From: Rhodamnia argentea
Lineage: Eukaryota; Streptophyta; Magnoliopsida; Myrtales; Myrtaceae
DNA length: 64,000 nucleotides
Direction of reading: 5' to 3'
Assembly (NCBI RefSeq): GCF_020921035.1
Contig: NC_063151.1
Coordinates: 21,582,934 to 21,646,933, forward strand
Below, piece by piece: positions 1-64,000 of this stretch; within the stretch, counting starts at the first letter, position 1; every line of letters begins with the position of its first letter. The position numbers and the translations under genes were made by a program. Under the pieces are notes generated by a model. It did not search any database. It saw only the letters and a program-made list of their open reading frames with translations, and was not told where the DNA came from.

Positions 1-252
1 TACCATTTGGAAGGAAAAAAAAGCAACGAGGGGAGGTAATACTAGTCGAAGTAATATCATGCGGACATTGTGATACAAACTCATATAATGAATAGTCGAA
101 ACAACTAGCTGTGTCAACCATGGTGCGAACCGATTATAGGATGAGAGAGTTAAATGAGCTATGTGCCTAATAGAAATCGTATATTATATATTTTTTTTAA
201 TAAATGCATTAGCAATAGTAAAAGAAAAAGGTGGAACCTTTACGTAAAATTA
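1..252. other. Duplicated flank, no gene
   Basis: AT-rich sequence that pairs with about 25050-25300. I see no gene. Its last nine bases are the left target-site duplication of the element that follows. Confidence 0.6.
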
Positions 253-1213
253 GGGAAAAATCCAAAAATGGGCCCGAAGTCCTCATGTTTTTTCAAATAA
301 GGGCCCCGAGTTAACACTGTTTCAAAAAGTGGCACAAAGTCCTCATGTTTTCTCAAACAAGGACCCCAAGTGAACACTACTTCAAATAAAGGCTTGAAAT
401 GACCATAAAATCTCAAAAAAGGGCCTGATTTAATGGCATTTTAGTCTTTTTACTTATTTAATTTTTTTTCTTTTTTATTTGAGTTTTTGTAAACTGTTTC
501 CTAAAAAAAAAAAAAAGAAGGAAGTATACGTTCACGGGCGAGAGGGGCGACCCTCCCGCTTGTGGCCACCGCCGGAGGGAGGTAGGCGGGGGTGGCACAG
601 GCTGGCGGGGTCGTCGGCGCCTTGGCGAGGGCCTCTGGCCCTTGCCAAAACCGGGAGAGGGTCGAGCCCTCTGACCCTTTCCCAAATCTGGGTGAGGCCG
701 GCGGTCCTCGCCCGGATCGGGGGGTCACCGGCCATTGCCTAGGATCGAGTTGGGGTCGCCTTGACCGGGCGACCCCCCACTAGCGACGGGGCGATGGCCG
801 GCGGCCCCATATCCGGGCGGGGACCGCCGGCCTCACCTGCATCCGGGAAAGGGCCCGACCCTTTCTCGGTTTTGGTGAGGGCCAGAGGCCCTCACCTCTG
901 ACCGACGGGGTCGCCGGCCATCGCCGCGCTCGTCGACCCCCCACCGGCGGTGGGTCGGCGGCCACGGGCGGGAGGGGCAGCCCTCCCGCCTGTGCAAAGC
1001 CTTTTTTTTTTTTTTTAAATTAGGAAAAAAAATTAAAATGTGAAATAACGAAAACGCCCTTCAGATTAGACCCTTTTTTGAAACATTATAACCACTTCGG
1101 GCCCTCAATTGAAACGTACTATGTTACTTTGGACCTTTATTTGAAACATAATTCACTTTGAGCCATTATTTGAAAAAATAAGAGGACTTCCGGCCATTTT
1201 TTGGATTTGTCCC
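253..1213. mobile_element. Foldback Mutator-like element with GC-rich core (copy A only)
   Basis: The element starts GGGAAAAATCC and ends GGATTTGTCCC. It is flanked by a perfect 9-bp direct repeat GTAAAATTA (244-252 and 1214-1222), the duplication length usual for MULEs. Copy B has the uninterrupted site near 25295-25310. The terminal inverted repeats are very long: AT-rich outer parts of about 200 bp continue into a GC-rich core at 540-990, whose left half is largely the reverse complement of its right half. The hairpin centre is near 760-790. The overlapping short reading frames in the core look like a by-product of composition, and there is no transposase. Confidence 0.88.
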
Positions 1214-1222
1214 GTAAAATTA

Positions 1223-1827
1223 TGTCTCGTCGTTGCGGCCGCTTTGTAAAGTCAAAGACACTAGATCTGAAACTCGTCGAAGGATGAGAGGCCACTCAGC
1301 ACCGCCCACGTGGCACAATGCAGACATCAACCGACCTCCCCCCGCGCTCTCACAATTTATATCGTCGCTGGCACGTCCATGAAGCCGCCATTGTTGCACC
1401 TGGGGAGAGCTCCTGCAATAAGCCTTGTCTGATTAAAATTGCTCCCGTAAGACTTTTCGGCCGCGTCCTGGAAGACAAGCAGTTCGCCGGAGCTCCGTCG
1501 CGAAGGACTGCTTCTCGTCGCGATTCTCGACCAATTTTGGCTCTCAGATTCTTCGTTCATCGTGATCTCGACGAGCGTGAGAAGCTTCTTATTGACATAC
1601 ACCCGCACTCTCTCTCTCTCGCGAGGAGTCTTTGCCCTCCGTCGTTGGTTCTTCATTTTCAAAATTTCCTTTCGGTCAAAAAGCTCGAAGAGGACGACGG
1701 CACCGCGTGGGTTGCGTGCGGGACAAGGTGGCGGTTCTTCGCTGGGGCGGCGTTCGCAATTTCTGTGCTAGGGTTTGAACCGGATCTCATTGGCCTTTCT
1801 AGGAAAGTCATTTGTTACGTACGGTAC

Positions 1828-1872
<45 letters not shown>

Positions 1873-3362
1873 TTTCTAATAGGAAAAGACCACTAAAAGT
1901 TACCGACTTCTTGTTCGTCTGAAAGATTCTCTCGCTTTCTAAGGAAATCGATGCAGCGTCATCACTGAACAGTCTTGAATCGCTTCAATAAGAACCTCAT
2001 TGAAGATTGCGTTTGAATATGTGAAACGAAGTTGCTTGTCAAAATTTTGGAACTTTTGGGATTCTGTAGATGTCCATTCTCAATTGCACTCCAATGTCGG
2101 CAATCATCAAACATAAACAAAATGGCATCAGGAATGCTCAGTCTATCATCGTGGGACACGGTTTTGTTAACATCTTGTGAAGATGTCAATTCGCGGATCT
2201 TGACGCCAGTTGGAAGCGACACAACTTCGATCCCACGATTTGATTGCCCAAAATTACTCCTCATCTGGCGTGCGCCAAATTTGTTTCGTCTTGTATATCT
2301 CACCTTTGAAGTGATTGGAGAAAAGGGCATTAACGGTGCACTTTAATCGAATTAAAATATGAGCAAACTGTCCAACTCGACATCTAACCAGCTAGAGTTG
2401 GTCAGAGATTGCTGATTATATAAGCTTATCCAGAGATCTACTCAATTCTAAGTGTCGTCAACGAAGTTCGTTATTTTAATGGGATGTCGATGGAACTGTT
2501 AATGGCAACTTTGGTGAAGAGAAGAGTGATTGGAGCATCGGCAGAATAGTTCAATCTGCTGAGCTGATTATTAGAATCACCATCTTTGAGTTATTATAGT
2601 CGAGCACGTTACTTAGCTTGTGCCTGGGATTGTGATCGGTCGTCCTCCCGCCATATAAGGAGTTTATATGGCAGGAATCGTGTGAGCGCTGTGGGACCAA
2701 GCTTGTGACACGAAGGACTTTATATCTGCATATGTGGTGAGAAAACAGCCAGGATGAGCTCACAGATTGCGCCAGGGTCTCTTTTTAGATGGGAAACTTC
2801 ACTTTGTGCATTAAATTGTTTGTTCATGGTTAAATATGGGCTATATTGAGTGCCTGATGCTTTCCACTTCATATATGTGGTGTTGAGTTACCTTCTCCAT
2901 AGTTTCTCATGTAGGTAACTATTCATTTTCTGTATTTGACATGACATCATTACTTTTAGTGATGTATCACACTCTGATTGTGCATTTCATTTAGAGCTAT
3001 TTAGATGATTACTGTCAGTGTGGTGGGACCCTGGGAGGCGATCCATCAGTCTGATATGTTTGTAAAGTGACCTCTCCTAGCAAATCTCTCCCTCCTTAAT
3101 CTCTGTAATGGTTTGGTTGCCATTTTTTCCTTTTGAAATGTTCCCTTTTTTGTATGTCTCGCTACCTTTTATTTGGATTATGTAAAGGTGGAGCTGTTGA
3201 ATAATCTTTAGTTTAGAAAAGTAGATGCGGACATTACTGTGAGTGGTGGCCCTGTGATGTCCATTTCTTGTGAAATCTCAGGAAGTGCTGTTAAATATTT
3301 GTCCTGCCGATTCTGCAGCCATTGAAAAATCTTTTGATAGTCCATAGCTCAGCTGGTGGGGC
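1223..3362 (+). promoter_or_regulatory. FEX copy A upstream region and probable 5' leader with intron
   Basis: About 2.1 kb precedes the FEX start codon and is largely shared with 25310-27543. It has a GC-rich leader-like stretch (1380-1790) and a (CT)n microsatellite at about 1830-1870. Below that lies AT-rich sequence ending in a pyrimidine/CAG acceptor-like site near 3318. A 5'-UTR intron is likely but unproved. About 100 bp at 1261-1345 is unrelated to the corresponding 180 bp in copy B. Short ORFs here match no family that I recognise. Confidence 0.5.
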
Positions 3363-6300
3363 ATGGAACTCGAGAATGATGACCGGGAACCCAGACGAAG
3401 AATGTCTTACGGCAGGACAAGCAGCAATGGTTCTTCATTGAGACGAGGCTCGTTGAGTTTGTCAAGTGTGTTCCCAAATCAGATGGATGATGACATTGAA
3501 AGTGAGAGGGTTTCAGAGGCTGGCGATATCGGGGATCGTGCTCTTAACAGTAAGAGGTACAGTGAAAGTGGCAGTTTGCGTTTATCTGCAGATCATTCTA
3601 TAGAGAATGGAATAGTTATTCGAACTCAAGAGGACACCCTGCTGCATCCTATTGGTTTTTGGTCTCGCGATCTGTCGACTTTGAATTCCATCTCCCCTGT
3701 ATCACCCTTGGTGGAAGAGATCATATCCCCTCTATCAACTGATGGAATCTTGAGGCCCATAGACGAAAAGAAGGTGAGTTCAAGAGCTTATCTATTTATA
3801 TTTCTGTTTATATCTCAACATCGACATATCTCATATGCCTTTACAGTAAAGTAGTGTTGCTCATCTCTGTATTTTTGCGCAGGATGAAGAGAAAGTGTTG
3901 CCTCGGTCATTGGAGTACATATCATGTCTTGTTCATCTTGCTGTTTTTGGGATTCTAGGGGTAATGTGCTGCTTCAACTTTGGAAATTTTGTATTAACCT
4001 TGAAAGAATGTTTTAACTTTCTAATCCTGGATCGATCCAAATGATATGAGTATTTCCATGTGATAAACGATGATACTTCCTGTGCTTCCATGTGCAAAAT
4101 CGATACTTTCTAGGAACAATTTGGGGAGATTTCTCATGTGTCACCTGCTAAAATTCTTGATATTGGAAGGAAGTATATCATTCAAGAGCACTGCCCAATA
4201 ACTGTCAAATGCGTTAGAAGTTCCATTGGCTTAGGGATAAATAAACATGGTATTTCCATCTAAATACAAAAAAGTCCAGTTCTAGCTGAGGAATTAGAGG
4301 ATCTAGTCCCCAACTCAGCCTTGAAAATGACTTGTCAAAAACTCGCTTCTAAGGGAAGTCACTAATAGTCTCATGTTTCTAGGTGAGCAACAAAAATCTT
4401 ATCCGCAAAAGCTCCTGATGCATTGTTCTGTTTGCTGGATTGAACTAAAGATAGTTTTACCAGACATCGCGAGTGTCTTCATCCCAAGATGTTTCCACTA
4501 GCTCTATGATAATGTGCTTTCAGGATTGAGAGTGCTTTGCATTGTCTTTAAGCCTGACCCTTTCCTTGACATGTCAGTCAACTATACACATCAGAGTTCA
4601 CGTCAGTACATTTGGTATCGGCTCTGTCCTTAATTTCGGAATGATACTTCTTTATCATCAAGAATCTTACTCGTACCCTGCACTAAATTACTGAATTGAT
4701 AGGTGATGACGTGATTAAAAAGATCATGTCTTATAGATTTAAGTTTGTGGCTACTCCTCTCTTTGGAATGACTAGGCTTTTTGCCTGCAGCGATCATCAT
4801 TGCAGCAAGTCTGCATACACCATTGAGGATCCGAAATTCAACTGACCTACATCTCGATCGAGAGAGAGAGAGAGAGAGAGAGGGAGGCCAGTGTGGATGC
4901 TTGCGTGAATTGTTAATTATCAGCAAAGATAACAAATTATGTCTTAGCAGTAGCATTTACGACTGAGTTTAGTAAGTTATCACCAAGCTAGTAGGGAAGA
5001 CTGTAAAAGACTGACTTTCTAAATAGCAGAATCAGAGTCGATTCTGAAAACATGTAGAGCCCATTATTTATTATTATTCATATCAGCATTTATTTATTAT
5101 TCATGATAGTCATTTGGTCCTTTTTGTTTCTGTTCGTCATGTCTGTTCTCTCAGGTATTGTTTGTTAAATACTGCTGTCTTGACTTGCAACTTTAAATTA
5201 TGCACAGAAGACAGAGACTTACATTTCATGAGTCGTGACTTACAGGTCTTAACGAGGTATTTACTTCAAAAGCTATTTGGGCCTGCAGTTGCTGGAGTGA
5301 CAAGTGATACAACTATATTATACCTTGATCTTCCTTCAAACATGGTCACATCTCTCTCTCTCTCTCTCTCTCTCTCAGTTGCCTGCCCACACAGATGAAC
5401 AGAAAACTGTATGCATATACTTCATGAATGCGATGAGATCATGCACATGGCATACAGAGTTTTTGTGACTAAGTTCGCATGTGATCTGAAACATGCTTAT
5501 TGGGACGTGTTCATGAGGTGTGTGCTAGGATAAGATGAGATTACTTGGATGACTTTGAATTAGTATTTCGGCAATATGTTGTAGCTATGTCATTGGAACC
5601 GAAATATACCCGAAAAATTGTCACTCGATTCGCATGGTGATTGATCGTTGATGTTGATTGTACCTATCTTTCCTTCGACTTGATACGTCATTTCAGGTTG
5701 GTTCTTTTCTGATGGGATGGATTGGTGTTGTTTTCAAGCGAGATATATCCGAAGTCTCTGATTTTCTAGCAATTGGATTGTCAACTGGTTATTTGGGTAG
5801 CCTTACAACTTTTAGTGGTTGGAATCAGAAGATGCTCGACCTTAGTGTGGATGGCAAGTGGCTGTTTTCAGTCCTCGGATATCTAATTGGTATGTACTCA
5901 TTGGAAGACTTCTATGTTAGTGTTATGCACGAAGCAAACATTTTCAGTTTAGTTGGATGGGCTTTGTCATGGTCGATCCTTGGTACCAAGAGAGGTGTTC
6001 TGATTCCGTCAACATGGAATGACTAGCCTTATTATCTATGATTTTTTTGCAGGATTGTTTCTTGCAGCCTATTCAATTGAATTCGGGGTGGATACAGCGA
6101 AGGGCTTCCGATGGTTAATGGAGAAGCACCGTGCAAATTCTAGCAACGACCTATCTGCAAAGAGCTGGAGAGTAAACAGCCGTAAGCATCACTTGTGTAT
6201 GATTCTGATGATGGCACTGTTGTTGGGGTCATTATGGGCTCTCAGTGCGATAATGCTGAAACGTGAGTTTGGAAATGGAGGCAGTGATGCTCAACTGTGG

Positions 6301-7049
6301 TTGGGTTGCGTCATCGGGCCAGTAGGTGTTTGGATCCGGTGGTTCCTAGCACGACTGAATGGGCGTGGGCTAGGAAAGACTGGTCTTTTGAAATGGGTTC
6401 CATTTGGGACTCTGATTGCCAATGTCTCTGCAGATTGTGTCATGGCAGCTCTCTCTACTACGAAGAAAGCAGTAAGTCCACAAACTAATTTCAAGTTGCT
6501 GAATATCTGGACTCACACATCTTAAAAGCCCCACCTGATTTGCTTGAATGTCATGTACACTGTTGAGCGAAATGGTACTTCCATATCTGTTCGTCTCATA
6601 TGAGATGAAGAAGTTAGACATTTGTTCGGATTACGAAGAAACGTACACTTTGGTGACCGTTCTTTAACGGTGCCGGTTTGTGTACATTGTAGAAACAAAA
6701 GTGATCTCTAATATCTTGGGAATCTGTTATTTGCATATTCTTTTGTTATATCCACGTTTAATGCGACAGTTATCAGCAGCACTAGTTATATCAATTTGTG
6801 TCCTGATCATCTAAAACTTTTTTTTTTAAGGTGAATACCAAGAATTGTGACACGGTTGTTACGGGCATCCAATTTGGACTTCTAGGCTGTCTGAGTACTG
6901 TGTCGACATTCATGGCCGAGTTCAATGCGATGAGACAAAGCAAGCACCCTTGGCGAGCTTATGCATACGCAATTGCTACAATAGCTGTCTCCTTCGGTTT
7001 GGGAATCCTGATATACAACCTCCCTGTTTGGATAAAAGGATATGAGTAA
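3363..7049 (+). CDS. FEX: Fluoride export protein, CrcB/FEX family (copy A, 6 exons)
   Basis: Exports fluoride across the plasma membrane and so protects the cytosol. This is the known role of plant and fungal FEX proteins, which fuse two CrcB/Fluc domains. Exons read 3363-3773, 3883-3960, 5246-5344, 5697-5889, 6053-6471 and 6831-7049, joined in frame to 472 residues. Donors are GT and acceptors AG. The exon 3 donor (ATG|GTCACA) is weak. The start follows an in-frame TAG at 3345. Exon 1 encodes a hydrophilic Ser/Arg-rich N-terminus of about 135 residues. Domain 1 has SNMVGSFLMGW and STGYLGSLTTFSGW, the Gly/Thr-Thr-Phe-Ser signature. Domain 2 has PFGTLIANVS and LGCLSTVSTF. Multiple hydrophobic segments fit a membrane protein. 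The introns contain (GA)n at 4858 and (CT)n at 5350. It is intact, as is its paralogue at 27544, from which it differs at scattered residues. Confidence 0.95.
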
Positions 7050-8719
7050 GCATGTCGAGATGGCCTCCTCCTACTTTACTTCGGACAACGCTTGAGGTAC
7101 TTGAGCGGAGACCAGACCTGTGCATAGACAAGACGAGAGAACTCTGCCGAGTTACACCACCTAAGAGTTTTTTCATGGTGCTTTGAGGCAAGCTCCATTA
7201 TACGGAAGCATGCATTTTACCCACCATGGTCAAGTTTCGACCCTGCATATGTTTCAGCAGATAGCAAATTACAACTTACACGAAACCGTGGAGTTGTACT
7301 TCTCACTTGTAATATGTATTGGAAGACCTTTGCCTATGTTCCTTGAGAAGTAAGTCCTCGTAACAACATCCGAAAGAAAAAGCTTAATGTTGACGTAATG
7401 TTCGAACTTTTTTTCTTTAACCTTTGGCTTATGTTTCCTAAAGCGCCTTTGAATCTTGTTGCCATTCAAAACCCTCCCGTCGGCGTCAACAAATCGAACT
7501 AGAAAGCGAAAGACATTCCTCTCTTAACTGCTACATGTGTAAGCTCCTCGTCTTTGAAAACCTGAGGAATCTATCGATCTGGTTGGAACTCAAGATGATA
7601 CTACCATTTGACGCAATGACAAGCTCGAGTCTTAGCAAATTTGGTCCCTAAGTCTTTCCGGTAGCTATGCTATGCCGTATCGTCGGAGCGCATTGACCTT
7701 TGCATATATGCATTTGAAGATTGAAGCACATAATGGGTCAGAATACTTTCTGGGTCCAGCTGCTTGCAAGGACTGTTTTTTTTTTATTTTTTTATTTTGT
7801 GGTCAGATTGCAAGGACTGTTTAGGAGGGGTGAAATAGAACAGAGTCTTCATGCCTAAAAGTAGCAAGGAATAAGCAGAAATGGAAGAAGAGTTTTGAGT
7901 GAGTTATGGTTCAGGGGACATCCTGGCATGTTAAGCGTCCATCTCAGAGATCATGCTTGGCAGGATGCAAGATGGGCGATTGGTGACCTACAAGTCCCAC
8001 CTTTTGATTTTCCATTAATCTGTCTGATCCACAGGCTTTCATGGCCCAACCATTTACAAATCCAATCACATACACCAGACGCGTCAAGTAACCTTTCCAA
8101 ATCGAGCAACTAAGCCATGGAAGGCTAACGAGATAACGGCTGTTTACTTGCCGAACTTAGCGACCGAGAGCTCGAGATATCGTCGCGAGAGAAGCCGGGC
8201 GCAAGCGAAAACGGCAAACTTTTCTTATTTGATTACTTAACTGCAGCTGCGCGGGCACTCTCGAACAAGATAACATCGAAACAGATACTAGCTTGGCTGT
8301 GATGCATTTATGGCTTGGAGGATTAACAGTCTCCATCTGGCAATGGCCCTTGGATCTTTATTCACATGAGATTTTGGATAAAGATCTTCCCCTTATCTTT
8401 GCCTCTGAAGAATGTCTACTCTCCATACGGCATTCTAATCTGCATCGTCTTCATCGGATAAGTAAGCGAGGTTCGAGTGCTTTTAACTCACCGCGGGAAC
8501 CCGCATCGGCGTCTCTCTCTTCTAGGGCCGAGTGTACCAAAACTCGAGTATTTCAGCATGGAAATTTAACGGATCGTATGAATACAAGACCCCCACAAGC
8601 TCTGCAAAAAGCCACCAGCTAAGTTTGCATGTCAATGATATCCATAACTTGTGGCCTGCCTATCTAAACATTTGATGGGAGAAGTTTCCTGTAAAAAAAA
8701 AAAAAAATACAATCCTACT
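7050..8719 (+). other. FEX copy A 3' region, no recognised gene
   Basis: This stretch is conserved with 31242-34034 in copy B apart from insertions there. The first few hundred bases are probably 3' UTR. Short ORFs at 7895-8113 and 8293-8622 exist in both copies, but their frames and lengths are not kept and I recognise no domain. A T-rich run at 7777-7799 corresponds to a much longer poly-T in copy B. Confidence 0.5.
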
Positions 8720-9870
8720 GAGGTTCCGTTTATTTTATGGAAAATAACTTTCAGGAAATTTTTCTTTTGAATTTTCTGGCCTTTGGTTTATGGCAAATAA
8801 ACTAGTCAAAGAAAAAATTTCCCGCTAATGAAAGAAACATCTCTAAAAATTGAGGAAGTAATTTCCTATTTTTGAAAAGAGTAAATCAATTTTCCTCCTT
8901 TTTTTTCCGTATACTCTTTCACCTTCCTTTTTTGTAATTATTTTGTAATTTCTCTTTTTAATTTTCTAACCTTTTAATAATCTTTTTTTCTTTTTCTTTT
9001 TTTCTCCTGCCAATCACCAACCACGGCGACTGGCCACAAGCGAGAGATGAGCTCGCCTGTGGCAGCGAGCTCAAGCCTTGCCAGCCTCACTTGATGGGAA
9101 CGTGGTCGATCGTTTTTTCTTCTCAAACTCGATCCTAATTCTCAACTCCAACTTCGCAAATCGAGTCATTTTTCGAGCTCAGAAACTTGATTCACTGTGG
9201 TCTGTTCATGGCAATGGCAATTGCGACTCGATTCACGTTCGTCAAACTCTGCCACCATCTCTACTCTCTATTCTCCTCTGCAGCAAACTCCAGCGAAACG
9301 TCCCTTAGGATCTCCCCAGATATGAAGCCTATCGGGGTAATTGAGATGCTTGCGAGGATGCACCGGGAGCTCGATTCCTCGCCCTTCGTGTTCGATTTGT
9401 TGATCGAGTGTTGCTTGGAAGAGAAGAAGGTCGATGCCACTCTGGAAATCTTGAGGTTGTTGAGGCCGCCCTTCGTGAAATCACTTGGTTTTGCTCGGGG
9501 CTGGCAAGGCTCAAAGCTCATCCTTTGCTTGTGGCCGATCATCAGCTGTCGCCGTGATGGGCGATAGGTAGAGGAAGAAAGAAAAAAAAAAAATGAAAAG
9601 TTCAACAACTTTTGAATTTTTTTTTTGAAAATTACAAAAATTGTCTACGTTAGCATTGGCCGTACCACACGCAGGACGGCTAGGTCCATGTGCGCCATTT
9701 TCAACCAAACGAGGACGTAGAAAAATCAAATGAGATTTCTCTTACCAAACGACGGATAATATTTTTCAGTTTATTTGCAAGTCTTAGCCGAACACCAGAA
9801 AATATCGTCATTTTCCTAGAAAATGACATTCAGAAGAATGTTTTCAAAAATATCAAACAAATGGAGCCTG
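8720..9870. mobile_element. Pack-type transposon carrying a PPR gene fragment (copy A)
   Basis: The ends AGGTTCCGTTT and AAACAAATGGAGCCT are imperfect inverted repeats. The inverted homology runs about 350 bp inward on each side: the CACGGCGACTGGCCACAAGC region near 9022 is mirrored near 9530-9560. Between the arms lies non-transposon sequence with a PPR-like reading frame. The same element is at 34035-35186, so insertion preceded the segmental duplication. No clear target-site duplication or transposase is visible. Confidence 0.75.
9187..9567 (+). pseudogene. Captured PPR-protein fragment inside transposon
   Basis: An open frame of 126 codons contains FVFDLLIECCLEEKKVDATL. This is the helix pattern seen before and within the first repeats of plant organellar PPR RNA-binding proteins (VFDxLIxxCLExKKVDxALE). 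Only one or two repeats are present, and the frame runs into the right inverted-repeat arm, where its last residues are not PPR-like. A complete PPR protein has many 35-residue repeats and a targeting peptide, so this is a captured internal piece. The copy B counterpart at 34669-34860 is shorter and more decayed. It could be transcribed as a chimera, but a working protein is unlikely. Confidence 0.65.
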
Positions 9871-10072
9871 GATGTATGCGTGTACATTGACTGTTCCGGA
9901 TTGTAAAATCACCCATGCTAAAGAATGATGATAATTCATAAAATTAGGGTTCTCTAGATCTTAGTCAACTTTAGGGTCACGTTGGGTCGGCTTTGTCGTT
10001 CTAGGGTTTATCTATTTAATTTTTTTTGGCGCAGTTATTTTGGATTCCAATCTGTAAAATTCTTGGCACTTA
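9871..10072. other. PKS copy A upstream region
   Basis: Promoter-proximal sequence shared with copy B, including TAGGGTT-type motifs. About 130 bp present in copy B (35289-35425) is missing here. Confidence 0.5.
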
Positions 10073-10555
10073 GGGTGGGTTTGGTTCAGCATTTTCAAGG
10101 GGCTTTCAGCCCCCAAAGCCTATTGGGAGAATACTGAAATATTTGGTTCAGCTTTAAGCCAACATCTGACCAAATGCTAGCCTTGAGAAAGCTGAAAGTC
10201 CAATGCTGGTAGCTTTCCCAATACTGGTAAGGACCAGCATTGAACTTTCAGCATTTGACCAAATGCTAAGAGATTTTTTTCTTCCAAAAATAACCTCATC
10301 AATTTCTTATATTTTCAATTTTGCCCCCTTTTTTTTACTGTTTATCTTCTTCGCCGGTTTGGCAAGGGGGTAATTTTTTAATTAAAATTGCATTCAAAGC
10401 TCCTTTGGGATGTTGTTTTTATCAAAGCCCATTCAACCCAAAACCCATTTTCAAATGAGATTTTACCAAATGCAATTAGCATTTTCCTAAACTCCTAGAT
10501 TGATGGCATTTGCATTTCTCCAAAACTCATTTCAAATGTTGAACCAAACTCACCC
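10073..10555. mobile_element. Tourist-like MITE in PKS-A promoter
   Basis: The inverted termini GGGTGGGTTTGGTTCAGC and GTTGAACCAAACTCACCC are flanked by TTA on both sides (10070-10072, 10556-10558), the target of PIF/Harbinger elements. Copy B has a single uninterrupted TTA at the matching place (near 35553). The element is 483 bp, has no coding capacity, and lies roughly 80-560 bp upstream of the PKS-A TATA box. Confidence 0.9.
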
Positions 10556-10633
10556 TTAATATCTAAGTCAAACTTACCTTTCTTGAGTCAGCAGTTGGTT
10601 GATTGTCACCTTACATTGAACACCGAATTCGCC

Positions 10634-10640
10634 TATAAAA
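10634..10640 (+). promoter_or_regulatory. TATA box of PKS copy A
   Basis: TATAAAA lies 100 bp upstream of the remnant start codon and is conserved in copy B (35631). Confidence 0.6.
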
Positions 10641-10733
10641 CGTGCCACGTTTCTTCACTTCCCAATCCTTCTCTTAAAGCATTGCTTTCTTGGGCACAAA
10701 ATCTTCTCATTGCCGCAGTGTTGAGAAAGAAAA

Positions 10734-12224
10734 ATGGTAAGTTCGTATGGAAAAATTTAGGAGGCACTGAAGAAACCTCAAGGTCTGGCGACGATACCGG
10801 CAATCGGCACAGCCAATCGTCCCAACATCATCTACCGGGCCAATTATCCGGATTACTATTTCTGAGTCACCAACAGCGAGCACATGGCCCTTTGGAAAGA
10901 TAAGTTCGAGCATATATGTAAGTACCAAATGAAAATCATGACTGATGCCACATTTATTAAGAACGACCGAGAAAAGGATCATAATTTCCTCTTAACTCCA
11001 TATAAGTATGTAAAGAAATTTACAATATAAATCGCTTTTCACGAAGTATTGGGGATGAGATTTACATGGTGTGTTATAAGCTGTCGGGTAATTGAGAGTG
11101 GGTTTGGTTCAACATTCTCAAGGGGATTTCAGCCTCCAAAGCCCATTGGGAGAATGCTGAAGCATTTAGCTCATCTTTAAACCAGCATTTGATCAAATGT
11201 TGGCATTGGGAAAGCTGAAAACCCAATGCTGGTAGGGACCAGCATTGGACTTTCAATATTTGGCCCAATGCTAAGAGATTTTTTTTCTTTCCAAACCCAA
11301 TGCTAGGATTATGGCGTCCCGTCCCTGAATGCCCGCCAAGACATATTGGTCCCCAGCGTTTTGGAGCTCGGCGCTGAGGCCGCGGTGAAGGCGATCGAAG
11401 AATGGGGCCAACCGCAATCGAAGATCACGCATGTGATATTCAATTCGACCTCCGGATGGCACATGCCCGGCGCAGATTTTTCTTTGGTAAAGTTGCTTGG
11501 TCTCGAGCCGTCCGTGAAGAGGATCATGATGTACCAGCAAGGATGTTATGTGGGCGGCACCATCCTGCCCATGGCCAAGGACAAAGCCGAGAACAATCCT
11601 GGGTCGAGAGTCCTCGTGGTGTGCTCCGAGATCACCCTCGGCTCGTTCAATGGCCCTTCTGAGGCCGACCCAGAATTTCTTGTGAGCCAGGCGTTCATCG
11701 GGGATGGAGCGGCGGCCCTGATCATTGGCGCCGACCCGGACGCATTGATCAAGCGGCCCTTGTTCCAAGTAATATCGTCCCCCGAGACAATCATCCCTGG
11801 GTAAGAGGGCGTGATCGAGGGTCCTCTGCGGAAGATGGGCCTCACGATCAGCCTCTCACGGAGTGTCGCGGTATTGGTGTCCGGCAACATGGAGGAGCAC
11901 CTGAAGGAAGCGCTTCGCCCTCTGGGGATCACCAACAATTGGAACTCATTGTTTTGGGTAGTTCACACCGGCGGGAGGGCGACCTTCGACAAGATTGAGA
12001 CGAAGCTCAGGCTCAACGCCGACAGGCTCGGGACGATGCGGCACGTGTTGAGCGGGTTCAGGAACATGGCAAGCTCGTCCGTCCTCTTCGTTCTTGATGA
12101 GGTGAGGAAGAGACTGACGGAGAAAGGCGAAGGAAGAGAGTGGGGAGTTCTCTTTGCGTACGAAGCTGGTCTTACGTTGGACTTCGTTGTGCTTCGTAGC
12201 GTGATCACAGATCCCGCCCTTTAA
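10734..12224 (+). pseudogene. Type III polyketide synthase (CHS-like), broken copy A
   Basis: Paralogue of the intact gene at 35735. The exon 1 remnant (10734-10917) has TAG at the ninth codon and TGA near its end. The intron donor GTAAGT remains at 10918. The acceptor and the first ~85 bases of exon 2 are gone, replaced by a MITE piece (11094-11308). Exon 2 resumes at about 11309 ([10 protein letters not shown]). It then stays open to a TAA at 11802-11804, where copy B has a Ser codon, and continues past the stop to 12224. The catalytic Cys ([11 protein letters not shown]), His (WVVHTGG) and Asn (RNMASSS) positions remain visible, so the gene decayed recently. Long antisense ORFs across it are shadows. 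Confidence 0.95.
11094..11308. mobile_element. Partial Tourist-like MITE in PKS-A intron/exon 2
   Basis: It begins GAGAGTGGGTTTGGTTCAAC and follows the first ~210 bp of the 10073-10555 element, up to the CTAAGAGATTTTTTT tract. The right half and right terminus are missing. A duplicated bit of internal sequence (CCAAACCCAATGCTAGG) abuts the PKS exon. It replaces roughly 270 bp that copy B still has (about 36090-36342). Confidence 0.85.
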
Positions 12225-13359
12225 TTCCATTACTCGTTCAAGTGGATTGATTCTGCTAGTGCAAGTAAATAAATGCCGGTCTGGAATAATTTGATTAAAT
12301 AAGAGAATCGATCCTGGATTTTATTTTTTTCAAGGGTGGATCATTTTGGAGAAGAGTCGATATCGAATGGACTTATTTTCATTTGGCAATATCCATTAAG
12401 CTAATCATATAGCAAGTTCGACAACTATTTTTTTTTTCCTCGTTGCTCAACATAATGTATTTTTTCCTTTCTCAACATAATGTCCGAACTTCAGAAAATT
12501 AGTTCCGTATAGTTTTTTTTTTTTTTTTCATAAAATGGCATGAAACATCAAGTATTTTGATTGCCGTGAAGTGTCACCTTAGTAATGACCAGGCACAACT
12601 AGCCATGTGGATTGCCTCCTAATCTCTATCACCATCTTATTATTTTTCTCCATCTCCGATCATCATAACAAAGTCGTCGGTGCCGTCGAAGACCCGCCTC
12701 GTCGCTCTCTCTCTCTCTCTGTACGCGCGCAATCAACTGTTTGAGACAATGCTTCAAGAGGTTGCACGATCATGATTCAAGGCAACACGACCATAATTCA
12801 AGTCTCATAACCTCAAAGTGAAAGTCCGACCATAGAAAATCCGAACGCAACATAAGGTCCGAGAACTACGCTTGAAAAATAGAAACTGGTTTTAGGAGTG
12901 ACTGCACAATGATGAAAGGTTTCAAAAGGAGAACATGTGGTATTATCAAAATTTGCATCGGTGATGCCACAAGTATTCTCCCCGGCATTTCCCCTTAAGG
13001 TCTACATTTCCCATCTAGAGACAGTAATTAATAATTTTATCTCGAAAAAGACGAGCTGATCAGAATATTTAATAAATGTGCATGGTGCTTATGTCATAAG
13101 AGGATTCATCCTCGAGTCAATGAATATAGTTGTGTTAGAAACAAGGAAGAAATTGTGAGACTCGTCTCTTTTTAATTAAAAGAAAACCCTAAAAGAGATT
13201 ATTTCTAGAGGCCTAAAAACCCATGATGAAGAAGAAGCCCATCTTCTAACTTTGACCATAGTCCTAGGGCCCACACTCAGCATTTCACCCCAACAATAAG
13301 ACGCCAATGGGCTATACTGATAAGGCCCAATAATCAAATCCCTTAATGTAAATTACTTG
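12225..13359. other. PKS-A downstream region, no gene
   Basis: 3' UTR-like and intergenic sequence shared with copy B (37253-39000). It has poly-T tracts and a short (CT)n at about 12707. No gene is seen. Confidence 0.5.
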
Positions 13360-14740
13360 GGCTCTGTTTGACAGTAATTCTGCTCCCAAAAAATGATTCT
13401 GATCAAATCACTTTTTTTGATTCTGTTCCCCGAATGATTTTTTGAGAATCAAAACGCGTTTGATAACTGTTTAAAATTTTTGTTCTTAGAACGTAAATGC
13501 GTTTGGTAGTTTCACAAAATTTCCGTTCCCAATTTGTCATTTAAATCAAATAATTATATAATCACATTTGATAACAAAGAATAGGGAAAATAATCAAATA
13601 GTGATTATGGAGCAAAAAAAAAAAAAAGAAGAAGAAAAAGCAACAAAATTTTCATTCCCAATTCGTTTGTCGATTTGTCATGAGTATGCAATCATTTATA
13701 TTGTTTGAAAAGTAATTCGTATTACATTTACAAAATTTGTCTAAATCATTTGTTTGTTATTATTTCTTGTGACTTTTAGATTGATTACCAAAAAAAAAAA
13801 AAAAAACTCCTCATTGTGCAACCGCCTATAGTTTTGCATTCTTGTAATTACACATCGTACAAGCTTACGGGACCTGCAACTCAACTACATTGATTTTTTT
13901 TTTCACCCGACTCAACAAATTTTTTGTGCGGCTCGAAAAATAGAGAAAAAATGGAGATTTAGTTCGCGACGCGGAGGGTTGGGTCCAGTCTTTAATAAAA
14001 AAAAAGATAAAAGTTGAAAAAACATAATAGGAAATAAAAAAAATGCAAACTTAATTAGAATAAAAAATAAAATAGCTAAAAATTCGAAAAAAAAACATGC
14101 GTATTAGAGGTCGTTTAATATAAAAAAAATAAATTAGATTTAAAAATTTTCTAAAAACTAATTTTATTAAATATAAATATAAATATAAATTGAATGTAAA
14201 AATAGGCTTAAAATTTTACAAAAAAAAAAAGGGGAGGGGAAGAATCTGGTGACGAGAAATTTTTTTCAAAATTTTAGCTTTTTTCAATCTTAATTTTTTT
14301 ATTTTTAAATTATTAAATTAAAAATCTAAATATTTTTTATTTCCCCCATTTCATAAATTTTTAAATTTTTTTATTGAATTTACCATAAATAAAATTTTTA
14401 ATTTAGGAAAATTAGTTTTTCCAATTTTTAAAATTGAATTTTAATTTATGTAAAGTTAAAAATCCACGTGGACTATTTTTTTTTTAAATAATACCATTTT
14501 ATATTAAAATTTTAATTATAAGTATGAGGGATAAATCATAAATATATCGTGCAAAAAGGTGATTCCCAAAAGTGTTCCAAAACACCGTAATCATCTTTTT
14601 TTTGCTTCTGAAAAGTGGTCCAAAAGTGTTCCCGAGATCGGAATTAAAATCATTTTTTTTTCATTACCAAACATGTTTCTGATCCTTTTTTTGTTTCCGG
14701 GAACGGAAATAGAGGATCAGAATTATTGCCAAACAGTGCC
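13360..14740. mobile_element. Non-autonomous DNA transposon (copy A only)
   Basis: Its termini GGCTCTGTTTGACAGTAATT and AATTATTGCCAAACAGTGCC are inverted repeats. Copy B has the uninterrupted site ACTACTTGGTGACG near 38990. TTG (or CTTGG, depending on where the boundary is drawn) is repeated on both sides, which fits a PIF/Harbinger-like 3-bp target but is not decisive. The interior is 1.4 kb of very AT-rich DNA and has no transposase. A second insertion may be hidden inside, since the terminal-like sequence is confined to about 330 bp on the left and 190 bp on the right. Confidence 0.75.
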
Positions 14741-15425
14741 TTGGTGACCCTCTCGGTCGGCGTATGGTCAACCCATTTTAGGACCAATTTTTCCAAAGCA
14801 GATTAACAGGAGATTGGGGAACCATCTGTGGGGTTAGGCCATAACCTAATCAAGACTGGAATCGCGCTCCGTAACTAAAATAAAATGAATTACTTATTTA
14901 ATAGGAAAAAAGTCACCGGAAATTTCAAGCTTTGCCTACCCACTACAATATGTTTACCCTAAGCTTTTCTCTATGATACTAAAAAAGTCAAACTTATCCT
15001 TGTGTGACACATTTACCCTACGTTAAAATTCCTTCAATGGATGCTGTTAAAAATCTGCCTCCATAGACAGCAGAAGGCGAACGATATTGACATGGCGCCC
15101 TCGTGGCGTGAGTCAAATAAAAACCTCGGTTCGGTTGGAAATCATCCGATGGAACCTTAACGAAGGGTAAATATACAAGTTTAGAATTTTGGATGTCATT
15201 AGAAAATAGTTTAAGGCAAACGTGTCACAGTGGACGTAATTTTAGATTTCTGATAACAAGAAAAATAGTTCGAGGATAAATTCATCACAATGAACATATT
15301 TTACAATTTTGGCGGCATTTTCCCCCATTTGTTATGGTAAGACTCCATTTTCGGTCAACCATTTGTTTTTTTTTTTCTGGGTCTCGACACTGTTGGTGAC
15401 ACAATACATGGCCTATATAGCAGTC
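14741..15425. other. Distal end of duplication copy A, no gene
   Basis: Matches about 38992-39751 in copy B. No gene is seen. Homology is lost just after GCAGTC at 15420-15425. Confidence 0.6.
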
Positions 15426-16020
15426 GAGAAATACGGAAGCGGTGGTAACAATGATGTTACACGTGGAACCTAGCGAAATGGGGGCCCTTCACGCGCATTA
15501 TATAAATTGGTGCGGCGGAGGACGGCGGTGTCAGAGGAACTACAGAGAAGAAGGTTCATCCAGATAGAGAGAGAAAGAGAGCGGTATTTCCGATTCCGAG
15601 ATTTGCGTGCGATTAGATATTCAAATTTAGGGCTTGGCCCACACGAAAAGAGGCGGGTTGTTAACAAGCTTTGCTTACATGAATATAATTCTTCTGTCTT
15701 CCTAAATATGAATGAAAGCCAAGGCTGTGGATGCTACCCGGCCCAATTGAACTCGACTCGAAGCAGCCTAAAAGAAGGCACAAAGATAGATCAAAATAAC
15801 ATAAGCCCAGCAATCCATAGAGCAGTCTCATGAAACCAAATTTTTCGCAGAACGCGTGTGGACTCAGAATTCGTTTCATGTCACGTTGTTTTGCTTATAT
15901 AATGCAGTTATTGGGCTCGTTGGGCCCAAATACGTTGTCCAAGCGCTAAGGGTGAGCATGGTCCGGATTGGTCCGGTTACTTTCGGGACCGGGGCCCGAA
16001 CATCGGACAAACTGGTCCAT
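15426..16020 (+). other. Unique sequence; possible promoter and leader
   Basis: ATTATATAAATTGG at about 15498 looks like a TATA box, followed by a purine-rich leader-like stretch. A 108-codon frame (15507-15833) matches no family I know and is low complexity at its start. At about 15949-16010, GGGTGAGCATGGTCCGG resembles the end of the hAT-like element at 49892. Confidence 0.35.
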
Positions 16021-16151
16021 AAGGACTTTTCAATTGGATTATGGCATCCATGGTGACCCCACGCTCCATCTCATCCTTCAGGACTCTGCTAGTGTAACAA
16101 TAAATATCGAGATCTCATCGACTCGGAAAAACTTGGTGGTTAAAGAAGAAT
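16021..16151 (+). pseudogene. Ubiquitin-like piece 1
   Basis: Reads RTFQLDYGIHGDPTLHLIL, then SVTINIEISSTRKNLVVKEE. The first part aligns with ubiquitin residues 54-71 (RTLADYNIQKESTLHLVL) and the second with the N-terminal beta hairpin of the next unit (MQIFVKTLTGKTITLEVE). The piece therefore spans a head-to-tail junction of two ubiquitin folds. The C-terminal RLRGG needed for conjugation is absent; QDSAS stands in its place. Confidence 0.65.
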
Positions 16152-16386
16152 GTAAGTGAAATGCTAACTCAACTAAAGGAGGTTCGAGTCATTTATGCTC
16201 CTCGTGACGCAAATTAGTGTCTTGATTGGATCGCCAAGGCCCATATATTCGGGTCTCCCTCCCGACTAGCTGTCGAAGCCCACTCAATCCCTTTGGGATT
16301 TATTATGTTTTCATGCTAGTAGTGCTACTTTTTCTAGAGCCGAAAGTTAACGAAAGTTTGATCTTTTTGACCCCCCAATAAAACAG

Positions 16387-16513
16387 GTGAGGCTTATGTA
16401 TTACAGCATCCATGGTGACCCCACGCTCCATCTCATCCTTCCGAACTCTTCTAGTGTGACAATACATGTCGAGATCTCATCGACTCGGAAAAACTTGTTA
16501 GTTAAAGAAGACC
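16387..16513 (+). pseudogene. Ubiquitin-like piece 2
   Basis: Reads VRLMYYSIHGDPTLHLILPN, then SVTIHVEISSTRKNLLVKED, open throughout and ending at GTAAGTG. It has the same head-to-tail junction structure as piece 1. The middle third of the fold is missing. It opens the first 572-bp unit. Confidence 0.6.
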
Positions 16514-16756
16514 GTAAGTGAAATGCTAACGCCACCAAAGGAGGTTCAAGTCACTTATGATGCTCCTCGTGAAGCAAATCAGTGTGTTGATTGGATTGCC
16601 AAGGCGCATGTATTCGGGTCTCCTTCCCGACCGGCTATTGAAGCCCACTCAATCCCTTTGGGATTTATTATGTTTTGATGCTAGTAGTGCTACTTTTTCT
16701 AGGGCCGAAAGTTAACGAAAGTTCGATTTTTTTGACACCCAAAAAAAAAAAAAAAA
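16514..16756 (+). mobile_element. LINE-type RNase H 3' end with poly-A
   Basis: One frame reads EANQCVDWIAKAHVFGSPSR followed by a short 3' tail and A18. It matches the C-terminal RNase H domain (RVT_3 type, REANRxADWIAK) found at the end of plant LINE polyproteins. The copy is 5'-truncated, and the arginine of the motif is mutated. Confidence 0.65.
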
Positions 16757-16958
16757 GGTGAGGCTTATGCTCCTCGTGAAGCAAATTAGTGTGCTGATTG
16801 GATCGCCAAGGCCCATATATTCGGGTCTCCCCCCCGACTAGCTATCGAAGCCCACTCAATCCCTTTGGGATTTATTATGTTTTGATGCTAGTAGTGCTAC
16901 TTTTTCTAGAGCCAAAAGTTAACAAAAGTTTGATCTTTTTGACCCCCCAATAAAACAG
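16757..16958 (+). mobile_element. LINE RNase H 3' end, second tandem copy without ubiquitin piece
   Basis: It begins directly at GGTGAGGCTTATG and enters the LINE module at GCTCCTCGTGAAGC, so the ubiquitin-like piece and the first LINE bases are absent. A TAG interrupts the EAN motif. It ends CCCCCCAATAAAACAG with no long poly-A. Confidence 0.6.
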
Positions 16959-17085
16959 GTGAGGCCTCCGGATTACGACATCCACGATGACCCCACGCTC
17001 TATCTCATCCTTCAGGACTCTTCTAGTGTGATAATACATGTCGAGATCTCATCGACTCGGAAAAACTTGTTGGTTAAAGAAGACC
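16959..17085 (+). pseudogene. Ubiquitin-like piece 3
   Basis: Reads VRPPDYDIHDDPTLYLILQD, then SVIIHVEISSTRKNLLVKED, open to GTAAGTG. It opens the second 572-bp unit. DYDI and TLxLIL are at the ubiquitin positions DYNI and TLHLVL. Confidence 0.6.
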
Positions 17086-17530
17086 GTAAGTGAAATGCTA
17101 ACCCCACCAAAGGAGGTTCAAGTCACTTATGATGCTCCTCGTGAAGCAAATTAGTGTGTTGATTGGATCGCCAAGGCGCATATATTCGGGTCTCCTTCCC
17201 GACCGGTTATTGAAGCCCACTCAATCCCTTTGGGATTTATTATGTTTTGATGCTAGTAGTGCTACTTTTTCTAGGGCTGAAAGTTAACGAAAGTTCGATT
17301 TTTTTGACACCCAAAAAAAAAAAAAAGGTGAGGCTTATGCTCCTCGTGAAGCAAATTAGTGTGCTGATTGGATCGCCAAGGCCCATATATTCGGGTCTCC
17401 CTCCCGACCGGCTATTGAAGCCCACTCAATCCCTTTGGGATTTATTATGTTTTGATGCTAGTAATGCTACTTTTTCTAGAGCCGAAAGTTAATGAAAATT
17501 TGATCTTTTTGGCCCAAAAAAAAAAAAAAG
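17086..17530 (+). mobile_element. Two LINE RNase H 3' ends of the second 572-bp unit
   Basis: The first copy (17086-17326) ends in A14. The second (17328-17530) again lacks its 5' part and ends in A14. Arrangement and lengths repeat those of 16514-16958. Both carry a TAG in the EAN motif. Confidence 0.6.
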
Positions 17531-17804
17531 ATGAGGCTTCTGGATACCATCCAAAATTTTAAATTGATGATTCAAGCCAAGGAAGAGATACGATCGGGTG
17601 AGTTCGCTCTGGCATCCATATTGGTTTGGTTTCCTTAGGGATCGGGGATCGAAGATCGGACCAATCGGTCCGTAAGGACCTTTCCATTGGATTATGGCAT
17701 CCACGGTGACCCCACGCTCCATCTCATCCTTTAGGACTCTGCTAGTGTGACAACAAATGTCAAGATCTCATCGACTCGGAAAAACTTGATGGTTAAAGAA
17801 GACC
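17531..17804 (+). pseudogene. Ubiquitin-like middle piece plus C-to-N piece 4
   Basis: 17531-17610 reads MRLLDTIQNFKLMIQAKEEI, aligning with ubiquitin residues 20-36 (SDTIDNVKAKIQDKEGI). After about 65 bp of unrelated sequence, 17675-17804 reads RTFPLDYGIHGDPTLHLIL, a stop, then an N-terminal hairpin ending at GTAAGT. Together they retain most segments of one fold, in the right order. Confidence 0.65.
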
Positions 17805-18040
17805 GTAAGTGAAATGCTAACCCAACAAAAGGAGGTTCAAGTCATTTATGCTCGTCGTGAAGCGAATCGGCGTGCTGATTGGATCGCCAAGTCCCATATA
17901 TTCGGGTCTCCCTCTTCACTAGCTATCGAAGCCCACTCAATCCCTTTGGGATTTATTATGTTTTGATCCTAGTAGTGCTACTTTTTCTAGTGGTGAAAGT
18001 TAACAAAAGTATCATCTTTTTGACCCCAAAAAAAGAAAAG
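17805..18040 (+). mobile_element. Best-preserved LINE RNase H end
   Basis: The frame EVQVIYARREANRRADWIAK is uninterrupted and continues to IPLGFIMF before a stop. It shows the canonical REANRxAD motif that is mutated in the other copies of the array. An A-rich run precedes GGTGAGG. Confidence 0.7.
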
Positions 18041-18205
18041 GTGAGGCTTCTATATGACGTCCAAAATTTTAAATTGATGATTCAAGCCAAGGAAGAGATA
18101 CAGCCGGACGAGTTCGCCCTGGCATTCGGGGGAAACGTGCTCGCCAAGGACGGGGACCCTCGCCCTCGCTCAACTTGCCGTCGGGGCCAGTTGGCGAACG
18201 TTTAA
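18041..18205 (+). pseudogene. Ubiquitin-like terminal piece
   Basis: Reads VRLLYDVQNFKLMIQAKEEI, then QPDEFALAFGGNVLAKDGD. It aligns through ubiquitin residues 20-53 (IPPDQQRLIFAGKQLEDG), including the PD and F-x-G positions. It then leaves homology (PRPRSTCRRGQLANV) and stops at 18203-18205. This is the longest continuous ubiquitin-like stretch in the array. Confidence 0.7.
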
Positions 18206-19830
18206 GTGGCAGCTGCTTTTTATCTTCGAATGGAAAGAAAACTGATCCGTTTTCCATTTTTTTTTTTTTTTGAGAGGTATTGCAAACCTCGTACATCACA
18301 TCTTTTTTTATTTTATATTCTTCTCAATACAGTGTAACATTCGAACATTGGCACAATTACACACCACGTCCTCCTCATGTTCCATAAAACAAGAGCCACA
18401 TTAGTCATAAAAAGGTTTCTGTTACGTTTAATAACGATAGAAAGTATTCATACATGGGAAAAACTAATATAACGTGAATGCTTGTGGCATGCTTGTGTTA
18501 AGCATAATTAATACAGGAACACGAAATGAATTAGAGTGTATTGCAAATTAGGAAAATGACGGAGATACGAGTGACCGGGTTGCCTCCCTCCACCGTATTT
18601 TTTTCCTTTTTTTTTCTTTTTTTTCATGGAAATTGAACAAACAATTTCTCCGGTTTCCCGAGAATCCCGATAGCTTTGCGAACGATGAAAGGGATAGGAT
18701 GTATTAAAATTTCACCAGCTTGAAAAAAACACTTTGCATAAAATTAAAATTATTGATCTGGTTTCCCCTTCTAATTGGGAACCGGTTCGGTCCGGGTGAT
18801 TTCCGATTTTGTTGTGTTGAAATATAAAGCGGAAGTGACCAAGATCTTGCAAATAACTCAATGCGAAAAGCCCGGAGAAATAACGATGAATAATAAAGGA
18901 CACCGGAGATTACGTGATTCGGTCCAAATATCGGTACCTACATCCACGGGGAGAGCCAGCAAGAACAATCAACTATAATCGAATAATTAAATTTTCAATC
19001 GTTCAATACGGTCGTATTTCCCGCACCTAATTATACAAAAATTCTAAGTGTTTATAAATAAAATAACTCATAAGTGGATATAATAAAACACACCAAACAC
19101 AGGACCTTTCGGGCATCCGTTGATCCTGTCGTGGCGAAGAAATCAGGAAGAACGACGTGTTCTTCTGTTTTTTCTTTATTCCTCCCGGAGCGGCTTTCTT
19201 ACTGTTTTGTGCGGCTTCGTCAGGGAAGGAAGAGACCCACGAAGACCCACCCTTTTCTTTTATACGGCTTATATTGCACAGAGAAGTAAAAGCAAACCCT
19301 TCTTTTCTTTTCTTTTCTTTTCTTTTTATTCCTCCATGGGCCCCACAATATTATATATTATATGTGAGCCCTTCCCTTTTGTCCTGTAGCGCCAATATCC
19401 ATTCTGCAGTAGGACTCGTCCAATGCATAAGGTGAATCTTCTTCCAACAAAAACAAATCTCCACTCATGTGTGTGTATATGTATGTATATATAAAAGAAA
19501 TTCTAAGCGCAATTAGAATTCTTGGATTTATTTCTTAGCAGATTCAGATTGGTTCCATAAACGATTTAAAACTCGAGACACATTTAATAGGTTGGTCTAT
19601 AATTTTTTTTTTTTGGTGGAATGGTTGATCCATTTTGCTCAACCCTACTAAGTGCGCTAGTGCAATGAGTTGGGCAAGCTTGTTGGCCCATGATCGGGTG
19701 TACAATGCTTTGAGATGCAAGTGCAGAGTGATGTTAGAACAACACATTTCGAGCGGAAGAAAAATATCCGAACAGTCAATAGTTGTGTATGGCGCTCATT
19801 CTAATGTCAAAAGCTTTTTTTGGACTACTT
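18206..19830. other. Intergenic, LTR-like remnant
   Basis: No gene is seen. 18760-18990 contains AATAATAAAGGACACCGGAG and ATTACGTGATTCGGTCC, phrases often seen in LTR/leader regions of plant retrotransposons. No second LTR or polyprotein was found, so the call is weak. A (TTTTC)n microsatellite lies at about 19302-19326. Confidence 0.35.
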
Positions 19831-20940
19831 AAATGTTAAATTTTTTGAAAAATGATTTTTTAGTGCCAACTTCGATCTGTTTGATAGGAAATCCTACGTG
19901 GCTTTTTTTTATTATTATTTATATCTTAAGCAGACTTGGCTCTTTGGAGGCCCAGTCAGCAATAAAAAAAGCTAAAAGTTCAAAAAAAATATAGTTAAAA
20001 TAAAAAATTAATTAGATCAAATAAATAAAAAAAGTGAAAATTTGAAAAGGAAAATAAATCACCAACATGGTGGACGCTGCCGACGGAGGTCGCATGAGCC
20101 TCTTTGATGCTTGGGGGCCAATGAGGGCCTGATGGCCCAGATCTAGGGTTGGGTGCAACCCTCTCCCAAACCCTTTCCCCATATTTGAGCGAGGGTCGCC
20201 GGTGAGGCATTGCCTAAGGTTGCCCGTTGTCACCGGCTTTCAACGACTTCTTGCCATTCGATCCAAGTGAGCTCCTCGGTACACCCTATTCTTGCCAAGT
20301 ATGAAGCACTAAATTAGGTGATGAATTTCTGAGCAAATTTTGTTGAATGAAGATCAATTTGTGACGAGCAATTTTGAGTTAGAGCTTTATATGTCAAGTT
20401 TTGGCTGAAACATTGCAGAAAAACTGAAATCTAAAGTTAGTATATTGAATGCATATAATGTGGTTTGACGTTTGGCTTGAATGAAATCCGAGCCATCGGG
20501 CACTCACCGGGGGCCGAAGATGGTCATCGGGCATCAAGGAGGCTCAACCGACCTCTATCGGCCCTTCCCGGCAACCGTGGCAAGAGCCAATGGCAAGGCG
20601 TAGCCAAGCCAAAGTTTGTTTGTTTATTTATTTATTTTTTTGCTTCAATTTGTCTTTTTTTAAGTTTATCTTTCCAAATTATCTTTTAATATTGTTACGC
20701 GAAGTCGGATTGAAATTTTGATTATAAATGCCACGTAATATATATTTATGCCAAGTCATATTAAAATTTTAACTATAAATGCCACGTAGTCATTTTCATC
20801 GGGAATTTTCACCGTGGGCTCTTAAGTGATCATTTTTTTTTTCCGATTTGGTATTTAAGTGAGCTGGCAAAAATTTTTGGCACTAAAATGAGCGGCGTAC
20901 ACAATTTTTGATACTTTTAGTGTTCTTCTCCCCATGTCCC
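19830..20940. mobile_element. Degenerate non-autonomous element with GC-rich core
   Basis: The AT-rich arms carry TTTTAGTGCCAA near 19859 and its inverse TTGGCACTAAAATG near 20876. The interior has a GC-rich module (20060-20240) similar in wording to the core of 253-1213, including CCCTCTCCCAAACCCTTTCCC and GAGGGTCGCCGGTGAGG. A second GC-rich patch lies at 20490-20600. There is no transposase and no target duplication was identified. Confidence 0.5.
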
Positions 20941-21299
20941 TCTATAGAACCCCGTGGAACAGTGAGTCGGGTCGAAACCGGGTCAAACGAAAATCGACAC
21001 ATTTTTATTTGGATATGATTTTAGATATGGACCTAATCAATACCCGATCCAATCCATATGACTAAAACAAATATGTATTTAACACAACCAATCATTTAAC
21101 CCGCTTTAAGCTCTTTTGTGTGAATTTGTTACTTGGATAAAATTTCACATCAAATTAAAAAGGTAAATTAACAAAAATAAGAAGATGTTAGCAAGGCCTT
21201 AACATGAGCATTTCGCATTTGTATTTGGGCGACTTTCGTCACTTATAGTATGGCTTTAGCTATGCATTCCCAGAGGGCTCAAAATAGATGGTCGTCGAC

Positions 21300-21705
21300 T
21301 TGGATTACAAGAACAATTTTTTTTTTTCTGAATTTTATTAATTTTTTCCTTTTTCTTTTCTTTCCTTTTTTTTTTTTCTTATTCCCCTCCTCGGCTGCGG
21401 TTGGTAGAGGTGGCGGACCAAAGGGGAGGGCCGCAATACCCTCACCGGCCCATAGTGAAAAAAATAAAATAAAGAAAATACATTAAAAAATATATAAAAA
21501 TTTAAAAAATTGTTCAAGTCAATGCCAATCATGCCACATATGATGACTGGCGTCCACATCAATAATTTTGTGACAAAGTTAGTTGGAATGACTGTATTGG
21601 GAAGTGGTAAAAAAGTTTCGAATTAAATTTGCCAAATTAAAAAATTTAGAACTGAATTGGCCACCGCATAATAAATTTAAAACTTTCGAGTAATTTTCAC
21701 CGGGC
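21300..21705. mobile_element. Half of a MULE-like element with GC-rich core
   Basis: A T-rich run leads into a GC core at 21378-21455 and then an arm carrying CATGCCACATATGATGACTGGCG and repeated 'aattggcca' phrases. These are typical of the family at 37642-38280. The left arm was not found. Confidence 0.45.
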
Positions 21706-22295
21706 ATCGGTTATCTGCATTTTTGAGTAAAGGGATTCAAAATGGTTATGTTGTAGAGCCATTAAACAGTTGGGCTTTCATACTCTAACCTATGAGCATC
21801 TTTTTAAAAAAAAATAAAATAATAACTAACAAACACATCGATTAGTTCGCTAAGTATAAATTAAAAAATGGGTATCTGTCTCATTTTGCCATCTCTAATC
21901 ACATATCATGTCTGACCAAAAACAGAAAAATCACATACCATGAAACTAGAGCATGATGCATAACTTTTCAGAATCCCTTTATTTCGAAATCATTAGTCAC
22001 TAATGATAAAAACCAAATTCTTCACTTCCCTTGATGGGGAACATCGTGTCAAAGTCAGAGTAGCCACCACATAATGGCGATTGGCAATGTCACGAGCTTG
22101 AAAGCTCTATGATGATGAAGGCAACGAGATCAGCATCATGAAAAGAATGGTTTCAGTTCGTTCAATCTCATGCATCACTGACGTTCCTTTCAATCTTTGC
22201 CGGACGAGAGTTTTTGGTTTACGTCATCGCCACGCTCACGCAACGTTGGGGTCTTTGTCCCCTTTTCTCATGACCACAGATGATTCCACTCGATT

Positions 22296-22712
22296 GACGG
22301 TAAATTTACCTAAAAAACCATCCGTATAGTTATTAATTTAGTTCTAAATATTTAATTTAATCAATTTAATCATAAATATCTTGAGTATTTATCTATTTCG
22401 ACCACTACGTGGACAATTCATGCATTTAAAAAAAAAATATTTTCATTTTAAAAAATGAAAAAAGGAAAAAAAAAAAAGAAAAAAATTCACATTTTAAAAA
22501 AAAAAATTACAAAAACTATCCAAATCAGTATTGACCATGTTGCGTAGGACAGCCGGTATTCATTTCAGCAATTTTGACCCAAAATTGATCAGGAGAACTA
22601 TATTTGACAAATCATCAAAATATTTACGACTAAATTGGCTAAATTGAAATTTTTAAGACTTAATTGACATTCATGCAATTGATTTATGACTTTCTTTCAG
22701 CAATTATCCCCT
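22296..22712. mobile_element. MULE-like foldback element, degenerate
   Basis: The arms carry 'ttagttctaaatat... atttaatcataaa' and the mirrored 'gactaaattgg... gacttaattgaca', with ACTACGTGG and TGCGTAGGACAG near the middle. This is the design of 37642-38280 with older arms. It sits between otherwise unrecognised AT-rich sequence. Confidence 0.5.
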
Positions 22713-25049
22713 AAATTGTGTGTACTAGGTTGACACGTCTCCATTTGCTATCAAACCATATATATGTACATGCATATGTTGGCCTAGCTTCTTTCCGGCG
22801 ATTTCATGCACCGTTACACCTATTTGTGCAGTCACGCTTCTTCTCTTTTATGTTACACCTTTTCAATCAATCATTAGAGAAAAAAAATTAAGAGATATAT
22901 CACGAAATCTGAGTGAATTTTTCCACCATATAAACTTGTTTTCTACACGTACGGTTTACTGTGGATAAATTAAGGCATTTCATTTTTCAATCTTTTCTTT
23001 GTAAAACCATATACAATCTTATTGTTTAGATGTTAATTTCAAGTTCATTTTTTTAATCTTAAAAGAAAGCTTTATATTAAGCTTTAATTTGAATATGATT
23101 TCTCATAGGTGCTAAATATTAATTTATTAACTTTTTAAAAATATTTCCATGCTCCCTTTGGTATTGCATTGCATGATACATCACAAATCCAAATCCGTCA
23201 CCGGATGCGAGAATAAGGCTTTGTTTGATTTGACAAAAATGAATGATTTGAAAAAAAATTTCCTAATAATGATTGGTTATACCGCTTAATAAAAAAAATG
23301 AAGAAAAGGAAAATATTTTCATAGTTGGCGATATAAATTGCTATTGATAATGATGCGGAAGCATTGTGTTCTTGTCGATCAACTCTGTGAAGATGTTGAC
23401 TCTACGTAACGATGCCCATGAATGATTTCTGATTGAAGCTATCGATTAAAGAGTTGATAATTCTTCCATTGCCGATCAAGTTATATGTTAACGATTCACC
23501 AGGCCAGTTGCCGATTTCAAAGCCAATCAGCAACATATTGATGGGAGACTATTCTGATCAATTTTCTTGGATATTTGTTGATCTTTTGAGATGGTTATTT
23601 TACGTCAAGGCTAGTGAACAAATTTAGCGTCTAAGTTTAATAATTTTGCATCAGGTAAAATGTCATTAGTCCTAGTTTTTATGGGTCTTTTTTAAGTGTG
23701 TTGTAGATTTCAAGAGGCAAAGTTCAAGTCTCTAGGTGTTTCAATGCATTTTCTAGGCCCCGCCTCTTTAATGTTGGGTAGTTCCCACGTTATTAATGCT
23801 TAGTCTATTTTCTTTCTAATGGTTTACTCATGCTTGGAGGGTTGTTCCATGCTTATCTATATAAGCATGCTATGACAGATAAAATGTAAGACTTGCTTGA
23901 TTCATAATTTATTGGAGCCTGTGGGCTTGAGAACAAGAAGTTCTTCTCATTTAATTTTTATCCCTTAAGTAGATTCCTACTGATGGCGAGCGGCCTATCC
24001 ATTTTAGTTCTCACTTGTATTACCTCTTAGTTTTCTACACTCTCTCCGACATCAAGTTATGAGAATATTTTTCATTGATTAATAATTTTAAGCAATACAA
24101 GTTAGGAAAATATTTTCTAAATTATCTATTTTTTGTGAAACAAATAGAGCCTAAATAATCGATTTCCCATCCTTTATTCAACCATGTCATGCATTAACAA
24201 TATCGTAGTTGGTGCTTGGTGGATGGACATGCATTATTATCGACGATAAAATCAAAATTCTCGTGTGGTTTAATCACTTTGAAGAAGTTGAACGTGTTAC
24301 GCCTAATAGCCAGCGACAATTACTCCGATGATTTTCTCAGCAATTCTGCCGCTAATCCTAGTAATTCGGTAAAACCCCATTTTCTCACTTGATTTTTGAC
24401 CAAGTGACCGGAAAAATATCATGAGCCAACCTGAAAATAAGTGAATGAAGGTACCCGTTTTTTAAATCGAAAAAGAAACTTAAAAAATGAGAAATGAAAG
24501 TAATATCTTATATTGAATAGGTCAAGGGAAAATCATGCAAATCAAAATTAACCAAGTTCATGTAAGTACTATTTTCACATAAATTACTTATATGGAGATT
24601 TTATCAGCGTAGAATCAAACACGAAATCCGAGTTAGTACCTTATTTTCACGAGTACAAGTGTCATAATTTTCATGTCTGAGGGTGCTAGTATCAACCGAG
24701 GGGGACGAGGGGTTTCCTTCTTTTTCATTATATGTAGGATTACGTCAACGGGTGTTCCAAGAACACTTGTTAAGCAACTAACGATGGAAACTTTATAATA
24801 CTCAATACACCGATTGTCCTCGTGTTATGCATAATGAGCACCTTACAGATTGTATAATTCCAACCTCATCATTATTAAAAAATGAAATCCAAAGTGGATC
24901 GCAAATAGGTAGTCGTAAATGGTTAGTGCTCTGCTTATTAAAAAAAACACATTCTAATATTCTTATTACGCAATACAAAGTTTTTAAATCTCAATAAATA
25001 AATAGTTGAATGAAAAGCATGGCAATAATTGCACGCAAATGAATTTTTT
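22713..25049. other. Spacer before copy B, no gene; possible solo LTR at 23650-24056
   Basis: AT-rich sequence without a recognisable gene. 23650-24056 has a TATA-like CTATATAAGC (23856), a downstream leader-like stretch, and ends CTCTCTCCGACATCA. This would fit a short LTR, but no clear target-site duplication or partner was found. Confidence 0.3.
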
Positions 25050-25309
25050 TTACCATGTGGAAGGGAAAAAAAGCAATGAGAAGAGGTAATGCTAGCTAAA
25101 GTAATATCATGCGGATGTTGTGATACAAACTTATATAATGAATGGTCGAAACAACTACCCGTGTCAACCACGATGCAAACGGATTATATGATGAGAGAAT
25201 TAAATGAACTATGTGCCTAATAGAAATCGTATATTATACAGTTTTTTTTATAAATGCATTAGCAATAGTAAAAGAAAAAGGGGGAACCCTTACGTAAAAT
25301 TATGTCTCG

Positions 25310-25989
25310 TCGTTGCGGCCACTTTGTAAAGTCAAAGACGAGATTTGGAGAAACTATTACGTGAGTTTAGTAGTCCACGTAAGCAAATTTCCACTCCATT
25401 CATTGATTGCCATCTGTCCGAATTGGGCCCACCTTTCAGACTTTTTTTGTCCCCTCGCCTCTCTCATTCCCGCTCGGTTACCCTCCCTCTCTCCTCCTCC
25501 CCCGTTCCCTCACAATTTATATCGTCGCTGGCACGTCGAAGGAGCGGCCATTGTTGCACCTGGGGAGAGCTCCTGCAATCAGCTTCGTCTGATTAAAATG
25601 GTGGCGTAAGATATTTCGGCCGCATCCTGGAAGACAAGCAGTTCGCCGGAGCTCCATCGCGAAGGACTGCTTCTCATCGCGATTCTCGACCAATTTTGGC
25701 TCTCCGATTCTTCGTTCATCGTGATCTCGACGAGCGTGAGAAGCTTCTTATTGACATACACACGCTCTCTCTCTCTCTCTCGCGAGGAGTCTTCGCTCTC
25801 CGTCGTTGGTTCTTCATTTTCAAAATTTCCTTTCGGTCAAAAAGCTCGAAGAGGACGACGGCGCCGCGTGAGTTGCGTGCGGGAAAAGGTGGCGGTTCTT
25901 CGCTGGGGCTGGGTTCGCAATTTCTGTGCTAGGGTTTGAACCGGAATCGGATTGGCCTTTCTAGGAAAGTCATTTGTTACGTCCGGTAC

Positions 25990-26039
<50 letters not shown>

Positions 26040-27543
26040 GATATATTTTCTAATAGGAAAAGAACACTAAAAGTTACGGACTCCTTGTTCGTCTGAAAGA
26101 TTCTCTCGCTTTCTAAGGAAATCGATGCAGCGTCATCACTGAACAGTCTTGAATCGCTTCAATAAGAACCTCATTGAAGATTGCGTTTGAATATGTGAAA
26201 CGAAGTTGCTTGTCAAAGTTTTGGAACTTTTGGGATTCTGTAGATGTCCATTCTCAATTGCACTCCAATGTCGGCAATCATCAAACATAAACAAAATGGC
26301 ATCGGGAATGCTCAGTCTATCATCGTGGGACACGGTTTTGTTAACATCTTGTGAAGATGTCAATTCGCGGATCTTGATGCCAGTTGGAAGCGACACAGCT
26401 TCGATCCGACGATTTGATTGCCCAAAATTACTCCTCATCTGGCGTGCGCCAAATTTGTTTCGTCTCGTATATCTCACCTTTCAAGTCATTGGAGAAAAGG
26501 GCATTAACGGTGTACTTGAATCGAATTAAAATAAGAGCAAACTGTCCAACTCGACACCTTACCAGCTAGAGTTGGTCAGAGATTGCTGATTGTATAAGCT
26601 TATCCAGAGATCTACTCAATTCTAAGTGTCGTCAACGAAGTTCGTTGTTTTAATGGGATGTCGATGGAACTGTTAATGGCAACTTTGGTGAAGAGAAGAG
26701 TGATTGGAGCATCGGGAGAATAGTTTAATCTGCTGAGCTGATTATTAGAATCACCATCTTTGAGTTATTATAGTCGAGCACGTTACTTAGCTTGTGCCTG
26801 GGATTGTGATCGGTCGTCCTCCTGCCATATCTAAACACGTGAGGAGTTTATATGGCAGGAATCGTGTGGGCGCTGTGGGACCAAGCTTGTGACACGAAGG
26901 ACTTTATATCTGCATATGTGGTGAGAAAACAGCCAGGATGAGCTCACAGATTGCGCGCCAGTCTCTTTTTAGATGGGAAACTTCACTTTTGTTCATTAAA
27001 TTGTTTGTTCATGTTAAATATGGGCTATATTGAGTGCCTCATGCTTTCCACTTCATATATGTGGTGTTGAGTTACCTTCTCCATCATTTCTCATGTAGGT
27101 AACTATTCATTTTCTGTATTTGACATGACATCCTTAATTTTAGTGATGTATCACACTGTGATTGTGCATTTCATTTAGAACTATTTCAATGATTATTGTC
27201 AATGTGGTGGGATCCGGGGAGGCGATCCATCAGTCTGATATGTTTGTAAAGTGACCTCTACTAGCAAATCTCTCCCTCCCTAATCTCTGTAATGGTTTGG
27301 TTGCCATTTTTTCCTTTCGAAATGTCCCCTTTTTTTGTATGTCTAGCTACCTTTTATTTGGGTTATGTAAAGGTGGAGCTGTTGAATAATCTTTAGTTTA
27401 GAAAAGTAGATGCAGGCATTACGTGAGTGGCCCTATGATGTCCATTTCTTGTGAAATCTCTGGAAGTCCCGTTAAATATTTGTCCTGCCGATTCTGCAGC
27501 CATTGAAAATTTTTTTGATAGTCCATAGCTCAGCTGGTGGGGC
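25310..27543 (+). promoter_or_regulatory. FEX copy B upstream region and probable 5' leader
   Basis: This region is shared with copy A from CACAATTTATATCG (25511) onward, but 25335-25510 is unrelated to the matching part of copy A. It has a (CT)n microsatellite at about 25992-26030, followed by ATATATATAG that copy A lacks. Confidence 0.5.
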
Positions 27544-29037
27544 ATGGAACTCAAGAATGATGACCGGGAACGCAGACGAAGCATGTCTCACGGCAGGACA
27601 AGCAGCAATGGTTCTTCATTGAGACGAGGCTCGTTGAGTTTGTCAAGCGTGTTCCCAAATCAGATGGATGATGACATTGAAAGTGAGAGGGTTTCAGAGG
27701 CTGGCGATATCGGGGATCATGCTCTTAACAGTAAGAGGTACAGTGAAAGTGGCAGTTTGCGTTTCTCTGCAGATCATGCTATAGAGAATGGAATAGTTTT
27801 TCCAACTCAAGAGGACACCCTGCTGCATCCTATTGGTTTTTGGTCTCGGGATCTGTCGACTTTGAATTCCGTCTCCCCTGTATCACCCTTGGTGGAAGAG
27901 ATCATGGCCCCTCTATCAACTGATGGAATCTTGAGGCCCGTAGACGAGAAGAAGGTGAGTTCAAGAGCTTATCTATTTAAATTTCTGTTCATATCTCAAC
28001 ATCGACATCTCTCATATGCCTTTACAGTAAAGTAATGTTGCTCATCTCTGTATTTTTGTGCAGGATGAAGAGAAAGTGTTGCCTCAGTCATTGGAGTACA
28101 TATCATGTCTTGTTCATCTTGCCGTTTTTGGGATTCTGGGGGTAATGTGCTGCTTCAACTTTGGAAATTTTGTACTAACCTTGAAAGAATGTTTTAACTT
28201 TCTAATCCTGATTCGATCCAAATGATATGAGTATTTCCATGTGATAAACGATGATACTTCCTGTGCTTCCATGCACAAAATCGATACTTTCTAGGAACAA
28301 TTCAGGGAGATTTCTCACGTGTCACCTGCTAAAATTCTTGATGTAGGAAGGAAGTATATCATTCAAGAGCACTGCCCAATAACTGTCAAATGCGTTAGAA
28401 CTTCCATTGGCTTAGGTATAAATAAACATGGTATTTCCATCTAAATACAAAAAAGTCCAGTTCTAGCTTCGGAATTAGAGGATCTAGTCCCCAACTCATC
28501 CTTGAAAATGACTTGTCAAAAAGTCGCTTCTAAGGGAAGTCACTAATAGTCTAATGTTTCTAGGTGAGCAACAAAAATCTTATCTGCAAAAGCTCCTGAT
28601 GCATTGTTCTGTTTGCTGGATTGAACTAAAGATAGTTTTATTAGACATCGTGAGTGTCTTCATCCCAAGATTTCTCCACTAGCTCTATGATAATGTGCTT
28701 TCAGGATTGAGAGTGCTTCGCATTGTCTTTAAGCCTGTCCCTTTCCTTGACATGTCAGTCAACTATACACATCAGAGTTCACGTCAGTACATTTGGTATC
28801 GGCTCTGTCCTTTATTTCGGAATGATACTTCTTTATCATCAACAATCTTACTCGTACCCTGCACTAAATTACTGAATTGATAGGTGATGACGTGATTAAA
28901 AAGATCATGTCTTATAGATTTAAGTTTGTGGCTACTCTTCTCTTTGGAATGACTCGGCTTTTTGCCTGCAGCGATCATCATTACAGCAAGGCTGCATACA
29001 CCATTGAGGATCCGAAATTCAATTGACCTACGTCTTG

Positions 29038-29083
<46 letters not shown>

Positions 29084-31241
29084 GCCAGTGTGGATGCTTG
29101 CGTGAATTGTCAATTATCAGCAAAGAAAACAAATTATGTCGTAGCAGTAGCATTTACCACTGAGTTTGGTAAGTTATCACCAAGCTAGTAGGGAAGACTG
29201 TAAAAGACTGACTTTCTAAATAGCAGAATCAGAATCGATTCTGAAAACATGTAGAGCCCATTATTTATGATTATTCGTATCAGCATTTATTTATTATTCA
29301 TGAGAGTCATTTGGTCCTTTTTGTTTCTGTTCGTCATGTCTGTTCTCTCAGGTATTGTTTGTTAAATATTGCCGTCTTGACTTGCAACTTAAAATTATGC
29401 AAAGAAGACAGAGACTTACATTTCATGAGTTGTGACTTACAGGTCTTAACAAGGTATTTACTTCAAAAGCTATTTGGCCCTGCAGTTGCTGGAGTGACAA
29501 GTGATACAACTATATTATACCTTGATCTTCCTTCAAACATGGTCACATCTCTCTCTCTCTCTCTCTCTCTCTCAGTTGCCTGCCCACACAGATGAACAGA
29601 AAACTGTATGCATATACTTCATGAATGCGATGAGATCATGCACATGGCATACAGAGTTTTTGTGATTAAGTTCACATGTGATCAGAAACATGCTTATTGG
29701 GACGTGTTCATGAGGTGTGTGCTAGGATAAGATGAGATTACGACTTTGAATTAGTATTTTGGCAATATGTTGTAGCTATGTCAGTGGAACCGAAATATAC
29801 CCGAAAAATTGTCACTCGATTTCGCATGGTGATTGATCCTTGATGTTGATTGTACCTATCTTTCCTTCGACTTGATACTTCATTTCAGGTTGGTTCTTTT
29901 CTGATGGGGTGGATTGGTGTTGTTTTCAAGCAAGATATATCCGAAGTCTCTGATTTTCTAGCAATTGGATTGTCAACTGGTTATTTGGGTAGCCTTACAA
30001 CGTTTAGTGGTTGGGATCAGAAGATGCTTGACCTTAGTGTAGATGGCAAGTGGCTGTTTTCGGTCCTTGGATATCTAATTGGTATGTACTCATTGGAAGA
30101 TTTCCATGTCAGTGTTATGCACGAAGCAAACATTTTCAGTTTAGTTGCATCGGCTTTGTCATGGTCGATCATTCGTACCAAGAGAGGGGTTCTTATTCCG
30201 TGGACATGGAATGACTAGCCTTATTATCTATGATTTTTCGCAGGATTGTTTCTTGCTGCCTATTCAATTGAATTTGGGGTGGAGACAGCGAAGGGCTTCC
30301 GATGGTTAATGGAGAAGCACCCTGCAAATTCTAGCAACGACCTATCTGCAAAGAGCTGGAGAGCAAACAGCCGCAAGTGTCACTTGTCTATGATTCTGAT
30401 GATGGTACTGTCGTTGGGGTCATTATGGGCTCTTAGTGCGATAAAGCTGAAACGTGAGTTTGGAAATGGGGGCAGTGATGCTCAACTGTGGTTGGGTTGC
30501 GCCGTCGGGCCAGTAGGTGTTTGGATCCGGTGGTTCCTAGCACGACTGAATGGGCGTGGGCTAGGAAAGACTGGTCTTTTGAAATGGGTTCCATTTGGGA
30601 CTCTGATTGCCAATGTCTCTGCAGCTTGTGTCATGGCAGCTCTCTCTACTATGAAGAAAGCAGTAAGTGCACAAACTAATTTCAAGTTGCTGAATATCTG
30701 GACTCACACATCTTAAAAGCCCCACCAGATTTGCTTGAATGTCATGTACACTGTTGAGTGAAATGGTACTTCCATATCTGCGCGTCTCATATGAGATGAA
30801 GCAGTTAGACATTTGTTCAGATTACGAAGAAACGTACAGTTTGGAGACCGTACTTTAACTGGGCCGGTTCGTGTACATTGTAGAAACAAAAGTGATCTCT
30901 AATTTCTTGGGAATCTGTTTTTTGCTTAATCTTTTGTTGGATCCACTTTTAATGCGACAGTTATCAGCTGCACTAATTATATCAAATTTGTGTTCCGATC
31001 ATCTAAAATTCTTTTTTTGAAGGTGAATACCAAGACTTGTGACACGGTTGCTACGGGCATCCAATTTGGACTTCTAGGCTGTCTGAGTACTGTGTCGACG
31101 TTCATGGCCGAGTTCGACGCGATGAGACATAGCAAGCACCCTTGGCGAGCTTATGCATATGCGATTGCTACAATAGCCGTCTCCTTCGGCTTGGGAATCC
31201 TGATATACAATCTCCCTGTTTGGATAAAAGGATATGAGTAA
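27544..31241 (+). CDS. FEX: Fluoride export protein, CrcB/FEX family (copy B, 6 exons)
   Basis: Exons 27544-27954, 28064-28141, 29443-29541, 29889-30081, 30244-30662 and 31023-31241 join in frame to 472 residues, with the same exon sizes as copy A (411, 78, 99, 193, 419, 219). As known for the family, it should move fluoride out of the cell at the plasma membrane. It retains SNMVGSFLMGW, STGYLGSLTTFSGW, PFGTLIANVS and LGCLSTVSTF. Residues that differ from copy A include Asp for Asn after TTFSGW, Lys for Met in ALSAIKLKRE, Ala for Asp in NVSAAC and His for Gln in MRHSKHP. The (GA)n in intron 2 is longer here (29039-29081). Both copies keep open frames and splice sites, so both are probably expressed. 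Confidence 0.95.
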
Positions 31242-31970
31242 GCATGTCGAGATGGCCTCCTCCTGCTTTACTTCGGACAACGCTCGAGGAACTCGAGAGG
31301 AGACCAGACCTGTGCATAGACAAGACGAGAGAACTCCGCCGAGTTACGCCACCTAAGAGTTTTTTCATGGTGCTTTGAGGCAAGCTCCATTATACGCAAG
31401 CATCCATTTTACCCACCATGATCAAGTTTGGACCCTGCATATGTTTCAGCGGATGGCAAATTACAACTTACACGAAACCGAGGAGTTGTACTTCTCACTT
31501 GTGATATGTATTGGAAGACTTTTGCCTATGTTCCTTGAGAAGCTAGTCCTCCTAACAACATCCGAAAGAAAAAGCTCAATGTTGACGTGATGATCGAACT
31601 CCTTTTCTTTTAACCTTCTTCGGCATATGTTTCCCAAAGCCCCTTTGAATCTTGTTGCCATTCAAAAATCCCCCGTCGGCGTCAACAAATGGCACTAGAA
31701 AGCGACAGACATTCCTCCCCCAACTGCTTCATGTGCAAGCTCCTCATCTTCGAAAACCTGAGGAATCTATCGATCTGGTTAGAACTCAACATGATACTAC
31801 CATTTGACGCTATGACAAGCTCGAGTCTTAGCAAATTTAGTCCCTAAGTCTCCCTGGTAGCTATGCTATGCCATATCGTCGGAGCGCATTGACCTTTGCA
31901 TATGTGCATTTGAAGATTGAAGCATATAATGGGTCAGAATACTTTCTGGGTCCAGCTGCTTGCAATGACT

Positions 31971-32015
<45 letters not shown>

Positions 32016-32466
32016 TGGTCAGATTGCAAGGACTGTTTAGGAGGGGTGAAATAGAACAGAGTCTTCATGCCTAAAAGTAGCAAGGAATAAGCAGAAATGG
32101 AAGAAGAGTTTTGAGTGAGTTAGGGTTCAGGGGACATCCTGGCATTTTAAGCGTCCATCTCATAGATCATGCTTGGAAGGGTGCAAGATGGGCGATTGGT
32201 GACCTACAAGTACCACCTTGAGATTTTCCATTAATCTGTCTGATCCACAGGCTTTCATGGCCCGACCATTTACAAATCCAATCACATACACCAGATGCGT
32301 CAAGTACCCTTTCCAAATCAAGCAACTAAACCAAGGAAGGCTGACGTCAACGACAGTTTACTTGCCGAACTTAGCTCGAGATATCGTCGCGAGAGAAGCG
32401 GGGCGCAAGCGAAAACGGCAAACTTTTCTTACTTGATTACTTAACAGCAGCTGCACGGGCACTTTC
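31242..32466 (+). other. FEX copy B 3' region, no recognised gene
   Basis: Counterpart of 7050-8250. A poly-T run of about 42 bases at 31973-32014 is an expansion of the interrupted T tract in copy A. Confidence 0.5.
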
Positions 32467-32810
32467 TGTTGAGGTTAATGTCTTATATTATGTTATCCAA
32501 GAGATTATGAGGTGGTTCCGAAAAGCCCCCGACGACGGGACAGCGCGGGAGTCTATATCGGCAATTTTGTAATTTGTGCCATGTAAGGTTTCGCTATATA
32601 TATTTAGGGCGAAATAGGTCTCTATAGAAAGAGATGGTGTGAGAAAGAGTGGTTGTACACTTTTTTACGTTATTAGTGAAACAAATCTCATCTCTCCGTT
32701 GACGTAGGTAGGCGGAATATCTCCCCCGCTCAACCATGTAAATTCTTATGTTGTGCGAATTTCTATTACTTTCTTGCATTGTTGATATGATCGAATTTAG
32801 ATATTCGACG
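32467..32810. mobile_element. Solo LTR (copy B only)
   Basis: 344 bp beginning TGTTGAGG and ending ATATTCGACG (the usual terminal CA is CG). It is flanked by 5-bp repeats CTTTC (32462-32466) and CTCTC (32811-32815). Copy A has the empty site GGGCACTCTCGAAC at 8249-8262. The interior has ATATATATTTAGGG and a leader-like stretch, as in a plant LTR with promoter and R region. No internal retrotransposon sequence remains, so it formed by LTR-LTR recombination. Confidence 0.85.
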
Positions 32811-32815
32811 CTCTC

Positions 32816-34034
32816 GAACAAGATAACATCGAAACAGATACTAGCTTGGCTGTGATGCATTTATGGCTTGGAGGATTCACAGTCTCCATCTGGCAATGGC
32901 CCTTGGATCTTAATTTATTCACATGAGATTTTGGATGAAGATCTTCCCCTTATCTTTGCCTCTGAAGGATGTCTACTCTCCATACGGAATTCTAATCTGC
33001 ATCGTCTTCGTCGGATAAGTAAGCGAGGTTCGAGTGCTTTTAACTCACCGCCGGAACCCGCGTCGGCGTCTCTCCCTTCTGGGGCCGAGTGTACCAAAAC
33101 TCGAGTATTTCGGCATGGAAATTTAACGGGTCGTATGAATTGGCCGTATGCAGGCTCATTCGGAACAAAAAAAAAAAAAAAGAAAGAAACTTAATAAGTT
33201 ACTTGTCACTTTTTTATCCATGATTCTTCGACTCCATTTTTATTAGGATTTGTACACTAAAAAATATATATTTTTTCAGATCTTTTCGTATAAATAAATT
33301 TATAGTCCGTGGGCGTAGAATTAAGGAAAAAGTCTCGATCACTCTGAATTATAGAAATAGAATTTTCCATGAGTCTGTAATAGAAATCTGTTTGCTAACG
33401 CAACTTTTGGAGCAGAAATTCGTTTGGTTACGTAACCTCATTTTTTTTTACTTTTGGAGCAAATGTAATTCTGGAGCCATTTGAAGAAGTCAAATCTGAA
33501 CCCCCCTCCCCCGGCCCCGAAAAAAAAAAAAGAAATTTCTCCAGAAATAAGAAAATCAACTTTTACTCAGAATCAGAAAAATTAACTTCTGACCGGAAGT
33601 TGCTAAGGGGGAAATGTTGCCATACCAGCCCTTAACTCGTGCCACTGTAGGGTGGTAGCTATTGTGAACGACCGTCTTTAATGTACAATTTATTGTCAAC
33701 AGCTAAATTGAATACAAGACCCCGACAAGCTCTGCAAAGCCAGCAGCAAGTTAAGTAAGAAGTCTAATCAACCCAATATTTAATCTGGTACGGAGAGCCA
33801 AGCGTAGAGGTGGATCAGTTTGTTCGATGAAAAATTGATTTCGAAAAATTATTTTTTGGATTTTTGAGTGTTTGGACTATGAGAAACACTATTCGAGCTT
33901 TCTCTCGGTTTTTCTTTTTTTTAGTTTAGCTAAGTTTGCCTGTCAATGATATCCATTATTTGTAACCTGCTAATCTAAACATTTGATGGGAGAAGTTTCC
34001 TGCCCAAAAAAAAAAAAAAAAATACATTCCTACT
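32816..34034. other. Intergenic with a 568-bp copy B-specific insertion (33141-33708)
   Basis: 33141-33708 is absent from copy A and is flanked by TGAAT on both sides (33136-33140, 33709-33713). It contains A/T runs and phrases such as TTCTGACCGGAAGTTGC, with no clear inverted termini, so its class is unknown. After it, 33750-33925 is also longer than in copy A. No gene is seen. Confidence 0.6.
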
Positions 34035-35186
34035 GAGGTTCCGTTTGTTTTATGGAAAACAACTTTCAAGAATTTTTTTTTTTGAATTTTCTGGCGTTTG
34101 ATTTACGGAAAATAAACTAGTCAAAGAAAAAATTTCCTGCTAATGAAAGAAACACCTCTAAAAATTGGGGAAGTAATTTCCTATTTTTGAAAAGAGTAAA
34201 TAATTTTTCCTCCTTTTTTTCCGTATACTCTTTCACCTTCCTTTTTTGTAATTATTTTGTAATTTTCTTTTTTAATTTTCTAACCTTTTGATAATTTATT
34301 TTATTTTATTTTATTTTCTTTTTTTCTCCTGCCGGTCACCAGCCATGGCGATTGGCCATAGACGACAGATGAGCTCGCCTGTGGCAGCGAGCTCAAGCCT
34401 TGCCAACCTCACTTGAAGGGAAAGTGGTTGACCGTTTTTTCTTCTCAAACTCGATCCTAATTCTCAACTCCAACTTCGCAAATCAAGTCATTTTTCGAGC
34501 TCAGAAACTTGATTCACGGTGGTCTGCTCGTGGCAATGACGATTGCGACTCGATTCACGTTCATCAAACTCTGCCACCATCTTTACTCTCTATTCTCCTC
34601 TATAGCAAACTCCTACGAAACGCTCCCTTAGGATCTTCCCAGATACGAACCCTATCGGGGTAATTGAGGTGCTTGTGAGGATGCACTGGGAGCTCGATTC
34701 CGTGCCCTTCGTGTTCGATTTGTTGATCGAGTATTGCTTGGAAGAGAAGAAGGTCGATGCGACTTTGGAAATCTCGAGGTTGTTGAGGCCGCCCTTTGTG
34801 AAATCATGTGGATTCTCGCGGGGCTGGCAAGGCTGGAGCTCATCCTTTGCCTGTGGCTGATCATCAGTTGTCGCCATGACTGGCCACTGGAGAGGGAGAA
34901 AGAAAAAAAAAATAAAAAGTTCAACAACTTTCGATTTTTTTTTTGAAAATCACAAAAATTATCCACGTTCGCGTTGGGTGTATCATGTAGGACGGCTGGG
35001 TCCACATCCGCCATTTTTCAACCAAATGACAATGCAGAAAAATCAAATGAGATTTTCCTTACCAAACGACGGATAATATTTTCCAGTTTATTTGCAAGTC
35101 TTAGCCAAACACCAAAAAATGCGGTCATTTTCTAGGAAAATGACTTTCAGATTTTTTTTTTCAAAAGCATCAAAGATATGGAGCTT
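34035..35186. mobile_element. Pack-type transposon carrying a PPR fragment (copy B)
   Basis: Same element and position as 8720-9870. The PPR-like piece reads FVFDLLIEYCLEEKKVDATL within 34669-34860, with a shorter open frame. Its presence in both copies dates it before the duplication. Confidence 0.75.

Positions 35187-35189
<3 letters not shown>

Positions 35190-35228
<39 letters not shown>
35190..35228. repeat. (TA)n microsatellite
   Basis: About 19 TA units directly at the right end of the Pack-type element. Copy A has only a short non-repetitive sequence there. Confidence 0.95.
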
Positions 35229-35232
<4 letters not shown>

Positions 35233-35630
35233 ACATTAAGGGTTCCGGATTGTAAAATCACCCATTCTAAGGAATGATGATAATTCATCTGCCAAATCGA
35301 TCGAATATCTCAAGACTACGTCCAGATCACTATATGCATATATAAACTTAATAGGTCGGCGCAATATTTATCATACTATTAGGTCGAATCTCGGGTAGCT
35401 TTGAGCTTGATCCTCTTTCTCGAAATTAGGGTTCTCTCAATCTTAGTCAACTTTAGGGTCACATTGGGTCGGGTTTGCGGTTCTAGGGTTTATTATTATT
35501 ATTATTTTTGATGCATTTATTTTGGGTTCCAATTTGTAAAATTCCTGGCACTTAATATCTAGGTCAAACTGACCTTCCTTGAGTCAGCAGTTAGGTCGAT
35601 TGTCACTTAACAATGAACCCCGAATTCGCC

Positions 35631-35638
35631 TATAAAAC
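35631..35638 (+). promoter_or_regulatory. TATA box of PKS copy B
   Basis: TATAAAAC lies 104 bp before the start codon and is conserved with copy A. Confidence 0.65.
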
Positions 35639-35734
35639 GAACATGCCACGCTTCTTCACTTCCCAATCCATCTCTTACAGCGTTGCTTTCTTGGGCACAA
35701 AATCTTGTTCTTGCCGCAGTGTTGAGAAAGAACA

Positions 35735-37252
35735 ATGGCAAGTTCGTATGGAAAAATTCAGGAGGCGCTGAAGAAACCTCAAGGTCCGGCGACGATACTG
35801 GCAATCGGCACGGCCAATCCTCCCAACATCATCTACCAAGCCGATTATCCGGATTACTATTTCCGAGTCACCAACAGCGAGCACATGACCCTTTGGAAAG
35901 ATAAGTTCAGGCGTATATGTAAGTACCAAATGAAAATCGTGATCGATGCCACATTTATTAAGAAAGACCGGGAAAAGGATCATAATTTCGTCTAACTCCA
36001 TATAAGTACGTAAAGAAATTTACAATATAAATCGCATTTCGCGAAGTATTGGGGATGAGATTTACATGGTGTGTTTTAAGCTGTCGGGGAGTCTTTATGT
36101 TTGTGCTTTGGGTTATTAAAAAAGAAGAAGAAAAAATTACGTGTGCAATAGCTGTACTATATTCATCGGGATGTTCTATCAAGAATCTATCAAGCATATC
36201 ATAAATTTGTTGGGTTCCATGTCTTGGTAATGTGTTGTTATGGCAACTTCGTACTTGAAGGCGAGAAAACAATGATCAGGAAAAGGCACATGCACATCAC
36301 CGAAGACATCCTCAAGCAGAACCCCAGCATGTGCACTTATGGCGTCCCGTCCCTGAATGCCCGCCAAGACATATTGGTCCCTAGCGTTCCGGAGCTCGGC
36401 GCTGAGGCCGCGGTGAAGGCGATCGAAGAATGGGGCCGACCGCAATCGAAGATCACGCATGTGATATTCAATTCGACCTCTGGATGGCACATGCCCGGCG
36501 CAGATTTTTCTTTGGCAAAGTTGCTCGGTCTCGAGCCGTCCGTGAAGAGGATCATGATGTACCAGCAAGGATGTTATGTGGGCGGCACGATCCTGCGCAT
36601 GGCCAAGGACATAGCCGAGAACAATCCTGGGTCGAGGGTCCTCGTGGTGTGCTCCGAGATCACCCTCGGCTCGTTCAACGGCCCTTCCGAGGCCGACCCG
36701 GAATTTCTTGTGAGCCAGGCGTTCATCGGGGATGGAGCGGCGGCCCTGATCATTGGCGCCGACCCGGACGCATCGATCGAGCGGCCCTTGTTCCAGGTAA
36801 TATCGTCCTCCGAGACGGTCATCCCTGGGTCTGAGGGCGTGATTGAGGGCCCTCTACGGGAGATGGGCCTCACGATCAGCCTCTCACGGAGCATTGCGGC
36901 ATTAGTGTCGGACAACATGGAGGAGCACCTGAAGGAAGCGCTTCGCCCTCTGGGGATCGCCAGCGATTGGAACTCATTGTTTTGGGTGGTTCATACCGGC
37001 GGGAGGGAGACCCTCGACAAGATCGAGACGAAGCTCAGGCTCAACCCCGACAAGCTCGGGGCGACGAGGCACGTGTTGAGCGAGTTCGGGAACATGGCGA
37101 GCTCGTCCGTCTTCTTCGTTCTTGATGAGGTGAGGAAGAGACTGACGGAGAAAGGCGAAGGAAGAGAGTGGGGAGTTCTCTTTGCGTACGGAGCTGGTCT
37201 TACATTGGACTCCGTTGTGCTTCGTAGCGTGATCACAGATCCCGCCCTTTAG
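35735..37252 (+). CDS. Type III polyketide synthase, chalcone-synthase-like, divergent active site
   Basis: Homodimeric cytosolic enzymes of this family extend a CoA-linked starter with malonyl-CoA. Exon 1 is 35735-35918, the intron 35919-36260 and exon 2 36261-37252, giving 391 residues (usual 389-395). The intron splits the conserved Cys codon ([13 protein letters not shown]), the classic CHS intron position. The catalytic triad is present: Cys166 (QQGCYVGG), His305 (VVHTGG), Asn338 (GNMASS). Counting against alfalfa CHS2 numbering (own number minus 2), cavity residues differ: 196 Val to Gly, 197 Thr to Ser, 211 Gly to Ser, 215 Phe to Ile, 265 Phe to Ile, 338 Ser to Ala. The loop GFGPG is AYGAG, and TSGVDMPG is TSGWHMPG. 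It is therefore unlikely to be a true chalcone synthase, and its product cannot be read from sequence. Acylphloroglucinol or short-chain pyrone formation are options. The copy A paralogue is dead. Confidence 0.95.
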
Positions 37253-37641
37253 TTCCATTACTCGTTCAAGTGGATCGATTCACCTAGTGCAAGTAAATAA
37301 ATGTCGGTCTGGAATAATTTGATTAAATAAGAGAATCGATCCTGGGTTTTATTTTCAAGGGTGGATCATTTTGGAGAAGAGTCGATATTGAATGTACCTG
37401 TTTTTATTTGGCAATATCCATTAAGCTAATTATATAGCAAGTCCAAAAACTATTTTTTTTTTCTCGTTGCTCAACATAATGTGTCTTTTCCTTTCTCAAC
37501 ATAACGTCCGAACTTCAGAAAATTAGTTCCGTATAGTTTTTTTTCATAAAATGGCATGAAACATCAAGTATTTTGATTTCCATGAAGTGTCATCTTAGCA
37601 ATGACCAAGCACAACTAGCCATGTGGATTGCCTCATAATCT
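37253..37641. other. PKS-B 3' region
   Basis: 3' UTR-like sequence shared with copy A. Possible poly-A signals AATAAA occur near 37297 and 37326. No other gene is seen. Confidence 0.5.
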
Positions 37642-38280
37642 AGGAAAAGTGTTAAAAAAATCCTAAATCTATTGCATTATTGCCAATTAAGTCCTAAATC
37701 TTTTTTTATGCCAATTCAGTCCTAAACCTTTTATATTGGTGCCAATTAAGTCCTAAACCTTTTATTAGTGCCAATTCAATCCTAAAACTTTTGCATTAGT
37801 GCTAATTTAGCCCTAAATCTTTTATATTTATGCCAATTGAGTCAATTCGATCAATTTTGATCGAAAATCGTTGACATGGACATCGATTGTCCTACGTGGC
37901 ACGGTTGGCGCCGACGTGGATATTTTTTAAAATATTTTCTACAATAACCAAAAAATACTTAAAATTTATTTAAAAAATTAGAATAATATGAAAAAATGTC
38001 CAAGTCAGTGCCAACCATGCCACGTAGGACAATCAACATCCACGTTAGCGATTTTTGGATAAAATTAGCTGGATTAAAGCAATTGGCATAAATACAAAAT
38101 ATTTATGACTAAATTGGCACAAATGTAAAATGTTTAGGACTGAATTGACACCAATAAAAGATTTAGGACTTAATTGACATGAATGCAAAAGGTTTAGGAT
38201 TGAATTGGCGTCAAAAAAAGGTTTAGGACTTAATTGGCACTAATGCAATAGGTTTAGGACTTTTTTTTGACACTTCTCCC
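37642..38280. mobile_element. Foldback MULE-like element (copy B only)
   Basis: The element begins AGGAAAAGTGTT and ends GACACTTCTCCC. It is flanked by a perfect 10-bp repeat CTCATAATCT (37632-37641, 38281-38290). Copy A shows the empty site GCCTCCTAATCTC near 12614. Almost the whole 639 bp is one inverted repeat: repeated 'gccaattaagtcctaaac' phrases on the left are mirrored by 'gtttaggacttaattggca' on the right, meeting near 37930-37990. There is no coding capacity. Similar elements are at 46264-47229, 22296-22712 and 58570-58700. Confidence 0.88.
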
Positions 38281-38290
38281 CTCATAATCT

Positions 38291-39751
38291 CTATCACCAT
38301 CTTATTATTTTTCTCCATCTCTGATCATCATAACAAAGTCGTCGGTGCCGTCGAAGACCTGCCTCGTTGCTCTCTCTCTCTCTGCACGCGTGGTCAATTG
38401 TTTTAGACAATGCTTCGAGAGGTTGCACGATCATGATTCAAGGCAACACGACCACAATTTAAGTCTCATAACCTCAAAGTGAAGTCCCACCATAGAAAAT
38501 CCGAACGCAACATAAGGTTTGAGAACTACGATCGATAAACAAAAACTGATTTTAGGAGTGACTGCACAATGATGAAAGGTTTCAAAAGGAGAACATGTGG
38601 TATTATCAAAATTTGCATCGGTGATACCACAAGCATTCTTCCCGACACTTCCACAGAAGTTCTACACTTCCCATCTAGAGACAATGATTAATAATTTTAT
38701 CTAAAAAAAGACGAGCTGATCATAATATTTAATAAATGTGCATGGTGCTTATGCCATAAGAGTATTCATTCTCGAGCCAATGAATATAGTGTATTAGAAA
38801 CAAGGAAGAAATGTGATACTGTCTTTCTTTAAACAAAAGAAAATCCCAAAAGAGATTATTTCTAGAGGCCTAAAAGCCCACGACGAAGAAGCCCATCTTC
38901 TCACTTGACCATAAATAAGGAAGGTCAACGCCAATGGGCGACACTGACAAGGCCCAATAGTCAAATCCCTTGATGTAAACTACTTGGTGACGTGACGCCC
39001 TGCGGTCAACGCATGGTCAACCCATTTTAGGACCTACAATTTTCCAAAGCAGATCAACAAGAGATGGCTTGGACATTTTAGGCGGAGGAGAATTGGGGAA
39101 CCATCTGCGGGGTTTGGCCTAACCTAATCAAGACTGAAATCGCGCTCTGCAACTAAAATAATAGGAAAAAAAGCCTTCGAAAATTTCAAGCTATGCCCGC
39201 TTTGCAACTAAAATAATAGGAAAAAAAGCCTTCGAAAATTTCAAGCTATGCCCACTATAATATGTTTACCCTAAACTTTTCTTTTGTGATACCAAAAAAA
39301 TCAAACTTGTCCTTGCCCGACACATTTATCCTCTGTTAAAATTCCTTCAATAGATACCGTTAAAAATCTGCATCCACAGATAACGGAAGGCAAACAATAT
39401 TTACATGGCGCCCTCGTGGCTTAAGTCAAATAAAAATGCCAATTTTGGTTGGAAATCATCTCACGAAACTTTGACGAAGGACAAATATGTAACATAAGTA
39501 CAAGTTTATGATTTTTTTATGCTATTAGAAAAGAGTTTAAGGCAAACGTGTCACAGTGGACGTAATTTTAAATTTCTGATGACACGAAAAATAGTTCGAG
39601 AGTAAATGCATCACAATAAACACAGTTTACGATTTTGGTTGCTTTTTTCCCCATTTGTTATCGTAAGACTCCATTTTCGGTCAACCTTTTCTTTTTTGTT
39701 TTTCTGGGTCTCGATACTGTTGGTGACACAATACATGACCTACGCAGCAGT
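38291..39751. other. Distal end of duplication copy B, no gene
   Basis: Matches 12620-15425 of copy A without its transposon. No gene is seen. Confidence 0.55.
39149..39258. repeat. 55-bp direct tandem duplication
   Basis: The stretch starting GCAACTAAAATAATAGG is present twice, at 39149 and 39204, with a single obvious difference. Copy A has one diverged copy near 14871. Confidence 0.9.
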
Positions 39752-42700
39752 CTTTTTTTTTTTTTTTTCCGAATTACGAGCATAGTGCAAAAATTATCTT
39801 TTAATCAAGATTAAATTAGTCCGTACCACTAACTTTGAGGGAGAAAGGTACCTACTCCCAAAAAGGCAGTGACAATGGCCTCAACCGAACTACCCCCTGA
39901 ACGTCCTCCAATCGTAATGGCTTCAGCTTAACACAAAGTCGTCATCTTTGCTCATCTTTCGCTCCACTAATTATTCTACCCCCAAAAACCCTAATCCGAG
40001 AACTAAAGTATTCACGAGGATATTACGTCTTTTTGTGTAATGAGGAGGATATACCCTTTTGAACCAGACAATGCGTAGCCATCCCAGGCACAGCCCCACT
40101 TTGTAACCTGTCGCTGTTTCTGTTGCATATTCTAGGGATTAAAAGAAGACAACGACGTACGCAAAAAGAAGAGATTACCCCGTAAAAGAGACAGGGTGAC
40201 TTGAAATTAACGATCCACGTGGAGGGCATCTGGAGAGTTTTGCTGGGAGCCGCTGATCAAGAAAAAAAAATCCATTTTATTTGATCTTAACACTGTTTAT
40301 CGCAAGCTTATAAAATGATAATACTGACTCTGATATTATATTAAAAAATCAAACTCAAAAGCTTAAACTTATAGATATAAGGAGATCACATGAATATAAA
40401 CAATATATAGAACTTATTGTTAAGCGAGGTAGGACAATAACTTTATCAAAAGAGATGTTCTAGGGTTTAGAGGGGCCTCGCGCACTGTCAACTTCTGCGA
40501 GATTTTTACTGTTCTTGTTTGCCGGAGCGAGCTGGTGGTTTGTTCTACGTAACGTGGGAAACAACAACCGAGTGAGTACAAGAATGTCTCTTGAGCTCCT
40601 CGGGCAGCCCACGTATCTTTCTCGAGCCGTTTGTACGAGCCGGTCGGCAATTAGGTTTTCCACTTGTCATTTGCAAAGAGGTTACAATCATAACTCGTAA
40701 GGTTAAGACTCTCCGATTTTTCTGGGGTTAGGGGTCTTCCTTTCACTGTGTCAAGACTACGAAATTAAGTCTATACTATGTAATTGTTCCCTAAGTACTC
40801 GCTTCTTGATTACAGGATTCTTGTGTGACTGCATAACGTAAGCCCTCGGCTGATCTGTTGAGGCGTGTAATGATCTCTCACTCATTGCCGAGCGACCTTT
40901 GCGTGGCTTAGTTACCCACGTCGCGTTGAGACGATGGCTAAGGTGTCTTAACGCGAAAGATCGACTTTCTTTGGTTAAGAGATTAAAACAGAAGAATATC
41001 AGCTTGGGGGAAGGATTCAATTGACAATAGTTAGGACAAGGGGAAGAGACAGCCTGATTCCGATAATTAACTACGTTAAGCAACATTCTAGTCATTGCTC
41101 TCCCCGATCTTCGCAAGCTCCATCGACCCTGGATCCAATCTAGTAAAGCTGCATTAACCAAGGATTCAATCTGATGGTTCTTCGACGAGATGATAGGCGA
41201 GCGAATGCTTTGTTTAATCCTCTGATCCCACTCGCTCCGCCAAGTGGGTGATTACGGAATAAAGTATGACTTGAGTCGTTCTCAGATGGGGCAGAAGGAG
41301 AAGAAGAAAACAAAGAGAAGGACAAAGAAATGCCATTCCCTGACCGTCGTCAGCACAGCGCGGGGCTCGCTGATTTGCCGGTTGTTTAATGAACAATGTC
41401 CTCGTCGTGAGTCATTCCACATTGGCCACAATCCCAACCGGTGATATTCTTTGGATATTATTCCTTCTTAATCAGAACTCTTAGCTCAAATTCCCAATAA
41501 TACCCTCATTAAATAAAGCTGGTTAATTCCCCCAAAAGGGAAGGAAAATAATAATAATAATAACACTATAGTGTTATCTTTCAATGAGTAAATCGGAATC
41601 TTTCCTTTTGATATTGCAAAAGGGGGGGGGTCAAATTGAAATCAATCGATCTGAATGTTTACGCACAAAGAGATGGATTTTCATTGCTATTGTTTTATAT
41701 CGATTGAAAGATAATCGTGGAAATTATTAAATTGGTAATGACCCTTTGATTATTCTCTTCTATGTACATCCTGCCCACCCTGTGTATCATGCCTTTCTTG
41801 GGATTTTTGGCTAAAGATGGAGTGCCTCCCGCGTCTATGAAACTTTGCATGATTAGGGTATGCCTAACTACTTAAGAACTTTGAAAACATCAACATTGGT
41901 GGTGCATAAAATTTTGCGATAGGTAAAACCAATCATCGTACGCGGAGTGTTAGAGTGCTTGCCGCAAACATAAGCTTTCATTTATGATCTTTCCCACCGT
42001 AATTGGGAAATTACGAAGGGAGGTTTTTTGTCCAAATCCGTTAACATTCTTAATTGAGCTCGATTTCAGTTTAAAAGCTTAAAAACATCGGGTACACATC
42101 AATTCCTCCAGTCAACTGCAATTGCAAACATCCAAAATGTGGGGCTCTGCCTTACATTCTCAACTTGTACGTGCACCTAAGAGTTATAGTACAAGCTCAA
42201 ACTACTTGATTTGACTTGATACGATGGAATTTACGTGAGTACAAGCCTAGGTAAAAATAAATAGACCTTCTTTCTAAATTATGCTAATCATATAAAGCAG
42301 TCCAAGGCAAAAGTATATAGACCTTTCTAAATAATGCCAAATGATGTGTAAAGAATGTAGCGATTGTTTAAACTAGTACACAGTGGTTGAATCAAACTTA
42401 GACATCCAATCATGATTTTTCAATCACTTAATACAGAAATGTAGAAAAAGATATTTGCATTTCTCAAGGATATAACGCGGTACCATATAGGTAACTCATT
42501 TTTTTTTTCCTGCTCTACAAGAATTAATAAATTAATCTCTATTCTTTGCAAAAAGATGCTGTGGTATAGTAAATTCTCAACTAATATACAAATTTTATCT
42601 AAACGTTTTCATAGATAATTTTTTATCCATATTGTTGATGAAAAATGTAATGCAAACAAAATTCACCGGAAAATTGCAAGATGATAGATTAAATTCCTGC

Positions 42701-42780
42701 ACGTATAGATGATTTCCCCTTTTTCATGTTAACCGAGTAGATAGATTCAATATTTAACATTATGAACAAAGAACATTACA
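39752..42780. other. Intergenic, no recognised gene
   Basis: It starts with poly-T at 39752. 40290-40420 has 'aaactcaaaagcttaaactta', wording common in plant retrotransposon-derived DNA. 40420-41460 is more GC-balanced and could be an old LTR or leader, but no mate or polyprotein was found. ORFs here (for example 40757-41161 on the minus strand) match nothing I know. An (AATAAT)n patch lies near 41550 and a G9 run near 41620. Confidence 0.4.
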
Positions 42781-42935
42781 TCCTTTTCAAATGTTCGATC
42801 TAGAGAGTTTTCACATCACCTTCATATTAGAGCAAGAACCAAATCTTGATAAAGAACCAAATCCTTTTCAAATGTTCGATCTAGGGAGTTTTCACATCAC
42901 CTTCATATTAGAGCAAGAACCAAATCTTGATAAAG
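42781..42935. repeat. 81-bp direct tandem duplication
   Basis: The stretch starting TCCTTTTCAAATGTTCGATC occurs at 42781 and again at 42862, nearly identical (AGAGAG versus AGGGAG). No gene is involved. Confidence 0.92.
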
Positions 42936-45508
42936 ATAAACATCTCTCTAGGGTATGAGAATAACGATATGGGTTTTCATTCGCATTTTCTACCTGTAAA
43001 ACACAATCAACTCCAATCGGACAATCTGTAATGTAATTGCAATCTTCATCTAAAAACAAAACATATCATTCTATTAAACATTGGTAGAGTTGTTGGAGTG
43101 TGGTTCATACCCCCTATTAATAGGAAAACACGAGGGTCCCATATTTTATTGGTATTTTAATTAGGGTCCATGAATAGCTATTGTTAAGTATAATCTCATT
43201 CTCTTGTAATTGAAAGTTGTAACGGAGATATGCGGAGTACTAATTATAGTGGAATCCCTTATTGAAAGTAGCCCTAATTTTAGGGTGAATCGGGATAAAA
43301 ATCTTGTATCTCGATTTCTTTTTCACGTCTTTACTTTTTATTTGGTTGTGTTTATACGTCTAATCCTAAGAAGTGTGACATGTTTTCGTGCATCACACGG
43401 GTTTCATTCTGAAGTACCTACTATGGTCAAGATAACATTTGGCTATATGCAAGTACAGAAAAATATTGAGTTTTGGCTCAATGGGAAGGGCTTCTTGAGT
43501 TGAGGGTCAAACATTGGTGACTCTACCAATCAGATTATTTCCTTAAATGACAAGTACTGCCTAATGTACTGCGCACGACAGGTACCTTAATGAATATCTT
43601 TGGTTTCCCCGCAAGAAGAAAGAGTATCCTATGGAGGGAATCTGGAGCTGGTTCCAAAGGAGACGAAATATCACGTGTCATTCGGAGCATACACAAGGGA
43701 ATCTTCACACAGAAAAACAAAAACAAAAACAAAATTTGATGCAGGGGGTTGACAATCATTTGCATTTCACCATGTCAAATGACTGCCGGGCCATTCGCTT
43801 TATTTATTTATTACTGTTTGGTATATTTAAAGTGTTTCTTTTATTGCAGAGATGGGCCAATGATAGAGTTGCTTTAACCAGAATTTTGTATGTTTAAGCC
43901 CCGGTTTGCTTTCGTTGCCATCCATTCACGGCCCTGATGGTGATGGGATGAAAGTGAATTGGATCGGATTGAAATGACACGAAAAAGGTCATATCCATCT
44001 TCACGTAACAATCAGAGATGCATAATTCGAGATATTTGTGACGAAAGCACAGAGATCACAAGTTAATTGAGTTTAAAGATGACTAATAAGCGGTGACTTT
44101 TTCTCAACCATGGTAAGAATTGTTGAACTATGGTCACAAACAAAGGACGGAATGCTTGGGCCATCCATGTGAATTTGTATAGTATCAACGATCCTAATTG
44201 AAATGGTACGAAAGAAAGCAGATCTCTAAACAGTCTTAGACATGAGGTGTTACGATCTCTATTGAGATATTTTCTCACGTCACATGATGATAGATCTTAT
44301 ATGCTTTATATATTCATATAATTTTCTCTGTACCTATTAGTTTAAGGTTATAAGTTGGGCCTTTTAATATAATATTAAAGTCGGTGCTATCCATTTCGTG
44401 TATGTGCATAGCCCCTCTCCCAAAAAAAAAAAAAAGTCAAATTTCATGTGCCGCTATTATTACTCTTGCACGTGAGGATGTGTTGAAATATTATCTTGCA
44501 TTGCTTGACAACGGGTCATATGTCTTTTATATTAAGGAGTTACTCTTCACCTATTAGTTTAAGCTTGTGGATTGGACTTTCTATCAATCTCTAGTCTTTT
44601 GCCTTAATCAAGTTGTGATTATAAGTGTTCTAAACATATATCACATATTTAACCTATGTTCGAGGTACCTAACTTGTACAAAGTTCTCTTTGCCACTCAT
44701 TCATAAGGTTTTTTTTTTTCCAATCAATTTCATGGTGATGATATCAAAAAGGTGTTTGAATTGACCTTCCTTGCATTAGTTTTCTTGCTTACCCTGTACA
44801 ACTTGCCAATGAACACGACATTTATGAAAAAGAAATACTCAGCACAGCAGCTTTTTCAAATGGATGGCAAGGCAACAAAGGAACGTTAAGTCGTCTAGAT
44901 CGAGAAGATCCCAGGCATCCAAAAACCCATGGTTCGCCGAAGTCGGTTTGACATGAGTGTTTTGCATCCGTCAGACGCGGGTGCTTCAGCTGCAGTAACA
45001 TGTCCATGTCACTCCACTTTGTGCCGGCCTTCCCATTTGACTTGGACAATAGAACAAAGAAATGGTCCCCATTTCTCTGTCCATCTTCATTAAAAATGTG
45101 ATTTTCCAAGAATTGCCTACCTTAGTTCTTGCTTAAAATTTCTTTCTTATGGTTCGTGTTCCTCGTTCACAAGTTATAGCTACTCATGTAGATACACGGG
45201 AACTGATTTGGTACTTATTACGATTCGTAACAAGAGGTGCAAGAATTAGGTAGCTCGTTGCATGACAGAATTTTCTATATGTTGATTGATCCGTATACTT
45301 AAAACTTAAAACTTGAGTGAGGATGAGACTAATTAGGTGCGTTGGTGGGTGCTCGATTGGATTTCTTTATGCTGAAAGGCTATTTATTTTTAATTGCATC
45401 GTCCCAGCAAAACAGTATCCTAGTATAGCCAAGCTGATTGGAAGCCTGGTGTTTACCTTTATCGTGATGGATATGTCAAAGAAAGAATCGCGTTGATCAT
45501 TGTGGTCT
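42936..45508. other. Intergenic, no recognised gene
   Basis: AT-rich. ORFs at 43210-43503, 43631-43897 and 44822-45109 carry no motif I recognise. Poly-A and poly-T runs occur at 44420 and 44710. Confidence 0.4.
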
Positions 45509-46096
45509 TAGGTAAGGATGGCAATTCTTGCTACGACAAGAGAACACGACACGATGGGTCGAGGCTGATCAATTTCGTGTCAACCTACGAGACATAACTA
45601 ATAGTCGTGTTGTGATAGTATTAACCCGCCATGAAATAGGCTTGCATTTCCTTTTAAATAAATGGGTTAGTGTCCACACGGCCTGCTTCACCCTTAAAAT
45701 AATTTAATTAGGACAGCTATTATACTCATGTTATTTACTATTTACAATTTTAAGTTGATGATATTTTTATTGCCTATGAGTGGGTTGTTTCATTCAATTT
45801 CAATAGATTGTTAACAGGTTATTGTAATTTGAAAAAGAAAGACGGAGAAGTGTCGAGTTTTTGCTGTTGGGTTGATTTCGTGCCGTGGTGTGGAATTGCA
45901 TCGACCTGTCTACCCAATATGTGATTGTGTTACACAAATTGTGTCTTGTCTACTTGCTAATTTCGATGTTGTGTTCGTATTTTGATAACTAGGTCGACAA
46001 GACTAATCGTGTCATTTTCGGTTAACCTATTATGTAGTATATTGTTGTGTCAAGATGACACAACCATGACTCAGGAACATAAATTGCCAGTCCCTA
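45509..46096. mobile_element. hAT-like non-autonomous element
   Basis: Its ends TAGGTAAGGATGGCAATTC and AAATTGCCAGTCCCTA form an imperfect inverted repeat of the TAGGGxTGGCAA type common in plant hAT elements. Subterminal ACACGACACGA and GTGTCAAGATGACACAACC repeats fit a transposase-binding region. An 8-bp target duplication was not convincing. Confidence 0.6.
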
Positions 46097-46263
46097 GTTT
46101 TAGGGTGATGATCAATGTTAATGTGCATAGTGAAGGGTCTTAACAAAGGAGCTCCACATCAAGTAACCCACTAGGCAATAGGTCATACGCCTATACCGAT
46201 CATAATTCACTGGTATAAGCGTATGAGCGGAGAACTAGTTCAAGCGACGAACTTTTTGGATGA

Positions 46264-47229
46264 GGGCGAAAACTTATCTAAAAAGCTTTAAAAATATTGT
46301 ATAGTGGCCAATTCAATCATAAACTTTTTTAATTGTATCAATTTAGCTCTTAACCTTTTGACCATCTGTCAATTTGTCATAAGTCTTTTAATTGTGCCAA
46401 TTTAGTCCTAAACTTTTGACAATTAATCAATTTAATCATAAACCTTTTGACCATTTACCAATTTAGTCATTCCGGCCAATATTGTCTTGAAATCGCTGAC
46501 TTTAGCGATCTAGTCTGCGCTAACCGTCCTACGTGGCACAATACACGGATAATTATTTTTATTAATTTTTTTATTTTTCCTTTCTTTTATTTTTCCTTTC
46601 CTTCTTCCTGTGGCAAGAGAGATTGACCTTGCTTGTCTTGGAAAAGGCTCGCCCTCAACGGATTTGGAAAGGTTGAGCATCACCAACCTTGGGGGAGGGT
46701 CGAGCCTTGTTGGACTAGCGAGGTCCGGCAACGCGAGGTCGACCCTTGGCCAACGACAGCAAGGGTGAGCCTCACCCAAGGTTAGCAAGGTCGACCTTGC
46801 TGGCCATTACCGAGGCTCGCAATAGACTCAAGGAAGAAGGAAGGAAAAGAAAAAGTAAAGTAAAAATAATAATAAAAAAAATTTCAAAAGAATTTTTCAA
46901 ATATTTAAAATAAAAATGAAATCAACATCGGCTGTCCTATGGTCCTGCCATATAAGACGGCTAGCGTTCACGTCAGCGATTTCCATTCAAAATTGGTTAG
47001 AAAGACTAAATTGACAAATCATTAATAAGTGTAGGACTAAATTGACAAATCCTCAAAATGCTTAATATTAAATTGATAAATTGTCAAAAGATTTACGACT
47101 AAATTGACACAATTTAAACTAAATTGCCATATCGACAAAAAGATTTAGGACTATATTGACACAAGTGAAAGGTTAGGATTGCATTGACAGCCATACCATA
47201 CTTTTAACAGTTTTTGGACAATTTTCCCC
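46264..47229. mobile_element. MULE-like foldback element with GC-rich core
   Basis: The ends GGGCGAAAACTTATC and GGACAATTTTCCCC are inverted repeats, extending about 290 bp into the element through 'aatttagtcataa' phrases mirrored on the right, with CCTACGTGGCAC mirrored near 46945. Between the arms a GC-rich module (46610-46830) is built of GAGGGTCGAGCC, AAGGTCGACCTTGC and AGCCTCACCC. A minus-strand frame (46510-46788) across it matches no known domain. Confidence 0.7.
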
Positions 47230-49557
47230 AGGCGAAGGTGTAAGATTTTAGCAGTTGACCTTAACAAGAAGTGTCAAAGCCAAGGGCTGCACGAATAGCC
47301 TCCGTTGTGATTCGATGTTTGGTGAATACCTCTGAGAAGAAGTTTCACATGTTACCACGATGGTTTGGACACGGAAGAGAAAACCGGCGAAGATAAGGGC
47401 GTTGTGATGTGGGAAACCATCCCGGCTTTGGCGGGTGATCATGAGCCGGTCATACTTGTTTGGGAGTTGGAGATTCCAGATGGTTTCTGTGGGTGCGTCG
47501 ACATATATCTAGACTAGGTGGGATTTGGGTTACTTTCAACAGACTAAACTTCTACGTAAAAAGTAGATCCAACTAAATGTGTCAACGCTTACCATCTTGC
47601 TATCGCTCCCAATGATTCTGTAAAGTAACCATTTGGACTTTTTTGGCATGACCCCATGATCGAAAAGAAAAGAATAAGGTAAAGTGGGCGGGAAAAGAAC
47701 AACTTGTCACTATTTTACCGTTCCTGGATTCTAGAGTTACCGTCCTTGTCAATCTGTTACGTTTGCTCTTGACCGAGTTGGTGCGACCTCTTCCGCTGCC
47801 GACCGAACTAGGACTTTCATCTGATTAGCCCGTTGAATTGACTCTCTCCCCTTATCATCCCCCATCTTCGTGGACTTTCCTAGAGACAAAAACTTCCCTC
47901 CTAGCGGGTGAGATCACCGAAGAAAGAATAAGAAATCACCAACACAATCTTAGTTGGGTCTCCAATTTTTCTATTGTCTTTTGACCATCAACTTGGTTGT
48001 TTTGTATTAGTTTGAAAGGGGTAAATTTGGTCACCCGCCACACTAGCAAGGTACGACTAATCAACCCCATAGGGACTAAGATGCACTGCGAGACTTGATC
48101 AGCATCAGAAGGTCTGCAGACTCGAAATTCATCCTTAACGAGCTCAACTTAGTGCTTACCTCCTCTTCTATCGCTAGTCCTACGATCAAAAACTGCGATG
48201 ATAGAATCATCCGGTGAACTTATATGTTTACAGATATTCTCATTGTATCAATATACCGTTGTTGTGGTATCAAACATTGGACTCGCATGAATCGAGTGGA
48301 CGCAAGAAGTAGCGACATTGGCTATAGAAAACCCCGTCCGGGCAAGGGAAAATTGTCCATAAACTAGCATTACGTCTAGTAGCAGGTGATTCCATTATAA
48401 TTAGCAGCTTCCACTTATCTATTACAAAACTCAATTACAACTATGTATGGTTCCAAGCCCAATCTGTCAATAAAATATGTGCTCAAACTATAAAAGTACT
48501 CTAGCATTTGGGGGGGCTACATCATATTGTACTCATTTGATGATAACTAAGTACAGCCTAGAACATGAATAAATGTGGCTTTTTAAAATATGTCTATTCT
48601 CCTTTAAGTCATTGTTGTCAATAATATTTACATGTATAATATACAGGCTTGTCATCCACTGATCCTAGAAAAATACAAGGTAACAACAGTCGCAAAACCG
48701 GACATGTAAAGTATGGCCTGAAAATTTCAACTTGAAATTAATTGAAATAGATGAACGATTGAAAATTCAGAAAAGAATAATTTGAATATGATTTGCTCCT
48801 TCGCAAATTCAACTCTTTTTTCATTTGAGAGCATGTCGATTTCAGTGTCATATTCTCGAAAATGGAATTTTAATGCAATCTCAAGGGTAAGTTAAACTAT
48901 TTAAATTCTCTCATATATTCATTTATTTATGAAGCATCTCATACAATTCTTTTTTTTTATTTTTTATGATGCATGTTTTTTTGTATCTGTTTATATTGTT
49001 GTTTTGTCAAATGTGAGATTGATCCTCTAATGTCATTATTTGTGACATACGAGTTCAAGAACATTTATTAGTGAAAAATAAGCACTATGAGATTGATCTT
49101 TTAATGTAGTCATTTGTTAAATGTGAGTCAAATATGGGATAGGGGACGCCCCATGGCTAAAATTTTGGAAACCTGGTCATAAACAATTACTTTTAACCCT
49201 ATAATACATATGTTTTAAAATAGAATCATACATCCATAAAAAATATAAGATGGGTATCCTTACAATGTTAAATATTTTAAGGCCTCCTCATACACAATTG
49301 TTTAGACATATAGTATACAGGTGTTTCAAAGTAAAATCTGTATTCTTTAGATGAGTATTACCAAAAATATGCATAATCCTATTGCTTCTTGTACATTGAT
49401 TAGAGATTTATGTCTAAGAATTAAGGAGTCATTATTAGATACCAAAATATGTATAAGAATTAGAGATGCAGAACTAGAGATTCGAGAAGTAAAGAGTTGT
49501 TAAAGTGACTATCAAAAGCAAATTACTGGGTATAGCTCGCACGTAAGAGTGGCTCGT
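47230..49557. other. Intergenic, no recognised gene
   Basis: No gene is seen. 48080-48350 has a moderately open, less AT-rich stretch (SKFILNELNLVLTSSS in one frame), but no family match could be made. The rest is AT-rich. Confidence 0.4.
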
Positions 49558-49610
49558 AACTTAATATCGCACAATTCGACAAAAAAAAAAAAAAACTTAA
49601 TATCGCACAA
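49558..49610. mobile_element. Very short retroposed insertion
   Basis: A 17-bp perfect direct repeat AACTTAATATCGCACAA (49558-49574 and 49594-49610) flanks only TTCGAC plus A13. This is the structure left by target-primed reverse transcription with extreme 5' truncation. Confidence 0.75.
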
Positions 49611-49837
49611 GCTTTATGGAAAATAGTAGGGTAACTAAAGCAAATACGACGTAGTTGATTAGGGGCGTCAGGTAATTCAAGAATTGGAGTTCACCCTTTA
49701 ATGTCCCACCAATGATGTGCTAATATTCTAGGCACAGTCACCTGTGCGGACAAAAGTTTGGATTTAATCCATTTAGGGGATTGTAGGGTGTCCCATGGAT
49801 TTCTAGGTAACCGAGTTGCTGTGTCATGCCACTAAAT

Positions 49838-51280
49838 TACCTTATAATTGAATCCTAAAGCTTTCAAAAAATCTAATTAAGTCTTAAAACTGGGATTGAG
49901 CATAATGGACTGACCGGACTGAGAATCGCTCATACCGGACAGGACCGATGGGTGTGGTCTAGTTTTGGGGAAGCTCGGTCTGGTTTCCTGTCCCTAAAAT
50001 TGAAACCGGCAACCAGACACTCTGATTCCCGATTCCGGAGAGGAACTGGACCGAGGATTTTTGAATTATAAAAAATTATAGAACTGTTATAGTATTACAA
50101 TGATGTTTTCGATTATCGTCTTTCTTTTGTTTTCTGAGCTTCGAGGAAACTATTGATGAACAACTGTTATAGGAACGTCATGCTAGTGCTACAAAAGAAA
50201 CTGTTGGGAGTAAGCTTAGTGTTATCAGGTGAAAACAATTCTTGAGCCGCAGTCCTCTCTAGGAACTCTGTCCTTGAAGTTATTCGAAACTTGTTTTGCT
50301 TAAAGAGAACAACTTCAAATGCATTAATAGGTTGGGATATCATGAGATATTGGACAATTTATAGGTTTCATTGGATTACTCGGGAATCGGACCGGACCGG
50401 TCGATCCAGTCCCCGGTTTCTAAAATTGAGAACCAGGACTACTTGTCCGATTTGTTCTTAAGGGGAATCGGACTGGACTGAAAACCGATCACCCCCACCT
50501 AAAACTTATCAAATTGGTGTAATCAAGTCTTTTAATTAACTCTGTTCAATTTAGCTAATAGAAAAGCCAACATGCCTTTTTGCATTTTCTCTATCCTACC
50601 CGACGCTAATATGACTAAAACGACATTGTTTTGATCAAAATAAATCTTTTTTTTAATAAAAATCTTATTTCTGACAAAAAATAAAAATTTTATTTAAGCT
50701 ATATTAAAAAATAAGCAAACTTCAAAAAGAAAAGAAAAAAAAAAGCAAGAGGAAAACGCAAGTCGTCGCCGTCACCATCGCAGCGTTGTCACCACCGAGA
50801 AGGGCTGGCGATGGTGAGGGGATGGTCGGTGGGGGTTGCAACCCTCACCTAGACCCGACGGGGCTCGCCGGGCCTCGGCCATCGTCCGTCCTTCCTAGCA
50901 ATGTTTGGGAGGCAACCGTGAGGGCTCACCCGAGTTTTTCCTTTTTTTTCTTTATGTGTTTTTGTTTGCTTATTTTTAATATAATTTAAATAATTTTTTT
51001 GTTAAAAAAATTGAAATTTGACCAAAACGATGTTGTTGTAGCCTTATATTTCATGTTTTAGTCACGTTATTGCATGTAGAAGAGAGAAAATTTATAAAAA
51101 GAAAAATAACATCAGCATTTTCTGTTAGTTAATTTTGATTTAATTAATGTGGAAGGACTTGATTGCACAAATTTGACAAATTTTAGGAATTAATTGAATT
51201 TTTTAAAATTTTAAGAACTCAATTACACTTTCATAGCAAGCTTTAAGACTTTTAGTACACTTATTATAATTTTTTTTATA
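49838..51280. mobile_element. MULE-like element with GC-rich core, host of a nested hAT
   Basis: The left arm has 'attgaatcctaaagc... aattaagtcttaaaac'. The right arm has the mirrored 'gacttgattgcac... aattaattgaatt... ctcaattacac'. A GC-rich module lies at 50755-50935. Exact ends are uncertain. The short ORF 50786-50989 sits in the GC module and matches nothing. Confidence 0.5.
49892..50498. mobile_element. hAT-like element nested in the MULE-like element
   Basis: Starts GGGATTGAGCATAATGGAC and ends GATCACCCCCAC. It is flanked by TTAAAACT (49884-49891) and CTAAAACT (50499-50506), an 8-bp duplication with one mismatch, as expected for hAT. Subterminal GGACCGGACCGGTC-type repeats are mirrored at both ends. 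It has no transposase. A fragment of the same family appears at about 15949. Confidence 0.75.
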
Positions 51281-52464
51281 ATCTAAGTTTTTGATATAGG
51301 GACACCAACTTATGAGTGCCATGACTCATATGTTTTAAACAACTATTCCCACAATTTCTCAAACCCACCGACACCAATCAAACGTTATTCAAAAGATTCC
51401 CCATTAAATATTGGCCAATTGCGTGCGTGTGTGCGTGGAGATTTTGCCCAAATGATTATATAAAGTTGCAATGGGGCCATTGATGTGACGATAATCTCCA
51501 CAGGAGCAAACATTCTTGTGTAATCGGAAAGAGAAAGAAAGCGAACGTAGTGGGTGGCGACCGATGAAGAGGCCGAGGCCAGCCGGTCAGGCCGGCCAGG
51601 GATCGAAGACGCGGTCGCACGATCGAAGTTGGAGGGCGAGTGAGCCAATCTTGGGGGGCTTTCGTGGAGCCGAATCGTACCTGACATGGGGGTCGAGCTC
51701 AATTCTTTCTGGGAGCGAGGTTAAAAAAACGCTTTTGCCCTTTTCCCCCCTCAACTGAGCTTTCGTTTTGATGATTTCTACGGTGATCAGATCGGCTAGT
51801 CACACTCTCTCTCCTTCTTTAATTCCACTGAAATCTTGTGTTGGAACTTTGCGATGATAGGTCCCTCTGCGATCGATCTAGTTTGACTGTTCAAGACTAA
51901 CCATTTTTCCGGGCGCGATCACGCATGTCGATAACAGGTCGACCTAGTCATTAGTACTCTCGAGGATCCGTCGTTCGTTTGGTGTTGTGAAACTCCATGC
52001 GTGTGTCGTATGCTTTTATCCTCTAGAATTTGCTTCTCGTGAAAATGTGGTGTCCGATCCTTTTAAGCCACTCGGCTGATTTTGGGGGAGGGCTAGAGAA
52101 AATCATGAGCGGGCAGTGAGTAAAATAGGAGGTTTGGCTGGAGGAAAGTTGCTTTCGCCGCGCTTGTGAGTAGCTGAAGAGTTCCCGGTGGACGATCATA
52201 TTAGGTTTTAATTGAGGCAATCATACAGCTTATTCAGAAGGATTTCCTTAGAATAAGAGAGTCGAAACCTATGCGCTTTCCCTAGCTTTCAAGAAAGTCA
52301 ATTTTTGGGGAAAATCTCATCCTGTATGAAACATGTGACAGAATTAAAACCTAGTCTGAATAAATTGAACAACATTGGTGCCCTGCACTTGATCCTAGTT
52401 CTTCTAATTTTCTTCTCTTCCTCTCTTGTTTTTTCTTTTTTGCTTTTCCCTTTGCCCTTTGCCT

Positions 52465-52476
52465 CCTTACGTAAGG
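52465..52476. promoter_or_regulatory. Perfect 12-bp palindrome with ACGT core
   Basis: CCTTACGTAAGG is a perfect palindrome about 120 bp upstream of the TATA box, inside a wider inverted repeat (CCCTTTGCCT ... AGGCAAAGGG). ACGT-core palindromes are typical bZIP sites, but binding here is inference. Confidence 0.4.
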
Positions 52477-52583
52477 CAAAGGGAATATGGCACTAACGCA
52501 AATAACACAAAATGCAAGGGCATAACTGCAAAGGCGCAGTTATGCCATTATTGAGAGGAATGATTAAGACCTTCTTGAGTGGC

Positions 52584-52591
52584 TATAAATA
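52584..52591 (+). promoter_or_regulatory. TATA box of NSP2
   Basis: TATAAATA lies 196 bp before the start codon, within the small inverted repeat GGCTAT-AAATAA-ATAGCC. Confidence 0.6.
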
Positions 52592-52779
52592 AATAGCCAA
52601 AGCCCATCTTATAGTCCAGCAAAGACGTCTTAAGTCCTTAATTATAACATCTAATCTCGATCCCTTCCAACAAACACTGTCTCACGCTTCATCGCCATCC
52701 TCTCTCCACACCCTTTTGTATCGATTAATACACTCCCACAAGCACCTGAAACACTTCTCTCTCGGAAATTTTTCCCTTA

Positions 52780-54498
52780 ATGGCTATGGCTATGGCCATT
52801 GACGATGCCACGGGGCTCGACTTCTCGGCTCATAGCACCTCCACCACCACCACCACCACCACCACCATGGCAGACGATGAATATGGCTGCAACTGGAATG
52901 ATTGGTCGCCGGTGGTTGATTGGAACGCTCTCTCCGGCGGCCAAGATGATTTTCAGGACCTAATCGAGTCCATGATAGATGAGAGCGGGCTTCAGCCGGC
53001 TCGATCTGCAGTGAATTACCAGGAGGGATGCAACTCTCCGTCCACCGACACGACCATGTTCACCGACGAGGAAGCCAGCGGGGGTGACTTGAAAGGGTTG
53101 AGGCTGGTTCACTTGTTGATGGCCGCCGCCGAGGCCCTGACTGGGGTGAACAAATGCCATGAACTGGCTCGGGTGATATTGGTTCGGCTCAAGGAGTTGG
53201 TGTCCCCAACTGATGGAACTAACATGGAGAGGTAAACAATTTGACTAGCTAAAATGAGTATTTAATTCAGATTAATTTGTAGTTGTGTACAGTCGTCTTC
53301 CAATCAATCGCACTCCCATGAAATTTATTCTGTCTTCTCGTCTATTGTGGTCCTGTTAAATTTAACCAGATCATTCTCGTCATAGGGGAAATAATGTTGC
53401 TTTATAATGATAAAAAACCGTAGATTGACGTAAAATTTTTGTTGTTTAATCAACAGATTGGCAGCACATTTCACGGAGGCCCTACAGGGATTGCTAGAAG
53501 GTGCCGGTGGCGGTCACGGCAAGCACCCGACAAGCGGTGGGCCCCAACGCGACGACCACCACCATCACCACCAAGCGGATGTTCTTGCCGCTTTTCAGCT
53601 AATGCAAGACATGTCGCCCTACATCAAGTTCGGGCACTTCACCGCAAACCAGGCCATTCTAGAAGCCGTCACTCAGCACCGGCGAGTCCATATCGTGGAC
53701 TATGATATCATGGAGGGGATCCAATGGGCGTCGCTCATGCAAGCTCTGGTCTCTAGGAAGGACGGCCCCCCGGTCCCGCATCTCAGGATCACGGCCTTGT
53801 CGAGAGGCGGAAACGGTCGCCGCTCAATTGGGACCGTCCAAGAGACGGGCCGTCGCCTGACTGCGTTCGCCTCATCGATTGGTCAGCCATTTTCGTTCCA
53901 CCAATGTAGGTTGGACTCGGACGAAACATTTCGTCCGTCTTCCCTAAAGTTAGTGAGAGGTGAGGCATTGATATTCAACTGCATGCTGCACCTCCCTCAC
54001 TTCAGTTACCGGGCACCCGAGTCCGTGGCTTCCTTCTTATCCGGAGCCAAGACGCTGAACCCTAGACTCGTGACTCTGGTGGAGGAAGAATTGGGGCCGA
54101 TTGGGGTCCAAGGGTTCGTGAGCCGATTCATAGACTCCCTGCATCACTACTCCGCCATGTACGACTCGCTTGAGGCAGGGTTTCCGATGCAGTGCCGGGC
54201 TCGAGCTCTGGTGGAGAGGGTCTTCCTGGGGCCCCAGATAATTGGATCATTGGCTCGGATATACCGGACATGCAGCGACGAGGAGGGCGGCTCGTGGCGG
54301 CAGTGGTTGGGTGCAACGGGGTTTAGGCCTGTGGACATAAGCTTTGCCAATCATTGCCAAGCCAAGCTCTTGTTGGGGCTATTCAATGATGGGTATAGGG
54401 TGGAGGAGTTGGCCAACAACAGGCTCGTCTTGGGATGGAAATCTCGTCGTCTACTCTCAGCCTCCATTTGGAGTTCGCCCTTTGATTCTGATCTGTAA
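52780..54498 (+). CDS. NSP2: GRAS transcription factor, NSP2 type (two exons)
   Basis: Nuclear GRAS regulator. In legumes NSP2 works with NSP1 in Nod- and Myc-factor signalling and drives strigolactone-biosynthesis genes. Exon 1 is 52780-53231, intron 53232-53456 (GTAAAC...CAACAG) and exon 2 53457-54498, giving 497 residues. The N-terminus has a Thr run from (CCA)n, then [10 protein letters not shown] and [11 protein letters not shown] typical of NSP2. GRAS parts follow in order: [14 protein letters not shown] (LHRI), the VHIID-type motif [20 protein letters not shown], a [19 protein letters not shown] region (PFYRE part), and a SAW end finishing [17 protein letters not shown] His5 run lies early in exon 2 at codons for DDHHHHHQ. 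The DYDIMEG variant and the WNDWSP start separate it from the SCL6/HAM and DELLA groups. The intron within NMER|LAAHF is odd, because NSP2 genes I know are intronless. A miR171-class site lies in exon 1. Confidence 0.93.
53171..53190 (+). promoter_or_regulatory. miR171-class target site in NSP2 mRNA
   Basis: GGGTGATATTGGTTCGGCTC in exon 1 (codons around RVILVRL) is complementary to the miR171h-type miRNA that cleaves NSP2 in legumes and other angiosperms, with only the first base off from the pairing I recall. It suggests post-transcriptional control tied to mycorrhiza or nutrient status. Pairing was judged from memory of the miRNA. Confidence 0.75.
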
Positions 54499-57400
54499 AT
54501 CTATTAATTTACTTAGTTTCAAAGTGTTTCTTAGGCCAATAATTTTCCCCTTGTGAGGCCCAATGATGTGACCGACCAAGTTTTTTTTTGTTCTTGTCCA
54601 AAAAAATTTGGTTTCCAAAATAAATGCGGCTCTACTTGCAGATTCTAGATTTTCATCCTTGTATTATTTTGTATTGATACAATTAATTTTGTGAATGATG
54701 TGGCTCATTAGTCATTACCATAAGTCGTCACTCCATCGACATACGGGGTCCAACTTTTACTTCACACGACCTTACATAGTTTCGGCACTATTCGCCTTGA
54801 ACTTCACCAAAATACACTTGAAGATCTTCCACATTTGGGATTATAACGACGAATCAGTTGACTAATTAGTCAGGAAGTCCTAAAAAAGAGAGAACACATG
54901 AATCCATTCTTACCTTACGTCTGAATGCGTGATTATGGATTATTGTCTCTCTTAAAATCTTTTCTTAGGTGGTAGAGAACAAAACTCGGTCAACTAGCCC
55001 TCGAATCAAGGAGAACTTGGGTGGCTTGAATGGGAAATAGGTCATGCTTTGTGAACGTTTATCATGAAGAGCCAATTATAAGATTTACCATACAGATCTC
55101 TTGAGTTCTAACCTAATAAAATAACGTGGATCGACTCGGATAAGGCTCAATTTGGATATCTTTTTTCTCAATGGAGTCGTATATGCTTCCCACTCGTCGT
55201 GACTAACCCTAATCAAATGTGAGTTTCGACATTTGAAATCGCTTCGATCTGTACCTTTCTTTTGGATCCAATCGGTACATAAAAGCGACTTGACAAGCAA
55301 AAAAAAAAACAAAGAAAAAAGAAATTCAAATGAGAAAGTATGCCGCAAAAGAAAAAGGAATAAGCAGAAAAGAAAAAAAAAAAAGGAGCATTTAAATGAC
55401 TTTATAGACAAATTTGCCTGTGATTTTCAATCTTGATTTTCATTTCCAAGTGTGGGCCGTCATTTGCAGCTTGCAAGACATAGTTTAATAAGAAAGAGAG
55501 CTTGTTGGTTGTTGGCAAATCACAGTCGTCTTTCATGTGAATGTCTCGTTTCTTTAAGGGCGAAACACCAAAAACATTGGGAGATTCCTCAGAATGTTCT
55601 CCCCGAACCTTATAAACTAGTCTCGGACTTGGCTAAATTCACAAGCTCGAAGGGAGGACTGGGGCTCACTTCTAGACGATCCTCTCCCCGAAGATGCTCC
55701 TGCATTGGCCCCTAAACTCCATATTAAACTTCTGACCAAAAAGAAAGAAAAGAAAGAGAAAACCCCATATTAAACTATCATGTGTGCAATAAATAACGCA
55801 AAGCGTGCCCCAATCACTCCAAAAATGACTATGTTGGTGGACATTTGTTTATGTCTACCTTCAGCTTTATTATATATGCACAGGCACGTCACAACTTTTC
55901 GCGCTTGGTAGGCTGACGATTGGCGAAATCATCTAAAGTATGGTAATAAAAATAAAAAACCCGAAGTGCGTCATGCATGCACCTGAGGAAACTCATTAAA
56001 AGAATTTCAAGATACAGCGTCTTCATTGTATTATTTTTATTATTATTTCACAATGATATGATCAGCCTTTCTAGGACGTTGCTTGTTTTTTTTTTTTTTT
56101 TTTTCTAATTGGCTCCGTTTATGTCCCCCTTCAGACGGGACTTGGCATTTGAAGGAGAACTTGTCCGGGGCTTTAATCGTGCTCTTCTTGTCCTTGGGTG
56201 AGTTGCGGAATTGATGAAGTGAATCGAGTCGGTTTTGGATCTTCAAGACTTGTTTGGTAAGTGTTATTGCTGAATCGACCCGAGGCAACTCCGAGGTCGG
56301 GCGATAACTCCACCATCCAGTGATTGAACATTTCACGAAACAATTTTTTTCAGAGATAGATCAATTAGTGTGGGTGTGTGGCACGTCATAGTTAGCTAAG
56401 TCGACCTAAATAATGACAAGAAAGGTATAAGTACAAGAGCTGGAAATTAAAGTAAAGTTAATCAAGGACTGTACGGGAAGTGAGGCAAAATTAATGCGAA
56501 GAATGCGAAAATAAAATGGAAATCAAAGCGTATAGACTGAAAACGAAATCTCTAGACTGTAGTCATAGTTGAAACTGAAGCCAAGAGGAAAGTTACAAGA
56601 CACTCGATGCTCAATTGAAACATCGACTACATTGGTATTTTGCAACAAACACCGCGGATTACAAAGCTTAACACTAAAACTAAAATCAAAGTGCAAAGAC
56701 ATTGTATTGCAAAGGGAAGAAAAAAAACCCTCTGGACAAAATTTTGTCAAGGTTTTGGTCTGACCTGAGCGTGCGGCCGTTCTTCCTCCGCATTCCTTCA
56801 AAATAATAATCTTGAATTCCCTTCAACAGTTACTAAAATGCTCTCACGTCTCAATGATTTTCTCCATTTGCCAGGATAGCAACTTTTATGCCGTCTTGCA
56901 TCTCTCTTCACGTCCGAGCCAATTCAGATTTATGACTATTACTCCTCTTCTTGGATTCAAGCATGTCAAAATTCCTTCTTCTATAACTCTGGTTGGAGCC
57001 GACTCTTAATAGGCATCAAGTTGAGCTCGAACTGAATATGGCTTGGTATTTCTCTACTTTGACTTGTCTCTTTGGTACACATCTGTGTCGATGTCGATCT
57101 TACATCCGGGCCATGATTTAATGCCACCAGCAGTAAGATAGGAGTAGAATGGATCACTTACAGCTCACGGCTAAAAGTAAGTTGTCCGGACCGATATCTC
57201 ATGCGGAGATCTTGATCTAGGTTTCTGCATTTGAACGGTCCCAATGGGATTATGCCCACCCCTGTTTTTGACCCTTGCTCTTTTTTTTTTTTTTTTGTGG
57301 GGGGGGGGTGGTAATTTCTTACTGAAACAGGTATCTACTATGATTTAACTTCAGAGTGGAATAAACGAATCCGACTAGCTACAATTAACTATTTAAGTCA

Positions 57401-58020
57401 TTCGTTACTTCAATATTATCATGTCGTGGCTTTAAATTTGGATTACGACATAGGTTTATGGACCCTCTTCTTGCTTATATACATTGAGGCACATATACAT
57501 GTGATCCTCACTGAAATATATACACGATGTGTGAATAGTGCAAAACATAGTTTGGGATCTTGTGAGTAGCAGCGAGTAGACAAAACAACAGTACTCTCTC
57601 CCAAATAGTCCGTCAACAGTAGTCTTCAGACTCTTCACATTACCAGATTTTTATAGACGTGATTAGTTGATTGTCATGAGCTTGAAAGGTTCACGGGCTC
57701 GCATCTGGGTCGAGTTGGGCTTGGGTCTTTTGAAAGTGATCCGACCCAAATTGACTGATTTAACCCCTTTTGAGTTTTCACCCAAATCCATATATCTAAT
57801 GACTCATATTCAACATATACACGACCTAAATCATATTGCTAAAATACTTTCCTATTTAACCAAATATAGAAGATTTAGGTGAGAACGTGGAGTGAGCGAT
57901 CGTGAAATCGAGTGGGGGCCTACGTGTGAGAGAGAATGGAGAGTCATAAAGGTGTGTTAGGTCTAAGCAAATTGTGAACCCATTTAACGAGTGAGCTTCA
58001 CCATTTTTATAGTTATGTTA
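54499..58020. other. Intergenic, no recognised gene
   Basis: It contains probable NSP2 3' UTR to about 54700. ORFs at 55452-55715 (+), 56043-56336 (-) and 56523-56801 (-) have no motif I recognise. The 56500-57010 stretch is less AT-rich and might be old retroelement DNA. A T16/G9 run is at about 57280-57309. Confidence 0.4.
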
Positions 58021-58700
58021 GGCCTACGTGGCCTATTTTAATAGTATTTTAAATATTTTATTTTTTATTTTTTTCCTTTTTCTTCTTTCTTTCTTTCTTT
58101 CTTTCTCTTTCCTTTTTTTGTTCCTTCTTACTCCAACCGGCCGCCAAACCCAAGACCCCCTAGAGGCGAGGGCCGGCGAGGACCTCACCGACCTCTGGCA
58201 AAACTCACACCCGCCATCCACTGGCCCTTTCCACATAAAAGGGGGGATCTTTTGTTATAACAGAAGCAAAAGTGATGTGGATTATTCAAGAATCTAAGTC
58301 AATTTGCTTTATAAAAAGAAGATTACTAAACTTCTGTGAAATGGTTTCACGAAATTCAACCAATTGTCTTGATCGTGAGATATAATTGAAAAATAGGAAT
58401 CCGTGTTATCAAAAGATTTCTTGTGATTATTTTTAGTATGAAATGAATCAATCATCCACTTTGGTATCTTACTGTAGTAAAATGGTGATATTGTTCCTCC
58501 ATACCTCATCGGCCTCTGGTGAAACTCGCTAATGGCCAGGTTGAGATTCACTAGAGGCTGGTGAGGTCGAGCGGAAGAAATAAATTGACACAAATACAAA
58601 ATATTTAGGATTGAATTGACAAAAAAAAAAAAACCTTGGGCACTGAATTGACATAATTATAATACGTTTAGGACTTTTTTTGGTAATTTTATATATTTTC
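58020..58700. mobile_element. Degenerate MULE-like element with GC-rich core
   Basis: T-rich sequence with (TTTC)n leads to a GC-rich module at 58130-58215 (GAGGGCCGGCGAGGACC). A second GC patch (58500-58575) and a right arm (58580-58680) follow, with 'ggattgaattgac... cactgaattgacat... gtttaggac', the wording of the 37642-38280 family. Confidence 0.5.
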
Positions 58701-58882
58701 TGAATATATATAACAAGTCAGCCCATATAAGTCTATAACTTATTTTGACAAGTCTAAGATGGACCAAACAGCCACTTCATAAAGCATAATGAAAACGTAG
58801 TCAAAAAGGAAATAATCAGTGCAAAACATGGAGAAACAAATTCATTCAAGAACAGGAAAATGGTCAACGAGATAAGAAATTA

Positions 58883-58883
<1 letters not shown>

Positions 58884-58917
<34 letters not shown>

Positions 58918-58932
58918 GAGAGAGAGAGAGAA
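58884..58932. repeat. (GA)n / (GACAGA)n microsatellite
   Basis: Near-perfect GA repeat interrupted by ACA units. Confidence 0.95.
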
Positions 58933-59689
58933 GGTAACAACTCAAAAGACGCTGAGATGGTAAATGTATTCACTCTCCTTGCTCAAAGCCACAAGTTTGA
59001 ATCAACAGACTTGCACATTCGCCTCTTGGAGGTCACATCCATGAAGGTTAACTGGCGTGTGTAGCACGAACGACTAATTGACTGCTTGAAGAGTCTCATA
59101 CTCCGGCATTAATTTTATATGTTAGTTCAACCTAAAATGTTCAATGTATATTTGAGTCTTGTTAGAGCATGCTCAAAAGACATTTGTTAAGTATGCTAAT
59201 TAAGTCTGATAAGAAAAAAGTATGCTAATTAATAAATAAATAACTTTTTCAAAATGATAGTTTGCAAATATTTCAAATAAGGTTGTAAAATGAAGCCGTT
59301 CTCTTAAAAGAAGATTCACGTGGATGTCGTCTCAAATAAAGCCATGAAATAGCCAATTTGGTCACATGACCATAGCCAGTGGAATTTTCGTCTTGTTCAT
59401 TTTTTCTTATTTTCTTCTTTTTCTCTCTTCTATCTTCTTCCTTCTACACTAAACTCCTCTACACCCAAACAAAACAAAAGTCTGATACCTCCACCCGCAA
59501 AGCTCGCCAAGAGAGAGTTCAAGTCCGAGTCCGTCTACTGATTCATTTGGACCCACCCACCTTCACTCAAAATATTAAGCCACTCAGCTATGCATTAACT
59601 AGGACATATTAACCATTGTATATCACGCTAGTTATCCAAGTTGTACAGTCTACACTAGACATTGTTTGGTCGGATTTATATACTTTTCT

Positions 59690-60350
59690 TCATGGCCTTG
59701 AGATTCCTTCTTGTGAAGAGCATCTCCATCTCTTCCAAGAACTTCCCTTTCGTCTTAGGCAATAAGAAATAGAAGAATCCTCAAAGCCGTCAAGATACAC
59801 AAGCAAACATGAAAAAGCTCTTGCTGATAGTTGTGGCTTTTGATATCGAGAGGAAGCTCATTGAGGCAATCGCGTTAATGAGCCGATTAACCGTGACACC
59901 GATGCTAGCCTCCCGAGCCCCTAGTTTCAACGGGAATATCTCCGAGTTATAAACCCACGTAACAAGGGTGATCTCGATTGATAAGAAGGTCGTGAACGTG
60001 TACGTGGGCACGATGCTTGAGACGAGAGCGCACAAGAATTATTCCATCGCATGCTCCACCATTGTCAAGCAAAACCCTAATCCAATTAGGGTGTTGGTGA
60101 TCCCTCCCGAGCTCACTACGAGCAATCTTTGTCGAACAAAATTATAACTATTATTATGATTGTGGTCTTTTTAAGTCCAACCTCAACTGTGACAAGCCAA
60201 AGCCTTTTTTTGTTGGTCATTCCGGCTTTCTTGAAAATCCGTGGGCTATAGAGGATGACTATTTCAATAAATGGATCCCAATTGTAGCCAACTAGATCCA
60301 TGGCATTGAGTACGAGGCCTTTAGCAAGAGCTCTTTCAAAAAACATTTAT
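59690..60350 (-). pseudogene. Polyol/monosaccharide transporter (PLT type), fragment 1
   Basis: The minus strand reads WDPFIEIVILYSPRIFKKAG, then VGLKKTTIIIIVIILFDK. After a frame change near 60040-60115 it reads ITLVTWVYNSEIFPLKLGA and VNRLINAIASMSFLSISKA. These match the loop-to-helix-12 half of plasma-membrane sugar alcohol/H+ symporters of the major facilitator superfamily (WVYSSEIFPLRLRAQGAS). The N-terminal half is missing. The 5' break lies just before the KELLL-like sequence and is the same as in fragment 4. Not functional. Confidence 0.88.
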
Positions 60351-60583
60351 TAAGTATGCTAATTAAAAAATAAGTAACTTTTTCAAATAATAGTTAGTGA
60401 ATATTTTGAATAAGAGCGTAAAGTGTAGCCATTCTCTTAGAAGAAGGTTCACGGTAGACGTTGTCTCAAATAAAGTCATGAAACAGCCAATTTAGTCACA
60501 TGACCACACACGGGGGAATTTTAGTCTTGGATCATTTTTTTCCCCTTCTAGTTCTCTCTTGTAATTTCTTCTTTTTATACTAA

Positions 60584-61418
60584 GGGTCCGCATGGTAACC
60601 ATTCTCATTCTCTGATTCTCATCCCAGAACAGTAAAAAATGAGAATACTGTTTGGTAACGTAAATAATTCTGATTCTGTTTTCAGAATCGGTTTTGGAGA
60701 ATCAGAATCGGTTTTAGAGTAAAATCCAGAAACAAAAAAAAGTTACTTCTAGAAAAAGAATGACTTTTGAAAATAGCAAACAGAATGAAATCTCATATCT
60801 CTCACTTTTTCCTTGTAATTTTCTTGTCATTTTTCCTCTCTACCTAATAAAAATAAAAATAATAAATAATAAATAATTTTTTAAAAAAATAACAAAAAAT
60901 TTAGAAAATCCTAAAAAATAGAAAAAGCTTAGATTATGCTAGTTTGACCTTATTTTCATAAAGTTGGATCTAAATTTCATAGATTTCACTCTCCTACAAA
61001 GAATATTGCAGAGAATAAGGGCAACCAACATGCATCCCGGTAGCCGTGCGTCACAAGATGTTTTTATGTATTTAGAAAACGCAACATTTAAAAAACTTTA
61101 AACATCATGTATTAAAATTTGTATTTCATTCATGACATGCTAAAAAATAATGTATTTTAAATTATTTGAGAGTGCATTGAAAATTAGTCTTTAATTTATG
61201 ATGAAATTTTATAAATTAACTGCATAGTTATTTGACTTAAATGAAAAAAATAGGGAAAGAATCATTTTTTTGAAACATAAATTTTGTGCAATTATCAAAC
61301 ACGTTCTGATTCTCTAAAACTCATTAAGTAACAGAATCAAAAAATTCATTTGAACCGGAATCGGTTTTTTCGGATCAAAATGAGAATCGGAGAATGAGAA
61401 TAGTTACCATGCAAGCCC
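60584..61418. mobile_element. Tourist-like MITE inside the left arm
   Basis: Inverted termini GGGTCCGCATGGTAACCATT and TTACCATGCAAGCCC are flanked by TAA on both sides (60581-60583, 61419-61421), a PIF/Harbinger target. The empty site TATACTAAGCTTCTCTACACCC can be read on the minus strand near 63098-63119 in the right arm. The 835-bp interior is AT-rich and non-coding. Confidence 0.88.
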
Positions 61419-61571
61419 TAAGTTTCTCTACATCCAAACAGAAGTCCGATACTTTTATCCGCAAAGATTGTCAAAAGGGAATTCAAGTTCGAGCCTGTCA
61501 ATATATTTAGTTGAACTACCTTCATTCAAAAGTTTAAATTATTGAGTTTTCCGCTAATTAAGTTAATTGCT

Positions 61572-62095
61572 TCACATCATACTAATCAAGAGCATCTCAA
61601 TACTTTTGTTCATGGCCTTGCGATTCCTTCTTGTGAAGAGCATCTCAATCCCTTCCAAAGACTTCCCTTTCGTCCCAGGCAATAAGAAATAAAAGATTCC
61701 CAGAGCCAACAAAGACACACAAGCAAACATGAATAAGCTACCGCCGATGGTTAGGGCTTTCGATATTGAGAGGAAGCTCATAGAGACAATCGCGTTCATG
61801 AACCAGTTCACCGCAATAGCGATGTTCACCTCCTTAGCCCTCGGCTTCAATGGGAATATCTTCAAGATATAAACCCACGTTATATGGGCAATCTCGATCA
61901 AGAAGGTCGCATATATGTACGTGGCCACGATGCTCGAGATAAAAGCCCGCAAGAATTGTTCTATCGCATGCTTCACCGTTGTCAAGCTAAACCCTAATCC
62001 GCTTAAGGCGATAGTGATCCCTCCTAAGCTCACTAAGAAAATTTTTGTCGAGCAAAATTATGACTATTATTATGAATGTCTTACTCCTAATTTGT
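61572..62095 (-). pseudogene. Polyol transporter (PLT type), fragment 2
   Basis: A 153-codon minus-strand frame (61572-62033) reads ITIALSGLGFSLTTVKHAIE, then IAHITWVYILKIFPLKPRA, FMNAIVSMSFLSISKALTIG and LLPGTKGKSLEGIEMLFTRR. This is helices 9-12 and the cytosolic C-terminus of the family. The start at 62093 is the inversion point, where FIIIVIILLDK is still visible in another frame. It is the least damaged of the four, but only a third of a ~500-residue transporter. Confidence 0.88.
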
Positions 62096-62099
62096 AATT

Positions 62100-62916
62100 T
62101 ATAGCAAGAAGTGGAAACCCAATTCCAAGACATAAAAATAGCAATTGGGATTGACGAGAATTGCAAGGACGATCTTGTCGAGCTTCCGAGGAAGACTCGC
62201 AGCAAAGGTGTGTGGAAAGAGCTCTTGCTAAAGTCCCCGGCCCTCAGTGCAATGGATCTTATTAGTTGCCATCGAGATACATTTCTTTGACCACGCAACG
62301 GGAATCAAACAATCATCCTCTACAACCCACAGATTTTGAAGAAAGCTGGAGTGACTAGCAAGAAAAGTCTTTGGGTTGCCACAATTGGTGTTGGACTTAC
62401 AAATATCACATTCATAATAATAGCCACAATTTTGCTCAACAAAAATTGCTTTTAGTGAGCTTAGAAGAGATCACCATCGGCTAAACCGGATTAGGATTTT
62501 TCTTGACAATGGTGACGCGTGTGATGGAACAATTCTTATGAGCTCTCGTTTCGAGCATCGTAGCCACGTACATTTATGCGAGCTTCTTCTCAATCAAGAT
62601 CACCCTTGTCACGTGAGTCTATAACTCGAAGATATTTCCGTTGAAGTTAATGGCTTAGGAGGTGAGCATCGGTGTCGCAATGAATCGGCTCATGAGCGCG
62701 ATTGTCGCGATGAGCTTCTTCTCGATATCGAAAGCCATAACCATTAGCAGGAGCTTATTCATGTTTGCTTGTATGTCCTTGTTGGCTCTAGGATTCTTTT
62801 ATTTCTCATCGCTTGAAACGGAAAGGAAGTCTTTGAAAGAGATTGAGATGCTCTTCACAAGAAGGAATCGTAAGGCCATAAACAAAGCCATAGAGATCCG
62901 GCCAAACAATGTCTAG
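62100..62916 (+). pseudogene. Polyol transporter (PLT type), fragment 3
   Basis: Starts in the central cytosolic loop (EVETQFQDIKIAIGIDENCK, then ELPRKTRSKGVWKELLLKSP). It continues through LYNPQILKKAGVTSKKSLWV with a stop at 62288-62290, further stops near 62451 and frameshifts, then an open C-terminal frame 62662-62916 (VAMNRLMSAIVAMSFFSISK). It lies head to head with fragment 2. Confidence 0.88.
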
Positions 62917-63340
62917 CGTAGATTGTATAACTTGGATAATTAGTATGGTGTGGAGCAGTTAATATATCTTAATTAGTGGCTAACTCAATAATTTAAGCTT
63001 TTGAGTGAAGGAATGTCTAATTGGATATGTTAACAGTTTTGAACTTGAGCTCCCTCTTGACGATCTTTATGGGTAAAAGTATCGGACTTCTATTTGGGTG
63101 TAGAGAAGCTTAGTATAAAAGGATAAGGTACAAGGGAGAAATAGAAAGAAAAAAAACAAGGAAAAAAATGACAGAAAAAAAAATTCTCCCGTCGGTGGTC
63201 ATGTGACTAAATTGGCCATTTCATGATCTTATTTGAGACAATGTCCACTATGAAGCTTCTTCTAAGAAGATGTCTTCACTTTACACCCTTATTTAAATAT
63301 ATTCACTAACCATTATTTTAAAAAGTTAATTAATACTTAA

Positions 63341-63660
63341 TAAATGTTTTTTGAAAGAACTCTTACTAAGGGCCTTACACTAAGTGTCATGGATATAGTT
63401 GGTTGCGGTTGGGATCCATTTATTTAAGTAGTCATCCTATACAGCACACGGATTTTCCAGAAAGCCGGAGTGAGTACCAAGAAAAGGCTCTTGCTTGCTA
63501 CAATTGGGATTGGCCTCAGAAAGACCACATTCAAAATAATACCACAACTTTGTTAGAACAAAGTTGGTAGCAGGAGATTGCTCCTAGTGAGCTCAAGAGG
63601 GATCACCATCGTCCTAACTAGACTAAGGTTTTGCTTGAACATCCTCTATGGTCAAGCTTT
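63341..63660 (+). pseudogene. Polyol transporter (PLT type), fragment 4
   Basis: Reads MDIVGCGWDPFI, a stop, VVILYSTRIFQKAGVSTKKR, LLLATIGIGLRKTTFKI, then a damaged GITIVLTRLRFCL. It begins at the same truncated junction as fragment 1 (TTTTTTGAAAGAACTCTT). The remaining C-terminal half is not found: homology fades near 63660. Confidence 0.82.
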
Positions 63661-64000
63661 TCACACAGCAATACGTAAAATTCTCCTTTCTCACCAAAAC
63701 ACAAAATGTTATCAATCGTAAATAATTACGAAATAATCATGTATGATACTATGTGTTAATACTAGTATATTGCGAAAGTTTCCAGTGTTTTGGGACAAGA
63801 TAAAGTCAATGCGTCCGATGCATATTTTCAATTAAATAAAAAGCAAAAATTAAAAGTCTATACAAACACGACCGTAAACTTCTAAATTCACAGCGCCAGT
63901 TCACGGACTAGCAAATTCTAGCGAGCTTCGCCAATGTAAATTTCCTAACATTAGCAAAAGTCCACTTAGTTTTATGAACTTTAAATGCATTCCTTCTTAG
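63661..64000. other. AT-rich end of window, no gene
   Basis: No gene or repeat structure is recognised. Confidence 0.5.

Follow-up and report, generated by a model that had tools for sequence, protein, structure and literature searches.

Polyubiquitin genes consist of tandem complete ubiquitin units that are fused head to tail, match the ubiquitin-family profile PF00240 and carry a diglycine at each unit end. For L1-like insertions in dicots, PMC4838847 describes a TTAAAA target. Proteins with several ubiquitin-like units (UBLs) are also found in Myrtaceae. With a composite of the UBL pieces described below as query, one protein was retrieved at E <= 0.01 (319 candidates), a 184-aa protein of Eucalyptus grandis named “polyubiquitin” (E 9.5e-20). 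A second search with this sequence added eight proteins of E. grandis, Corymbia and Syzygium (E <= 1e-5, 50 candidates); both searches reach only similar-length relatives that share exact short words, and the matches are from Myrtaceae only. The members include E. grandis EUGRSUZ_H03021, Corymbia BT93_H1397 and BT93_H1398, and Syzygium oleosum LOC115683547, and their sources name them polyubiquitin, uncharacterized or hypothetical and give no function. PF00240 matches four stretches in three of the nine relatives, three in two, two in two, one in one and none in one. Their UBLs are joined by a linker without diglycine (LILQDS and variants), and the unit ends that are present all lack the diglycine.

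Here we compare with these systems an array at 15962-18190 of a 64,000-nucleotide stretch of the Rhodamnia argentea genome (the window; C2:21582934-21646933). Four A, six L and two B pieces make up the array, arranged as A1 L1 A2 L2 L3 A3 L4 L5 B1 x A4 L6 B2 (Table 1). Its UBL pieces align with residues 73 to about 156 of the Myrtaceae multi-UBL proteins. Those proteins are open frames, and seven of the nine have between two and four PF00240 stretches; the array, by contrast, repeats a fragment that covers two half-UBLs and is interrupted. Very probably it is a pseudogene fragment that derives from a four-UBL gene, is interrupted by a probable LINE and has been amplified locally, an ordinary pseudogene rather than a new kind of gene.

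Table 1 Pieces of the array, with positions in the window
Piece	Description	Position	Strand	Evidence
A1	From the C-terminal strand of UBL1 into strands 1-2 of UBL2 (parent residues 75-111)	16034..16145	+	tblastn P0002 E 1.5e-12; blastn 16037-16145 vs L011:3910-4018, 85.3%
L1	Insert copy, LINE-like and 5'-truncated; RNase H tail, short 3' and A-rich ends	16146..16386	+	L-copy alignment; missing in L011-L013
A2	Second A copy	16390..16507	+	tblastn E 1.7e-10; 89.5% identity vs A1 over 114 nt
L2	Insert copy	16508..16757	+	L-copy alignment; 97.5% vs L4; frame 16502-16675 without PF13456 match
L3	Insert copy without 5' part (duplication seam)	16765..16958	+	L-copy alignment; 96.0% vs L1
A3	Third A copy	16962..17079	+	tblastn E 4.4e-10; blastn vs L011:3910-4018, 84.4%
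L4	Insert copy	17080..17327	+	L-copy alignment
L5	Insert copy without 5' part	17337..17530	+	L-copy alignment
B1	UBL2 from helix 1 onward, truncated	17531..17614	+	tblastn P0007 E 3.0e-6 alone; blastn 17527-17610 vs L011:4015-4097, 88.1%
x	Non-UBL stretch preceding A4, copy of 15962-16035 preceding A1	17615..17688	+	blastn 15967-16404 vs 17620-18058, 87.2%
A4	Fourth A copy, in-frame TAG	17690..17798	+	blastn vs L011:3910-4018, 83.5%
L6	Insert copy, RNase H-like frame matching PF13456	17799..18040	+	17.4 bits, E 0.0043, cut-off 21.6; 86.0-88.9% vs other five L copies
B2	UBL2 from helix 1 to parent residue ~160, frameshift near end	18041..18189	+	blastn 18038-18189 vs L011:4015-4164, 82.2%; ORF PF00240 18.7 bits, below cut-off 25.4

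Among 2168 six-frame peptides of the window (at least 20 aa), the six UBL pieces are the six best matches to a plant ubiquitin query, with E values that are individually weak (0.015 to 2.1). Single window frames score below the PF00240 cut-off of 25.4 bits. Concatenation of the pieces, which a preliminary description of this DNA had put forward as a check, gave 38.4 bits when they were joined in UBL order, 32.5 bits for a B1-A4-B2 composite and a sub-threshold 23.4 bits for an A1-B2 composite. With the Myrtaceae relatives as tblastn queries and no joining, the best E values were 1.5e-12 for A1, 1.7e-10 for A2, 4.4e-10 for A3 and 1.6e-10 for B2; B1-x-A4 fell into a single alignment (E 2.0e-12), and B1 by itself reached 3.0e-6. 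The weakness of single pieces against ubiquitin itself, and a stray PMI_typeI_C match in one A copy (E 0.0086, below cut-off), would suit a chance resemblance within wholly LINE-derived sequence. However, the best tblastn score in the array is 57.0 bits, against a maximum of 29.6 for 200 random sequences similar in composition and 23.1 for 24 other tiles of the window. Chance is refuted by parental loci in the same genome (L011-L013, see below), whose DNA is 82-86% identical over A and 81-88% over B, and its probability is practically nil.

In these tblastn alignments the A pieces correspond to parent residues 73-114 and B2 begins at 111, and thus the array repeats a single UBL1/UBL2 boundary. 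Comparison at the DNA level gives the same picture, with all four A pieces on one parent stretch and both B pieces on the adjoining one (blastn). The best tblastn alignments of B1-x-A4 laid B1 on UBL1, from residue 34; this assignment was rejected, as DNA comparison with the parents puts B1 on UBL2, directly after A. Parent parts outside residues 73 to about 160 have no convincing match in the window, either by tblastn (matches at E <= 1 listed) or by DNA comparison. The ubiquitin-like pieces noticed in the preliminary description are therefore present, but they are not aligned in order as in polyubiquitin, nor are they successive polyubiquitin-like units: both protein and DNA mapping trace all copies to the one boundary.

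The array resembles polyubiquitin genes in its UBL repeats fused head to tail and in its match to PF00240. It differs in its diverged units and in that only one part of the parent, spanning a boundary, was copied in place of complete units. Diglycine is absent from every piece: the position of LRLRGG reads LILQDS in A1 and A3, LILPNS in A2 and LIL-stop-DS in A4. Its absence had been noted before and taken as a loss; the parents likewise lack it, which argues against a loss.

Stretch x (15962-16035 and 17615-17688) adjoins A pieces and is rich in GGTCC/GGACC, and it is largely missing from one of the related loci (L009). A reading of x as UBL1 was discarded: it carries no UBL signal, and an equal score was obtained in 232 of 500 shuffles for the copy before A4 and 261 of 500 for that before A1. 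It is possibly a remnant of another mobile element. Within the window there are no Rfam matches at gathering score and no tRNA genes.

To find related loci, we searched the 346.7-Mb assembly (74 contigs) with a 151-base query that consisted of A3 and 42 flanking bases. At least nine matches were found: four in the window, two single copies elsewhere on C2 (L005/L010 and L006/L009) and three on C1. The C1 matches end at query base 120, the last base of AAAG (17079 in the window), and those on C2 continue to base 151. On C1, L011, L012 and L013 lie within about 45 kb, and each contains an uninterrupted UBL1-UBL4 frame of 303-309 codons that covers P0003 residues 21-321 and has four PF00240 stretches. 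An uninterrupted parental gene, the search for which the preliminary description had itself named as a test, thus exists in three versions. None of them has the diglycine, and LIVQDS stands at that place. Residues 1-20 or 1-17 of P0003 are matched upstream in L012 and L013, presumably as a first exon; upstream of L011, residues 1-20 gave no match at E 1e-3. Judged from their sequences, L011-L013 are candidate working genes, with the N-terminal match seen in L012 and L013 only. The parents differ from each other at 17 to 25 positions over 909 nt, not concentrated at third positions, and differences this few and so placed do not demonstrate constraint.

In L011, the A match occupies 3910-4018 and both B pieces begin at 4015; L012 and L013 behave likewise, so that the end of A and the start of B overlap by 4 nt in each parent (4018/4015, 4062/4059 and 4089/4086, respectively). 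The fragment runs on unbroken in all three parental loci, whereas in the window it is divided and AAAG stands at either edge of the break; the parents thus represent an empty site. The parental junction reads GGTC-AAAG-TGAAGCTTC, and the window junction reads GGTT-AAAG-AAGACC on the left and A-run-AAAG-GTGAGGCTTC on the right, where AAAG is followed by one additional base (A before B1, otherwise G). In L010, AGAA replaces AAAG on the left. The 4-nt AAAG overlap is a candidate target-site duplication. We also considered a longer duplicated target that reaches GTAAGTG and rejected it; the best gapless join, ..NLLVK|VRLLDTIQ.., agrees with the parents.

One could instead imagine a retrocopy chimera in which a UBL mRNA was joined to LINE RNA by template switching, with the LINE as the 3' end. 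A does pass directly into a LINE-like 3' end and an A-run, and L1-like retrocopies are reported in dicots in PMC4838847. However, B, which directly continues A in the parent, follows the A-run with the 4-nt overlap. After a template switch the gene would not be taken up again beyond the A-run, and this origin is most improbable.

The RNase H-like insert that had been described between the UBL pieces is present in six copies, and A-runs of varying length end L2, L4, L5 and L6, with shorter and impure ones in L1 and L3. In one frame it reads KTVSEMLTQ..REAN..ADWIAK.. and matches PF13456 in its C-terminal columns, from column 92 to the end (121-123). The scores are 21.2 bits in L009, 20.3 in L010, 17.4 in L6 and 20.0 for the majority reading, all below the cut-off of 21.6, and the L2 frame gave no PF13456 match (two window frames tested). 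A protein search with the insert returned one candidate and no relative at E <= 1. Since the PF13456 scores stay below the curated cut-off and L2 has no match, the insert is only probably a LINE, 5'-truncated and of L1 type.

With L1-type LINE insertions the insert shares the 3' A-tail and an empty site (in three of three parental loci); its putative RNase H-like C-terminus and the candidate duplication of AAAG are also reminiscent of them, and the TT/AAAG of the window resembles the TTAAAA target given in PMC4838847. It differs in an RNase H match below the curated score, in a very short target-site duplication and in a parental site that reads TC/AAAG. The missing match in L2 and the missing AAAG on the left of L010 lower our confidence in the explanation as an interrupted pseudogene fragment.

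The same two observations raised the probability that we give to true spliceosomal introns in a poly-UBL gene, seeded by a LINE and then multiplied, with GTAAGTG as donor, as the preliminary description had suggested. GTAAGTG stands at all four A ends and B is preceded by AG. Five of the 16 GT/AG pairs scanned near the junctions are in frame, and one combination, from a weak GT (17809 / 17090) to the AG before 18046 / 17536, is so in both units. However, in neither complete unit does GTAAGTG itself keep the frame with AG|GTGAGG / AG|ATGAGG, and the one in-frame partner that the scan gave for it, an AG within the A-run, occurs in a single unit. Its bases read T-V-S within the RNase H match, where dropping that part reduces the PF13456 score from 17.6 to 15.0 bits, and A4 contains a stop. 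Because the parental frames are uninterrupted at the insert position in all three loci and an A-run stands before the would-be acceptor, introns remain very unlikely.

As an interrupted fragment, the array can be placed in the history of its neighbourhood. The window contains a tandem duplication of ~25 kb, in which 1-15425 corresponds to 25051-39752 in pieces. Further parts of the duplicated neighbourhood are found upstream on this contig, in L009 and L010. Nothing in the right-hand copy within the window matches the array. L010, collinear with the window on both flanks, has one x-A-L-B unit with B shortened by deletions, and measures 630 bp versus 2334 bp in the window. In L009 there is a single A-L-B unit, and x is mostly missing. 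Of these three fragments only the window copy is expanded, and the single units in L009 and L010, together with the lack of a match in the right-hand copy, place the expansion most simply in the window copy. The layout, which had been thought to match no described family, is thus that of an interrupted exon fragment with later tandem duplication, and its unexpanded versions stand on the same contig.

Within the array, the closest L pairs are L1-L3 (96.0%) and L2-L4 (97.5%), and L6 is the outlier (86.0-88.9%). These relationships fit a 572-bp L-A-L duplication (93.7% identity). Short similarities occur at the seams, for example GGAT..CATCC between B and A, and may have driven the duplication events.

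We then propose a model for the origin of the array. An internal piece of ~280 nt (parent residues about 74-167) from the long coding exon of a four-UBL gene would have been copied to this locus. A 5'-truncated LINE, consisting of the C-terminal RNase H tail, a short 3' end and an A-run, may then have inserted in UBL2 at AAAG, presumably by target-primed insertion, and left the short candidate target-site duplication. Tandem duplication of the ~25-kb neighbourhood would have yielded the fragments at L009, L010 and the window, and misaligned recombination or slippage at short similarities may have expanded the window copy to four A, six insert and two B pieces. The order of these events and the route of the fragment to the locus are our inference from the comparison of loci. 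The model retains one element of the preliminary description, decayed poly-UBL-like gene material that multiplied after one probable LINE insertion, which the parents, the empty site and the copy relationships bear out. The genome provides a clean worked example, with empty-site parents, two single-copy interrupted fragments and one expanded array, and their co-occurrence allows the insertion to be distinguished from the later local tandem duplication.

Stops, indels and substitutions indicate decay. An in-frame TAG occurs in A4 and also in the A piece of L009, and B2 is frameshifted relative to the parents; A1-A3 have no stop within the UBL part. The 20 variable sites among the A copies are distributed 10/5/5 over codon positions 1/2/3, a small sample. 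DNA homology to open parental frames (81-88%, L011-L013), a disabled frame and a partial gene are what is expected of a pseudogene. Most likely no protein is made from the array and it has no function in the plant. It is tempting to speculate that the array is transcribed and yields small RNAs that adjust the multi-UBL family, as A and B are 81-88% identical to the three open frames, but we regard this as a long shot. A narrow literature search, limited to open-licence papers, returned nothing on the array, and the same kind of search returned nothing on EUGRSUZ_H03021.

The parent is the more useful lead, being a four-UBL, diglycine-free protein to which the sources assign no function, and its family is mildly interesting. 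The structure model of P0003 is poor (mean pLDDT 58.8, pTM 0.32). Its best PDB matches are linear tetra-ubiquitin, which suggests a ubiquitin-like fold family, and we draw nothing else from the model.

Other features of the window were also noted. The ~25-kb duplicated segment bears a chalcone/stilbene synthase-like gene, at 11307-12224 and 36152-37252. The right copy has a 366-codon stop-to-stop frame (PF00195, PF02797); the frame of the left copy is broken by a stop near 11802 and starts further in. Between this gene and the end of the duplication, 37643-38279 aligns to the reverse complement of itself at 79.6% across 641 columns and contains 31/60-bp sub-repeats. At 59218-63638, mutually similar direct and inverted segments surround a sugar-transporter fragment (PF00083) at 61572-62057.
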